From: Isoetes taiwanensis
Taxonomy: Eukaryota; Streptophyta; Lycopodiopsida; Isoetales; Isoetaceae
Assembly (NCBI GenBank): GCA_021234155.1
Contig: JAJEKV010000071.1
Span: 1,623,138-1,687,137, forward strand
Direction: 5' to 3'
DNA length: 64,000 bases
The notes beneath the pieces are model-generated. The model searched no databases. It worked only from the letters and a program-made list of their open reading frames with translations, and was not told where the DNA came from. Shown one piece after another: positions 1 to 64,000 of the stretch (the first letter of the stretch is position 1; every line of letters begins with the position of its first letter). Both the position numbers and the translations under genes were made by a program.

Positions 1-213
1 ACCCTTTTTGCAAATTGGTGCAGACAGGGCGGGATGGTTGCATTTGCAAGTTTTTATACGACAGTAGTACTCCTATGGAAATGCTGGTTTGTGTATATAT
101 AGAAAGGATAAAGACATTGACTATGATCGAATCTACTCAGGACGCGGAGAGGGACTGAATTGAGTAAGCAATTTGCCTGCAATCCTTATCTGACATGTTA
201 TTTGTCAATGCAG

Positions 214-1472
214 GATCTCCTTAAATTGGAGAGAATGAAGGTTGAATTCATTGATAAAATGGGCAAGAGTTGCAGGGATTGAGCGAACTGTTCTTCAGTA
301 GAAATTATGGGCAGGGAAGAAATGTAAGGACAAGATGGTTAGTTGTAACCTTGGTGTACTTGCAATTATTGCTAGGAAGTTTCAAGGAAATGGGTTGTCA
401 AATCCATCTTCTTCAGGTTGGCTTTCCTCTTCGTTTCTTAATCAAACTTGTTTATCTAAAAAGCTTTTTAATTGATAAAATATTATGACATCAATACTAT
501 CATTTGCATCATGTTAGTTTGTATGGCGTAGAATGCTTTAATTTTAGAAATCACACTTTGCTTTGTCTGATATGGTCCACGAAAGGACATCGAACTAATT
601 AAGCATATGATTGTTTCTACCTATGCAGTTAAAGGGGACACTCTACTTTTATTTTTGTTGCCTGCTTCATTTCATTTTAATTTCCTTAGAGGCATTGTTT
701 CAGCATAAGATATATGTGATATACGTTTTAGTGCTGCAGGAAGGGAGCATAGGTTTGATCAAGGGAGTAGAGAAATTTGATTCTACCAAGGGATTTAAGC
801 TCTCAACATATGCGTACTGGTGGATAAAACAAGCAATAAGCAGGGCAGTGGCGCTGAAGGCAAAAAGCATACGTCTACCTGCACGTTGTCTATCAGGCCC
901 TTGTGCATATTTTTTCATTTTCCTGACTGTGAGTGCTTTTCCTCTAATGCTGCACATTTAATTTTGTTTAGGTTCATCATTATGAGATAATATCGCGTAT
1001 AAGGAATGCCAAATTTTGAGAAGCATGGGAGAGCTCCTAAAGAGCAAGAATTGGCAGAGTTTGTTGGCTTGAGTGTGACTAGGATAAGTACTCTTATGAA
1101 TTGGTCAAAGCCAATTTGGTCTCTTGACAGACCTATTGGTGATGGCACTACAACCTTTACGGTAAGCTTGTATTCTGCTTGATTCAACTGCTATTAAACA
1201 GATGCTGATAGCCTTAACATTGCAGGAGATACTTGCAGATGAGACTTCTGAATGTACTGAGAAAGTTACCAGTGTATTGTGGCTAAAAGAAGATGTGGAC
1301 AAGGTTTTGCATACTTTAAAACCACAGGAGCCCACAGGAGTGAGAGATTATATGGCATCGATTTGGTCTGGCTGGTGGCGGCAGGTCTAAGACTCTTGAA
1401 GAAGTGGGTTACATGTACAATGTGACTAGGGAACGCATATGACAAATTGAAAACAATGCAATGCGCAAATGA
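214..1472 (+). pseudogene. Plastid-type RNA polymerase sigma-70 factor, decayed gene with introns
   Basis: Relic of a nuclear gene for a sigma-70 factor of the kind that guides the plastid-encoded RNA polymerase. Exon pieces remain in order: 214-416 (DLLKLERMKVEF, CKDKMVSCNL, IIARKFQG), 740 to about 880 (region 2: [29 protein letters not shown]), 972-1161 (EKHGRAPKEQELAEFVGL, WSLDRPIGDGTTTF) and 1226-1472 (EILADE, then region 4 helix-turn-helix TLEEVGYMYNVTRERI). Acceptors at 213, 739 and 1225 and donors at 417 and 1162 still look usable. It is broken by frame changes near 260, 400, 1015 and 1340, a TAG at 299 and a TGA at 1440 where the family has arginine. Retained introns mean it is not a retrocopy. 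A possible earlier exon lies near 128-165. The subgroup (SIG1 to SIG6) cannot be settled by eye. Confidence 0.85.
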
Positions 1473-2396
1473 AGACAATCAAAACAAACTAATGGTCTGC
1501 GCTGTCACATGTGTTCCTAACTACTAGGCGAAGGACCTCACTACTAGGCAAAAGACAATTGAAGAATTTATCAATGAAATTAGCAACCATTTTCAGATTA
1601 TGGAAAGAGGTGCCTGATATTATTGTACTCTGATAACAAAATTCAATGGAAAAAAAAATTGAGCATCTTGGTCTTCTGTACTCTTCCCTTTTGTAATCGA
1701 AATACCGATAATAAGCAAATTTGGATTTAAAAAAAGAAAAAAATAAAATAAAAATGCTCAAATGAACCATATATGCTGAAATATACCAATTAATTAGGAG
1801 ATATCACAATTTAGAACCATGTAAAAAAATCATGAACCCTCAAATTTTATTACGCTAATATATGAAGGTTGAATACTATGGTCTCTTATCGTATTACCAA
1901 ACTTGATACGTGAAGCACAGTAAAGCTGATATCATGAAAAAATAAACTAATTTTTCACATTATCGTGGAAGCAAAATTATATTGGTATATCTAAAGCAAG
2001 CATAGTTTTATTGATAATTAGTCACTATAAAATACCATAATAATTATACACTAAAATAACAAAGATAATTAGTCGCTGTAAAATATCATACTAATTATGC
2101 ACGTAAAATTACAATGTCAATAAACCAAGGATATTAGATGTGATCAAATATCATTCCGATAAACGTGATAAATTAAGTAGTAGCACATATCATATATTCA
2201 AGTTGTCATAAAAACTAGCTATAAATTATCATCTTTCCATACCATGTGAAGAAACACTATTCGTATGGCATGTTGCTAAACTGCATTAATGAACTATATG
2301 GTATAACTAGACATGATTTGTAAACTTTTTGGCCCACATACCGGTATTGATTTTAGGAGTCGGTTTTTACTACGAAATCATTAGAAAAAGATCATA
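1473..2396. other. AT-rich stretch without a recognisable gene
   Basis: AT-rich sequence with no coding signal, no paired terminal repeats and no tandem array that I can see. It lies between the sigma-factor relic and the left end of the gag fossil. If the Helitron helicase relic to the right once had a Rep domain on this side, it is no longer recognisable here. Confidence 0.6.
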
Positions 2397-4724
2397 CTAA
2401 TTCAATTTTGGGGGCCTTGTGATAGCATTCTCTTTGCCGATTTCTAACTGCGGGCTGCTCAAAGAAGGATTGCAAAGAAAGGTACCTTTTGCTGATTTCA
2501 GAGGATGATCTATAGTAACCTTGTGTTCCCCTTGAAAGATGTTCATTTCACGCTTCCTCCATGAAGTCTCAGCTTGTACGGCATCTAACCATGTACGACT
2601 CAGCAACAAAGTATAAGTTTCAGCATGCACACTCTCTGGAAATTTCAAAACCATGAAATCCAAGATTGCTTCCACCTCATAAACCTTGCATAAAACATTT
2701 CTTATGACTCCCATAGGCTGCACCTTCATTTGATTGAATGCTTTGAGCATCATCGTTGTCGATTCCATCATTTTCAATCCAACTTGAAGCATTATGTGGT
2801 AAGGCATTACATTCACTCCACTGCCGGTATCTATGTTGGCCTCTTTGATTAGATATCCATTAATACTCACATCACAAAGAAATGGTCCAGGATCCTTGGA
2901 TTGCCGGGCTGGTGGCTCCATTCTCCTCTTATCGGTATCATTTGATATGATTTGTTGGACTGAAATTTCTGATTTTGTTCTTCCCCCTAACTCTTGCAAC
3001 AAATTTGGAGAATAATGCATCAATTGCTCAAGAGTAAGTGTAACTTTAGTGGCCAAAACTTGGCTGATCACATCATCTTCATTTTGAATTTCCTCATCCA
3101 CCATAAGAGGCATCACTATAGGCTGATTTTCTTCTATAGACTGAAACTGTTCTGTGGGCAGCACATTGAATTGCACCTTCTTAGGTGCTGACACCTTCAA
3201 AGCTTGTTCCTTCAAAGCCTTTGGAAAAGAGGTCTTAGTCTTCTCCGCAATTGGCACTATTCTTGGTTCTTGAACCACCTTTTGTGATCTTGTAACTGCA
3301 TTTACTTCTCCAATCTCTTCTTCTTGCTGAAATGGGTCATGCTCCACCTCAACAAATCCACAATTTACTACTGATTTTGCCTTCTCTTGCTTCTTAAGCT
3401 CTTCAATAAGAGCCTTAACTTGAGGATTATCAATGTACTTTGCATCTTGAATGCGAACATCATTATTAGGAAGAGGTACTGAGTCAAACACTTGCTGCTT
3501 TGGTGGATACTTGTTGGTTGCCCATTCTGGTTTCCCATGGATTTTCCAACAAGTAGTCTCATCATGCTTGAATTTATCACATAACTTGCAATATAAATGA
3601 GCCTTACTTGGATACCATCCCTGTTTTGGCTGCACCATTGGTGTGGAACCCATTGGAACTTGTTGAGCAATTGGAGCTTGTGGCATCATTGGAACTTGTG
3701 GTATGATAGGTGATGCTTGCATTGGTTGAATAGGAATAGATGGTGCTTGTTGCATAACAGCAAATACCGGATTGGCCCTCTCAAAGAATCTCTTCTCCCT
3801 ACATTCTTGATCATTATGGCCCTTTATTTGGCATCTTGAGCAGAATTTCAGCAATCTACATGTAGCATCAGAATGTCCAATAGACCCACAATACTCACAA
3901 GTAATAAACTGAACTTCCCTTGGCTTCTCACCAATTGTGAGCTTAGAAATCTTGGCTGTAATATCCTCTGTTTTATGCTCAGGAGCAGCAACTTCATGAA
4001 TGTATCCCAGCTTATCTTCAGCCTTGAGAGCATACTTTTGTGCCTCTAGCAGTGTTGTAGGCTGTTTAGCCTTCACCTTATGAGCAATAGCTCGTTTCAA
4101 CCCCTTTACATACCATTGAATATCCATTTCATCATTCCTTGCAATCTTCCAATGAACCACGGCTTTGAGAACCGCAATATACCTCTGATTATACTCTCTA
4201 ATTGATTCATCTTCCTTTTGTGTGAAATTTGTCCACCTTTCCATAGTCTTATCCTTACCATGAACTTCTTGATAATTAGCAATGAAAGCTTCCTTTAATT
4301 CCTGATATGTCATGGTATCTGGCTGAGTTTGTGCCCATTCCTCCACTGAATCTTGCAAAGAACTATGAAACCAAAGCAAATAATCACCAGCCGGTAACTT
4401 ACATTGCTGGCAATACCTCTCAAACTTCACAATATGCTTCAAAGGATCCCGATCCACCAGATCATCAAACTTTGGAATCCCCATTGTATGAAAACCCCAT
4501 ACCATAGGTGGTAATACAACCATCTCTGCCTCTTCTTGGGTTTCTTGAAATTGGAAAAACGAAATTGAATCTCCCTTCAATTTGAAAAACGAAATTGGAT
4601 TACCTTCTAGATCGGTAAATGGAATCAAAACCTCCTGGATCTGAGAATTAGACCCCAGATCTGCTCCCAAATCTAAAAACGAAATTGAATCTTGATGCAA
4701 TTTTGAGCCCAAAGATTGACTCAC
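2397..4724 (-). CDS. Gag-aspartic protease polyprotein frame of the Ty3/Gypsy fossil
   Basis: About 775 codons. The N-terminal third is a retrotransposon gag domain (WFHSSLQDSVEEWAQ, YQELKEAFIANYQ, IREYNQRYIAVLKAV). Around residues 275-315 come CCHC-like knuckles (CEYCGSIGHSDATC, CSRCQIKGHNDQEC), then a P/Q/M-rich spacer and a third Cys/His cluster near residue 380. The C-terminal third is a pepsin-type retroviral protease region with the active-site motif ANIDTGSGVNVMP and a later LLLSRTWLDAV segment. The frame is open throughout. The nominal first codon is GTG; the first ATG is about 66 codons further in. In the element family, gag forms the particle and the protease matures it. Confidence 0.8.
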   Translation of the reverse strand: MSQSLGSKLHQDSISFLDLGADLGSNSQIQEVLIPFTDLEGNPISFFKLKGDSISFFQFQETQEEAEMVVLPPMVWGFHTMGIPKFDDLVDRDPLKHIVKFERYCQQCKLPAGDYLLWFHSSLQDSVEEWAQTQPDTMTYQELKEAFIANYQEVHGKDKTMERWTNFTQKEDESIREYNQRYIAVLKAVVHWKIARNDEMDIQWYVKGLKRAIAHKVKAKQPTTLLEAQKYALKAEDKLGYIHEVAAPEHKTEDITAKISKLTIGEKPREVQFITCEYCGSIGHSDATCRLLKFCSRCQIKGHNDQECREKRFFERANPVFAVMQQAPSIPIQPMQASPIIPQVPMMPQAPIAQQVPMGSTPMVQPKQGWYPSKAHLYCKLCDKFKHDETTCWKIHGKPEWATNKYPPKQQVFDSVPLPNNDVRIQDAKYIDNPQVKALIEELKKQEKAKSVVNCGFVEVEHDPFQQEEEIGEVNAVTRSQKVVQEPRIVPIAEKTKTSFPKALKEQALKVSAPKKVQFNVLPTEQFQSIEENQPIVMPLMVDEEIQNEDDVISQVLATKVTLTLEQLMHYSPNLLQELGGRTKSEISVQQIISNDTDKRRMEPPARQSKDPGPFLCDVSINGYLIKEANIDTGSGVNVMPYHIMLQVGLKMMESTTMMLKAFNQMKVQPMGVIRNVLCKVYEVEAILDFMVLKFPESVHAETYTLLLSRTWLDAVQAETSWRKREMNIFQGEHKVTIDHPLKSAKGTFLCNPSLSSPQLEIGKENAITRPPKLN

Positions 4725-4974
4725 CGGTCCCCTTCTTGTTACGATAGAGCTTAGTGGGATCTCCTTCTTACTTCTCTTGGGAATAAAACTATGCTCCCCT
4801 TGTCAAATTTTGCCCTGCAAATCAATTACGGCAAAATTCCCTTCACACAAGAAATTGCTCCTTTCTCAATGGTGTCATTCTTTACCGACGAACACCAATA
4901 CCAATGGTAACAACTCCTTTTTCAATGGAAATTCTTGCCGATCAATGGTCTATCGAGCACCGTGGTCGCCAAAT

Positions 4975-5347
4975 TGTTAGAGCCTGAACTCTAACCTTGC
5001 AAGAAGGATGAAAAACCCAACAATCCAAGCTCAATCTATCAGATCAAGGCAATGCACAAGACAAAGAATCATCATCTCCATAACTAGATCAAGCAAAATG
5101 CTCTCTCTCCAATACACCGTCCCTCTCTCTCTTCTTCTCTGATAATACAGTGATCATCATGGATACGTGCAAATATCCTGCACGCGTGCATGTGCATACA
5201 TCACTCCATATACGGTATATACTATCTTCTATACCACCTCAATAGTGGTGAGTGTGGTGAGTGGTGACGAGTGTAGTGAGTGGTGACAAGTGTGGTGAGT
5301 GGTGACGAGTGTGGTGATGAGTGTGGTGAGTGGTGATCACCCCAACA
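4975..5347 (-). repeat. LTR of the gag-protease fossil, with GTGGTGA minisatellite
   Basis: 373-bp LTR read on the minus strand from TGTTGGGG (5347) to CTCTAACA (4975), with TG/CA ends and a primer-binding-like site immediately inside. Its outer part (about 5237-5340) is a minisatellite of GTGGTGAGTGGTGACGAGT-like units. A CT-rich stretch lies near 5100-5140. No second copy is visible in the window. Confidence 0.75.
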
Positions 5348-7272
5348 ATGAGGTTGAGCAATACTTGAATGCACGCTATTTCTCAGCTTCTGAGGCATCA
5401 TGGAGAATCCTCTCATATGAAATACAACAACAGTTTTCTCATGTCATTAGATTGGCTGTGCATCTCCCAATGCAACAAGATGTATACTATCGAGAAGGTA
5501 TGAGCATGGACAGTATAAGAAGCAAGAATAATGGAACAACATTGACAGCATTTTTCGAGATGAATGCATCTGGGGGTAGAGAGGCTAGAGAGGCTACTCA
5601 ATTGCTCTATCATGATTTTCCTAAAAAGTTTACCTACGATCAATCCAGTCGAAAATGGAAGGTCAGAGAGAATACCCAGAAGTTTCCCACTATTGGACGC
5701 ATGCACTTTGTTAATCCTTCAGAAGGAGAGCGATACTATTTACGACTCCTGTTGACCCGCGTGACAGGTGCAATTAGTTTTGAAGATTTACGCTCCTTTG
5801 ACGGGGAGTTGTGTGCAACATATAAAGAAGCTTGCATTCGTAGGTGGGTTGCCGGGGACGACACTGAATGGCTCGAGTCTCTTCAGAAGCAAGCAAGCAT
5901 GGGGCATGCCACCACAATTGCGACATATGTTCGCCATGATACTTTTAAATTGCGAACCATCGAATCCGCTGCAACTGTGGGAATAAGTCAAGCTTTCTAT
6001 GGTCGATGACTTTTTGCATGAGGCACGAAGGGTTGCGGAGGATCAAAGTGTGCAAGTGTGTGATCGGTTATTTGATATGGCACTTCTAGACATTGAAGAT
6101 GAATTCTGGCGGACGATCTTTGAGAGAGTTTGAATTCATTCTTCCCAAGCGTGCAATAGATCCATACATGATATTTCGGGATGAGGTGTTTCAAGAAGAC
6201 ATGGCAGAGGTGCAAGAAGCTGTGGACCGCCTATATCACGACCAACGCATTATCTTTGACCGTGTGATCCATGAGCACGTGATGTTGGAAAAAGGACGGG
6301 TGTTCTTTGTTCATGGTGCAGGTGGATCGGGAAAGAGTTTTCTTTTTAACACCATGTTGTCTTATGTTCGTGCCAGAGGTTTCATTGCACTTGCAGTTGC
6401 TTCCTCTGGAATTGCATCCACTTTATTGAAGGGAAGGGCGCCTTTGCACATTCAAGGTTCAAGATACCGATAAATATAGATGAGACATCAACATGCAATA
6501 TTCCAAAGCAGTCCGAGCTGGCAAAATTGATAAGAGCGACACGTATGATTATATGGGATGAGGCCCCAATGATGCATAAACATGTTTATGAAGCACTGGA
6601 TAGAACGCTCCGTGATGTGATGTCAAGGGCAATCCTTACGCCACTAAATGACGATGTAGATGAAGTAAACAAGAGGATGACAGGGTGGTTGCACGCTTTA
6701 CGCTGTTGATTATTACAAAGGCCGATCGATGATTTGTGGATGAGAATGATGCAGGGGTCTATCCTGTTGAATTTTTGAATGCGCAAACTCCGAGTGGGAT
6801 GCCTCCACATCAATTGACATTGAAGGTTGGCATGATTGTCATGTTGTTGAGGTCAGTTTCTACCCGGAAAGGACTCTACAATGGAACTCGCCTCATCATA
6901 CGTTCATTGGGAAGACGTGCTATAGATGCCGAGATTGTCACTGGAAAAAATATTGGGAGCAGAGTGTTCATATTTCGAATTCCTTTGGTGCCAAATAATG
7001 CAGAACTTCCATTTCAATTTGAACGCATGCAATTTCCGCTACGTCCAGCTTTTGGCATGACAATCAACAAGTCCCAGGGCCAAACGATGAAAATGGTTGG
7101 TTTGTATTTGCCAAACCCAGTATTTAGTCATGGACAACTCTATGTGGCACTCTCGAGAGCTCAAGGAATCCAAGGCATAAAGGTACTCATTCTATCGAAG
7201 GATGGAGAGGCAAGCGCAGACGTCGACCGATCAAGATATACAACAAATATTGTATACAAAGAACTCCTCTAA
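5348..7272 (+). pseudogene. Helitron RepHel helicase, decayed C-terminal (PIF1-like) part
   Basis: Remains of the helicase half of a Helitron RepHel protein, the rolling-circle transposase. 5348-6009 holds the linker typical of plant Helitrons (YLNARYFSASEASWRI, RLAVHLPMQQDVYY). 6093-6473 holds Walker A GAGGSGKSF (about 6315). 6527-6709 holds Walker B IIWDEAPM (about 6548) followed directly by ILTPLNDDVDEVN, so the sequence normally between these motifs has been deleted. 6736-7272 holds the PIF1 C-terminus (GMTINKSQGQTM, YVALSRAQG) with a natural stop. The frame changes near 6005, 6470 and 6705. The Rep nuclease domain is absent, and the left edge is cut by the LTR fossil. Confidence 0.85.
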
Positions 7273-7380
7273 TTGTGAGCCTAATACTTAAATGTCTCTA
7301 CTTTCGATTTCTCTTTTTTTCATTGATTTCTTTTATTTTATTTCTTTTTTTCTTATGTACTTACTTATTTATCCATGTAG

Positions 7381-7698
7381 ATGGTGCGTATTTTGGTCCC
7401 TTGGTATGTCTTTGGTCACCACGTCGCCAAATGCCTAAAAGGTGGTGAGGGAGTTATCACGTTACAAAGTGTTATTTTTGTCGTACGTGCTCTTGGGTCA
7501 TGGTATGATTGGGAACGAAAATACCATGCTCATATGCATGGGGTAGCAAGCGTGGAAATTGAGGAGCTTATTGGAAAGCTCAAGGATATATTTTTAAGCG
7601 ACGAGGTTGTCAAGTTGGAGCAGTTCATCCAACTAATTGATGACTTCCTATTTGATCAAGCCTATCCAAGTGAGCGGTGTTTTGTGGATGTGCTTTGA
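7381..7698 (+). CDS. Short hypothetical ORF downstream of the Helitron helicase
   Basis: 105-codon open frame starting at an ATG, inside the Helitron between the helicase stop and the 3' terminal region. The product is not recognised. It shows a hydrophobic start (MVRILVPWYVFGHHVA) and an acidic helical C-terminal half (EIEELIGKLKDIFLSDEV). It might be a captured exon or a chance frame. Confidence 0.25.
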   Translation: MVRILVPWYVFGHHVAKCLKGGEGVITLQSVIFVVRALGSWYDWERKYHAHMHGVASVEIEELIGKLKDIFLSDEVVKLEQFIQLIDDFLFDQAYPSERCFVDVL

Positions 7699-7924
7699 GA
7701 GAGGTAGGTGGAGGATAAAGTGCATGTATCTATCTTTTTGGGTAATGTAGTGCTTTGACTAAACGTGCAATTATTTGTCTTCTTTTCAGATGAGAAATGA
7801 TACCGCAGTACCTTTGCTTAATTGGTGTCTTAGTAGCAAAGGAACTCACATGTGTTGGAATATGTAATGGAACCCGTTTTAGGGTCTACAAATCATTCCT
7901 TCCCGAAGCGATATCGATTCCATC

Positions 7925-8516
7925 ATACGAGTCTACCTTGAGGGATGAGTTGTCTCACGTGCTTGATAGTCGGTGAGGCGTGGGCGGGCAATTCGAATCA
8001 ATGACTTCGCCCGTGCATTTCACTTTTACCCCAGCTAAGATGTTATCCGGTCGGAGAAGTGAAGATATCGGGAGTATCCAACAAAGTACAATATTAGGCC
8101 CTTGGTGATGTGCGCCATGTGGAGATGTATATTTAGAGTTCCATCATGAACTAAAATACGTCAATGAGCTAGGACAAAATTTTGTGTTTTGTATTTTTGT
8201 ACCTATTTTTTGTTCGTGTACTTAACTACTTCTAAGGGTGACATTTTGAGCATAAGTTCTGGATCCAGCTTTCCAAAATTTTGTTTTTAGAGGTAGATTT
8301 AACACATTTGTTACAAAGCATTCTTTTCTCTGTTGAAATTGATAAACGCAAAGTTAATAGATTGATGACACTGTCATTAGACAAATTTCAATAACAAAAA
8401 AATTACAAAAGCAAATATTGTCTGATCTTGCCTATATCAACGTGTGTATGGACGTTAAAGGCCGAGTAAAAACACATGCTAAGACATTAGCGCAAGAACG
8501 CCGCACACGTTACTAG
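7925..8516 (+). mobile_element. Helitron 3' terminal region, first copy
   Basis: Noncoding 3' end of the helicase-bearing Helitron. It matches 11908-12503 along most of its length (shared phrases TTTCACTTTTACCCC, ATGTTATC, CCCTTGGTGATGTGC, CATGAACTAAAATACGTCAA). It ends with a degenerate hairpin (GCGCAAGAACGCCGC) and CACGTTACTAG at 8516, followed by T, as expected for a CTRR-3' Helitron end at an A/T target. Confidence 0.8.
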
Positions 8517-9330
8517 TCTACTTATTTAAAAAGTTTCTTGGGTTCTTTTGTCGATGTGGGGTGTGCCCTTTTAAAGCGTTACTTTTGGCGCCTGAAAATG
8601 AGTTTGCCGGCAATATATCCACTTCTTCAGCTAACTTTCCCTTTTACATTATCATTCATTTTTGAAGAAACGTAATGGTGATGGCGGGATATCGCCGTGA
8701 TGCGTGATGATTGCCATAGAGATGGTGGTGCCCGTGCATTCGATAATGGGCCGCTTGGTCCAATGGAAACGGCCTCCTTGCTTAGGGTTTGTACAAAAGC
8801 GAATCAAGGTATTTGCATGCTAGAGCCGAGCGATCGTTGGAGCAATCTTTGGGTTATCAAAGTGTGCTTGGATTTTGGAGAATGTGTGGTGCGGGTTAGA
8901 TATTTTTGCTTTCAGGCTAATTTCGGCATTTTCCCTTTCAGGCATTCTCTCCTCTCCGAAATGACGAGAGATGTCGCTATGATGATCACCGGAGTTTAAA
9001 TTTTACCTTAAATGTTGCTTTAAATGGCAAGAGCAATCGATGTAGCGGCAGAGGATCATTTGAAGCATCTGGTATACAATGTTCAATAATTTTTTTTCTT
9101 TGCATTTTGGATGTTAGTTGGTTGTGGCGTTCTACAACTGAAGCTCTTTGTGCTCAAGTAGATGTCATTTGAACCTCCTCGGCTCCTCCTTTAGGGTTTC
9201 TCCATTTATCCTTCAGGCTTCGTTTTAACTTTTACGCTTCATCTATCCATTTCGGTTTTGGAAAATTGTCTTTGGATTTGTTTCTTTGTTATTAAATGCT
9301 ACCCATTTCATCGTTTAATAGAGTTCATCG

Positions 9331-9738
9331 TTGAAGGTTTTGCGGGGGTTTATGGCTCACGGCAAATTTGGAAGAAAAAAACCAGTTTTCCAGCAATATC
9401 TTAGTTCTCGACCATTTTTTTTTCCCTCACAAGATAATGAGTGCCACGCATATGAGCATAGGACGCGTTATCTTAAGGCTGAATTGCATTGCAATTTCCT
9501 TTCCCTTGAGACCGGCTTGATCGATCCGGCTTGGAGGCGGCATAGCGGTAGAAACTCCTCGATATTAAAGAAGATTTTCAGTTTTACAAAAGGTAATATG
9601 CTTGATCTTTGTGTTGCTCTCTGCTTTCTCTATGCATCTACATTTTGTGGGGGCAAAAATTGGCTTATCCGAGGTTTAATAGTGGGCTTATCGAGGAGGT
9701 TTAAAAATCGGCTTATCCGGGTCTCCAGCAATGTGTAA
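9331..9738 (+). CDS. Hypothetical ORF, possibly captured sequence in the Helitron
   Basis: 135-codon open frame inside the candidate second Helitron. No family is recognised. The in-frame ATG at 9352 gives MAHGKFGRKKPVFQQYLSS. The 3' part holds near-repeats (GGCTTATCCG at about 9662, 9686 and 9712) that encode LIRG/LSRR/LIRV-like segments. A second short frame follows at 9803-9997. These could be exons of a captured gene, or chance frames. No splice model could be supported. Confidence 0.2.
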   Translation: MKVLRGFMAHGKFGRKKPVFQQYLSSRPFFFPSQDNECHAYEHRTRYLKAELHCNFLSLETGLIDPAWRRHSGRNSSILKKIFSFTKGNMLDLCVALCFLYASTFCGGKNWLIRGLIVGLSRRFKNRLIRVSSNV

Positions 9739-10114
9739 ATCCTTATTGTTATTTATTTGAGAGATTAATTTTTTATCTTTTAGTTTAGGGCAACCATGTT
9801 TTATGCAGTATAGGAATGTGTATCGGCGCCTCGGATATAGCGGTGAAATGGTTATCTTTTTCCCGAATTTGCCCAAACAAAAGATGGCATTGGTGGATTC
9901 TGATAAATGCATGCGAATAGGTAAAGCCGGTTTTGGAGGCAATTCACAGGGGGCAATGGCGGGACCGGATTGCATTTGCCATGCTATCACCAAGTAATGA
10001 GTGTCATGATTAGATTTTTAAAATCTAGACTAGAATATACAGATTTAGAAACAAATATGAAAAAAAGATGTATCTAGGATTGCAATCTAGCTTCTTTATG
10101 GAGCCGTGGTACAA

Positions 10115-10207
10115 TAGCTTTATTTCATTACGTGTAAGATTGTTTTATTTCTTTCCACAAGTAGCTTTATTTCATTACGTGTAAGATTGTTTTATTTCTT
10201 TCCACTT
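10115..10207 (+). repeat. 47-bp tandem duplication
   Basis: Two adjoining, nearly identical units starting at 10115 and 10162, each beginning TAGCTTTATTTCATTACGTG and ending TTTCTTTCCAC. Inside the candidate second Helitron. Confidence 0.85.
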
Positions 10208-11903
10208 CATTTGATATATGTAATCGTTAAAGAAGGGAGCTTGAACTCGATCAATCATTTGTTGACGAGCAAAGTTTAATGATTGCATATGCCGCAGATT
10301 CTTGATTATAGGAGGTCTCATTTGCTTTAATATAAGCCCGGATTTTGGAAGGTATAGCAAGAAGATTCGTTGATCGAGGAGATGATGCAAATGAATGCCT
10401 CTCATTCTCCTTGGTTCAATTTACGCTTTGCTGGTTTTTTATGCGTTTTGAATTGGTTGCGGGTCTCAAGTTGTGCAGCCAAAATCCCTGCAAGCAAGGT
10501 CGAGTTTCTATAAAGCTTTTACTTGGTTTTGTTTTCGAAGCAAAAGATATCAAAATACCACCAATGCAAAAACCGGTGCTTAGATAGGATAATAACTCAA
10601 ATTATGGAATGTCAACTCTATTACACGGTGTTTTTAGAGATCCATGTTTCAATCTTTCTCAATTTTATTTTTTGTTATCTAGGTGCAACATGATGTTATC
10701 AACATTTTAAGTTAGCCTCGGGTGGAACAGAGCCCATGGCATTCGAAGGACGATAAGGATATTAGAAATTCACCGTAGATAATAGAGATAGATAATGTTA
10801 GTCGTAGGCTTACTTTTTTGGATATCTAAGAAGAAAATTGTATAGCATCTGGTAGCAAAGTACAAGTATGTAAACTATGTGATTTACAATAGACATGTAA
10901 AAGGTTCGGAAGAATTAACAAAGTGTCATGCAACCTTTTTACAAAATTCCAAGTTCTATTCAAAATAGAGGCAGACGTAGGTTTGCGAGAATCAAGCAAG
11001 AAGTTGTCTTATCTTTATCTTACGCTATCGGACAAAGTCTTTTGTCTTCTCTCCAGTTTGGGCGACATAGAACCTTGCCTTATTTAAATACTGATGATAA
11101 GTGTAGGCATAAGTTTTAGATTATGTTGCCTTTTAATCTTATTTTCTTTAGCCAGTTGTAGAAACACAAGCCACCCGTCCATCTCATCTACACCCTTTTC
11201 AATAAAGCATAAAAGAGCATAGGGGAATTTCAAAGCAAAGCATTTTCATCATGACCTGTAGCAAATAATGTTATAAAGTTGATCTTAATAGAAAATAAAC
11301 AAGCATTTCTCTTATTGATGACACTGGGCATGATAAAATTGATCTTGGTTGCCTTTAGGAAAACCATTGGCATGAATAATTTTGAGCAATATATTAATTG
11401 GTGCATGAAATGTTTAACCATAAGATTTTGTGCTCCAACTACAAACTTGACTTCCTTCACTATTATATTTTATCAGATGATAAATTCAAGTATTTTTTTT
11501 ATCACTTTCATCTTAGGAAATAGATCTCCCAATCGAGCGTTGTTGGCATCCATTCCCATAATTTTTACGACACCCCATTTCTGAATCTTTTTTGTGAAAT
11601 GTAGATCGACATCATAACATACTCCAATATCATCTTGGTTGAAGTAGTAGAAGTTGTCATTTTGTTTGTAGTATGCTCATCATTTTAATGGACAATAGCG
11701 CAATAGCACATCTCTTATATGCCAAACAACTACATGGTAAAGTTTGTTTTCAATTAAATTGCTTCCACTTCTTTCGTCCCATTTTTGGGGGCACATTTTC
11801 TTTGATAAGAATTCCATAACTAGGCTAATGTAAAGGTTTCACAAGATATAGGTATAAACACTCTTCTACTTATGCCTGGCAACGCTGGGCATACATTTAC
11901 TAG

Positions 11904-12503
11904 CTTCGGGATGAGCTATCTCACGTGCTTGGTAGTCGTGAGACATCGTGGGCAGTTTAAATTAATACCTCGCCCATACATTTCACTTTTACCCCCCCAA
12001 GATGTTATCTGTCGGAGAATTGAACATATCATGGGAGCATCCAACGAGGTACAACATTAGACCCTTGGTGATGTGCACCATGTGGAGATGCGTATTTAGT
12101 GTTTTATCATGAACTAAAATACGTCAATGAGCCATGACAAGATTTTGTGTTTTGCATTTTATTGACCTATTTTTTGTTGATGTGCTTAGCTACTTCTAAA
12201 GGTGACTTTTTAGCATAAGTTTTGGATCTTTCTAAATTTTCGTCCTTAGAGGTAGATTTAACTACCCCCCACATTCCTTATAAAGCATTGTTTTCACTAC
12301 TAATATCCATAAATGCAAAGTTAATACATTGACGATACTGTCATTAGACAATTTTAATAATAAAAATAAGCACAAAAGCAAATAATGTCCATTCTTGCCA
12401 ATATCGACATGCGTTGTTGTCGAAGTTGCATATGGACGTTAAAGGCCGAGTAAAAACACATTCCAGAACATTAGCCCGGCAACGCCGGGCACACGTTTAC
12501 TAG
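11904..12503 (+). mobile_element. Helitron 3' terminal region, second homologous copy
   Basis: About 600 bp homologous to 7925-8516, lying immediately after the CTAG at 11903. It ends with a clean hairpin GCCCGGCAACGCCGGGC and CACACGTTTACTAG at 12503, followed by T. The following host sequence (12504 onward) recurs at about 30651 without a Helitron, which confirms the 3' border. Only the 3' part of an element is present, so it looks like the tail of a nested or tandem insertion. Confidence 0.8.
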
Positions 12504-12630
12504 TATGATCTGTTATACAAATATAATGAAAAGGGATTATTAACAAAAGTTTGCTTACAGACTGAAATAGCATGAACATACTTCTTAAACATGTTTACAC
12601 CTGGATTGCATAACAATTAAAATACAAATG
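12504..12630 (+). repeat. Host sequence repeated at 30651-30775
   Basis: About 125 bp, nearly identical to 30651-30775 (shared TGAAAAGGGATTATTAACAA and AACATGTTTACACCTGGATT). The match begins exactly at the Helitron border, so the two places are paralogous host sequence and one received the Helitron array. Both lie just upstream of gene-like open frames. Confidence 0.85.
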
Positions 12631-12646
12631 ATGTGTTAGGGGCAAT

Positions 12647-13204
12647 ATGACTTGGCTTGACCAAGCTATATGGTATGTGTTTAACAATTTGGATGAGATA
12701 TATCCTGATATGACCGTTGCTGGCCAAATGGTTGCTTTCAGAACATGCATTAAGACTACTTTGAAATCCAGTGTGATGGCTTTTCTTTCATATCTGGTGG
12801 CCAGACATATGCTAATTGATATAGCACTTCAAATGGCAGCGGACCGATGGGCTGATTTTAAACTAAGAAGACCTAAATGCATGCTGGTAGATAAATGTGA
12901 GAAAAGTATCAAACCTCAATCTTTCCTTAAAGAAAATGATGGGGCAGCAAGTAACAGTAGTGGAAGAGTTAGTAAATATGGCAAATCTACACTCAAGAGT
13001 CGTACCAGTTATAATAGCAAGGTTACTGGACCCCCCAGGCTCACTATGGCACCTACTAAGACCATTACTAATGCTTCAGAAAGTGAAGCATTCGAATGTT
13101 TGAATACTCCTACTAATATGGGACATTCTGTTACTAAAGGCAGCAAACCAGGACTGGACAGAAACAAGGACGAGACGGTACAAAAGCTGACATATTACAA
13201 GTAA
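12647..13204 (+). CDS. Hypothetical protein or exon, basic Ser/Thr/Lys-rich C-terminus
   Basis: 185-codon open frame. The first 85 residues look folded (WLDQAIWYVFNNLDEIYP, a hydrophobic stretch around MAFLSYLVARHMLIDIAL). The rest is Ser/Lys/Thr-rich and probably disordered. No family is recognised. It starts shortly after the 125-bp repeat shared with 30651-30775, where a different exon-like frame follows, so both may come from a decayed gene family. It could also be part of an unrecognised transposable element. Confidence 0.35.
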   Translation: MTWLDQAIWYVFNNLDEIYPDMTVAGQMVAFRTCIKTTLKSSVMAFLSYLVARHMLIDIALQMAADRWADFKLRRPKCMLVDKCEKSIKPQSFLKENDGAASNSSGRVSKYGKSTLKSRTSYNSKVTGPPRLTMAPTKTITNASESEAFECLNTPTNMGHSVTKGSKPGLDRNKDETVQKLTYYK

Positions 13205-13569
13205 TTTTGGTGAGTCTTGATCAGACCATTTATTACTACGCATGGTATGAACTTTTCTTTAATATGCTTTTTATACATGGTTACATTAGTTTACATGATT
13301 GATGAACTTATGAACACAAGGTGTGGTGCATATAATTCAAAATATAGCTCCCAATTTGTATTCTGGAATAGCGTAAGAGTGCAAGGTCCTAAATAGCATA
13401 AGAGTGCACGGTCAACCGACAATCCTATTCCAGAATACGTAGAAAATTTGAAAACACTGATTAGGTTCTTCTCTAGACAGATTTGGCATGCTCTGGTGCT
13501 TCATTTCTTCCCCAAACTAGAAATATCTATGTTTACTTCCTTTTTCACACCTTGTACTTATGTTTAGTA

Positions 13570-14052
13570 TTCGCGTCCATTCGAACAGGGGCCCACCATC
13601 TTCGGCTTGAGACGGGTCAGTGGGTTGGAGAGCCGCGCCAGGACAGGCTTTGTCAGTGTTGCCCGCTGGGGGTTGTTGAGGATGAAAGCCATGCCTTCCA
13701 GAGCTGTCCAGCCTATAGTCAGATTCGGGCTCGCTACATTCTCTTGGTGCGACCTGGTCTGCCCCTGCACGAGCTACTCAGTACGCCGTCAGTTCGATCC
13801 CTTGGCTCCTACCTCCAGGAGGTTTTGGATCTACGGACTCACCTCTGCCCCCGGGCGCCTACCTGAGGTGCCGGAAATTCATGTGTATATATGTATATTT
13901 GTACCAGCAGGCTTGTTGCTGCGACGGTTTTTCCCTCCTAAGGGGGGGTTTTTTAATCCGGGTAGCAACGGGCTTGCTGCACCTGTGTAATTTGGGTCCC
14001 ATAGGCCGATTGGCCTCCGCGGATGATAAAAGAACCTTCCTTCCTTCCTTTT
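13570..14052 (+). mobile_element. LINE, 5'-truncated 3' end
   Basis: Inserted in repeat X copy 1 and absent from copy 2. It encodes the Cys/His tail found at the C-terminus of plant LINE reverse transcriptases (HHLRLETGQWVG, RLCQCCPLGVVEDESHAF, SCPAYSQIRARY), followed by a GC-rich 3' UTR and a CCTT-repeat tail near 14035-14052. Only the last part of the second open reading frame remains. Comparison with copy 2 shows that a short piece of X was lost or replaced at the insertion point. Confidence 0.8.
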
Positions 14053-14348
14053 GTCCTATGTTCACAATTACTCGATAGTAAAAAAAAATGCAGTTGAAAT
14101 AAGGTATTCTAAATTTTAATCTCTGTGATGTTTTGAACCTAACCCCTAAAATTGGCATTTCAGGTGGTTGATATGTTGATCCAGTGTTACATTTTTTTTA
14201 GAGGGGCTAAAATGGCACATTTCAAATTATAATCACCATGAATTTTTGGAGTTAACCCCTAAAAGAGCCATCTCAAATAGTTAATATGTTTTTTAGAAGG
14301 AAATCTTCAAATGAGAGTGCTGCAACACTCCCCTTTAATATGCAACCT

Positions 14349-14893
14349 TGTTATGGCAGGAAGGAGAAACTTTGGAGCAAACTCGGAATTGGTTCTACAT
14401 TCCGAATAAACGAGGTTGGCAGAACTCCATTCAGGCTGTCTGGGGCCTTACACAATTCTTAGAGCGTGTTGCTACGTCTCCTGATCCGTCCGTTCATTGT
14501 CAAGCAGAATTCTATATGTTCCTGAAATGCCTTCTTCAATGTTTCATTGCTCAAAAGCGCCCTATCTATTATTGTAACCCAAATGCCATTGCTGGTGCTT
14601 TTGGCCTTCAGACTTGCCTACTTATTGAATGCCAGTTCGTCCCCGTGGAAGCCCACCATGCCCTGAAAGACATGGCGCAATCACGATTTCTGATTGACGC
14701 GTCGTCATCTATTGAGGTACACATTTCAGATGCGCTGAAAGATAGGCAAGATCTTATCCAGAAATATCACACTGAGGCACGTCCCTACAGCAGACATGAT
14801 GATTTTGTAAAGGTTCCTGGTTTTCCTCCTTCAGAGTTTGTTCCTGCTTTTCTCTCCTTCAAGTGTTCTTTGGTTGGAGGGGAGGGGAGTTAG
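14349..14893 (+). CDS. Conserved terminal-exon-like frame of repeat X, function unknown
   Basis: Open frame of about 175-180 codons, best read as a last exon after the acceptor TATGGCAG at about 14360 (first residues EGETLEQTRNWF); there is no good ATG. Visible segments are GWQNSIQAVWGLTQFLE, KCLLQCFIAQKRPIYYC, AFGLQTCLLIECQFVPVE and ISDALKDRQDLIQKYHTEA. It stops at a purine-rich tract. The inverted copy at 56860-57360 keeps the same protein with changes. I recognise no family. It could be cargo of an LTR element, since it precedes a polypurine-like tract, or a host exon. Confidence 0.45.
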
Positions 14894-15460
14894 TCTGTGC
14901 AGCCAGGCACAGGACTATTCCTCAATTCCACGCAGGCAAGGGACCAGGTCAAGCGTCAGGGTGCAGACCCACGCCCCCTCCGAGGACCACGCAGAAATCC
15001 ATGCCCCGTCAAAGAAGAGAGCCAAGCAAGACAAATGATGGCCTCCGGGGAGTGCGGCCCTAACTTAACGAGATTCCAGACACTAATGAAGACACTGCCA
15101 GAATTCCTTGAAATCATGCATGCGATCCAGGAGTTGGTGACTGAGATCTGCCATCTATCTATTCTGGGCCCAAGGCCATTGTACTATATATATATCAGTA
15201 GAGATAGATCTTTGGTTTTTAGATGAGATTTTAGAGTTGTCTCATTTCATTCCTCTCGCTTGAGGAGAGTTCATGTACACTTATTGATATTCAAAGGACC
15301 TTATCTTGGCATATTGTCTTTGAATTTCTATTTGTTTCTTTCTTCCTTTTCTGATCTCTTTGCAAAATCCCGCGTGACCCTCAGCCAGGATTTCCCTGCT
15401 TGATCCAAGGGTCCTCATAGAGGGCTGTCTTGCAGGGATCCCAAACCCAGGCCCTAAACA
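14888..15460 (+). repeat. LTR-like block of repeat X, copy 1
   Basis: 573-bp block. It follows a purine tract (GGAGGGGAGGGGAG). The partner copy starts TGTTAGTC, and both end CCTAAACA. Inside are a TATA-like ACTATATATATATC (about 15183) and CT-rich downstream sequence, as in plant LTRs. Homology to copy 2 continues past its right end, so it was already fixed in X before X was duplicated. It is an old fossil of uncertain (possibly Copia) affiliation. Confidence 0.5.
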
Positions 15461-15597
15461 CCTAATCAAAAATGAAGATTTTAAGTTGCACAAGGTAGTT
15501 TTTTAGAAGTTTCAAAGCCAATGTTTGTAAAAGGTGGTCTTAAGAAGGGGCAATAAGTCAAATTTCAATTTGGACCTTGGAAGATAGTTCGTGTACT

Positions 15598-15628
15598 AAC
15601 CATCATTCAATTAAATTGGGTTTATGTC
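15598..15628 (+). repeat. Left terminal inverted repeat of the 12.3-kb element
   Basis: Begins AACCATCATTCAATTAAATT. It pairs with the reverse complement of 27891-27921 with two mismatches. It is preceded by the TACT target copy at 15594-15597. Confidence 0.85.
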
Positions 15629-15797
15629 TTAATTTTGGGACAAATTTCATATTGCATGTTTTTAGTAGCATATTCAAATTCACACATTTCACCTCAAAAT
15701 TATGAAAACGTAATATCATGTTATTTACAAAATAGTCAATATTTCACAATATAGCACCATATCATAAAAACGTGATAACAAAAATTTACATAGTTAT

Positions 15798-18080
15798 TCA
15801 ACTTTCTTCAAGCACCCCCAATGATATCATAGCCTTCTTCCTGACATCCTGAGGTATTGTAATTCTCGCATTTCTAGCTGGAATAGTGTTTGGAGTCCAT
15901 GAGTACAAAACACTATCATAGTCTAGCCAAAGATCAGGATCACTCGGATTTCTCCTCCATCTCTTTGTCCAACAATCTGAGTACCTTTCTTTATCCGATA
16001 CGTTGGTCAACTGATGCACCTTTGGACACCACCATTCCACCCGCACATGGTTGAAGTTAATATTACCTTCTTCTTTGCAAATATCGAGATAGTGAACCCC
16101 AACCACACTGGATATGTATCTAAATCTGATGGCTTTACTACCACAAATTGGTGGCATTCCAAGTCAGTGGAAGGTTCATAAGCATCCATGCCTAGAAACT
16201 TTGGCCTATTGTTCTTAGGACCAACATAGTGTTTGTCAGAAGGAGGAGGAGCATATTGCTTGCGAATGCTACTTACAGTGTCATCAAAATCCTCAGCACC
16301 TGCTAAGGTCTTCCACCTAGTCTTAGGCAACCACCCTTCTTTCAATTCATCTGAGGATGTGTCTATCTCCCCCAACAGGTTAATCACCTTCTTCCAGTAA
16401 GCCACCAAGGCACGGTTGGTGTCATCTGGATTGGTTTGCCAATGCTTTATATAGTCTTGGATTCCTTCCTTAGTCAATCCCAATTGCTTCACTTCTTCAG
16501 TAGGTTTTAAAGCTTTTGGTTGACCTAGAGGTATCATAGGCTTGCCATTCTCATCTCTACGCCATATTTCCTCCCTCCTCTCCACTCATCCTCACGAAGG
16601 TCTCATCTTCCATTGGAAGATTGGAATCCCATCTCTCACCCAAAAGTGAACTGCAGAGGCTGGAATGACCTTCAAGATCCAATGTATAACCATCCACAAA
16701 GCTCTTCCAATCGGGCACTTCTTCTATGAGAGAAGCTATAGGGTTTGGAGTAGTGCATTCATGCAAGATTTCCATTAGCCTAGGAAAGTTGGTCACTATT
16801 TGCTGCTTCAGTATACAACTATATTTGCCAAATAATGCATCCACATCCTCATGGGTATGCCGGGCATAAGAAACCCTAAATTAACTCTTTCAAATATCCC
16901 CACAATTTGTTAAGTAGGATAGGAAAGAAAACATCCATTGTTCTTATTTTGGCAACACAATTATCAAGTTGCAAGAGAAACCTTTTGGGTAGATCTTGAG
17001 GTTTAGCACGTGAAGTTGAAGCTCCAACATGTTCATTAGACCCATGCTTCCTAAACCTTGCCTTGCTGAAGTTTTCAATATTGTTAGGGTTTCCATCTAA
17101 CAATGCTCTATGTAGTGCTGGCTAGTGTAAGGTCCCGGAGGTGACCATTGTATCCATTTTCATAGTTTCTCAAACACCTCATGATACTCCCAATATGAAA
17201 ATCTGGACCATCACTCCACAACTCCAAACTAAAATGGCCATAGTAGGTTTGATTACGCCCATGCAAGATTGCCCTATCATTGAGATCAGTAAAGGGTATG
17301 ATCTTCCACATGACTTTGGTATGTACTTGAATTGTGGAAGACAAGTCTTTTGCTGGTCCATCTTGTCATGTATAATACATAAATAGTTATTGGGTTCCAA
17401 TGCAGATAGATAAAGTCCTCCACATCCAATAACATGATCTACATGATAGTTGGTCAGTCATATGGTCCTTCATATGCTCCCTTATCCTAGCCCTTTGACT
17501 AGGTTGCACAGTCTTATCAAGAGTCTCCTTCAACTTAGCACATAAATTGCACTTTGCAAAGTTGTTTGAAGTTGCTATGGTGACATGATTGAAATGCTTC
17601 TTCCATAACCTACTAAAGCTAGGTTGGGATATTGGAAGAATTCCCAATTCTCGAAGTAGGGAATTCACTTCTTCCAAAATACTCTTTTGAATACAATGTG
17701 ATGGCAACCTTTTTCTCAACAACTGCTCTTCCCTTTTCATCCCTCTCGCTTTTGTGTGGCATAGACTGCATTGAAATCAATATATTTTTCAAATATCTCC
17801 CTGGTAGCCACGGTCCTAGCTGTTGGTCTCAACAAACCATTATTTCCATGTAAAGCAATCCTGTTCCCCTCTGCCTTTTTTTTTTGCCAATTATGCCATG
17901 AAGAAGTTGGAATTGCATGGATACTCCGCCATGCTTTTGCACATATCCATTTGCCTAGCAAAGGGTATCTTTTCTGTTTGGGTTTCTTTCATCTTGAAGT
18001 GCATGCTCAAGATTGTGTACATGTAGGTCCTCCTCTCATCAACGATTGTACTCTTGAAAAGTGGCTCTTGCTTCCACCAA
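15798..18080 (-). pseudogene. DDE-type transposase-like gene (DUF7869-like), decayed
   Basis: Read from high to low coordinates, fragments in changing frames give an orderly protein: GKWICAKAWRSIHAIP and SSWHNWQ (about 17950), a basic stretch and a Cys pair, CNLCAKL (about 17530), then IIHDKMDQQKT (about 17370), FSLELWSDGPDFHIGSIMR (about 17200), FLLQLDNCVAKIRTMDVFF (about 16950) and PHEDVDALFGKYS (about 16840). A C-terminal part of about 250 residues lies at 15798-16585. The order D-x-MD, Q-x-DN, and (H)HEDxDxxF is what I recall of the uncharacterised DUF7869 family and reads like a DDE/RNase H-fold nuclease. Frame breaks (for example near 17390, 17105, 16870 and 16560) make it a relic. It transcribes toward the left terminal repeat and is the likely source of mobility. 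Confidence 0.6.
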
Positions 18081-18207
18081 TTGTTCTATTGTGAAGAATT
18101 GCATACAATCACCCAACAACAATCTGAGCCCCTAACCTTCACCATTGTCTCACGTTTGGTGTCACTAATCAACTTGGCTCTTTTGCTAGGATAATGTCGG
18201 CAACCGA

Positions 18208-18690
18208 TACTTCTCCCTTTTACCTAGGTTTAGAGTTCCAACCGCCAATGGATCAATATCAAGACAATCATTGTCCCCAACAACCTCGAGCTCGGAAAAA
18301 TATAATCCTCCACAAATTGAACACTACTTATAGGCCATGCCATGATGCAAGGAACCTCCAATTGCTTGACACAACCAAAACATTCCTTGTCACCCAAACC
18401 TTTACCTTTCAGGTTGTCTTCCAACATCGAAATTGCAATACCAATATTGTCTTCCCCTAGCCTTTCATCATTAATGACTTGACCGGGATCTGCTAGCACA
18501 ATGACTCCTTGGCCTACTATTTCCTTGTTGCACTTGTGCATGATTCTCACCTTCTTGTTCCTCCATTGCACCCTACTATAGAGGACTAATTGTTTTTCTT
18601 CAACATTCTTGCTAGGAGTTGGTTTTTCATTGATATTGCTCTTTTCACCATCTTGAGTTGGAGGGGCACCATTGACCTAGGCAAATTGCA
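18208..18690 (-). CDS. Conserved plant transposon-associated module upstream of the transposase
   Basis: Minus-strand frame of about 150 codons: a polar leader (EKSNINEKPTPSKNVEEKQ), then LVLYSRVQWRNKKVRIMHK, CNKEIVGQGVIVLADPGQV, DERLGEDNIGIAISM and VPCIMAWPISSVQFV. The pattern V-A/G-x-G-x(4)-DP ... LG ... AWP-x3-V resembles the module seen in proteins linked with plant CACTA/Ptta-type elements. It could be the N-terminal exon of the transposase gene just downstream or a separate accessory protein. The frame is lost near 18210. Confidence 0.4.
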
Positions 18691-19016
18691 CCTTTTTTAG
18701 TCAATGAGTAAGAAAAATTATTACACCATAAGATAAAAAGTATTACATTTATGGAATATGTAGAGGTAAATCAAATTTTTTAAAAGCAAGAAATTCCTTG
18801 GAAATAGGTTTAATATAATAATAACAATGGGCGAAATCGAAATCATTTAAAACAAGAATTTTCATGGCAACAACAAAGGAAATGACATTTATATAAATAT
18901 ATCCAAATTTTAATTATCGAAAATTTGGATATATGATTCTTAAAAAGACATATAACTAATAGACGTGAGAATTTATTATCCATAATAATATACCCTAGAT
19001 AATATAGTCATGGAAT
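18691..19016. other. AT-rich intergenic spacer between divergent genes of the element
   Basis: AT-rich sequence with no open frame of note. It separates the minus-strand transposase unit from the plus-strand cargo and may hold the minus-strand promoter. No clear box is visible. Confidence 0.5.
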
Positions 19017-19115
19017 TTAAGACGCTGGCGTGTTATTTGAGGCAATAAATTATTCACGCTAATTTCTAATTAACCCTATATAAATCCGGTTCACGCCTCA
19101 AGACCATTCTCCCCA
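19017..19115 (+). promoter_or_regulatory. Cargo promoter P1 with TATA box
   Basis: Contains GACGCTGGCGTGTTATTTGA, then TTATTCACGCTAATTTCTAA and the TATA box CCTATATAAATCC (about 19075). A close copy lies at 20188-20285. The downstream leader is pyrimidine-rich and ends at GCCGCCATG (ATG about 19136), a good plant start context. Confidence 0.6.
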
Positions 19116-19135
19116 ATTTTTTTTTTTTCGCCGCC

Positions 19136-19769
19136 ATGAAGCGTTGCCCTCGGTAACTCGAACTTCATGAAGAACCCGAGGTCTCGTCAAAGAGGCGTCG
19201 GGTTGAAGAACCCTTCCCCCTCATAGATTTTCTTGCCCAATTCTCCTCGATTCGATTAGGAGGATGATGCTGATTTTGACATGGAAGAGGAGGAGTTGAG
19301 CTCCTCTGATTCCTCTGATTCTGAAGAGGAGGAAGAGGAGGAAGAGGAGGAAGAGGAGGAGATGTCCTCCCAAGAGCATGAAACCGCCTCCCGCTTGGGG
19401 TTGGCTTGACCTCGAAACGAGAATGAAATCTCTCAAGAGGAGGAGGAGGAAGAGGAGGAGGAGGGGGAGGAAGAGGATGAGGAGGAAGGTCGAGAAACAC
19501 CGGTTTTTAGAATGGCCGAGAGATGAGCCGGGTTTGCATATTTTGATTTTATTTTTTTTCACCTTTCTTTCTTTTCTAACACCTTTCTTCCTTCTTTGTT
19601 GCAGGCGTGGAAGATCAATGATCTGCATCCCGGGGCGGCCTTTTTTTTTGGTTGCTTACAGAAGCTTTGGACACGCCTCCGGGCATTTTTTTCCTGTAAT
19701 TTTGTGAAAAGCCTTCGGGCATCTGTACATTCTCCTCTTATGAATGAAATCAAACAGTTTTCGTCATAA
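19136..19769 (+). pseudogene. Acidic low-complexity protein gene, decayed
   Basis: Behind promoter P1. From the ATG at 19136 the frame is soon broken. A later frame encodes DDADFDMEEEELSSSDSSDS followed by a run of about 13 glutamates and a second E-rich block. After an acceptor at about 19604 comes AWKINDLHPGAAFFFGCLQK. The GAGGAG microsatellite (about 19285-19490) explains the long Pro/Leu-rich minus-strand frames here, which are not real. Acidic tails of this kind occur in histone chaperones and many nuclear proteins, so no function is assigned. Confidence 0.35.
19285..19490 (+). repeat. GAGGAG-rich microsatellite
   Basis: Two blocks of (GAGGAA/GAGGAG)n, at about 19287-19365 and 19435-19490, encoding poly-glutamate in one plus-strand frame. 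Confidence 0.85.
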
Positions 19770-20187
19770 AATTTTCTTCAAACAGTGTTCTTCGAACAGT
19801 TTTTCTGTACATAAAATTATTTGAATTAAATCCAACTGTTTTCTCCAATTATTTTGTCTCCAAGCTGTTATCTCTAAAATTTTGTATCTGCAAATTTTGT
19901 CTCAACAAAGTCTCGGGAACACTATAAATCAACCACATGAGAAATCTCTGATTCATCACAGTAACCATAGGAAATTTTCCTATACGACCTAAAACAATTC
20001 CCCAACCTTACAAGTCATTTTTTAGCCTTCATAATTTTGCCTTTAAAATCATTTTTAATTTAGCCTATATAAAATTTCTAAATTCTATTTTTTCGAATGT
20101 AATAAATGGAATAAAATGCCGTGAGAATTTATTGCATGAAATGCAATATTCTCCATATATACCATATACATGTCATGTCCGGGCGGA

Positions 20188-20285
20188 AGACCGAGACGCC
20201 AGCGTGTTAATTCAAGCAATCAATTATTCACGCTAACTTTTTCTAATTGTGCCTATATAAATCCATTTTACGCTCTCAAAGTTCC
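20188..20285 (+). promoter_or_regulatory. Cargo promoter P2, near-duplicate of P1
   Basis: GACGCCAGCGTGTTAATTCA, TTATTCACGCTAACTTTTTC and TATA box GCCTATATAAATCC (about 20256), in the same order and spacing as P1 about 1.17 kb upstream. It is followed by a leader and a possible exon ending at the donor near 20360 (TTG/GTGAGC) and an acceptor near 20460. Confidence 0.6.
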
Positions 20286-20907
20286 TACATTTTCTTCCTT
20301 CCTTCATACGATTTGCGCAAGGCCTCGCTTTGTGTTTGATCCGCCGTCCCGAAATCTTGGTGAGCAGATTTATATTCATCAATGTTAGATGTTTGCTTTC
20401 GGCAATTCCTAACTTACTAAAAGACTCCGCCTTTTGTTCTGTAGCATCTGTAGCAGAGGAAATCGGAGACTCAGAATTAAAACCAAAAGAAGAGGACTAA
20501 GGTCTGCGAATCGAAAAGCCTCGGAATTAAAACCACAAGCATAGTCCTCCGTTCTTCGAATCCTTCCGACCTCGTAACTCAAGGTTAGTTTTCATTTAGT
20601 TTTAAGTTGCATCTCAATGGCAGGTTTAATCCAAGAAGACAAGCTTTTGCATTTGCTCGAGGCAGAGGAAGCAGATGATGTTTATTTATGAAAACCAGAA
20701 TAGTTTTTTATAAACTTCATCTGCCTCTTTTTGTTTCGAGTAAATTCTTGAGTTTCTCTTCCTGAATTAATCATGCTATTGCATGCAAGTTTCTATTATG
20801 AATAAGTGTAGTAGAAAGCATTATAAAAATCTGAAAGATAATATTTGAAACACGCTAAGCGTGTTTTATGGTAACCTTAGCCTTCAACATGAATACACGC
20901 TCGGCGT

Positions 20908-21052
20908 GCATTCAGCAGGGAGGGAGAAAAAAAAAACTGTACAGATAGATAAGTAAATAGATAAAGGCCAGAAGCGTGTAAATAATTGCCTGGCCTTTAT
21001 CTATTTACTTATCTATCATATGCTTTTTTTTCTCCCTCCCTCGCTGAATGCA
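20908..21052 (+). repeat. Long hairpin (inverted repeat) in the cargo region
   Basis: A 28-bp perfect stem (20944-20971 against 20990-21017; GATAGATAAGTAAATAGATA and on to GGCCAG) with an 18-nt loop. It is extended outward by a second arm, TGCATTCAGC plus GGGAGGGAG plus an A run (20908-20936), against a T run plus CTCCCTCCC plus GCTGAATGCA (21024-21052). It could be a MITE-like insertion or a small-RNA-producing fold. Confidence 0.85.
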
Positions 21053-21219
21053 CCGAAAGCGTATAGTTTTTCCTATATAGCGGGTTTGGCGTGCAAACAA
21101 TTGTATCCCTACTTTCAACTTTTACGCTTAAACACGGGGCGTGTCTCTTAGTTTCTAAGTTTATAAATAAATAAATATAACACGCCAGCGCGGAATACCG
21201 ATACTCCGCTCACTTCCTA

Positions 21220-22000
21220 TTGATAGATGCTGTGTTACAAAGAATCACCCGGTTGGGACGAAGATGGATTGGAATTACATTTGGGCCAAGAATCACACAG
21301 CCCAGCCTCCGGTTTCGGCTCCAATCTCCAATCCGGTTGAACCGCGGCCGAAAGCACCGGCCCGGCTGGAGCACCGGCCTTGCAACCCCCGAGTACTTGG
21401 ATCAAGTAATGATGATGGCGCCAGAGCCAGTGGCAATGATAGATCTGGGCTCTGGGGCCCTTGCAATCGCATACGGAGGCTGGCCCTCTTATCTAATCAC
21501 TTCGAGAATGCAAGACATGCATTGATCGAGAGTGAATCTCGCATCCGCGTTCGAGATTCAAAATGAGGAGTCGTTTTCTTAGTGGTTAGCCTCTATGCCC
21601 GGATGCCCCTAACACGAACCACTACCACAAAGTGATATACGATGCAATGGAGATGGCTCAACCAATGGAACCACTACCGCAGCGCTTATACGATGCATTG
21701 GAGGTTCAACAGAGGAGCGGGCGGAGCAGAGCAGGGGGAGGGAGGTGGAGGTGGGAGCGGGGGGTGGTGGAGCTAGAGCCCCGGTGTTTTTTTTGGGGTT
21801 TTACCGGAAGAATTCACTATGCCCCCGCAATGGAAATGGGGAGATCGATAGCCCAAACTACTCAAGAGGACCGGGCTTGAAACAAGAGATCCGGGATTTT
21901 GTCCGGTTTATCCGGTTTATCCAGATTATATACAATTGTAATCTTTTTCCAATGAATACAACAAATTTTGTCTACTTCTATATTTCTACAATGTAATACA
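21220..22000 (+). CDS. Unassigned coding-like region of the cargo
   Basis: Overlapping frames with GC-rich, proline/arginine-rich content, for example MDWNYIWAKNHTAQPPVSAP from 21264 and MEPLPQRLYDALEVQQRSG from about 21660, followed by a Gly/Trp/Arg-rich stretch. No family is recognised and no single frame runs through, so this is probably a decayed exon or exons. It lies between promoter P2 and the exon at 22702. Confidence 0.25.
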
Positions 22001-22701
22001 TGTTACATACCTTTTTAAGCGGTTTCTTGGCCATGCAACAAATGTTCCAACACTTTCTCCAACCGTATCCCCACGGGGGGTGTCTGCGAGGTAAAGCTTC
22101 ATCCATAGCGCAGTGATTAATCAACAGAACTCGGACATACTTATCCCGGCGAATTCCGCAGCGGTTCACGATCGGATCGATGGAGTCGATCTTGCATAAT
22201 CCTACTTTCCTTTTTCGATTTGTAGTTAACATGAAACATTCATCTTCGATTAATTGCCGTAAAAATTGCTATTGGACACCTACTATTGGAAATTAATGTT
22301 CAAGCTATTGGAATGAGATGAGTACCGTAATTCTCAGAGCCATTCTTGAGAAGCTGATTTGAGTCTCGAAAGTTGATTTGAGAAGTCAAGGCGCTATGGA
22401 AACTCTGGCGGTCGGGAAAATTGAATTAGAAGAAAGATTAGGTTAACTACGTTTAGGCGGGATAAATTTGGCAGGGATACTTTTTGGGTAGATTGGTTTT
22501 TAAAAACTTAATGAAAGAAGTACGGACGGGTCTTCATCATTATTATTTGTATGTGTCAAGAATATTTCAAACCGTGCATTTTGTGTTTTCTTGAAATTCA
22601 AATTTCTCTATCTCATGTGTAGAAAAAGCTATTTCTTCGAAAGCAGCTCGAAGGCCAGATCCGAAAGCGACCTTCCGACTCGTTACTAGGCGACTCAGGA
22701 G

Positions 22702-25700
22702 ATGTCTTCTAAAGCGAATCGAGGTCGAGGCGGCGGGCAGGAAGCGGTGGAAGAGGAATCTCTAAACCCGGCTCTTCTCAAGTTTCAGAGGACGTTGATC
22801 AGAATACCACAAGAATACAATGTAACCCTATTCAAGGTATTTAATTTGCCACGAGAAACAATCGGGTGTGGAGAGTATTATGCTTGCATGAATTTGAGAT
22901 ATTTCCTTTCACTTAATATGCTTTGCATGAGTTTGAGTTATTATGCTTTGCATGAATTTTAAGTATTAACATCGGTTAATGCTCGATTGTCCGCTTCGTA
23001 GAACACAATTTTGCTCGTTTTTTATATATAGAATATAGCGGTGTTAGATGGTTGGAGATAGCAATGTTCAATGAGGTTAAATAGTGTGAAATATGGATTC
23101 ATGAAGGGTATGTAGCTTAAAATGTGGATGCAAAATAAATTAGTTTCAAATTCAATGATAGCATGGTCAATAATAGGAGCTACCAAACGCCAAGCGTGAT
23201 TTGTACTAATTTAGGTTTAAACAACGCCAAAGCGTGATCTCTTGTTCGAAAAGTACTCTAAAAAGTGCTCATCTTCATTTGCAGTGCTCAAGAGGAAGAA
23301 AACCCCTAATAAGTCGGGTTCTAATCCACGCCAAGAAAGCAAGGGCGCGGGCGACCCGGATGCAAAGCACCATATGATCTCACCTTAGATGATGAAGGGC
23401 CGATTCTTATAGCAACTAATGACGACCCATACGAAGAGGAAATGGACGAGGGTGTTTAAGTGGTACGTTGACCTTGCCAAGACAAATGGCAAGCTCGACT
23501 TAACTCTCTTCTCGAGGAAAAGGAAGGGCACAAGATGGCCAAACAAGGGATCCTAATCTCTTGTGAGGAAGAGGATGACACTAGCGCAAATTGCTCTTGG
23601 AGATTACGAGCGGAAGAAAGATCCGCTCGGACTTACTCACCGTAGAGCTACTGCGATACAAGGATACGCTCATGAAGACAGATGTGAGCGGTGAGACATG
23701 TTTTAAGTATGGTTGGCCAACCAATGTAGCAATTCGCCAATATCTATTTGCCAAGGGGGTTCTGGTGTGCGTAGAGGCATGTTCACTAAACCGACACCAA
23801 GTCACTATTTGCAGCAAGCTAGGGAATTAGCCGACTTGAAAGCTTCTAAAAGGGTCCTAGATCTAGGGAAGGATGTTCAACCTGCAGTTTGTCGAAGGCA
23901 TGGAGGCTTCGTTTTTGAGAATGAACAGACAGAGTGGCGCAGCCTAGAGGCCATGAACAAGTCAATAAATACTCGACCATTATCCATCGGGTCTTAAGGA
24001 AACTTTTGCGATCCATGTGAAGTCCTCATCCGTTCACCAAGCTCCATTTATGTTAGCAGAAGATATGATCCAAAGACATGCCATGGAGATTGTTTGAGCA
24101 TGATTAGTAATCCGGTCAAATGCCTATGCCAGCCGGATGTGCTACCTTGGGATATGATCTCGAACAAGCTCTTTGTGTGGACTAACGTCCGTGAGCTATT
24201 ATCAAGTGATGATATTAAATATGTCATCATCGACGGGCAAAGATTCGTTGAGGCACAAAAGGCCATCATCGCAAAAGCAGAACAAACAGGCCAAAAAGTG
24301 TTCTACAATCACTATGCGCGATAGGAGGTGTCGATCTTGGATGCCAATACTTCACCCGCAGATTTGGCTGAGATTATTGCAACTTTGAATGAAATGGGGA
24401 AGACATTTCTATACAAAAGGTAATCAACCCGGTTTCATAAATTGTATTCACGCCAGCGTGCTTTCAAATCAAACCAATTCACGCCAGCGTGTTTTGAAAT
24501 CAATCAATTCACGCCCAGCGTGTTTTTCAAGTCAACCAATTGATTTGAAAACACGCCGGGCGTGGAATTCGCTTGATTTGAAAACACGCTGGCGTGAATT
24601 GGTTTGATTTGAAAGCGCCGGGCGCGGAATTGCATTAGTAACTTTATTCATTTCACGCCAGCGTGATTTTCTCTTCATCAATTCTATTCAAATCGCCCCG
24701 GCGTGTTTCTATTCTATGATACCGATTCAATGTCCGTACTATTGCAGTCCATACGTTGAACAACCGCGCCACGCCGGGCCAACATTGGGTGGAATATGGC
24801 TGCCCATTGCCCACCGTGATGCGGGTCAAAGTCCGAGGCATTCAAAAGGCTGGAGCGGACTCATCGCAGCACAATTATACTGAGAGAAGAAGAATACTGC
24901 AAGAAAATCAAAGAAAAAAGGTGGTGATGACATTGCAGATCCTTCCGAAAGCTCATCCAAAGAAGTCGGGACCAAATGACCTTCGTATAAGATTGTGTTT
25001 TGTAAGGAGGCAAGATGGCTCAAGTGGAATGAATTACGGGACGCTTTTATGCACAAGGGAAGCCTGCCAGATACTATGGGTAGGGTGCCTCCTGTTGATG
25101 TAAGCATCTTTGACTTGAATGTGACAGAGATGAGAAAGACTCAGGGGCTAGACGACGCTGAGACCATTTGGGTTTTAGACCAGTGCTTAAAGAAGGAAGT
25201 CTTATACAAGAAGAGTGCTTTCACCAAGGATAGGATGTCCTTCGTTGAGGCCGCGACCATGTAAAGGATGTACGTACAATGAAGTCACCAGAGGGAGCCG
25301 AGTTACAAAGGCTATCGGGGATGTGGCATTATCCGAAATTGGATTGTCGGACAAATACAAGGTCAAGAATGATGACATCAAGAAGTTTGTATTCTGGTCA
25401 AAGGACTTCCTAAAGAATTGGAAGGCTAAAAATACAAAACATAAGGAGACTCTACCCCTAAGGTTACTGGCTGAGTTGAGAAGAAAAGTGGCCCTTGTGA
25501 AGAAGATTACTGGAGAAGACGACACCGCCCAAAGATTCTCCATTGGGTACAAAGGTCTCTTGCCGATTCAACCGGCCTAAAAAAATATATCACTCTTTTG
25601 TGTTGGACAGCCAGGGGTGGGAGAGGAGATATGGGCATGAACCGAAGGACTACAAAGAGCTTCTTTACCAGCTGTATAGGATTGACAACTGAGAGGTCCT

Positions 25701-26760
25701 TCACTATTGTCATCGTTTGTCCTTCAGGTGAGTCACATCTGCATGCACTATCCGCTGCTCATGATCTGGAGTGCCTCAAAGTTATTAGGGAGGGATGCCT
25801 AATATATGATGTTAAGGATAATGAGCTGCGAACAGAGCGGAAGATGGCACATGTGATCTTTATTATGATATCCATGTCGCCGACGAGGAATATGATATTG
25901 CTAAGGCCAAGGGTGACAATAGCAAAGTGCATGGGAATGTTTTCTTCTAGATGATCCGGACTTAAGAACTATATTCTTTCATACGGATCGAGGATCGTAA
26001 TCGATGAGTCGGAAGAGGATGAGGATGGGACCCCCTCCTAAGTGGGGAAATCAAGCACGAGCTACAAACTAAGGAGAAGGACCCTTAAATAAAATGGATT
26101 TCCCGTCTATGGCTGCTTACCTGCCGAGGCATTTGCTCCAATTGATACAACCGCTTGGAGCTTCATGTTGAGGTTATATTGCCAGAGAGGCTCTTATGGG
26201 TGCAAGAAGATGTCACCGCTTTGTGAGTGATGAGCAGGCCAAAGACTTTCTTGAACCATTCCTCATGCATGTGCTTGCCAAGTCTCCTAAAGGCCCTTAT
26301 GGCAACCTGAAATCATCAGCAATCAAAAGTCTCAGAGACTTGTCCAATTCGAAAGTGGACGTTGCTCCGGAGAGGGAACTAGTAATCTGGTACCGATAAG
26401 GAAAGCAAATAATGAACAAATAGTGCTAAACTGGTTGCTCAAAAATCGTGGATGGCGGCGAACTTAGGGAATATCCTTGCCCACATTGCGGGTGATGCAA
26501 GCAACAATAGAGTAGATTCACAGGTTAACAATGAAATAATTGGTGGAAACCGAAAATGAAGGCAACGGCGGCTCTAGTGATTCTGAGTTTGCCAAATCAA
26601 TAGTAAAATAATGTCAGTTGTGAAGGACGCAGCGGAACTAATAGAAAATAACAATTCTAACAGTCAGAAGAAGACGAAGATTAAGGGTGGCGAAGGGGAG
26701 AATGACGCCGATGACGGCAGCGAAACTGAAGATGATAGGTATGGCCTTGCCCACGAAATA
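22702..26760 (+). pseudogene. Multi-exon cargo gene, decayed, function unknown
   Basis: The first exon, 22702-22836, starts MSSKANRGRGGGQEA and ends at a good donor (TTCAAG/GTATTT). Coding-like sequence with frame changes continues at 23285-24420 (RELADLKASKRVLDLGKDV, which recalls methyltransferase motif I only loosely; NKLFVWTNVRELLSSDDIKY; KAEQTGQKVFYNHYAR), 25080-25580 (VSIFDLNVTEMRKTQGLDD, FWSKDFLKNWKAK), about 25600-25730 (GWERRYGHEPKDYKELLYQL) and 26450-26760 (NLGNILAHIAGDASNNRVD, then an acidic linker). Introns hold CACGCCAGCGTG-type palindromes. It may be one gene with the HAD-like exon at 26948. Multiple stops make it a relic. No family is assigned. Confidence 0.4.
24448..24720 (+). 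repeat. Cluster of CACGCCAGCGTG-type palindromes in both orientations
   Basis: At least eight units in about 270 bp, each with CACGCC(A/G)GCGTG or a variant beside TTTGAAATCAA/TTGATTTGAAA and CCAATT. Neighbouring units are inverted, so the stretch can fold into nested hairpins. Related single motifs occur at about 19022, 20193, 20850, 20887, 23190, 23225, 26760, 26810, 26845, 26880 and 27874. Confidence 0.8.
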
Positions 26761-26947
26761 GCGCCACGCGTGATTTAATTTGTATTACCTTTGAATTAAA
26801 ATCGCCAAGCGTGCTTTGATTATTTTTCGTTGTCAAACTAAATCACGCCGGCCGATTTGGTTATGACTATTTCAAATCACGCTTGGCACGTTTGTATTGT
26901 TTGTGTTATCGTATCTTCTTGACCCGGATACATGTTTGATGTTTCAG

Positions 26948-27584
26948 CTTCCATTGCGTTTCTAAGAAGGTTGTGGTGTTCGACCTAAACGGAGTCCTTT
27001 GCAAGACTTTTCCGAAAAATAAAGTGGCTAGAGAACAGTTTCATCAGACACCAGTAGAATCAAACACCAAGTGGATCTATCCGCGGCCGCACTTGAAGGA
27101 GATGCTAGACGAGGCATTCAGGTTATTTCGAGTTGGTATTTGGTCATCCATGGAACTAAGGAACATCAAGGATACTTTGGAGGCACTGGGGGAAATGCGT
27201 AGACATTGGTTGACCCTTTGGGATCAGAACAAATGTGTGAAGTTCACTAATCCCAAGGATCCAACAGGCAAGCCTATCTTCATCAAACACTTGAGTAACA
27301 TGATGGACGAACTTGGTATCGAGAATAAGGATGATATAATCATAGTGGATGATGATGCTCTCAAATGCTTCTACAATCAAACACAGGCCCTGAATCCACC
27401 ATCTTACGATCCAAAAAACTTTGCGACAGATGATTTTCTGGTGAAGTTTGTGTCTATTATGCATAATTTGGCTATGGGGATGACGGTGGGTGAAGTGTTA
27501 GATTCGTACCCAGAACTGGATAGAACGGCTGACATGGAACCACACCTTGTTAAACACGTGGAAAAACATGGATTGATCCCTTAA
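26948..27584 (+). CDS. FCP1-like HAD-superfamily domain, DLNG variant
   Basis: Open exon after the acceptor at 26947 (FHCVSKKVVVFDLNGVLCKT), running about 211 codons to TAA. HAD motif I is VFDLNGVL: the nucleophile Asp is present, and the +2 position is Asn where DxD phosphatases have Asp. I recall DLNG in a plant FCP1-like subgroup. Motif II is FRVGIWSS, a lysine lies in IFIKHLSNM, and motif IV is IIIVDDDALKCFYN, close to the family pattern DDSxxKCxxNP. The C-terminal helices resemble plant FCP1-like proteins. Activity as a protein phosphatase is uncertain because of the Asn. It ends 337 bp before the right terminal repeat and is the best-preserved cargo of the element. It may be the last exon of the gene starting at 22702. 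Confidence 0.75.
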
Positions 27585-27890
27585 TGTTTTATTGGAATAT
27601 ATGATATTTTTGTATGATATTTGTGCCATGTATCGATAATTTCGAGTCTGGAATTGCCTCGCAAATAATGCAATCTGTTATTATCAATCCCAATATTATC
27701 ATCTATCGAGCAAGCAATTTTGGTCTCATCTATGTTAGCAACTTGCTCTTCATTTCTGCATATTTCAATTCGCATATGAAAAGTCACACGTGAATCGCAA
27801 CCTTATGTTATTTTTGAAGTCCAAAAAAAAAGATTAAAAAAAACAAAAACCCCCTAGAAGACAATAGCAGGTTGGCGTGATTTTGGAGTT

Positions 27891-27921
27891 GACATAATCC
27901 CAATTTAATTGGATGATGGTT
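27891..27921 (-). repeat. Right terminal inverted repeat of the 12.3-kb element
   Basis: The reverse complement starts AACCATCATCCAATTAAATT, matching the left end with two mismatches in 31 bp. It is followed by the TACT target copy (27922-27925). Confidence 0.85.
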
Positions 27922-28990
27922 TACTCAGATCTGCCAAAAAACAGTCAAGAACACTTACATTCAGAATCTTGAAATTTATAACATGAGCTTGCAATCAGGG
28001 TAGCCCTTAAGGACGAAAGTTCGCCAAAAGGCTATTTTTTAAGATAGATAGATAGTTTTAATGTCATGCCACTAGGCAGCATCCAACTGGATATGCGACC
28101 ACACACCACATTATATTGCTTGGTTGGGCCCTGCCCCCAACCTTATATTGCGTCTGTTGGGATTTGACCCCCAACAGTACCAAGTGTGATTCTGGGTGGT
28201 CTCGAACTCGAGACCACATTGCTAAGGAACTAGTTTTAAGGAAGTCGAGAAATTTTGACGCTATGATTTAGTAGGCCTATTATAGATGAAACAAATAAAA
28301 TTAGCCAACTTTTCTACAAACAAATCTCACTCCACTTGAAAATTCGCCACATCCACTAAGCGTCGTAACTATGGATTCGCCTTATCCTCTACCCTCCTTC
28401 TTGAAGATTTCTTAAGGAATCGTCTAATCGTCTAGGCTTTCTTCATAACCTAATCTATTCTCCAGATCCATCGAGGTACATATTATAATTTTAAGAGTTA
28501 TCTTTGTAGCTATTGTGTTTCAAATACTTCTAAGGATGCACTGGAGAGCATTTTTTTACAGACCTCTCATTTATAGTTTTATCTACAAGGATAGGCCACG
28601 TTCTCATTTGCAAAGGTTAAGTTGTGGTATTGCATCATGCAACTATAGTTATAATGTGTTTATGTCCTTGATTAAATATGGATGTCGGTGAATAAAATTT
28701 CACCACAGAAATTGCACTTGGAGAATAAAGACACTTAAATCTTGGCAAAATAACATTTGCCATGATTCGCCCAGATTTCTATAAAAAACATTCATGTCTA
28801 GAAAACATTCGCCAGTATAACTAATCTTGCAACTCTATTATTCGCCCGACCTTCTAAATTATGCTTAGACAAATTTGGCCTTAAGGGCAACCCTGCTTGC
28901 AATGGAACTTTTGAGAGTTTTCAAAGCATACAGGTGCTAAAAGTTGCCAAGTAATGGCAACTTGTCCAAAATGGATTTAAAATAAGTGGG
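27922..28990 (+). repeat. Repeat X, copy 1, right part (split by a hAT element)
   Basis: 27922-27995 and 28896 to about 28990 together continue repeat X exactly where it stopped at 15597, when compared with the inverted copy 56030-56166 (shared CAGTCAAGAACACTTACAT, CTTGAAATTT, TTTGAGAGTT, CAAAATGGATTTAA). Confidence 0.85.
27996..28895. mobile_element. Non-autonomous hAT element, 900 bp
   Basis: Ends are CAGGGTAGCCCTTAAGG (left) and the inverse of CAGGGTTGCCCTTAAGG (right), flanked by an 8-bp target duplication CTTGCAAT at 27988-27995 and 28896-28903. The X copy on the minus strand at 56093-56100 has the same CTTGCAAT once, which gives the empty site. No transposase is encoded. ATTCGCC-like motifs recur near both ends (for example about 28020, 28340, 28375, 28765, 28810 and 28840), as subterminal repeats of hAT elements often do. 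Confidence 0.9.
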
Positions 28991-30650
28991 TACTAATGAA
29001 TTGATTGTAATGGCAAAAAGCTAGAGATCATATCAGAAAACGTTTTTGATACTTGGTAGGCAATATATATTTCATTGATGTAAAGGTCCATAAATCACAA
29101 TAACACTGTAAACAACCTATTCAAGTCCTTGAACATAGAAAAGGTCATTCAATGGTTACATAATAATAGTTTTTCAGCCTAATCACTGAGTATCAAGCTG
29201 AGGAGTGCGCTGTGGCTTCAAAGATCAATCCCGAACAAGTTCAGCATGTATTTGAGAATGCTTGAGCACAACTAGGTCTTCAAAAGTTTTCTGTAGAAGT
29301 TCCCCTTATTTAGAATTTTAATTTTGATGGTTTCAGCATATCAGGGAGTAAATTTAGGTTTATTAGATTCCTGGGGCATGAGAATTCAAGAATAGATTAG
29401 TTACAAGGACAATGACAAAGAACATCATGATCTAGGCTTATTTCCAAGTTTAAGGCTTGCCCAGCCATATTTTTATGAGGAACTCACAATACGGGCTCTG
29501 TATTTTCCCTATATTTTGCTAGTATTTGTTGTATTTGAGCATCCAACCATGGTCTAAGGAATATTTTAAGAAAATAAATGGTCGTAGATTTAAGGCCTTC
29601 AATGGTTTGAACCATGGTGAATCAAATTTGATGCTAGCTTTTGGATTATGAAAAAGTTGAAAACTAATGGGGGATAAAATATAAGTGATATATGGTAATC
29701 ACGGTAGAGTAAAATAGCAATATAGGTGTTGGATAAAAATGGTGATGGTAAATAGCCCAAGAAGAATGGCTAGGCAAGAATGGTCAAAAAGTGATTTGGA
29801 AAAATGGCAATGGGTTAATGGTTTAACAAAAGTGTAGTAACATAAGAAACAATGGTGGACAAAATAGCATGGGTGGAAAATTTCAAAACAATGGTTGTGA
29901 GGTAAAACAAGATAAATGGGTGATCCGAAGGTCGTACATGGGTAAACAAGAAAAATGGCTAAGCAAGAATATCCAAGGATAAATTTATGGCAAGATAAGC
30001 ATAATGGGGTAAAAAAATGGGATGCAAGTGCAAGAATGAGAAAAATGGCTAGGCCAAGAAAGGCAAAAATGGATATATGGCAAGTGAGCATAATGGAATA
30101 GAAAACAAATATGGATATGGAAATGAAGAAAATGACTAGGGCTTAGAACCACGTAGCAAGGGGTCTTCCAAACTCTAACTTCTAAAATTCAAATGAGTGT
30201 CTTCCAATCTTCTTAACCCAGAGTCTTCTAGAATCATGCCTTGAACAAATGTTTGACCACAAATATAGTACCTCTTAGGAAGTTTGACCTTAAATGCTTT
30301 CTATTGACCTTGAAGTTGAGTAGCTCTTGACCTTCAACCAATGTTGCCTATCAAGATCTTCCAAAATTGACGGTCTTAAGCATAGATCAATGGTTAGTAT
30401 GTTGCCCTTTGGGGGCAAGATCTTGCCAAAACAAAAGAATGGCTGGTCCCCTTAACCGTAGGATACCAAAGTGAACATCTAAAAGGGTCTTCAACATGTA
30501 CCACTTTTAAGCTAAGATCATTGCTTCTTGAACTCAGACTTGAGGCTTAAGCTATGTATACAGGCTGGTCTAACATATAAGATCGTAACAGCTACATGAA
30601 TGCATTTTTTGGTCATGTAATGCATGTATTAGAAAGGTCTGCTTATATAT
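28991..30650. other. Noncoding stretch with degenerate AAAATGGC-like repeats
   Basis: No gene recognised. Between about 29690 and 30125 short phrases such as AAAAATGGC(T/A)AGGCAAGAAT, GGCAAGATAAGCATAATGG and AAAATGG recur irregularly, giving a decayed tandem array. A 130-codon Cys/Phe-rich minus-strand frame (29699-30091) is only its shadow. The remainder is AT-rich and featureless. Confidence 0.5.
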
Positions 30651-30775
30651 GATCTGCTATACAGATATAATGAAAAGGGATTATTAACAAAAGTTTGCTT
30701 ACAGACTGAAATAGTATGAACATACTTCTTAAACATGTTTACACCTGGATTGCATAACAATTAAAATACAAATGA
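30651..30775 (+). repeat. Paralogous copy of 12504-12630 without the Helitron
   Basis: Nearly identical to 12504-12630. Upstream of it there is no Helitron end, so this copy shows the host sequence before the insertion seen at 12503/12504. Confidence 0.85.
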
Positions 30776-31234
30776 ACACATAAGAATGGTTAGTAAATAC
30801 CATGGTGTTGCATTAACAATGGATTGTAAGTAACTTGATTGAACGGGATTAAGGGAAAATAGCAGAGTGTGGATACTTTGAATATAAGAGGCTGGGGTCA
30901 CAAACTCATGTAAGATATGTTGTTTAAGTTCTGGTTTTAAATAAAAAGTTTTTTGCACATAGGCTTGACAGATGGCTATTTGTATTCAAGATTATATGGT
31001 TCACTAAAGATACTAAGGTTATAGAGTACCATCTAAGTAAGTCTAGACTTTGTATGGGTTGATCATGCTGTATAAGGATTGACTTGTGCAGATGTTGATC
31101 CTAGTTGGGCTTTTGTCTGAAGCTAGGATTGGCTGGGTTTTTTTTCTTGATACTTGAATTCACTAGTCTTACTGGTGATGCTCTTCTTCTTTAGTAAATA
31201 GGGAATACTAGGCATATATAAAGCTTCATTTGGG

Positions 31235-31650
31235 ACTGACCAGTACAGGATAAATCATTATGATGTTCTTGAGCAGGATATTACAGATTTTTCTGATAAG
31301 GATGGATTTAAAATGAAATTACCCACATGGAACAAGGAGCTCACTGCTCTCGATTATGCTGACAGTAGCATTGAATGCCCATGCAATGCCGTGCAAACAC
31401 TGATATGCTGTATCAAAGATAAAAGGGTACATGAACACATACAGGTTCGAGAGAGCTTGAGAGGACTTGGAGAATTTTCATGTATTTCACATATGGGCTT
31501 CAGTGAATGATTAAAACAGGTCCATGTTATTAATAAAAACAGTGATACCCTGGAAAACATTGTCAATGTTATTGACAACCTATACGAGAAGCTCCCTGAC
31601 TTTATATACCAGTGTACACAAGAGGAGGATAAAAGTAAGAACGGAAATTT
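31235..31650 (+). pseudogene. Exon-like frame of unknown gene
   Basis: The in-frame sequence runs from about 31240 (HYDVLEQDITDFSDKDGFKM) through LPTWNKELTALDYADSSIEC and CCIKDKRVHEHIQVRESLRG to a TGA at 31508, then continues in frame (VHVINKNSDTLENIVNVID, LYEKLPDFIYQCTQEEDK). The single internal stop suggests a recent loss or a splice site. The family is not recognised. The upstream 125-bp repeat links it to the locus at 12.6 kb. Confidence 0.3.
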
Positions 31651-31883
31651 ATAAAAATGCCCCTGTATTTTGGCAAAATTGTTAAAATGCCCTTATATTT
31701 TAGTAATACACACCAGGCCAAGATTACTGTATTTTTACCTTAAAATTATATGACGCAATTCTTCCGTCGCTTCTATATCTGTCCGCCGCCACAGAAATCG
31801 TTTGCTCCGCCAAAGAAATCATTTTCCGCCGCCACAGAGTTAGCCACAGAGTTCAAGCATCTCCTCCGACCATCTTAAGCAGA

Positions 31884-31945
31884 TCACTGATCTAAAGCAG
31901 AGACCATCTAAAACCACTGATCTAAAGCACAGACCATCTAAAACA
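31884..31945 (+). repeat. 30-bp tandem duplication
   Basis: Two units of CACTGATCTAAAGCA(G/C)AGAC plus CATCTAAAAC, adjoining, in sequence that also has repeated CCGCCGCCACAGA phrases just upstream (about 31785-31840). Confidence 0.8.
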
Positions 31946-32085
31946 GTGGAAATAGAGGCCGGAAATATGATGATGCAAACTATTTTTGTCCATCCAGATC
32001 CGCAGAACCACCGTAATCGTAGCACTGTGACGATCCGCACCGGATCCTAGCATCTAATTGTTCGTAATCTTGGCCTGGAGTGTAT

Positions 32086-32335
32086 TATGTCCCGTAATTC
32101 ACGGGAGCAAGGCATCATACGGTAGGGCTTCGAGGCGGGCGCCGTCGGCCGCCTCGGTGGCTTGTTGCCATACCGAAGCCCTACCGGTAATGCCTCTGCT
32201 CCCGTGCATTACGTAGCCCGTAAATTATTAAAATGCTCCGCCGCTCATCGGCCGCCGAGGCTGGCAGCGCCGCCGAGAAGCCCTACCAGGGCGTGATGCC
32301 TCTGCTCCCTTGCATTACGTAGTCCGTAACCTTCA
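32086..32335. repeat. GC-rich fold-back repeat, three related arms
   Basis: Arm 1 (about 32091-32135: ATTCACGGGAGCAAGGCATC, GGTAGGGCTTCG) is inverted relative to arm 2 (about 32175-32215: CGAAGCCCTACCGG, GCCTCTGCTCCCGTGCATTA). Arm 3 (about 32276-32332) repeats arm 2 in direct orientation. CGGCC-rich sequence lies between the arms. The element is followed by CCGTAAATTATTAAAATGC, a phrase that also follows the second fold-back at 32934. Confidence 0.75.
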
Positions 32336-32419
32336 TCACTTGCCGATTACCTAAGATTTCAGGTCAAGTTTATTTTAGGTAACTTTCGGGTCTCCAGTTT
32401 TGGTGGTGCTACGGCGGCG

Positions 32420-32560
32420 CCACCAACATTGGGAAGAACATTGGTTAGGAAGAGCATTGAGAAAGAGCATTGGAAGAGCTAAGAGCATTGAGGAAAGCGA
32501 GAAGAGCATTCAGATTGCCTCGCCGGAAGGGCTCTGCACTCCAGAAGAGCATTCAGATTG
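32420..32560 (+). repeat. Imperfect GAAGAGCATT tandem repeats
   Basis: About eight spaced copies of GAAGAGCATTG or AAGAGCATTC-like units lie between the two fold-back elements. Short frames here are low-complexity shadows. Confidence 0.65.
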
Positions 32561-32761
32561 CGATTGCGATGCTCAGATCTTGATAAAGTCCTTAAAAAAT
32601 GCTCATAAAACCCACCAAATTGAGTTCGAAGTGGCTCCAAATGGAGCTTAGATCTTAATTCGATCAAAGCCGGTGCTTCTACTGCAAGATCCGGTGGTTA
32701 GATTGAAGAAAAAGGCAAGAAAAAGATGGATGGGGTAATCGGCACGTGATGAACGGTTACG

Positions 32762-32929
32762 GCGGGAAACTTTCGAGAGCAGGAAGTTTCAGGAAGAAAC
32801 TTGCTGGCGGCGCCGCTCGCGGTCAGGAAGAAACTTGCTGGCGGCGGCGCCGCTCGCGGCTGACGCCGCTCGCCGGCTTCCGCCGCCAGCAAGTTTCTTC
32901 CTGAAACTTCCTGCTCTCGAAAGTTTCCC
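32762..32929. repeat. Long GC-rich fold-back (hairpin) element
   Basis: The left arm from about 32762 (GGGAAACTTTCGAGAGCAGG, AAGTTTCAGGAAGAAACTTG, CTGGCGGCG) pairs almost perfectly with the right arm ending at about 32929 (CAAGTTTCTTCCTGAAACTT, CCTGCTCTCGAAAGTTTCCC). The loop contains a second partial copy of the inner arm and GGCGCCGCTCGCGG repeats. It has no coding capacity and looks like a fold-back or MITE-like repeat. Confidence 0.85.
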
Positions 32930-33148
32930 CTTCCGTAAATTATTAAAATGCCACTGTTTTCTGCCTGAGACAAGAATGAACCACTAATTCTACCTTCGTG
33001 CCTTAATTAACTGATCCCATGCTACGGATTTAAGCTCCAAGAGCTTAATCACCGGCTTCAGGTAAAGGTACGATCCAAATCCAAATTTATCTGCAGTAAG
33101 CTTCCCTGTACTTCCCCCTCTGGTTTTTAATTGCTCCCATGAGACCAA

Positions 33149-33375
33149 TTGCCTTGTTTTTTCGATTCTTATAAGAATCCCTGTAGAATTTCTTCTCTTA
33201 CCTTGCCGGACTGCTCAAGCCTTAGAAGGGATGCACTGAAAAAAGCCAACGAGATTAAAAAATTAACCTTTGAGGAGATTCAAGATATTGATGATGACGA
33301 AGAGGAAGACCCATTTGGGGAGAACCTGCTATCAGAAAAAGACAAGGAGACCTTTAAAGCAGGACCACGGGAGGT
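33149..33375 (+). CDS. Short acidic exon-like frame upstream of the NLR gene
   Basis: About 75 codons with a charged C-terminal half (LKKANEIKKLTFEEIQDIDD, DEEEDPFGENLLSEKDKE), ending at a possible donor, GGGAG/GTAATA (33374/33375). The family is not recognised. It could be a fragment of another gene or a 5' exon that is not used. Confidence 0.25.
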
Positions 33376-33447
33376 AATAAATTAGATTTATCGTTGACAA
33401 AATTAGATTTATCTCTCATTTTGTTTTGTCTGTCAATTTCTGTCATT

Positions 33448-33545
33448 TGGCTCACGATTACAGCTCACGATTATGCTCACGATTACAGCACGATTATGCT
33501 CACGATTATGCTTTTCCATTATGCTCACGATTACAGCTCATGAAT
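33448..33545 (+). repeat. GCTCACGATTA(C/T) short tandem repeats
   Basis: About seven copies of CTCACGATTACA/CTCACGATTATG-type units, directly upstream of the NLR start region. Confidence 0.8.
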
Positions 33546-33647
33546 CCAGGAAGACTTTTTCAACATTCATCCCTTTATAAGTCCTTCAATATTCGTCTTT
33601 GAGGCCATCTCTACCATTTTATCGTTGTGCGTTGTTCGTTGTTCGTA

Positions 33648-36310
33648 ATGGCTTCCAGCAAATCAGTTCAGACCTCTATGGCTAATGAGCAGATCAGTTC
33701 TGCTATGGCTAATGAGCAAATCAGTTCTGCTATGGCTAATCAGCAAAACAGTTCTGCTATCGCTAACGAGCAAACATATAAGCAAATCTTCAAGAAGCTG
33801 GGCAAGGTATGTTACCAGATGGATCCCTGTCACTTTTTATTCTCAACACTTTTTATTCACTTGAATTGCTAAAACCGTTTTATGCAGAATGGAATCCAAA
33901 AGCTGAATAACAATGTCCCACTGCTGAGGGACGTGACAAAAAGTATTTGTGCTGTTGCTGGCCAGGCACCCTTGGTCGGTATTTGCTTTCAAGCTCTTGC
34001 CTTGATCATTCAAACTGCAGCAGATTATACTGAAAATAAAGACAAGGCAAGTGAAGTAATAAAGTATGCCCAATTCTTAGAAGAACGCATGGCAACTATA
34101 GCAGATGCAGGCGGCGATGACGAGTACTTGAAAGAAAATTGCCTGGCATTGCTCTGCGCAGAGGCCTCTGAATTTGAGAAATCCAGGTACTTGCTACATA
34201 CTTACTTAAAGTTAGATATGTATTTCCCTTTGTGTGCTTAAGCATTCGATGTTGTATTGTAATTTGCAACAAAGCAGCAGAGCCTGCAACAAAATTATAA
34301 AACCCATGTCTTTTGTTCAGAGTTGCTTAACCTATGTCTTTTGTAGAGTAGGGAGTTTAAGTTAGTAGATCTGCCATTCTTCGAACAATAAAATAAGAAC
34401 GGAATGTTTGTGGTTCAGGTCCAGGAAACAGGGTTGGGCAAAGTGCTTGTGTGGTTTCCATGGTTTGATCTGTGCCCAGTGTGAGGCAAAGGCCCTTGAG
34501 GACCTTGCTAACCGATTGAGTAAAATGAATGACAAACTTACCTTGCACTGTAATACAGTAATTTTGAATGCTACCCCTAAGCTGAGCAATGCCCCACTTG
34601 GGGATCCTTCTATCAAGCTTAACACAAAAGAGGAATTGCTGGCATTCATAAGGAAGTCGGGAATTCGAGTCCTTGCTGTGTGTGGAATGGGGGGCATTGG
34701 AAAGACTACTTTGCTGACCAAGTTATATGATGATGAATTTCCAAAGGGAGACAAGCAAGTTAAGAAAGCTTTTGTAGATCTCCCTACCAAAACAACGGAA
34801 GTTCTAAGTAAGATAATAACAGACGTTCAAAGTAAGATCATACTTGGATTGGAAAACAAAAATGAGATATTCACAAGCACTCAGCAGGGTCAAAATGCAT
34901 TGCGCAATTGCTTGCAACGTTTAAAGGAAGGGGGCTTTTCCTTGTGCCTATGCATAGATAATGTATGGAAGGTAAATTATCTAAATGCCTTACTGCCGCA
35001 AGATGTATGTGATGTACTTCCAGAGTCAAGCTGCCTGATGCTATCCACACGCTCCCTCCAAGTAGCTAAGGCGTTCGGTCATATTTGTTGTCCACCAAAT
35101 GCAACTGCATACCAACTTTTTCAGCCCAAAAAGCTGGAAATTCAAGAAGCAGAACAATTGTTCATGCAATGCGCAAAGATTCAAAATAAGGATGAGGAGA
35201 AAGGTTTGCTTAAGGCAATAGTTCCCCTATGCGATGGTCTTCCTTTGGCAATTAAAACATACGGCACTTATTTTAGAACGTCGCAAAGGCGGAATGAAAA
35301 CGAGTGGAGGAAAGTCCAACAACGCATCTTAAAAGCTACTAAATCCCCATCAACTGCAGAAGACGACGGCGAAGTTCTCGATTCATTAGAACCTAGCATT
35401 GATGCTCAATCTGACGTTGTGCAAGATGCTTTCATTGATGCCGCTCTTTTTTGGCGTGGTCTGCCACTAGAAATGGCTAGATGTGCTCTATATTCTGGAG
35501 ATGATGATGTTTTAGAAGTCCTTTTAGAGGAGTCCATATTTTACTCATCTTTCGAGCGTGGAAGCTTTGAAAGACATGTTCTACTAGATTGCCACGACCT
35601 CTTTTTTGCCATTGCTGAGAAACGCGCAAAAAACAAAAATTGGGAATATGTGACTACACTAAAGGCAAGTGCTTATCCTCTTATTATTATAAATGTTTTT
35701 ATATTTGTTTCTCTTTTTAATCAACTTTCTAACTTGAACGTAGATGCCACTTTTACAAGAAGAAAGGAAAGTAATTCGTGCAATACATTTTCAACAAACT
35801 TTGGAATTTCAAATATTGCAGAAGAACCTACACATTAAGTACATAATAGGCACCGATATGGATCTTATATATAACATGTGTAACCTCTCAAGCATAGTAT
35901 ACGATCTCAAAGCTTTGAAGCTATATCGTGTCCACCCAAGCCTTCTCCAGGTTCGAATTGATCTCAACTCTATCACAAGAAAATGGTACATGGATAGAAA
36001 ATAAAAATAACTAACTTATCTTCAACATATGGGACAGTGCTTTCCAAACCTACAAGTCCTGTCAGTTGGAGGCCTTGAATATGGAATACAATCAACACAG
36101 GTACATCAACTTCTTTCCTCTTTCTTTGAAACCATTAGCAATTTACGTTTTTTACAAATTGATGGAAAAAACCAGAAGCTACTTATGCTTCCATATTCTT
36201 TTGGCAACTTAGTACATCTACAACAACTTAAACTTGTTCATTTCTCTTGCTTGAAAATGCTTCCTAGTTTTATTAAGCCCTTAAAGGATTTAAAATTCCT
36301 CAACCTCTCC
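33648..36310 (+). CDS. NB-ARC/LRR immune receptor (NLR) with helical N-terminal domain
   Basis: Intracellular NLR-type receptor. A five-exon model stays in frame for 728 codons: 33648-33806, 33888-34186, 34419-35664, 35744-35950 and 36038-36310. Intron 3 has a GC donor (AAG/GCAAGT); the others are GT-AG. I chose the ATG at 33648. The N-terminus has 9-residue repeats (MANEQISSA), then a helical domain (QAPLVGICFQALALIIQTAA, VIKYAQFLEERM) that resembles HeLo/MLKL-type four-helix bundles more than angiosperm TIR or Rx-type domains. NB-ARC motifs: P-loop GMGGIGKTT (about 34684), kinase-2 LCLCIDNVW, RNBS-B-like SCLMLSTRS, GLPLAIKTYG, and CHDLFF in place of MHD. LRRs start in exon 5 (FPNLQVLSVGG, LKDLKFLNLSRC). 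The frame then runs into a decayed LRR array at 36311, so the locus may no longer make a complete receptor. Confidence 0.85.
33660..33780 (+). repeat. 27-bp coding tandem repeat in NLR exon 1
   Basis: Three to four copies of GCTAATGAGCAGATCAGTTC plus TGCTATG, encoding ANEQISSAM-like nonapeptides. The later units have drifted (ANQQNSSAI). Confidence 0.85.
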
Positions 36311-37915
36311 CGGTGCACCCAGCCGTCAGCTCGACACGCCGGCCATTACCGACGCTGCTCGACTTCCGGCAGGCGTTTTACCGCTTCGCCTGACATCGCC
36401 GTACCACGATCGCTTCGATGCGTTCTCGACTTCTCCCGGCATAGCCTACCGGGCCGCTCGAAGACGCTGCTCATTGGTTCACTCGACGGATCTCGACTCA
36501 CTTCGTAGGCTCCAGCCGTCATTTCGCCTGACACGCTTCGGGTTCATTTCCGCCTGGACTGGATCGTTCGCCGGCAAATTTTAACTTCAGCTCATTACTG
36601 GATATCGCCTGTTCGGCTTCGACTTCTCTCCTCTCCGGTACAATTACCAATAGCTCGATACATCGCTACCAATACTACTGACAAGATTCGGTAGCGCTTC
36701 AAATACTACTGCTCGACATCGCTGCTCATTGCTCATTCACGCGAAATTGATTCTCCGGTGGCGTTTACTTCGGGCCACATTACTGGATATCGCTAATTCA
36801 CGCTATTGGCTTCGATTTATTCGATCAGGCGCTTCTAAATACTACCGCTCGACATCGCTGCAATAATACTACTTCGATTTTATTCGACTCTTCAGGCCCA
36901 GCCGCTACCGCTCGACATCGCCAGTTCAATACTCGATTTATTTCGTCTCTTCCTTCAGGTCTGAAATTACCAATACTGATATCGCTGCTCATTACACCAC
37001 TTCGACGTTGCTCGACTTCTCCGGTAAGGCCTAGCTTCGCCTACTGCCTGACATCGCCAATTCATTACTGACGCTGGTTCGACTTCTCCGGTGGCGTTTA
37101 AATACCACCATTACACGCTGCTCGGCCGGCTCATATTGACGCTGAAACTCATCGTAAATACTACCACTGACACGCCGTACCACGCTCACTGACGTGGTTT
37201 CGATTCTCCGGCGTTTTACCACTACCGCTCGACGCTTACAGATCAGCTCTCCGGGCTTCTTATAGAGGAGATAGGATGTAGAGGAGCCCAATATATTATT
37301 TTCAGAGATGCACTGATGATTTGTTTTATGACTTTGATTGATGTGTAAACGCTCTATAGGTATGGCGGGCTTCGGCGACGTAATAATAAATTTCTATTTC
37401 TATTTCATTTTGCGCGCTTCTACCGGCCGTCACTGAAGACGGCCAATTCGGCTGCTCGCTTTGACGCTGCTCTCGCTTCTCCTCGGTAGTTCTACCGCTA
37501 CAATACTGGACACGCTGGCCTGGCCGGGTCATTGATTGCTAAGCTCGGCTTGCTCGACTGGTGCTCCAAATTGGGCCGTCAAGTACGGTCAAGTACTGAC
37601 TGACGCTTGCCATTTAAGTTTGTAATTTCCGGTAAAGTCTTACCACTACCGCTAACACTTCATTGCAGCCTGCGGACGACGCGGCTCGCTTAGGCTCGAG
37701 CACTCCTGGTGCCCATATCCCGCCTCGCTCGACACACTCTCGGCCTTGCCCGACCTCTCTCAGGCGCCCGGCTCGCCCCGGCCGCCATGACTCAGCCTCC
37801 CGACGACGCAGCTCAATCTCTTGGGTGCGCCCTAATTGGACAGGACTGGTTTGACACGCCGCCCGCTGGCTGCCGCGGCCGACTCCGCCTCTCCGGGTGC
37901 ACTCGGCTCGCCTAC
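36311..37915 (+). pseudogene. Decayed GC-rich LRR array of the NLR gene
   Basis: GC-rich sequence that follows the last clean LRR directly. It contains dozens of variants of CTCGAC(A/C)T(C/T)(G/T)C, TTCGACTTCTCCGG and TGACACGCT, the wreckage of a unit encoding LDLSGC-x-L-x-LP-x-TLG. A cleaner version of the unit is visible at 37860-37910 and at 42040-42110. Spacings vary and no frame stays open for more than about 100 codons. AT-containing phrases such as TACTACCGC and ATTACTG recur between the units. This was probably a long array of about 70-bp LRR units that decayed by many small deletions. Confidence 0.6.
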
Positions 37916-38251
37916 TATGCTTTAAAACTTAACAAAGAAGGTTTTATTTTATTATACAATGAAATGTATTGTATAGATTCACAAGGTTTTTAACTCTTAC
38001 CATTTAAATGTCGTGTCTAAAAGTTAACAAAATATAGTTTTCTTTTAATTATACAATGAAATATTCTGTATCGATTCACAAGGTTTTGAACTCCTACCAT
38101 TTAAATGCCTATTTTGAACTTAACAACTAAGATATTAAATCTTCTATAAAACCTTTATATACTTTATTATGTCTTGAGCATGTATTATTCTTTTTTCCTA
38201 GTGCACGATTTATGCCACGTCCTACCATTTTGCATGTGCTTTATATAGAGA
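37916..38251 (+). repeat. Tandem-duplicated flank of the LRR block, first copy
   Basis: AT-rich sequence after the LRR block. It matches 42222-42648 (shared AACTTAACAAAGAAG, ATTATACAATGAAATGTATT, ATTCACAAGGTTTTTAACTC). The copy is interrupted after 38251 by the 3.5-kb Helitron and resumes at 41798-42024, which matches 42649-42890. Confidence 0.85.
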
Positions 38252-38290
38252 CTAGTAACGGTGCCCAGCGTTGCTGGGCATAAGTTGAAA
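38252..38290 (-). terminator. Helitron 3' terminal hairpin and CTAG end
   Basis: Minus-strand hairpin GCCCAGC-AAC-GCTGGGC followed 7 nt later by CTAG. In Helitrons this fold is the transposition stop signal. Copies are also seen at 59601-59630 and, degraded, at about 60655-60680. Confidence 0.85.
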
Positions 38291-39290
38291 ACTTGCAAAT
38301 GATGAAGCAACAATGACACCGAGTTGTTGTTCCAGCTATTGTAACCCTCCCTCTTTCTCTTCATGTTGGTGTTAGTGGATGTTGCGCCATTATTCCATCC
38401 AAGACTTTAGAGTTTGCTTCTGTTGTCTCGCAAAGTCCCAAGATAATATGGTTGGTTTTGTTCTATGAATCCATTGGTTGGTTGTGTTTGCGGCTAAGGA
38501 TTAATGTGGATACCATTTTATTACATTGTAGTGGCATGCTAAGCATAATGATCTTTTAGAATTCCAAGAACATTAGTTTCGTATAGAAAATAAACTCCAG
38601 CATTGCTAGGGCTAAGTTGGGAACCTGTCAATGAACAAAGACTATTCATAATATACATGATGATATTGTTGGCCTAGATGTCAATGTTTTCCTCTTGTGC
38701 CCTAGGATGCATTTAGCTCTTGGTCTTTAATGTTGTAAACGCTAGTCCTTTATATCAATTCCTTTCATTTAGATTCATTTTGATTTCTTTCTTTTCCATT
38801 GTCTTAGAAGTCAGTCTCTTGGTCATTGCTAATTTGAAAAGCTTGAGTACACAACTATGATGGCGGCATCGAATTTGTTGAATGCTTTTGAATTTAACTA
38901 ATTGTTCTTAGAGGATTTGACCTTGATGCCCATCAAAGAGCTTGAAAGAAGTTCATGGTATTACAATGCTAATTGATTAATAAATTCATAGAGATATCAA
39001 GTGTTGTAGGTGAGTGCCAAGAATATTTTAAATTGTTCACATTGAGATGTTGGAACACCAAAGTCTAATTCCCTGCAGAAAATGAATGTCAAGCCTCAAA
39101 TATTATGGGCAGCCTCAATGAGGAATGAGAAAACCTCACCTAAATGTCGTGATTGTGGAGGATCTTTGGTAAAAAAGTATCTCGTCTCAAATTCACAAGG
39201 GATATGCAATGGCTTGCATATAATAAGGCTTGTGTTTATTTCGTCATGCATTTATGAGTATTTAAAGAGCATGTAGCAGGGTAATAGATT

Positions 39291-41225
39291 GCAGAATTCA
39301 GCCATTTGCACAGGACATATTGAACTGTATATGCTCTTGGATACGTTTTAGTTTCCCTCTTCAAATATTTTAATGCATGTGGCAGACTGCAGAGGTCTCA
39401 GATTCATTACAGACTTGTGCAAACACGAAAGTGTAGGAATTTACAGATTTGTAAGGCATATAAGATATGCTAGGAATGAAGTTGCACATATCCAGCTAGA
39501 TCATTGCGCGAGACCTCTACTCGGTTGAAAATGATATTGTGCTATATGTGCACTCAAACTACCTGGATACAGAAGCCCCGATATGTGTTTTAGATGCCTT
39601 CGTGAACTCCATGCACAAATGTAGGAGCGATGAGAGATCACTCCATTTCATAAACCTATTGTGAAGAATGTGCCACCTGTATGCACATGTGGCGTTGATA
39701 TGCACATGTGGCGTTGATCTGCTGATGTAGGCGGATCAGTGACGTGGCCCAAAAGGGCACAACCAGTCTGATCAGAGTCGTGTCTGTTGCATAGAGTCGT
39801 GTCTGTTCACTGGAGTCGTGTCTCTTAGAATTAGTTGTGTCCTTTAGGAAACTATATAAACATGTAACTGCGGTGGCCAGCATTCCCAACCAATTCATAT
39901 CAATAGATTCGTGCATAATTTTGGACACCTATGGCCAGCTTCGGCTTTGACTGGCCTGTGTAAATTGTGAATTAATTTGTGTAAATCCATAAGCTTTCAA
40001 TTCAACTGACCTGTGTAAATCATGGCCTGGCATAGCAGACGAATCACAGAACGAATTTGCTTCAACTGACATGTGTAAATCGTGGGTGCGGCATAGCGTA
40101 AGAAATCTGAACCGGCTGGAGGTCTGGAGGCCATGCTTGGTCCGATGAATGCTCCCAGAGACAACAAGTTCGGCCATGGCAAAACAGAAAGTTTTGAGTT
40201 GCAGAATTCAGCCATTTGCACAGCATGGGGCTGCACATATTGAACTGTATATGCTCTTGGATATGTTTTAGTTTCCCTCTTCAAATATTTTAATGCATGT
40301 GGCAGACTGCAGAGGTCTCAGAATCATTACAGACTTGTGCAAACACGAAAGTGTAGGAATTTACAGATTTGTAAGGCATATAAGATATGCTAGGAATGAA
40401 GTTGCACATATCCAGCTAGATCATTGCGGAGACCTCTACTCGGTTGAAAATGATATTGTGCGATATGTGCACCCAAACTACCTGGATACAGAAGCCCCGA
40501 TATGTGTTTTAGATGCCTTCGTGAACTCCATGCACAAATGTAGGAGCGATGAGAGATCACTCCATTTCATAAACCTATGGCCTTTTTAAATCCATAAGCT
40601 TCGGCTTCGGCTGGCCTGTGTAAATCGTGAATTAATTTGTGTAAATCCATAAGCTTTCAATTCAACTGACCTGTGTAAATCATGGCCTGGCATAGCAGAC
40701 GAATCACAGAACGAATTTGCTTCAACTGACATGTGTAAATCGTGGTCTGGCATAGCAGAAGAAATACAGAACTGGCTGGAGGTCTGGAGGCCATGCTTGG
40801 TCCGATGAATGCTCCCAGAGACAGCAAGTTCGGCCATGGCAAAACAGAAAGTTTTGAGTTGCAGAATTCAGCCATTTGCACAGCAAGAGGCTGCACATAT
40901 TGAACTGTATATGCTCTTGGATACGTTTTAGTTTCCCTCTTCAAATATTTTAATGCATGTGGCAGACTGCAGAGGTCTCAGATTCATTACAGACGTGCAA
41001 ACACGAAAGTGTAGGAATTTACAGATTTGTAAGGCATATAAGATATGCTAGGAATGAAGTTGCACATATCCAGCTAGATCATTGCGGAGACCTCTACTCG
41101 GTTGAAAATGATATTGTGCGATATGTGCACTCAAACTACCTGGATACAGAAGCCCTGATATGTGTTTTAGATGCCTTTGTGAACTCCATGCACAAATGTA
41201 GGAGCGATGAGAGATCACAGAAATC
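39291..41225 (+). repeat. Tandem array of a repeat of about 660 bp inside the Helitron
   Basis: Units begin GCAGAATTCAGCCATTTGCA at 39291, 40201 and 40861. Unit 1 is longer because a solo LTR lies in it, unit 2 is about 660 bp, and unit 3 breaks off near 41220. Units 2 and 3 are almost identical. Each has a plus-strand frame (YRFVRHIRYARNEVAHIQLD, VENDIVRYVHPNYLDTEAPI) and an overlapping minus-strand frame. No protein family is recognised. The second half of each unit holds repeated ACTGACCTGTGTAAATC-like phrases. Confidence 0.85.
39660..39927 (+). mobile_element. Solo LTR (268 bp) in repeat unit 1
   Basis: Starts TGTGAAGAATGTGCC, ends ATAATTTTGGACA, with a 5-bp target duplication CCTAT at 39655-39659 and 39928-39932. 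It has a TATA-like ACTATATAAACATG. The other two units lack it, so it arrived after the array formed. It is a fossil of unknown LTR family. No internal region is present. Confidence 0.8.
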
Positions 41226-41348
41226 TCCTTGCTGCATTTGGACTCGAAACTAACAATATCTGGAACGGATCCAAAGCTTAAAAACATAACCGGATCATAT
41301 TTCTTGGAACATCTTTCTGGCTTTCATTGAGCTTTCTAGCTTCTGGCT

Positions 41349-41684
41349 ATGGCGAAAGGATCTCCCAGAGACTCCTGGGCACCCACACAGAAGCGCCCCA
41401 TCTCTACCATTCCTCCTACTTTAGCTTCCGAAGCAGATAAGGGAGAAGGGCTTGTTGTGCTCACTGGGTATGCCCTCCGATTTGAAGTCTGTAAAACGGA
41501 TGCAAAGGGGGATTGTAGAGCACAGTGTAAAAAAGACATCGTAAGGCAAGGCCACACCTGGCTACTGCCCGAAAGCTTCAATTTCTATGGCATCTCCGGT
41601 GGCGCTGATGCTCGCTGGAGGGCTCGCTGGAGGGTTCGCCAAATTGTAGAAAGTGAGAAAAGGACCACATACTTGAAGACATAA
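41349..41684 (+). CDS. Hypothetical ORF near the Helitron 5' end (opposite strand)
   Basis: 111-codon open frame from ATG (MAKGSPRDSWAPTQKRPIST, then a Cys-containing middle and a Trp/Arg-rich segment near the end). No family is recognised. It lies inside the Helitron on the strand opposite to the element and could be captured exon sequence. Confidence 0.25.
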   Translation: MAKGSPRDSWAPTQKRPISTIPPTLASEADKGEGLVVLTGYALRFEVCKTDAKGDCRAQCKKDIVRQGHTWLLPESFNFYGISGGADARWRARWRVRQIVESEKRTTYLKT

Positions 41685-41797
41685 CCACGACCTTTCTTTT
41701 TTTGTCACAGTCGTCAGATCTGTAGCCGTAAGTCTCAGCCACACGATCTAGGGCAACACACAAGACAGACATACAGTAAAATTTTTATAATATAGGA

Positions 41798-42024
41798 TAG
41801 GTTCAAGAAAAGTAACATATAATACTTCAAACGTATGTAGTCTATCATACTTGGATGATTTTAGTTAAAAATATGTCTAAAACCAGGCGACAAAGAATTT
41901 TTCATAAGGAAATCTTTATTCACATATAAGCATTTGACATGTTTTTCATAAGGAAATCTTTAGTAATATATAAGCATCTGACATGATACGTATGAGATTA
42001 TGCAATTTGTATAAATTATATACA
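41798..42024 (+). repeat. Continuation of the duplicated flank, first copy
   Basis: Starts TAGGTTCAAGAAAAGTAACA and matches 42649-42890. It contains TTTTTCATAAGGAAATCTTT twice. It ends at the acceptor-like TACATAG/CACCGAC that leads into the second LRR block. Confidence 0.85.
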
Positions 42025-42221
42025 TAGCACCGACCTGCGGCGCCTCGACCTCTCTGGGTGCGCCCAGCTCGCCTATCTGCCCTATACACGCTCGGCCCGC
42101 TAGCCCCCTGCGGCCCCCGGCCGCATTTCGACCTCTTCGAGTGCTCCCAACTCGCCTGCCTGTCGGACATGCTCGGTCTGCTGCCGTCCTGACGCAGCCC
42201 GCCTCTCCGGGTGCTCATCTG
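42025..42221 (+). pseudogene. Second LRR exon block of the NLR locus
   Basis: After TATACATAG the frame reads DLRRLDLSGCAQLAYLP, the LRR unit typical of this gene, then further units in broken frames (FECSQLACLSDMLG). The base composition is strongly GC-rich against AT-rich flanks. It is a tandem duplicate of the block ending at 37915. Confidence 0.7.
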
Positions 42222-42890
42222 CTATGCTTCAAAACTTAACAAAGAAGATTTTATTTTATTATACAATGAAATGTATTGTATGGATTCACAAGGTTTTTAA
42301 CTCTTACCATTTAAATGTCGTGTTTAAAAGTTAACAAAAAAGAGTTTTCTTTTAATTATATAATAAAATATACTGTATGGATTCACAAGGTTTTGAACTC
42401 CTACCATTTAAATGCCTATTTTGAACTTCAATATTCTATAAAACATTTTATATACTTTATTATGTTTTTCTTTTTATATTTATTTATACGTATATTCTTT
42501 CTTCTATGTGAAACTTGTTATGTCAATGCTGGATTGTAAACTTAGTTCAAGTTGCATACTGATTGAGAACTTGAGCATGTATTGTTCTTTTTTCCTACTG
42601 CACAATTTATGCCGTGTCCTACCATTTTGCATGTGCTTTATATAGAGATAGGTTCAAGAAAAGTAACATATAATACTTCAAACGTATGTAGCCTATCATA
42701 CTTGGATGATTTTAGTTAAAAATATGTCTAAAACCAGACGATGAAGAATTTTTCATAAGGAAATCTTTATTCACATATAAGCATTTGACATGTTTTTCAT
42801 AAGGAAATCTTTATTAGTATATAAGCATCTGACATGATGCGTATGCAAAGCTTCATAGATTATGCAATTTGTATAAATTATATACATAGC
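42222..42890 (+). repeat. Tandem-duplicated flank of the LRR block, second copy (Helitron empty site)
   Basis: Continuous counterpart of 37916-38251 plus 41798-42024. The Helitron target is intact at 42648/42649. It diverges from the first copy after TACATAGCACCGA at about 42894. Confidence 0.85.
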
Positions 42891-42894
42891 ACCG

Positions 42895-43285
42895 ATAGAT
42901 TGTGTATGCAATTTCCTCTCTTCTATTGCTTTGAAGTGACACCTGCTCCATTAGCAGTGGAGTTTAATTATGTGTGCAACTTTGCAATAAATATTTATCC
43001 AATATAGACTGCAAGTATAACCGTGTATGAGGAATAAGAAACTTTTTGCTTGCATATGGTCAAGACGAGGTCCATTTTTAACATCCCTGGGGATTGTGTA
43101 TATGTGCCTCAAATTTTTTCTAGTGGCTTATTTGTTATAGATATCAAGAACTTAAATACCTTGGAATTTTCTATCATGAAAAAGAGCATATGGCAGTATA
43201 CACTTTTTTTGAGGTAGATCATAATGGCCTATTGATGAGCATGTTTCAAGAATGAGGGCCGAACCCCTGTGGTGCAATACGGTTC
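42895..43285. other. No gene recognised
   Basis: AT-rich sequence between the NLR flank duplicate and the Ty3/Gypsy relic. I see no coding signal or repeat structure. Confidence 0.5.
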
Positions 43286-44119
43286 ATTAACATGTACATT
43301 GACACTTTCATCCTTCATCTGAGGTACCAAGTCAACAAAGAAGAGAAATGTAGGCAATTCAAGCTAATAGATGATATATTGTGTAAGGTCAACAGGGATG
43401 GAGTCCTGCTAAGGTGTGTGGATGAAGAGGAGACTGCCATGATCATCAAGGAAATGTGCAAAGGTATTTGTGGGGGTCATCGACACCATAGCAAAGAAGA
43501 TTCTCAGGTCTAGATACTACTGGCCTACTGTTTTTAGAGATGGTTATGGTATCATAAAGACTTACCATCAATGCCAAATCTTTGGTTAGAGGATCCTTCT
43601 TCCAGCTCCATTGAATCCCATTGTTTCTTCAGGACCATTTCAGATATGGGAACTTGATATAAGTCCTACTAACCCGCCTTCTGTAGATCAACATCAGCAT
43701 ATCGTTATGGCTACAAATTACTTTACCCAGTGGGCAGAAAGAGACAAACAAAAGAATGATCTTAGCTAAACTAGCCCAAAATTCATTCCTAAAGTTTCTA
43801 TGGTTTAGCTAAACAATGCAAAATTTCACTCTCTTACTTTCTAGGATTTGGCTAAAGAGATCGAAGACTGGTGCGGGCGCGAAAAAAGTTAGGCTAAAAT
43901 TTTTATGTTTTTCTCAAATTTTCCCATTAACTTTCGCCATCGTTTTTTGAAAATGTGCTAAAAAATCGCCAAATAGCTAAGTTTAGCCCTTAAATTATTC
44001 CATGCAGTGCATCCAAGGCTCCTGCTAAACAAACCTGATAAAGAACAAAAACCATTGAAACAAATGAAGTTAGCAAGAGGGTATCAATTCAATCGGGAAG
44101 GAAGAAATGAGGAATAGGA

Positions 44120-45244
44120 TCATGGAAGGTATAAGAAGATAGTTACCTTAAAGAAGAGGAAGAGGCAACTGGAATTGTCCAAGAAACTCAGATTGGAAAA
44201 ATCTAGTTGAACATAGACATTCTCAGCGGTCCATCTACATTTTTCTATCAGAGTATTCAGGTCATTAGAAGCGTAGATCAGCATTGTACCATAGGCATCT
44301 GCAAGCCCCTTGTTGACATAATATAGATCTCTTTTCATATTGTCATAGGCATCTGCAAGCCCCTTGTTGACATAATATAGATCTCTTTTCATATTGTCTG
44401 TCAGTTAACCTAGAGTGCCATCTTGCCAAAAAGTGAAAGAAGCAAGAGACATTATACACCTTGTCACAAAAAACTCTGGCCCATTTCAATTCCCTCTGCC
44501 ACTAAACTTCTGCATTCAACTTAACTGCTATATCCATATCCATACTTTCCAGTTTATACTCAAGTGGACTCATCATTCCAAAAAAAACTATCCTCATGGG
44601 ATGTAAATTAAATGTAGAGTTTCCCATTGCAGTTACATGAATCTAGGTATTTTATCAACAAGAAATCAATATAATACTAATAACATTAAGATTAGACTTG
44701 TATAATTTTAAAAAACCTTCAAATCTACCATACATACCCCATTTTCTTTCATACTTGTTCCCAAGATCACGCTTATGGGCAGTAGCCATAAGCTCAATAT
44801 CATATTGAAAGTGCAATTTTATCCACATGGTGAAAAATCTTTTCTTACCATAGAGCACTCTATTCCTCGCCTTTCAAATACTCCATAGAGCAAGGAAAAT
44901 AATGGTATTTTTAAAAGCATCAATCGTTTTGAATTATGTTCCATATTTTTCACATTATTACATTGTAAGGGACAAGAAGAAGAGATAGTAGGGTTTCTCT
45001 TGTTCAGGAGAAGCATACTCATCACACTATGGTTATCAATAATCCACATAAAGTATTTGACTTTAGGATGACAGTAAGAATTCCAGATATTAAGAAATAG
45101 TCTAAGCAAATCTTCATTACAAACTTTCCATTTAAAAGCACCTTTAATTGGACTGCCTGAAAGAAAATTGTAAACTTTTCTCACCACATAAGCACACTTG
45201 GAGTCAGTCTTCCAGTCAAGAACATTAGGGGGAGCATCTTTCAA
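44120..45244 (-). mobile_element. LINE 3' end, minus strand
   Basis: The minus-strand frame 44819-45244 encodes the C-terminal tail of a plant LINE reverse transcriptase (LNIWNSYCHPKVKYFMWIID, NKRNPTISSSCPLQC, NNVKNMEHNSK). The downstream part (toward 44120) is noncoding 3' sequence with an internal tandem duplication. It is 5'-truncated, so only the last part of the protein is present. It is nested in the old Ty3/Gypsy relic. The exact insertion borders are not clear. Confidence 0.65.
44286..44398 (+). repeat. 54-bp tandem duplication
   Basis: Two adjoining units of ATAGGCATCTGCAAGCCCCT plus TGTTGACATAATATAGATCT plus CTTTTCATATTGTC, nearly identical. Confidence 0.9.
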
Positions 45245-46339
45245 GTGCGGATCATTTATGATAGAGAAATAAAAAACAGGATAAACAAGGTTCCAAGCCT
45301 TGATAAAATTTCTCAGAGAATTATTGTTGTCTGGGAGAAGTACTGCGTGTTACCAATTCAGCTCGAGCTGCTATCCTTGAGGTTAGCTCATAAGTTATGC
45401 TTACTGTTTGAATATACCTTGCAGAGACTAGATGCCTTGCTGCATTTGGATGAGTGTAGAATGGAGGCTGAGAATGCCAATCTATTGAAGGAAGCCAAGG
45501 ACTTAGATGCATTCAAAGCTGCTCATAAGACACAAGGCACTTCTAATCCTTAAGTGGAACAAGTCAAGAGAAGACTCAGCTGACAAAGTTTAAGAATGGG
45601 AAGGTTATGTGATCTTGAAATCTATAGGAACAAACTCCTATTGGTTGAAGGAGTTGACTTCGGTCATATCATTGCCAAAGCCTATCAATACATTGCACTT
45701 GAAGAGGTACTGGGATCAGCATGTGTGCTTCTCCCGATTTATATAATAGGAGATCAGTAAGCCATGGTAGAAGTAGGTAGTTAGCCCAGTTCCTTATTTG
45801 AAGACTTATTCATAATTAGTTACTTTCTTTGATAAGTTAGCGTCATGTTTGCAGCAAGCATGCCTAATGTAAAGACATTATTAAACAAGTCCAAGAGAGA
45901 GAATGATTACTAATGCTTCCATCAAGTGTCATATGCAGGTCCATTTGTCAAATAAATCTTACCATCATTTAGCCTTTGCTTCCTCATTTGCCAATATGTA
46001 GGACCTTATCAACCCTTACATCCCATAAAGGGTGACATTGAGTTTGTTTTTCAATGTATAACTATGTTTCCTTGGCAGGTGCACTCTTGACCCATCTCTA
46101 TTCATATATCCTAAGTAGTCCTACCAACCATCATAGCCATCTTCACTTTCATTCCTTCCCTAAAGCACTCTGCCTTCAGCTTCACCACCATGACAGAGTT
46201 GCACTTCTAAATGATCAAGCAGAGGCATACATTCTTTTGTTTTGGCAAGTTCATAACACCAGTACACTCATTCCATCTTATTTGCACACTTACATTCCAT
46301 ACCTTCCATCTCATACACTTCATACACTTCACTCCCACA

Positions 46340-48119
46340 TGCTGCCATGATTTGGCAGCATAGAAGAGCAAATGGCATTTCACATTAATGGCTAACAACT
46401 TGTTGAAACATGTGCATGGACCAAGTCAACTCAAGAGCTCGAGCTGAAGAACCAAGCAAGGACTTTCATTTGAAACATCACAAGAAAGGATTTAAGGTGC
46501 AAAAGTCAAAGTCACACAAGATGGAAGGCAAGGTCAACCTAAGGAAGCTTCATGGCAATATCAAGATGGGAAGACCCCTTGAGAAGTAAGATGTTCACTC
46601 AAATTCAAATTCTTGGGCATGATTGACACTTTGAGCACCCTTTGCCTCCATTTGCCTCTATACAAACCCCAAAATGGCTCAAACTCTTTTCCTAGTCAAA
46701 AACTTCTCACACCATCCATGATATACCCTCCATTCACTTGAGAACACGAAAATCCGTACAAGAATTGACCTACCAATGGTCAAGATGACACATTCTCTCT
46801 CTAAGACAAAGGGAGAGAGAAGGAACCCACATTTTCAATATCAAGTTGCTTGTGCAAAAGATAAGCCCAAACATGGTCAAAAACAATTGGCCAAATTTGC
46901 ATTCGATGGATTTACATTACAAAATATGCCATGTCATCATCCACCTCACCAAAGTTGGCCACCTCATCACACAGCATATTCCTTTTTTTTATCTCACAAA
47001 GTTTTTGACTAGGGGAAAAGTTTTTGCCAAGTCATTACATGCCAAGTCACTCCATGCCATGTCACCCTTGGATTGCCTACACATACCCTATGCTTGCCAC
47101 ATGTCCAATCTTCAGAACCATCCCATTCCAAAAAAATAAACAAATCCCTTTTTTCCAAAAAGATTCTTCCATAGGGTGGGGCATCAAAAAGATTCCATGT
47201 GGCACAAAAAAGATTCCCAAAGAGACCATGGTTTGGCCCTATAGTTTGGATTCTAGGGAAAAGTGCCCTATGGTTAGAAAATGCTAACAAATGATTTTTC
47301 TATGTACCCCTTTGCCTAAGTCTCATTTCACCCAATTCCCATGTGCCACGTTACGCTGGTATTATTTTGCGAAGAAGGCCTGTGGGATATTTCTCCTCTG
47401 CAAAATCCTCTGACATAAAAAGGTCAGGCCAAGATCTGACCTCTTCGGTGGATCTGGCCTGACAATCATGAGCCTGAGCATCCCTTTTGTACTCTTGTGC
47501 CTCAAGAAACATCGCAACATGCATAAAGCCAAAACCAAACAAACCTAGATGCCAAGAATGGGCCGGAAATGAGAAAATAAAAAGGGGAAACATTTTTGAA
47601 ACAAGGGCCGGCTTCTGTGCGAAAGATTCGACGTCTGAGATTGTATTTGGACCGAATTTGCGGAGCATGAGCTAAGAATGACCTGCCTTGCATGAAATAC
47701 CTATTTATTTGATGCAAATTACTTGAATGTGTACCTTCATTTGAATATTTCTGATCCTGTGCCCAAGACTTGAGATTGGGAATTTATGTTCTTAGTTCCT
47801 ATTCTATGTGATGATTCAATGAAAGAAAATCCGACCTTGGTAAGCACTATTTTCATTTGATAATCTGGAGCATAGTGTTGAAGCTAATTAATGATCTCAA
47901 TTCAATTAACAAGTCTAGGTGTAGGTTTTCGTTTCACTAGCCAAATGTTAACTAAAGAAGTCAATCAAGCACTGTGTTTCCTACGAGAATTTTCCATTTA
48001 TTCATCTTAGAGCTAAAGTTGCTACTTATTAATCAAAATCATCATAAACAAAGAAGGGGGGATAAGACTTCAAGAAAGACTCTATCACCTACTCTGCAGA
48101 GTCATCAGAAACTATTCCA
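46340..48119 (+). repeat. Left LTR of the Ty3/Gypsy element
   Basis: 1,780 bp with TG/CA ends and an inverted repeat at the start (TGCTGCCATGATTTGGCAGCA folds on itself). Mirror-image short frames in this LTR, repeated in the right LTR, are not genes. Confidence 0.9.
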
Positions 48120-48534
48120 GTTGATAAAACTTGAAAAGACATCCTGTATATTTGTAAAAAAGAGCTCTCGGGTTAGGCTATTGACCAAAAATTGACCCAG
48201 TCAGTTGGATCAATTGCACACAGCTACCCTAAGAATTTTCAAACAGACTTCCATAGGCTGCTCAAGTACTCTACCTAGTATTCAACTAGATTGATCTAGT
48301 AGATAAAAGCTCAAAAGACCACACTTGGGAAGGATTTTGCTGTGACAGTCTTTTTGTTGTTCAGGGAAACTAATATGCCATAGCTGTTTGAGCATTTCTT
48401 TTACAGTATTTTCTCACAGATTGGTTGCCTTTAGCAACCTGGAGGTTCTACACCATTGAGGTTGAAGGTTTGCCAGGAATACCTTCAACATTTTGGAGGT
48501 TCTACCGAGATCCCACCTGGATCTTTGGGAACTC

Positions 48535-49791
48535 ATGGCTCCTAGAAAAAGCAATGAGGTGTCTGACCAAATTCACACTGAAGCACCAGAAAATACAGGT
48601 GTGCCTGCTACAAATGTCACCAATCAAGGTAATGCAGGTATACAATATTTTGAACTCAATATGCCAATTCCCCCTCCTACTTTTGACCCAAGCATCAATG
48701 CTAATAATTTTTTGAAAAGCTATGAGGAATACTATCAAGAATATGGTCATAAAAAGGGTAGTAAGTTTTCAGAATTCAAAAAGTGTTTCAAGAATGAGGA
48801 AGTGAGAGCATGGTTGGAGTATACTATCAGCACAGGTGTCAACACTTGGAAGGAGATCGAAAAACAGTTCATTGAAAGGTTTGGTAAGACAACTGAACCA
48901 CAAGATTTGGTCTTTGAATTGCAGACTTTTCAGATTAAGCATGGTGAAACTGTGCACCAATATGTGGAGAGATTCCATGTTTATCTAACTAAATGTCAAG
49001 CAAGTCAGGTACCAAATCATACCCTACACCTAGTTGCATGTTTCATAAGAGGCTTGAGTAGCAGGCCAAGGGTGTACAGAAAGATGTATAAGTTGCAGAA
49101 GCAAGAAGGCTTTGATACCATACATAAGGCTTTCACCAAAGCTATTGAGATTGCTAACATGTTTTCATATCTTCCTGATGATGTGCACTCACCTAATGAT
49201 CCCTTCTTTCCAGATTATGAACCAGAATACATGGGCCCAGGTCCAGTACCAGTTTATGCTTTACAAAAGGAAAAGAAGAAAGTTAAAGCAGAAGACTCAG
49301 CAAATCCTACTTCTGATGTCAGGGCAGAGATCACTAAAGTATCAGAAGCCTTACTTGAGGTTACCAAACAGTTACAAGAAATGAAAGCTGCAAGACCTGA
49401 GAGAAAACCCTATGCCCCATGTGTGCACTGCCTAAGGGATACTCATTCCTCAGATTTTTGCTGGTACAGGCCTTGCCCAAAATGTGGAAAAAGAGGACAT
49501 TATGGTAAAGAGTGTCCAGTCTGCCACTTTTGCAAAGTTGTTGGTCATTATGAAGAGAGATGTAGTGTCAAAGAGTATTTTGCAAGGCAAGAGGTGACCA
49601 AAAGTACTGAACCAAGTACACCTAGCAGATTGGCCACAGAAACTGCTCCTGCAGTTAGATTTGCTACTGACATCAGTACTTCAATCAGGTTTATGCAGGA
49701 AGATCAAGAAGAGGAGATTATGGCTGTGCACACGAGAGCATCAAGTCAATCTCTCTCAAGAAGAACAAATAGCCTTTGCAAACCATATTAG
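48535..49791 (+). CDS. Gag frame of the Ty3/Gypsy element
   Basis: About 418 codons from ATG (MAPRKSNEVSDQIHTEAPEN). The gag domain spans residues of about 50-220 (EFKKCFKNEEVRAWLEYTIS, TWKEIEKQFIERFGKT, HQYVERFHVYLTKC). After a charged linker come zinc knuckles (CVHCLRDTHSSDFC, CPKCGKRGHYGKEC, CHFCKVVGHYEERC). It forms the particle and binds the RNA genome in this family. Confidence 0.85.
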   Translation: MAPRKSNEVSDQIHTEAPENTGVPATNVTNQGNAGIQYFELNMPIPPPTFDPSINANNFLKSYEEYYQEYGHKKGSKFSEFKKCFKNEEVRAWLEYTISTGVNTWKEIEKQFIERFGKTTEPQDLVFELQTFQIKHGETVHQYVERFHVYLTKCQASQVPNHTLHLVACFIRGLSSRPRVYRKMYKLQKQEGFDTIHKAFTKAIEIANMFSYLPDDVHSPNDPFFPDYEPEYMGPGPVPVYALQKEKKKVKAEDSANPTSDVRAEITKVSEALLEVTKQLQEMKAARPERKPYAPCVHCLRDTHSSDFCWYRPCPKCGKRGHYGKECPVCHFCKVVGHYEERCSVKEYFARQEVTKSTEPSTPSRLATETAPAVRFATDISTSIRFMQEDQEEEIMAVHTRASSQSLSRRTNSLCKPY

Positions 49792-50990
49792 TGAGCAAAT
49801 GCTTGTGCAGAATGAATATGATCCTGGTGCTTTCACATGTGAAGCTAGGATAGGAAAAAAATTGCTTTTTAAAGTACTTCTTGATGGGGGCTCTCCATTT
49901 AATGTGATGCCTCACATTATAATGAAATCATGTGGCTTAGAAGTTGATAAAAAGGCCCCTATAGTGCTCAAATCTTTTTCTAACTCCAGGATCAATCCAA
50001 TAGGTTTGCTTAGCAATATTCCAATCGATGTAGGAGGTATAAAAGTTGCTGCAAGCTTTGTAGTGGTTGCATTTGAAGGAGCTGATGATAAAACTGATAT
50101 CTATGATCTGTTATTGGGGAGGAGATGGCTATCTACTGTTGATGCAAGACCAATTTGGTCAAAGGGAGAGTGTACCATATCTGATGGCAAGAAAACTATT
50201 ACCCTGCTCAATAAGCTTGGAGAGTTTGAATCTTTGAACTTTATTGAAGAAGATTTGTTGATTACTAACATGTGTGGTGAATATGAGTTTTCAATAGCTG
50301 CAGCAGATGTCGAGTCAAAGTCAACAAAGGGAAGTATTGCACCAGGTAAAAAGAACTTTGCTTTTCTATGGTTTGATGGGGGAGTTTCAAAGAAGTTGAG
50401 AATTGCATCCTCTGCTGCCATTATCAAGGATCATAATTGTAAATGGCTTGCTAAGGTTGGGAGGATCTATCCTAATACCACCTCAAACATGGCAGAGTAC
50501 AAAGCTATGATAGCAGGATTGCAAGAGGCCAAACACCTAGGAATAACTAACATTGTGATATTTGGAGATTCTCAGTTGGGGAATATCAAGCTAAACATGA
50601 AGACATGATGGCCCTAAGAGATGATGCTCTGAAGGAGTTAGCAGACTTCGAGAGCTGGGAGCTAAATCATATTTCCAGGGATCTCAATGAGGAAACTGAT
50701 GCACTTTGCAAAAGTATTTTGCTTGAGCATCTTGCAGAGGGAGCTATCAAGGAAGAAGAATTGGAGGAAGAGGATCTAAGGCAGTTACACCCTATATTGG
50801 TTATCAATGCCAATGCTGAAAAAGAGGTAAAGGAGGTAAAGATTGAAAAAAATGGTAAGGAAAGAACATTGTTTGTGGGAGACTTGTTTAAAGAAGAGAA
50901 TAGAGGCAAGGTCACTCAAATGTTTGAGGATTGGAAAGATGTGTTTGCTTGGGATTACAATGAACTGGTAAAGATGCAGGTGTCATAAGT
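49785..50990 (+). CDS. Protease and RNase H-like region upstream of reverse transcriptase
   Basis: The protease segment is near 49860-50130 (VLLDGGSPFNVMPHIIM, YDLLLGRRWLSTVDARP). It is followed at about 50360-50730 by an RNase H-fold domain of the archaeal/plant type (WFDGGVSKKLRIASSAAI, NTTSNMAEYKAMIAGL, IVIFGDSQLGN, and DLNEETDALC as the last acidic motif). A linker to the reverse transcriptase follows (VTQMFEDWKDVFAWDY). The RNase H-like domain before the reverse transcriptase is an unusual position. The region is a fossil. Confidence 0.7.
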
Positions 50991-50999
50991 GAAATAGTG

Positions 51000-52110
51000 A
51001 ATCCAGAATGGTTGTCCTGCATTGTTCCTGTGGAAAAGAAAAATAAAGCCATAAGAATTTGTATTCCATAGGGATCTGAATAAAGCCACTATCAAGGATT
51101 GTTATCCTTTACCCTTCTTGGAACAAGTTTTACATGTTGTTGCAGGGAAAGAGATCTACTCATTCTTGGATGGATTCTCAGGCTTCAATCAAATTAGCAT
51201 AAGAGAAGAAGATCAAGCAAAAACAGCTTTCATCACACCTTGGGGAATCTATGCAATGAAGAGGATGCCATTTGGTTTAATGAATGCCTCAGCTACATTC
51301 CAAAGAGCAATGGAATCGATTCCATTTTCAAGGATATGCCCTCAGATCAGTTCAGAGTATTTCTGGATGATCGGTAGGAACCTTACTAAATGATCATCTT
51401 GCTTATCTCCCTAAAGTTTTTTCTTTATGCAGGAAAGGAGGAGTGAGTCTGAATCCAAAGAAGTGTCTATTTTTGTGCTCAAAGGGAGACCTGCTAGGGC
51501 ATGAAGTCTCAACACAAGGGATACAAGTTGCTGAGAGCAAAGTGGATGCTTTAAAGAAACTCACACCACCCAAAACTATCAAACAGGTAAAAAGCTTTTT
51601 AGGGATGACAAGCTTTCTAAGAATGTATATACCCCACTTTTCTCACACCACAAGTCCCATCTCAAACCTCACCAAAATAGGTAAATTTACCAAACATGAG
51701 AGCAAACATATTAAGGTTCAATGGACTGAAGAGCATCAGCTAGCCTTTGACAAAATCATTCAAGCTATATCTGAATCCACTTTACTGAAGCTACCTGATC
51801 CCAAGAAACCATTCCAAGCTTATATCAGCATCACCAATAGAGCTATAGGAGCAGCATTGCTTCAGGATGAAATGATAACAACATTTGCAAGCAAAGTGTG
51901 GTCTGCCACTGAGCTAAGGTATTCTAGACTTGAAAAGAGTGCAGCAGCCCTGATATTTTTAATTGATAGGCAAGGCCACATCTTTCAGAATAGCAAGTTA
52001 TTGGTCTCAATGAAACAAAATCCCATGGCCCTCCTCTTTGCAAAAAACAGACCAAAGCCAAAATATGCAGATGGGCATGCAAAGTACAAGCATATGATAT
52101 CACCATCAAA
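51000..52110 (+). CDS. Reverse transcriptase and RNase H region of the Ty3/Gypsy element
   Basis: Reverse transcriptase segments are YSFLDGFSGFNQISI, KTAFITPWGIYAMKRMPFGL, MNASATFQRAM, then KKCLFLCSKGDLLGHEVS and IKQVKSFLGMTSFLRMYIPH. The RNase H of Ty3 type begins near 51780 (PFQAYISITNRAIGAALLQD, ELRYSRLEKSAAALIFL). It copies the RNA genome into DNA in this family. The region is broken and treated as a fossil. Confidence 0.8.
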
Positions 52111-53418
52111 GTGGTGAATCTGGTAAATGATCCGAGTGCTTATTTGCCTAACATGTTTTTTGAACATGAAGACCAGGAAGGAATAGAAGACTCAGAGGCT
52201 GATAATAGTTGTAGCTTAGTCATGAGCAGTATTGAAGAACAAGATTGGCAAAAGGACATCAGGAAATATTTGGAAACTGAAGAAGTACCAACAGACATGA
52301 ACTCCAACCAGCTAAGAAGGTTCAAAGAAAAATGTGGTAAATTTAGGTTAATAGATGATGTGTTGTGCAGGATTAACAAAGAGGGAGTGCTGATGAGATG
52401 TATGGACAAAGAGGAAGCCAAGTTGGTTCTTGAGGCTTGTAATGAAGGAGTATGTGGAGGGCACTATGCAGCAGACACAACAGCAAAGAAGATTTTGAGG
52501 TCAGGATACTATTGGCCAGCTTTGTTTAGAGATTGTTATAACATTATCAAGTGCTGTCATAAATGCCAGGTTTTTGGCAAGAGAATTCTGCAACCAGCAC
52601 CTCTCACAGCCATGGTGTCTCCTGGACCTTTCCAAGTCTGGGGATTAGATTTTATAGAGCCCATAGACCCACCTTCTTCTGCTCAGCACGAGTATATCTT
52701 AGTAGCTACTGACTATTTCACCAAATGGGCTGAGGCTGCTCCACTAAGGCAAGCCAATGCCCTGACCACTGCCAGGTTCCTTCATGAGAACATATGTGCA
52801 AGGTTTGGAATACAATTGAAAATCATCTCTGATAGGGGCACTCAATTTATAAATGATGTTATTGCCACATTGTTAAGCACCCTCAAGGTGAAACATACAA
52901 AAAGCTCTGCCTATTACCCTCAAGGCAATGGCCAAGCTGAATCCACTAACGTGGTCTTAAAGTCCATCTTACAAAAATCCATAACAGTGGCAAAAAAGGA
53001 CTGGCATGTAAAACTTTATGATGCACTTTGGGCATACAGGACCACCGCAAAGTCTGCCACTAAACATACTCCCTTTAGCCTAGTCTATGGGATTGAAGCC
53101 ATTTTACCAATTGAACTTGAGCTGCCTTCACTCGGGCTGGCATATAAAATTAACTTGGAAATGGAAGAAGCTCACAGGGACAGGTTGGCAAAGCTGATAA
53201 AGTTGGAAGAACACAGGTATGAAGCTGAAAATGCAATACAACTGAAGAAAGCAAGAGATGTAGCAGCCTTTAAAGCAGCTCACAAACTACAAGGGATTCT
53301 GAGAACTAGGGAATTGGTGCTAAAGTGGAACAAAGCAAGAGAGAAAGTTGCTGCTAAATTTGAAAATCTATGGGAAGGCCCTTATGAGGTGGTTGGAGGT
53401 TTGACTCATATTGGTTGA
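52111..53418 (+). CDS. Integrase frame of the Ty3/Gypsy element
   Basis: Open frame of about 435 codons. The zinc-binding region is near residues 120-155 (HYAADTTAKK, CHKCQVFGK), and the catalytic core follows (FQVWGLDFIEPI, YILVATDYFTKWAEA, SDRGTQFIND, YYPQGNGQAEST), giving the D, D, E set. The C-terminal part has ILPIELELPSLGLAY and the GPYEVV motif. A conserved LKRYW-like segment lies just downstream at about 53470. It is the best-kept part of pol in this element. Confidence 0.85.
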   Translation: MVNLVNDPSAYLPNMFFEHEDQEGIEDSEADNSCSLVMSSIEEQDWQKDIRKYLETEEVPTDMNSNQLRRFKEKCGKFRLIDDVLCRINKEGVLMRCMDKEEAKLVLEACNEGVCGGHYAADTTAKKILRSGYYWPALFRDCYNIIKCCHKCQVFGKRILQPAPLTAMVSPGPFQVWGLDFIEPIDPPSSAQHEYILVATDYFTKWAEAAPLRQANALTTARFLHENICARFGIQLKIISDRGTQFINDVIATLLSTLKVKHTKSSAYYPQGNGQAESTNVVLKSILQKSITVAKKDWHVKLYDALWAYRTTAKSATKHTPFSLVYGIEAILPIELELPSLGLAYKINLEMEEAHRDRLAKLIKLEEHRYEAENAIQLKKARDVAAFKAAHKLQGILRTRELVLKWNKAREKVAAKFENLWEGPYEVVGGLTHIG

Positions 53419-53737
53419 AATCACTTGCAGATGGGCATGAATTGCTCAACCCTATCAATGTTCTACACCTAAAGAGGTACTGGCAGCAGCATGTTGCCTT
53501 AATTCTTTTTAAATGAATTTACATCATGCACAAAATGTAGGTTAGACTAGATTAATTCAACTCTTAGTTGTTAAGTAGAATTAGCATTGCATCTATATTG
53601 AAAATATGGTTGAATTGCTCAGTTATTTGCCAGATAGTATAAAATAGCAAGCAGGTTTGAAGAAACAATCAAGTTCAGTTCTCAGATAAGAGCCAGGAGT
53701 ACAGGTTCAAATGTAACAAACACTTGATTTCCATGCA

Positions 53738-54245
53738 GGTGCATCAGCAAATCCAGTTTCACTCTTCACCAATTGGCCTTCACCATTGAAATCTGCACTC
53801 TTTTACATCACTCAAATCCCTGAAAAAGTTGCTGATCACCTTCTCATAAAAAGCAACTTGCTGTGAGCACAAAAGTTTCTAATGTAATTTCAGGTGTCAT
53901 GCAGGTGCATCAGCAATTCCATCTCCATCCTTCATAAGTTGGCCATTTCCACCCAGATCTGCACTCATTTGCATCACTCAAACCCCCAAAGTTGCCAATC
54001 ACCTTCACACCAAAGGCAACTGGTTGAAGAACAAGCATTCCTAATTTTTCTTCAATTGTCATGCAGGTGCATCAGCAAATTCCATGATCATCCTTTACCA
54101 GTTGGCCACTTCCACAAAACTTGCTTCATTCTCCACCTTCAGAATCCTATAGGTTGTCTATCACCTTCCCATCCAAGGCAACCTACTTAGAAGAGTGCTT
54201 TCAAGAGTAAAGGGGCTGGAAAACAGTTTGTTCCTTTTTTTAGCA
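53738..54245 (+). repeat. Threefold internal repeat between integrase and the right LTR
   Basis: Three diverged direct repeats of about 160 bp, each starting TCATGCAGGTGCATCAGCAA (about 53736, 53897 and 54058), followed by AATTCCA, CACCTTC and GGCAACT phrases. Noncoding. A purine-rich AAAGGGGCTGGAAAACAG near 54207 may be the polypurine tract. Confidence 0.7.
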
Positions 54246-54248
54246 TGA

Positions 54249-56026
54249 TGCTGCCATGATTTGGCAGCATAGAAGAGCAAATGGCATTTCACATTAATGG
54301 CTAACAACTTGTTGAAACATGTGCATGGACCAAGTCAACTCAAGAGCTCGAGCTGAAGAACCAAGCAAGGACTTTCATTTGAAACATCACAAGAAAGGAT
54401 TTAAGGTGAAAAAGTCAAAGTCACACAAGAAGGAAGGCAAGGTCAACCTAAGGAAGCTTCATGGCAATATCAAGATGGGAAGACCCCTTGAGAAGTAAGA
54501 TGTTCACTCAAATTCAAATTCTTGGGCATGATTGACACTTTGAGCACCCTTTGCCTCCATTTGCCTCACCTCACTCATCTCTACCTCTATACAAACCCCA
54601 AAATGGCTCAAACTCTTTTCCTAGTCAAAAACTTCTCACACCATCCATGATATACCCTCCATTCACTTGAGAACACGAAAATCCGTACAAGAATTGACCT
54701 ACCAATGGTCAAGATGACACATTCTCTCTCTAAGACAAAGGGAGAGAGAAGGAACCCACATTTTCAATATCAAGTTGCTTGTGCAAAAGATAAGCCCAAA
54801 CATGGTCAAAAACAATTGGCCAAATTTGCATTCGATGGATTTACATTACAAAATATGCCATGTCATCATCCACCTCACCAAAGTTGGCCACCTCATCACA
54901 CACCATATTCCTTTTTTTTATCTCACAAAGTTTTTGACTACGGGAAAAGTTTTTGCCAAGTCACCACATGCCAAGTCACCCCATGCCATGTCACCCTTGG
55001 ATTGCCTACACATACCCTATGCTTGCCACATGTCCAATCTTCAGAACCATCCCATTCCAAAAAAATAAACAAAACCCTTTTTTCCAAAAAGATTCTTCCA
55101 TAGGGTGGGGCATCAAAAAGATTCCATGTGGCACAAAAAAGATTCCCAAAGAGACCATGGTTTGGCCCTATAGTTTGGATTCTAGGGAAAAGTGCCCTAT
55201 GGTTAGAAAATGCTAACAAATGTTTGCCCAAGTCTCATTTCACCCAATTCCCATGTGCCACGTTACACTGGTATTATTTTGCAAAGAAGGCCTGTGGGAT
55301 ATTTCTCCTCTGCAAAATCCTCTGACATAAAAAGGTCAGGCCAAGATCTGACCTCTCCGGTGGATCTGGCCTGACAATCATAAGCCTGAGCATCCCTTTT
55401 GTACTCTTGTGCCTCAAGAAACATCGCAACATGCATAAAGCCAAAACCAAACAAACCTAGATGCCAAGAATGGGCCGGAAATGAGAAAATAAAAAGGGGA
55501 AACATTTTTGAAACAAGGGCCGGCTTCTGTGCGAAAGATTCGATGTCTGAGACTGTATTTGAACCAGATTTGCGGAGCATGAGCTAAGAATGACCTGCCT
55601 TGCATGAAATACCTATTTATTTGATGCAAATTACTTGAATGTGTACCTTCATTTGAATATTTCTGATCCTGTGCCCAAGACTTGAGCTTGGGAATTTATG
55701 TTCTTATTCTATGTGATGCTTCAATGAAAGAAAATCCGACCTTGGTAAGCACTATTTTCATTTGATAATCTTGAGCATAGTGTTGAAGCAAATTAATGAT
55801 CTCAATTCAATTAACAAGTCTAGATGTAGGTTTTCGTTTCACTAGCCAAATGTTAACTAAAGAAATCAATCAAGCACTGTGTTTCCTACGAGAATTTTCC
55901 ATTTATTCATCTTAGAGCTAAAGTTGCTACTTATTAATCAAAATCATCATAAACAAAGAAGGGGGGGATAAGACTTCAAGAAAGACTCTATGCACCTACT
56001 CTGCAGAGTCATCAGAAACTATTCCA
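54249..56026 (+). repeat. Right LTR of the Ty3/Gypsy element
   Basis: Direct repeat of 46340-48119, 1,778 bp. It ends against repeat X, whose sequence begins at TTAAATCCATTTTGG (about 56028). Confidence 0.9.
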
Positions 56027-56299
56027 GTTAAATCCATTTTGGATCTTGGCAATTTTTAGCACTTGTATGCTTTGACAACTCTCAAAAATTCCATTGCAAG
56101 CTCATGTTACAAATTTCAAGATTCTGCATGTAAGTGTTCTTGACTGTATTTTGGTAGATCTGAGTACACAAACTACCTCCCAAGGTCCAAACTGAAATTT
56201 GACTAGTTGCCCCTTCTCAAAGCCACTTTTTACAAACATTGGACTTTGAAACTTCTAAAAAATACCTTGTGCAACTTAAAATCTTCATTTTTGATCAGG

Positions 56300-56835
56300 T
56301 GTTTAGGGTCTGGGTTCGGGATCACCTGCAAGACAGCCCTCTGTGAGGATCCTTGGATCAAGCAGGGAAATCCTGGCTGAGTGTCACGCGGGATTTTGCA
56401 AAGAGATCAGAAAAGGAAGAAATAAACAAATAGAAACTCAAAGACAATATGCCAAGATAAGGTCCTTTGAATATCAATAAGAGTACATGAACTCTCGTCA
56501 AGCGAGAGGAATGAAACGAGACAACTCTAAAATCTCATCTAAAAACTCAAGATCTATCTCTACTGATATATATAGTACAATGGCCTTGAGCCCAGAATAG
56601 ATAGATGGCAGATCTCGGTCACCAACTCCTGGATCGTATGTGCCTTCATTGTCGTTAGGGCCGCACTCCCGGGAGGCCGTCATTTGTCTTGCCTGACTCT
56701 CTTCTTTGACAGGGGCGTGGATTTCTGCATGGTCCTCGGCGTGGGTCTCCTCCCTGATGCTTGACCTAGTCCCTTGGTTTTGACCTGCGTGGAATTGAGG
56801 AATAGTCCTGTGCCTCGGCCGCCACGGGACTAACA
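56300..56835 (-). repeat. LTR-like block of repeat X, copy 2
   Basis: On the minus strand it runs from TGTTAGTCCCGTGG (56835) to CAGACCCTAAACA (56300), preceded by the purine tract GGTTGGGAGGGGG. It is homologous to 14888-15460 with clear divergence. It carries the TATA-like ACTATATATATCAG near 56570. Confidence 0.55.
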
Positions 56836-56859
56836 CCCCCTCCCAACCAAAGAACACTC

Positions 56860-57360
56860 GGAGGAGATGAAAGCAGGAACAAACTCTTAAGGAGAAAAAC
56901 CAGGAACCTTTTCAAAATCATCCTGTTTGCTGTGGGGACGTGCCTCAGTGTGATATTTTTGGATGAGATCTTGCCTATCTTTCAGCGCATCTGAAATGTG
57001 TACACCAATAGATGATGATAAACCCTGACTGTGCCATGTCTTCAAAGGCACGATGGGTTTCCACGGAGATGAACTGGCATTCAATAAGTAGGCAAGTCTG
57101 AAGGCCAAAAGCACCAACACTGGCATTTGGATTACATTAATAGATAGGCGCTTTCAAGCTATGGAACATTGAAGAAGGCACTTCAGGACTGCACAGAATC
57201 CTGCTTGATGATGAACAGATGGATTAGAAGACGTAGCAATATGCTCCAAAAATTGTGTAAGGCCCCAGACAGCCTGAGTGGGGTTCTGCCAACCTCGTTC
57301 ATTCGGAATGTAGATCCAATTTCGAGTTTGCTCCAAAGATTCTCTTTCCTGCCATAACAA
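56860..57360 (-). pseudogene. Second copy of the repeat X terminal-exon frame
   Basis: On the minus strand it reads QERESLEQTRNWIYIPNERG and AVWGLTQFLEHIATS, then continues in another frame with VLVLLAFRLAYLLNASSSP and ISDALKDRQDLIQKYHTEA. It matches the frame at 14349-14893. A frame change near 57150 breaks it. The function is unknown. Confidence 0.5.
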
Positions 57361-57885
57361 GGTTGCATATTAAACGGGAGTGTTATAGCACTCTCGTTTG
57401 AAGATTCCCTTCTAAAAACATATTAACTATTTGAGATGGCCCTTTTAGGGATTAAGTCCAAAAATTCATGGTGATTACAATTTGAAATGTGCCATTTTAG
57501 CCCCTCTAAAAAAAATATAATACTGGATCAACATATCAACCACCTGAAATGGCAATTTTAGGGGTTTTGAACATAGGACAAAAGAAGGTGATTTTGTAAT
57601 AGATCACAAGTCAAATTAACGAACACTAAACATAAGTGCAAGGTGTGGAAAAAGAAATAAACATAGAAATTTCTAGTTTGAGGAAGAAGTGAAGCATCAG
57701 AACATGCCAATTCTGTCTAGAGAAGAACCTTATCAATGTTTTCAAAATTTTTACGTATTCTAGAATAGGATTGTCAGTTGACCGTGCACTCTTATGCTAT
57801 TCTGGAATAGGACCTTGCACTCTTATGCTATTCCAGAATACAAATCGGGAGCTATATTTTGAATCACATGCACCACACCTTGTGT

Positions 57886-59597
57886 TCAAAAACCTCTCCA
57901 TCATGTGAATTATTGCTTAAATATGAAGATAGCATGTCAAATCTTGTTCAAATATGATGATAACATCTAATGCACACCAAAAAGCATGTTTGTGTGCTTT
58001 CTCAGATCAAACAAAGCATGGGGATCAGATTCAGTGCTGAAAGGTCTTTTTCTTGATGTTGTGGATTGATTAATGTTCGTGTCACAACATGTTCACATAG
58101 AAGACACAAGCAAGAACTGCCATAATTATCATAACTATTATGACTATGGCTTTGGCGCGATGCTTTAATTGCAACATTTCCCTGCCTCGCCCTTCCATTT
58201 TTACCTTGCTACTCCTGATCGCCAAGAAATAAGATGAATCACAGAAGGCATGCTGATCTATTTGGACAGATTTGAATCTTCTGTTGGAGTCTCAAAAAAA
58301 CAAGATATAATGGAATAGCAGATTGCCCAAAGGCTTGGATTATTGGAATCGGCAAAGTCGACTGTCTGGATACTGTCAGAAATTTACACATTGAATCTCC
58401 CCCAATTTTTCTGATTGAAGGCTACGAAAAGTCCTTCAGAGCCGGTAATGCTTCCATCCTTGCTCCTCTTGGCATAGATAGAGCATAACAGAATGAAAAT
58501 TCGGCGGAATACCAAAAAGATGCCATACATAGTGAAATTGGTCGATCTAGCCATGTCTCCAGAAGCAGATCTTAAGAATTGGAGTTGAGATTATCGAAAT
58601 TTGTCCAATAGAGAAGCTGCAGGATGGATTAAAAACACAGTTTGTCAGAGTGGGAGAAGCTTTCTTGTATACAGGAAAGGCAATCTACTTGCCTTCCCTG
58701 GCATGTCAACAGCTGTTGACATGCCAGGGAAGGCAAGTAGATTGCCTTTACTGTTACGTGGAAAACACTTAAGAATCATTCTGTGCCCAGTAAGAACCTT
58801 CAGAATGCAAGGTAAGTTCTTGGAATGCAGGGTAAAAGAGCCGGAATGTGGAGTAAAATATGAGAATGCATGTAAAAAGGTTGCAGCAGCCCGCCATAGC
58901 AGCTCCGTCGTTCAACCCAAAATTTTACTTACATTCTTGTTTTGAAATGCCGCCACGTGGCATGCTACTACTGGCGGATGCGGCAGAATGATTCTAAGTG
59001 TTTTTTACGATTCCACAAATCTATAGTAGCTTTTTGCCTAATATATCGATATAAATAACAGAGATATGAAATAAGAACTGTAATTTCGGTGATGAGATAC
59101 TTCATGCGCCTCGCAGCTATAGATTTTTTATTGAATCGGCCGCTCTGCTCTGCCACCCTAGCTGGATCAATATCTTCGGTGTCTGCTCTACTCTTGTGTT
59201 GTTTTCTCTTTGAAAGGGAGGCAAATGCACCCAAATATACGTTATCCAAGCTGGCATCTAAGCATGGAATTGGGGATGGCAAATTGGAACCTTATCTCAG
59301 GACGGAAGATTTTAGAGAGCCAAATTGGGAGGCAAATTGTCAAGCGCAAATGCTGTAGCGAAGCCTGGAGAAGAGTCCGTCGAAGCTATTGCTATGACAG
59401 GTTCTTCCTCAAATAAAGAGTCCAAGTGGTACAATGGGATCTCGGCTGAAAGGTGTGTGCCAAATTTCAAATTTCAAATATAGGTGGGAGGTATAGAGAA
59501 AACATTACAAAAAATTAAAAAAAATTGTCATACGGGTAAGAAAAAAAAAATGTCATACGGGCAGGAACAAAAGGTGGGGTAATGACATTAAAAAAGA
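57886..59597. other. Unassigned region with a few short frames
   Basis: No gene is recognised. It contains the 74-bp palindrome at 58676-58749. A frame at 59089-59358 has a hydrophobic stretch (SVSALLLCCFLFER) with an overlapping minus-strand frame. AATGCAGGGTAAAAGAGC-like repeats lie near 58805-58870. These may be exons of a decayed gene; no model could be supported. Confidence 0.4.
58676..58749. repeat. 74-bp perfect palindrome without spacer
   Basis: Each arm is 37 nt: AAAGGCAATCTACTTGCCTT onward to CATGTCAACAG, with the centre between 58712 and 58713 (AACAG/CTGTT). I found no mismatch in the 37 pairs. It has no target-duplication-like flanks and no coding role. It could be a MITE remnant or a recombination product. 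Confidence 0.95.
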
Positions 59598-59600
59598 TAA

Positions 59601-59640
59601 CAAGTAACGGTGCCCAGCGTTGCTGGGCATAAGTTAGAAG
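59601..59640 (-). mobile_element. Helitron 3' end, minus strand
   Basis: The minus strand reads AACTTATGCCCAGCAACGCT then GGGCACCGTTACTTG, the same terminus as at 38252 except for CTTG in place of CTAG. The element body would extend to higher coordinates. Its 5' TC end was not located. Confidence 0.7.
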
Positions 59641-60095
59641 TCTGCAAATGTTTTGACTGCAGTGAGGAAAGTGTTTATTATAACAAAAATATGACTGCAG
59701 TGAGAAAAGTGTGCGGTAACCTTTTATTATAACAAAAATATCCAAAGATATCATTTACTGTAGGTGCCTGTAAAACAAAAACTTGATGTTAATTGGTATA
59801 TTTTTTTGGATGCAACAAAAACTATGTCTTACCCTAGAGTCGTTATGTTAACGATGCCAAGACTTTCGATATCTAAGTTGTGTTCATTGTCGTCCTCCAT
59901 CTTTGGCCCGAAATACAGCTAGGCGCTCTACAAATGCAAAGCTTTGCAAGGCTTGGAGGTTGCATATATAAGTGACAAAAAGGAGATTGAAAGGGCTAAA
60001 AAACGCCGTAGGTGAAAGGGTTAAAAAGGCAATGGCCTTTAGAGAGAGTTTTTTTTAAAAAAGGCTTTTATCCACGTTATTACACTCTCCCTTTT

Positions 60096-60216
60096 CATAC
60101 GACCCTTGTATTTGTAGTTGGAGGAAAAGGACATGGTATATGCCAAAATCTAGAACCATACGACCCTGTAGTTGTTGCAGGAAAAGGACATGGCATACGC
60201 TAGAATCTATGACATA
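60096..60216 (+). repeat. 61-bp tandem duplication
   Basis: Two units starting CATACGACCC at 60096 and 60157, both containing GTAGTTG and GGAAAAGGACATGG. They lie in the noncoding body to the right of the Helitron end at 59601. Confidence 0.8.
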
Positions 60217-60654
60217 ACAACATTTATATTAGAACCAACATTTATTTTCTTAACATTTATTTTCTTAATTGTTGCGCTCTAGGCCCTTTCATGAATTCTT
60301 AAATTTCTATATATTCTTAAATGTGTTGCACTTTGGGCTACTTCACGATGACTCAATTCTAACAACTTATATTGTATATCCTATATTATAATGTTTTAGA
60401 TTGTGTCCGTTGTGCGTCGAGCCCTAAATTTGATGGTGCAAATCATTCGGCCCTAATTTTGATGGTTAAGATATTGATGTTCTTTTCTATCTATCTAGGT
60501 TAAAAATTCTTAGGCGGATGCCATTGTTCCTACATCAAAAGAGATAGCTTGAGGAGATGAAGTTCACATGCTACACAAATACTGGAGTTCCAGGTTCGAC
60601 TTTGCTCACATGATGTTGAATCAATGAGCTGAGATGGATTGATGGCTTATGGAA

Positions 60655-60690
60655 ACAGTACCCAACATTGCTGGGCATAGTTTGAGAACT
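60655..60690 (-). mobile_element. Degraded Helitron 3' hairpin
   Basis: The minus strand reads CTATGCCCAGCAATGTTGGG then TACTGTTTCC, a mutated form of the hairpin and terminus seen at 38252 and 59601. No intact CTAG end. The stretch around it (60217-61372) has no recognised gene. Confidence 0.5.
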
Positions 60691-61372
60691 TATAAATGTG
60701 AACTTGTGCATTTGCTTAGAGTAACTTCTGTGCCATTGGATCATTTTGGGAACATGTAGATAGTAAGTAACCATGTGTATGAGTTGTTGATGTTATTAAA
60801 ACTCATATATAGCCACTCTCCTATTCTATGTTATTCTATAGTTATGGTGCCCAAGCTAGAGAAAGAAAAAATGTGAACCATTTGTTTATGGAAAATGTAA
60901 TAAGGCCCCTATGGTTATTATATGGTTGATGCAACAATATATAATTCAACAACATATATTTCAACATACTTCTTGTCCCTAGAGCAACGATCCTTGGTTT
61001 ATTATATTTTTACGAAAATTTTGTGCCACAATGGTTCAAGACGATGCCGCACAATCATACTTATATATCTAACCATTGCAATATTAATGCAGGACATAGT
61101 GTTAAGTTCATTTTGATGAAAACAGTAGTCATACATATAACCATAGAAGTTGGGTCCTTATGAAGTTGAGTCCTGATTGCAATGTCGATGCAAAACATAG
61201 TTCAAGTCCATCTTTGACAAAATAAGTTGTCCATTTAATTGCACACCTAACTGCGACATATAATATTTTGATAATGTAATATGAGTATGGGAAAATCTCT
61301 AGAAGCTAGAGAACATAAGTACACATGAGCACGTACCTTACTTCGAATCGCCTGAATTTATCCAGGTTAAAA

Positions 61373-61990
61373 TTATGTCAATGCTTGATCATCTGGCATA
61401 GCAAAAAACATCAGTCTTCGATTCTGGATCAGCAATCTGCAAATGCTCATAACATCAACAGGCTGGAAAAGGCTTGGTTCAAGCAGCAAGACTTTCAAAG
61501 AAAAGATTGATGCTGCAACTTCATAGTTTTCAGGTTTGTCACAGAGATGCAACATAGATGAATAAGTGACATCGTTTTGGCTTGCATATAGATGAATAAG
61601 TAACACTGTTTTGGCAATTCTGGTACTTTTCTGGTTTCTCCAACTATTTCTCCAACTATTTATAGCCATGTTATACACATCAGAAACGTGCATGTCCTCA
61701 GACACCTTTAAATCTTTCACTATGCTTACTAATTTCTTGTAGCTGCTCGTTTGAACATTTGCTTCAACCATATCCTTCGAAGAAAGGTTGGCTTCATGCA
61801 GTCTTTGAACTTCCTAATGGATGAGATCATAGTATAAAAGGCAACAGAAGGCAACAAACCTCATTCTCACATTGCCTCCTATATTAAAAGCATGTCATCA
61901 AACATGGCCCCATTAATATAAGCTAAGACTATGGAGGTAAATGCCACTTCATCTCTTTTGTACTTAGAATCCACCATCTCCTTCGGAATT
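61373..61990 (-). pseudogene. PPR-like protein gene remnant
   Basis: Minus strand. Exon-like 61860-61980 reads EQIPKEMVDSKYKRDEVAFT then SIVLAYINGAMFDDMLLI, with in-frame stops after it. After an acceptor (CCATTAG at about 61815) comes a 140-codon frame with EVQRLHEANLSSKDMVEANV, DVYNMAINSWRN and NDVTYSSMLHLCDKPENYEV. The spacing of D-x-V-x-(Y/F)-x-S-(M/I)-(L/V) and A-x-x-(I/L)-F segments resembles pentatricopeptide repeats, which act in organelle RNA processing. The match is weak and other helical-repeat proteins are possible. Confidence 0.35.
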
Positions 61991-62945
61991 TGCTCTGACA
62001 CACAAAATTAAAACGGTTTAAGAACAGATTAGGCTACTTAACATGTGTCCATCAAATCTAGAATAAGTTCCTCCTTTATTGTTTTCATTTAACACAATAT
62101 GAATTTCTGAAGATATGCATGTAGCTCGCACAAAAGTATTAATGATTGCTGGGCTGCTTTTATGCTTTTTGTTCTATGCCATAAGAGTTAAATGAAATCT
62201 TGACCTGAATACATGCAAGAAAATGTCTTTATTCACATATTTGGTTGTGACTTATAGAGTTTTGTGTCTTATACCAAATACATAGGTCATTTGCAATGAT
62301 GTCATAGTATGCTTTGCTTAAAGCTACTCAAACTGCAGGATACTACCAAAAAAACTTTGAAGGAATAGACTTCATACTGTTCGGCCTATTCGGCAAGCTT
62401 GGCTATGTAAATGGATTCTTCCCCGTTTTCCATAGCCAATATTAAGGATTGTTGGAGCTCAGACTGGACTTAAGAGCAGATTCCTTTAGGTTAGCGGTTT
62501 TTTTCTTTGCTTTCTATCATTGCTAAATTGAACACCCATCTGTTAATCTATGCTCCAGCTCTTAACATGCTGCAGTAAGTAGGACGAAAGAAAAGAAGTT
62601 TCCTGAATGTATTTTCATGTGTAGACATAACATTTCCAGCAGTCTACAACTGAAAATATCTAATCTTACGTATATTTGCTCGGAGATGGAAAAAAAAAAC
62701 CAGAAATGAATGAATCAAATCATGCACAAAACCTGTTTCATGTCGCCATTTTTTGGCCAAGGCCATGGAACCTCTTGAACCCAAACTGCAAATATTCTTG
62801 TGAATGCGCAGAAAATAGCAATCCAGCTCTTGCCTTAGATCTTCACAGTTTAACCTCCTCCTTCTAACCCAATATTATTAAACTTCTGTCTTATCCTTCA
62901 CTCTTCCTAAAAGGATAATAAATCTGAGAGAAGTATGGCAACTTA
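61991..62945. other. No gene recognised
   Basis: AT-rich sequence with only short frames (for example a 63-codon frame at 62676). It may include introns of the PPR-like remnant. No repeats or structural signals are evident. Confidence 0.5.
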
Positions 62946-63156
62946 ACTCTGTTGCTATGGCCAGTGTGCCCAGCTGAACCATCCGCAGTCCGCAACCCAT
63001 CCAAAAGGTGCGTTCTGGAGGAGGAGCCAGCAGTTCGAAAAAAAAAAAACCCAAACTCTGTTGCTATGGCCAGTGTCCAGCTCAACCATCCGCAGTCTGC
63101 AAACCCAGAGATTGTTCAGAACATGCGTTCTGGAGGAGGACCTAGCGGCTCGAAGG
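62946..63156 (+). repeat. Tandem duplication of about 105 bp
   Basis: Two adjoining units starting ACTCTGTTGCTATGGCCAGT (about 62946 and 63055), both running through AACCATCCGCAGTC and GCGTTCTGGAGGAGGA(G/C)C to a TTCGAA/CTCGAA end. The second unit carries an extra segment. Frames across it are duplicate shadows. Confidence 0.85.
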
Positions 63157-63593
63157 TGCCACAGCCGCCCTCGCTAACCCTAGCAAAAAAAACCCATGTT
63201 ATTTTAAAGAATCTGACGTGGCATCATCTCCTCCGTTGACTTGATCAAATCTGGGCCGTCCAAATTAGAGCTGGGTCCAACACTTACACTAAAACATTAT
63301 AATATAAGGTAATCATCACTGCTCGAATTTGACGGTCCGCCCTTAATTTTCCAAGGACGGGCCAAATAATTTTACACCTTTCGCGTGACAGGAAGTTCCT
63401 AAATTCAAGCCTTTCAAATGCAATAAAAAAATTTAAAATGACAGAAACCAGTTTTTTCCCTCAAAAACATAGATAGATACATAAAACAAAGCATACTTCC
63501 ATTATAAGTTCATCAAATACATAATGAAGTTCTTACCTAGATATTATTGAAATAAAAAATAATAGTTTAAAGTTTAAAATCAATCACAAAAAC
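63157..63593. other. No gene recognised; flank of the hAT gene
   Basis: AT-rich toward the right, with CAAGGACGGGCC near 63352. It could contain the 3' UTR and terminal region of the hAT element whose gene ends at 63594, but no CAGGG-type terminus with a matching partner is visible. Confidence 0.4.
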
Positions 63594-64000
63594 TTATTCA
63601 AGTGGCATTCCTCTCCTTTGCTTCGCTTCATACCAATCCCTGTAACATGCTTGCCAATCTATGCTTTCAAATGGTTCATTCCACAATGATACACACATTG
63701 TGGCGTCAAGAGTTTCTAAGTTCATGCTCGATCTTATAGCACTCTTAATAGCATTTTGACGAGAGAAACCTCTCTCGCAAAAGGCCATGCTTCCAGGAAT
63801 GACCATACAACATTGCCATAATTTCATCAATGCTGGAAAACTATCCCACCAAATGTCACATGTTCCATTTTCATCTCTACAAATAGTCCAAGCCATAACC
63901 ATCCCTTTGTTCTTGACAGCCCTGAAAAGTGTCTCAACAAAGTCCTCCCTCTCACTCAAACATCTAGCCATGTCTACTTTTAAAGTAAACTTGGCAAGCA
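63594..64000 (-). CDS. hAT transposase C-terminal dimerisation domain, partial at window edge
   Basis: The minus-strand frame is open from the window edge to TAA at 63594, about 135 codons. It has the hAT C-terminal signature: WDSFPALMKLWQCCMVIPGS, MAFCERGFSRQNAIKSAIRS, then LETLDATMCVSLWNEP. This corresponds to the SxxCERxFS and L-x-x-L-M-R-I blocks of the zf-862-like hAT branch. The domain dimerises the transposase. The catalytic DDE part and N-terminal zinc finger would lie beyond 64000. This could be a transposon gene or a domesticated relative; the context does not decide. Confidence 0.8.
   Translation of the reverse strand, partial: LAKFTLKVDMARCLSEREDFVETLFRAVKNKGMVMAWTICRDENGTCDIWWDSFPALMKLWQCCMVIPGSMAFCERGFSRQNAIKSAIRSSMNLETLDATMCVSLWNEPFESIDWQACYRDWYEAKQRRGMPLE

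Follow-up and report, generated by a model that had tools for sequence, protein, structure and literature searches.

Sola transposons leave 4-bp target-site duplications (TSDs), encode a DDD transposase and include a member from moss; in the available excerpts of two sources, their terminal inverted repeats (TIRs) span 11–1124 bp and their sizes are mostly 2–9 kb, with some above 15 kb (PMC10741241, PMC9033089). In the Sola2-Fanzor families, as described in an excerpt of a third source, the region on the transposase side is near-identical and the remainder differs (PMC3627910). The window (the whole stretch of 64,000 nucleotides of Isoetes taiwanensis DNA that was analyzed) contains, at 15598..27921, one dead, degenerate copy of an abundant I. 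taiwanensis transposon. With 31-bp TIRs and a length of 12.3 kb, this element lies within the Sola TIR and size ranges given in these excerpts. Its likeness to Sola (Sola1 of Physcomitrium; Sola2), to the extent that the excerpts describe it, lies in the 4-bp duplications, the acidic-triad transposase (with a candidate triad in the present family), the variable TIRs, the sizes to >15 kb and the occurrence in moss. The Sola2-Fanzor chimeras provide a precedent for the two divergence levels of the present element, although they carry Fanzor, whereas the present element carries a NIF-type HAD domain; the Sola2 families of that excerpt also have AT-rich, AWWT-type duplications, in contrast to the present element, which showed hardly any motif in 40 unranked left flanks (PMC3627910).

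An additional gene and a distinct type of transposase are likewise features of the Kyakuja, Dileera and Zisupton (KDZ) elements. As in the present case, members of the CACTA/EnSpm and CMC groups can be large, with TIRs and additional genes, and Helitrons have neither TIRs nor target duplications, whereas the present element has both. According to the excerpts available, CACTA/EnSpm and CMC elements differ by their CAC..GTG termini and 3-bp duplications, neither of which occurs here, and by having C(2)C and H(3-4)H between the second D and the last E, motifs not seen here (for C(2)C, in seven relatives inspected); IS3EU differs by 6-bp duplications and TAYGG ends, again both absent, and Zisupton by 8-bp instead of 4-bp duplications (PMC12730594). 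The duplications of MULEs are similarly described as 7–12 bp, compared to 4 bp here (PMC10741241). Ginger elements have a Gypsy-like integrase (rve), whereas no rve match was found among the proteins scanned for the present family with a domain library that does detect rve in the retrotransposon of the window.

Borders, target sites and copy number

The left TIR (31 bp, 15598..15628, plus strand) and the right TIR (31 bp, 27891..27921, minus strand) agree at 29 of 31 positions, with the sequence AACCATCAT and termini that start with AACC. Comparison of the flanks placed the TSD TACT at 15594..15597, with its copy at 27922..27925. A single TACT at 56163..56166 (minus strand), within an uninterrupted repeat (repeat X), is equivalent to the empty site: the joined flanks, with one TACT, matched window positions 56513–56093 at 93.6% identity over 422 columns, unbroken through the junction. 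The sequence-only reading had proposed these inverted ends, both TACTs and the lone TACT in repeat X, and its coordinates were exact to the base. The host repeat of the element (14290–15436) recurs in inverted orientation ~41 kb away (56325–57418), the arms of this pair being 88% and 96% complementary. A near-palindrome, CAATTAAATTG, is found inside each TIR (15598–15628 and 27891–27921) and could be a transposase-binding site.

The genome (1,658,258,908 bases, 1,110 contigs) yielded 3,281 matches to the 31-bp left end with at most two mismatches (1,624 + 1,657), against 0 for the reversed control; the absence of other copies with the same ends had been set beforehand as a refuter of the transposon reading, and it did not come true. 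Because the right end is the left end with two base differences, the matches include both ends and therefore represent roughly 1,600 elements, if the ends are paired. Among the best 40 of 1,201 candidates scored with the left-end query, which contained TACT, 38 were 99–100% identical, and the window's own left end was one of the 40; the window's right end was similarly among the best 40 of 1,006 candidates scored with the right-end query. In a first sample of 20 copies, each covering 10 kb, 18 followed the window element colinearly up to position 8.0 kb or further, insertions or deletions being present in some. Copy L015 had a second left arm inside, and copy L028 was colinear into the right arm, followed by a run of N. 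The forecast lengths of 19 copies were 10.8–12.9 kb, compared to 12.3 kb for the window element.

Right ends were sought in a 1-kb stretch at the forecast end of 19 first-sample copies (all fetched except L015) and were recovered in 15, none being found in that stretch for L009, L018, L021 and L028. The proposed 4-bp duplication, first seen in the window copy, was exact in 14 of the 15 pairs (TACA, TACT, CACT, TATT, TGCT, CTCT, ATCT, TAGT, TACC, TATT, TATT, TAAT, TAAT, and TACA). Duplications of another length, which had been named as contrary evidence, did not occur, the sole odd pair (CACT and TAAG, in L010) having no duplication at all. A target motif TANT, suggested by the ranked pairs, was dropped since it was absent from 40 unranked left flanks (the first 40 exact-end places); it was a sampling artefact, because copies had been ranked by a TACT-containing query. 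Information in these 40 flanks was ≤0.25 bits at any position within the duplication, and the strongest flank position was -10, where 34 of the 40 had A or T.

Elsewhere in the window, an LTR retrotransposon (46339–55966) had direct repeats at 46339–48061 and 54248–55966, about 7.9 kb apart, with pieces 98–100% alike, and an internal frame with rve and Integrase_H2C2 domains. An NB-ARC domain, typical of disease-resistance genes, was detected at 34369–35835 on the plus strand (72 bits), and the frame at 36011–36505 looked leucine-rich by eye. The end of a Pif1-type helicase (Pif1_2B_dom, 53.5 bits) at 6733–7269 on the plus strand is possibly a Helitron remnant, and an 801-aa open frame at 2400–4802 on the minus strand matched Retrotrans_gag (37.7 bits) and a Ty3 capsid (33.6 bits). 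Rfam, at gathering cut-offs, gave nothing in the whole window.

The DUF7869 gene and its predicted fold

The left arm contained a broken DUF7869 transposase gene at 15804..18583 on the minus strand, delimited by tblastn and overlapping open pieces, that is spread over several frames in the window copy and needs no intron. Three long relatives (P0009, P0010, and P0012) were colinear by tblastn across element positions 207–2986, and open pieces of L014, the window copy, L023, L027, and L012 overlapped across about +0.2 to +3.1 kb. Part of DUF7869 (PF25273) was matched at 16557..16880 on the minus strand (43.9 bits, cut-off 26), consistent with the DUF7869-like relic that had been claimed for one arm; this part includes the helix HTHEDVDALF, which should contain the third acidic residue. 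In copy L023, where the frame is longer, the match scored 120.3 bits. The protein had 315 homologues, and none of the copies read had an intact transposase frame. In Pfam, DUF7869 has the status of a domain of unknown function; no mention of the term was found in the literature searched. Among viral contigs, neither the transposase alignment (A2) nor one cargo piece had a relative.

A first model, built from 6 sequences only, was poor (pLDDT 43.5); a model from 113 sequences had a pLDDT of 82.4 and a strand order predicted to be that of an RNase-H-like core. Conserved acidic residues were located at the catalytic places of this predicted core, at three places in RNase-H order, the candidates being D222, D389 and, for the third, residue 428 (mostly E), D429, or D431. 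In seven relatives inspected, the second and third acidic places were about 39 residues apart without C..C. Transposases or integrases made up 14 of the first 15 structural matches to the model, at middling Z, and a PDB sequence search with the 113-sequence transposase profile gave no match. The model and its structural matches make DUF7869 a very probable DDD/E transposase. The protein belongs to a family whose predicted fold is that of a transposase, and not to an ordinary host gene family, which had been named as a possible refutation. In the P0003 model, the C-terminus of the transposase (residues 658–733; an estimated 15950–16180 of the window, minus strand) was predicted to adopt a Tudor/BAH-like fold.

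Cargo and divergence of the two arms

The right arm had degraded, coding-like open frames at 22690..25954 on the plus strand, and no piece of this arm scanned had a Pfam or NCBIfam match at curated cut-offs, except the last frame. This 214-aa open frame (26940..27584, plus strand) contained a NIF-type HAD phosphatase domain (PF03031, 56.6 bits, cut-off 21.8), so that a cargo arm ending in an HAD-like domain, as the sequence-only reading described it, was borne out. A word-limited search across 5.8 billion proteins gave two homologues, both short and 52% and 54% identical, and a PDB sequence search with the HAD part gave UBLCP1 at E 0.021. The HAD motif reads FDLNGVL; NIF-type HAD phosphatases usually have D at the place of the N, and phosphatase activity is therefore doubtful. 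In four other copies read, the frame was broken (L049) or not open over >90 aa (L048, L050, and L051). ParB- or methyltransferase-like parts, suspected by eye in the cargo, were dropped as Pfam and NCBIfam gave nothing.

A second sample comprised 20 places among the first 45 listed exact-end matches, some on short contigs being skipped. The transposase arm was present near +1.5 kb in 18 of them, and the other two matched at neither the left nor the right place. Right-arm DNA was found near +7.4 kb in 12 of these 18 copies (10 colinear, one partial, and one inverted), while six had other DNA at the cargo place. These six sequences matched neither each other nor other sampled loci, and a second shared cargo was thus not found. 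Because most sampled copies have right-arm DNA, this DNA is no gene capture peculiar to the window copy.

Across 19 copies, the difference from the majority base was 1.7–3.5% per 500-bp row in the first 3.5 kb and 3.9–11.3% beyond it, to about 9.5 kb, transversions included. In 11 copies of the second sample, the left piece had a mean pairwise identity of 95.9%, and the right piece a median of 89.9% and a mean of 83.1%, the latter pulled down by a retained inverted copy. Since both arms are in one element, equal age should mean equal divergence. Our preferred explanation is arm exchange via recombination or gap repair; alternatively, the right arm, which is richer in CpG, may mutate at a higher rate.

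There was little 3-base periodicity in the 19 copies, the top windows (z 3.9 and 3.0) being proline/serine-rich and near 3.6–3.7 kb, and the next (z 2.6) near 7.5 kb. In both arms, nonsynonymous/synonymous ratios were scattered between about 0.5 and 1.7. The right-arm frame at 7728–8045 leaned synonymous among singletons (0.50, z 3.2), with 1.03 for shared variants, and the transposase segments that leaned synonymous had ratios of 0.54–0.67 (z 2.2–2.3). The substitution pattern is no proof of constraint in either arm and cannot separate passenger from partner.

Class, mechanism and meaning for the family

Taken together, the locus is probably a degenerate copy of a high-copy, ~12.3-kb TIR family of the Sola superfamily, moved by DUF7869 through cut and paste with a 4-bp duplication. 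The left-arm DUF7869 protein, with its predicted RNase-H-like DDD/E core, would bind the 31-bp ends, excise the element by cut and paste and join it to a 4-bp staggered cut, giving rise to the 4-bp duplication. It is presumably this protein that acts on these ends, with few intact sources that moved the copies in trans. We infer membership in Sola from a comparison of described traits: the duplications, TIR length and size fit, and the two are possibly related. A literature search for Isoetes with Sola or TIR transposons gave no Isoetes paper among the matches listed, and the terms "DNA transposon" and "TIR" were absent from the main text of the genome paper (PMC8566536).

The same transposon and mechanism could also belong to a separate DUF7869 superfamily, distinct from Sola1–3 but likewise making 4-bp duplications, a reading that we consider possible but doubtful. 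It would agree with the Pfam status of the domain, its absence from the literature searched and the lack of a PDB sequence match to the 113-sequence profile; however, none of the Sola traits checked failed, and the moss with a reported Sola1, according to an excerpt of the source (PMC9033089), also encodes a DUF7869 protein (P0081). More speculative, and rather unlikely, is a wider picture in which DUF7869 provides the catalytic domain of a so far unrecognized transposase superfamily that ranges over mosses, liverworts, lycophytes and molluscs, the C-terminal Tudor/BAH-like reader would read chromatin for site choice, and mosaic elements would swap their cargo arm by recombination. It is very improbable that the element is a non-autonomous carrier with ends recognized by another transposase and DUF7869 as a passenger gene: the copies read are without an intact transposase frame and its frames are mostly near neutral, but the arm was present in 18 of 20 copies from the exact-end list and is the less diverged of the two. 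A CACTA/CMC, MULE, KDZ, hAT, IS3EU, Ginger or Helitron element can practically be dismissed, even though CACTA, MULE and Helitron elements are frequent among large cargo-bearing plant DNA elements, given the AACC instead of CAC ends, the 4-bp duplications, the TIRs, the lack of C(2)C from the second to the third acidic place (seven sequences inspected) and of rve in the proteins scanned, and the earlier rejection of CACTA, MULE and Helitron stands.

At up to 12.3 kb each, the roughly 1,600 elements of the family may take as much as 20 Mb, or 1.2% of the genome; this upper estimate was obtained by multiplying. The family is also an example from plants of a transposase arm and a cargo arm with apparently different histories. 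Finally, a domain of unknown function becomes a likely transposase whose ends and duplication are defined, and proteins carrying DUF7869 could be annotated.
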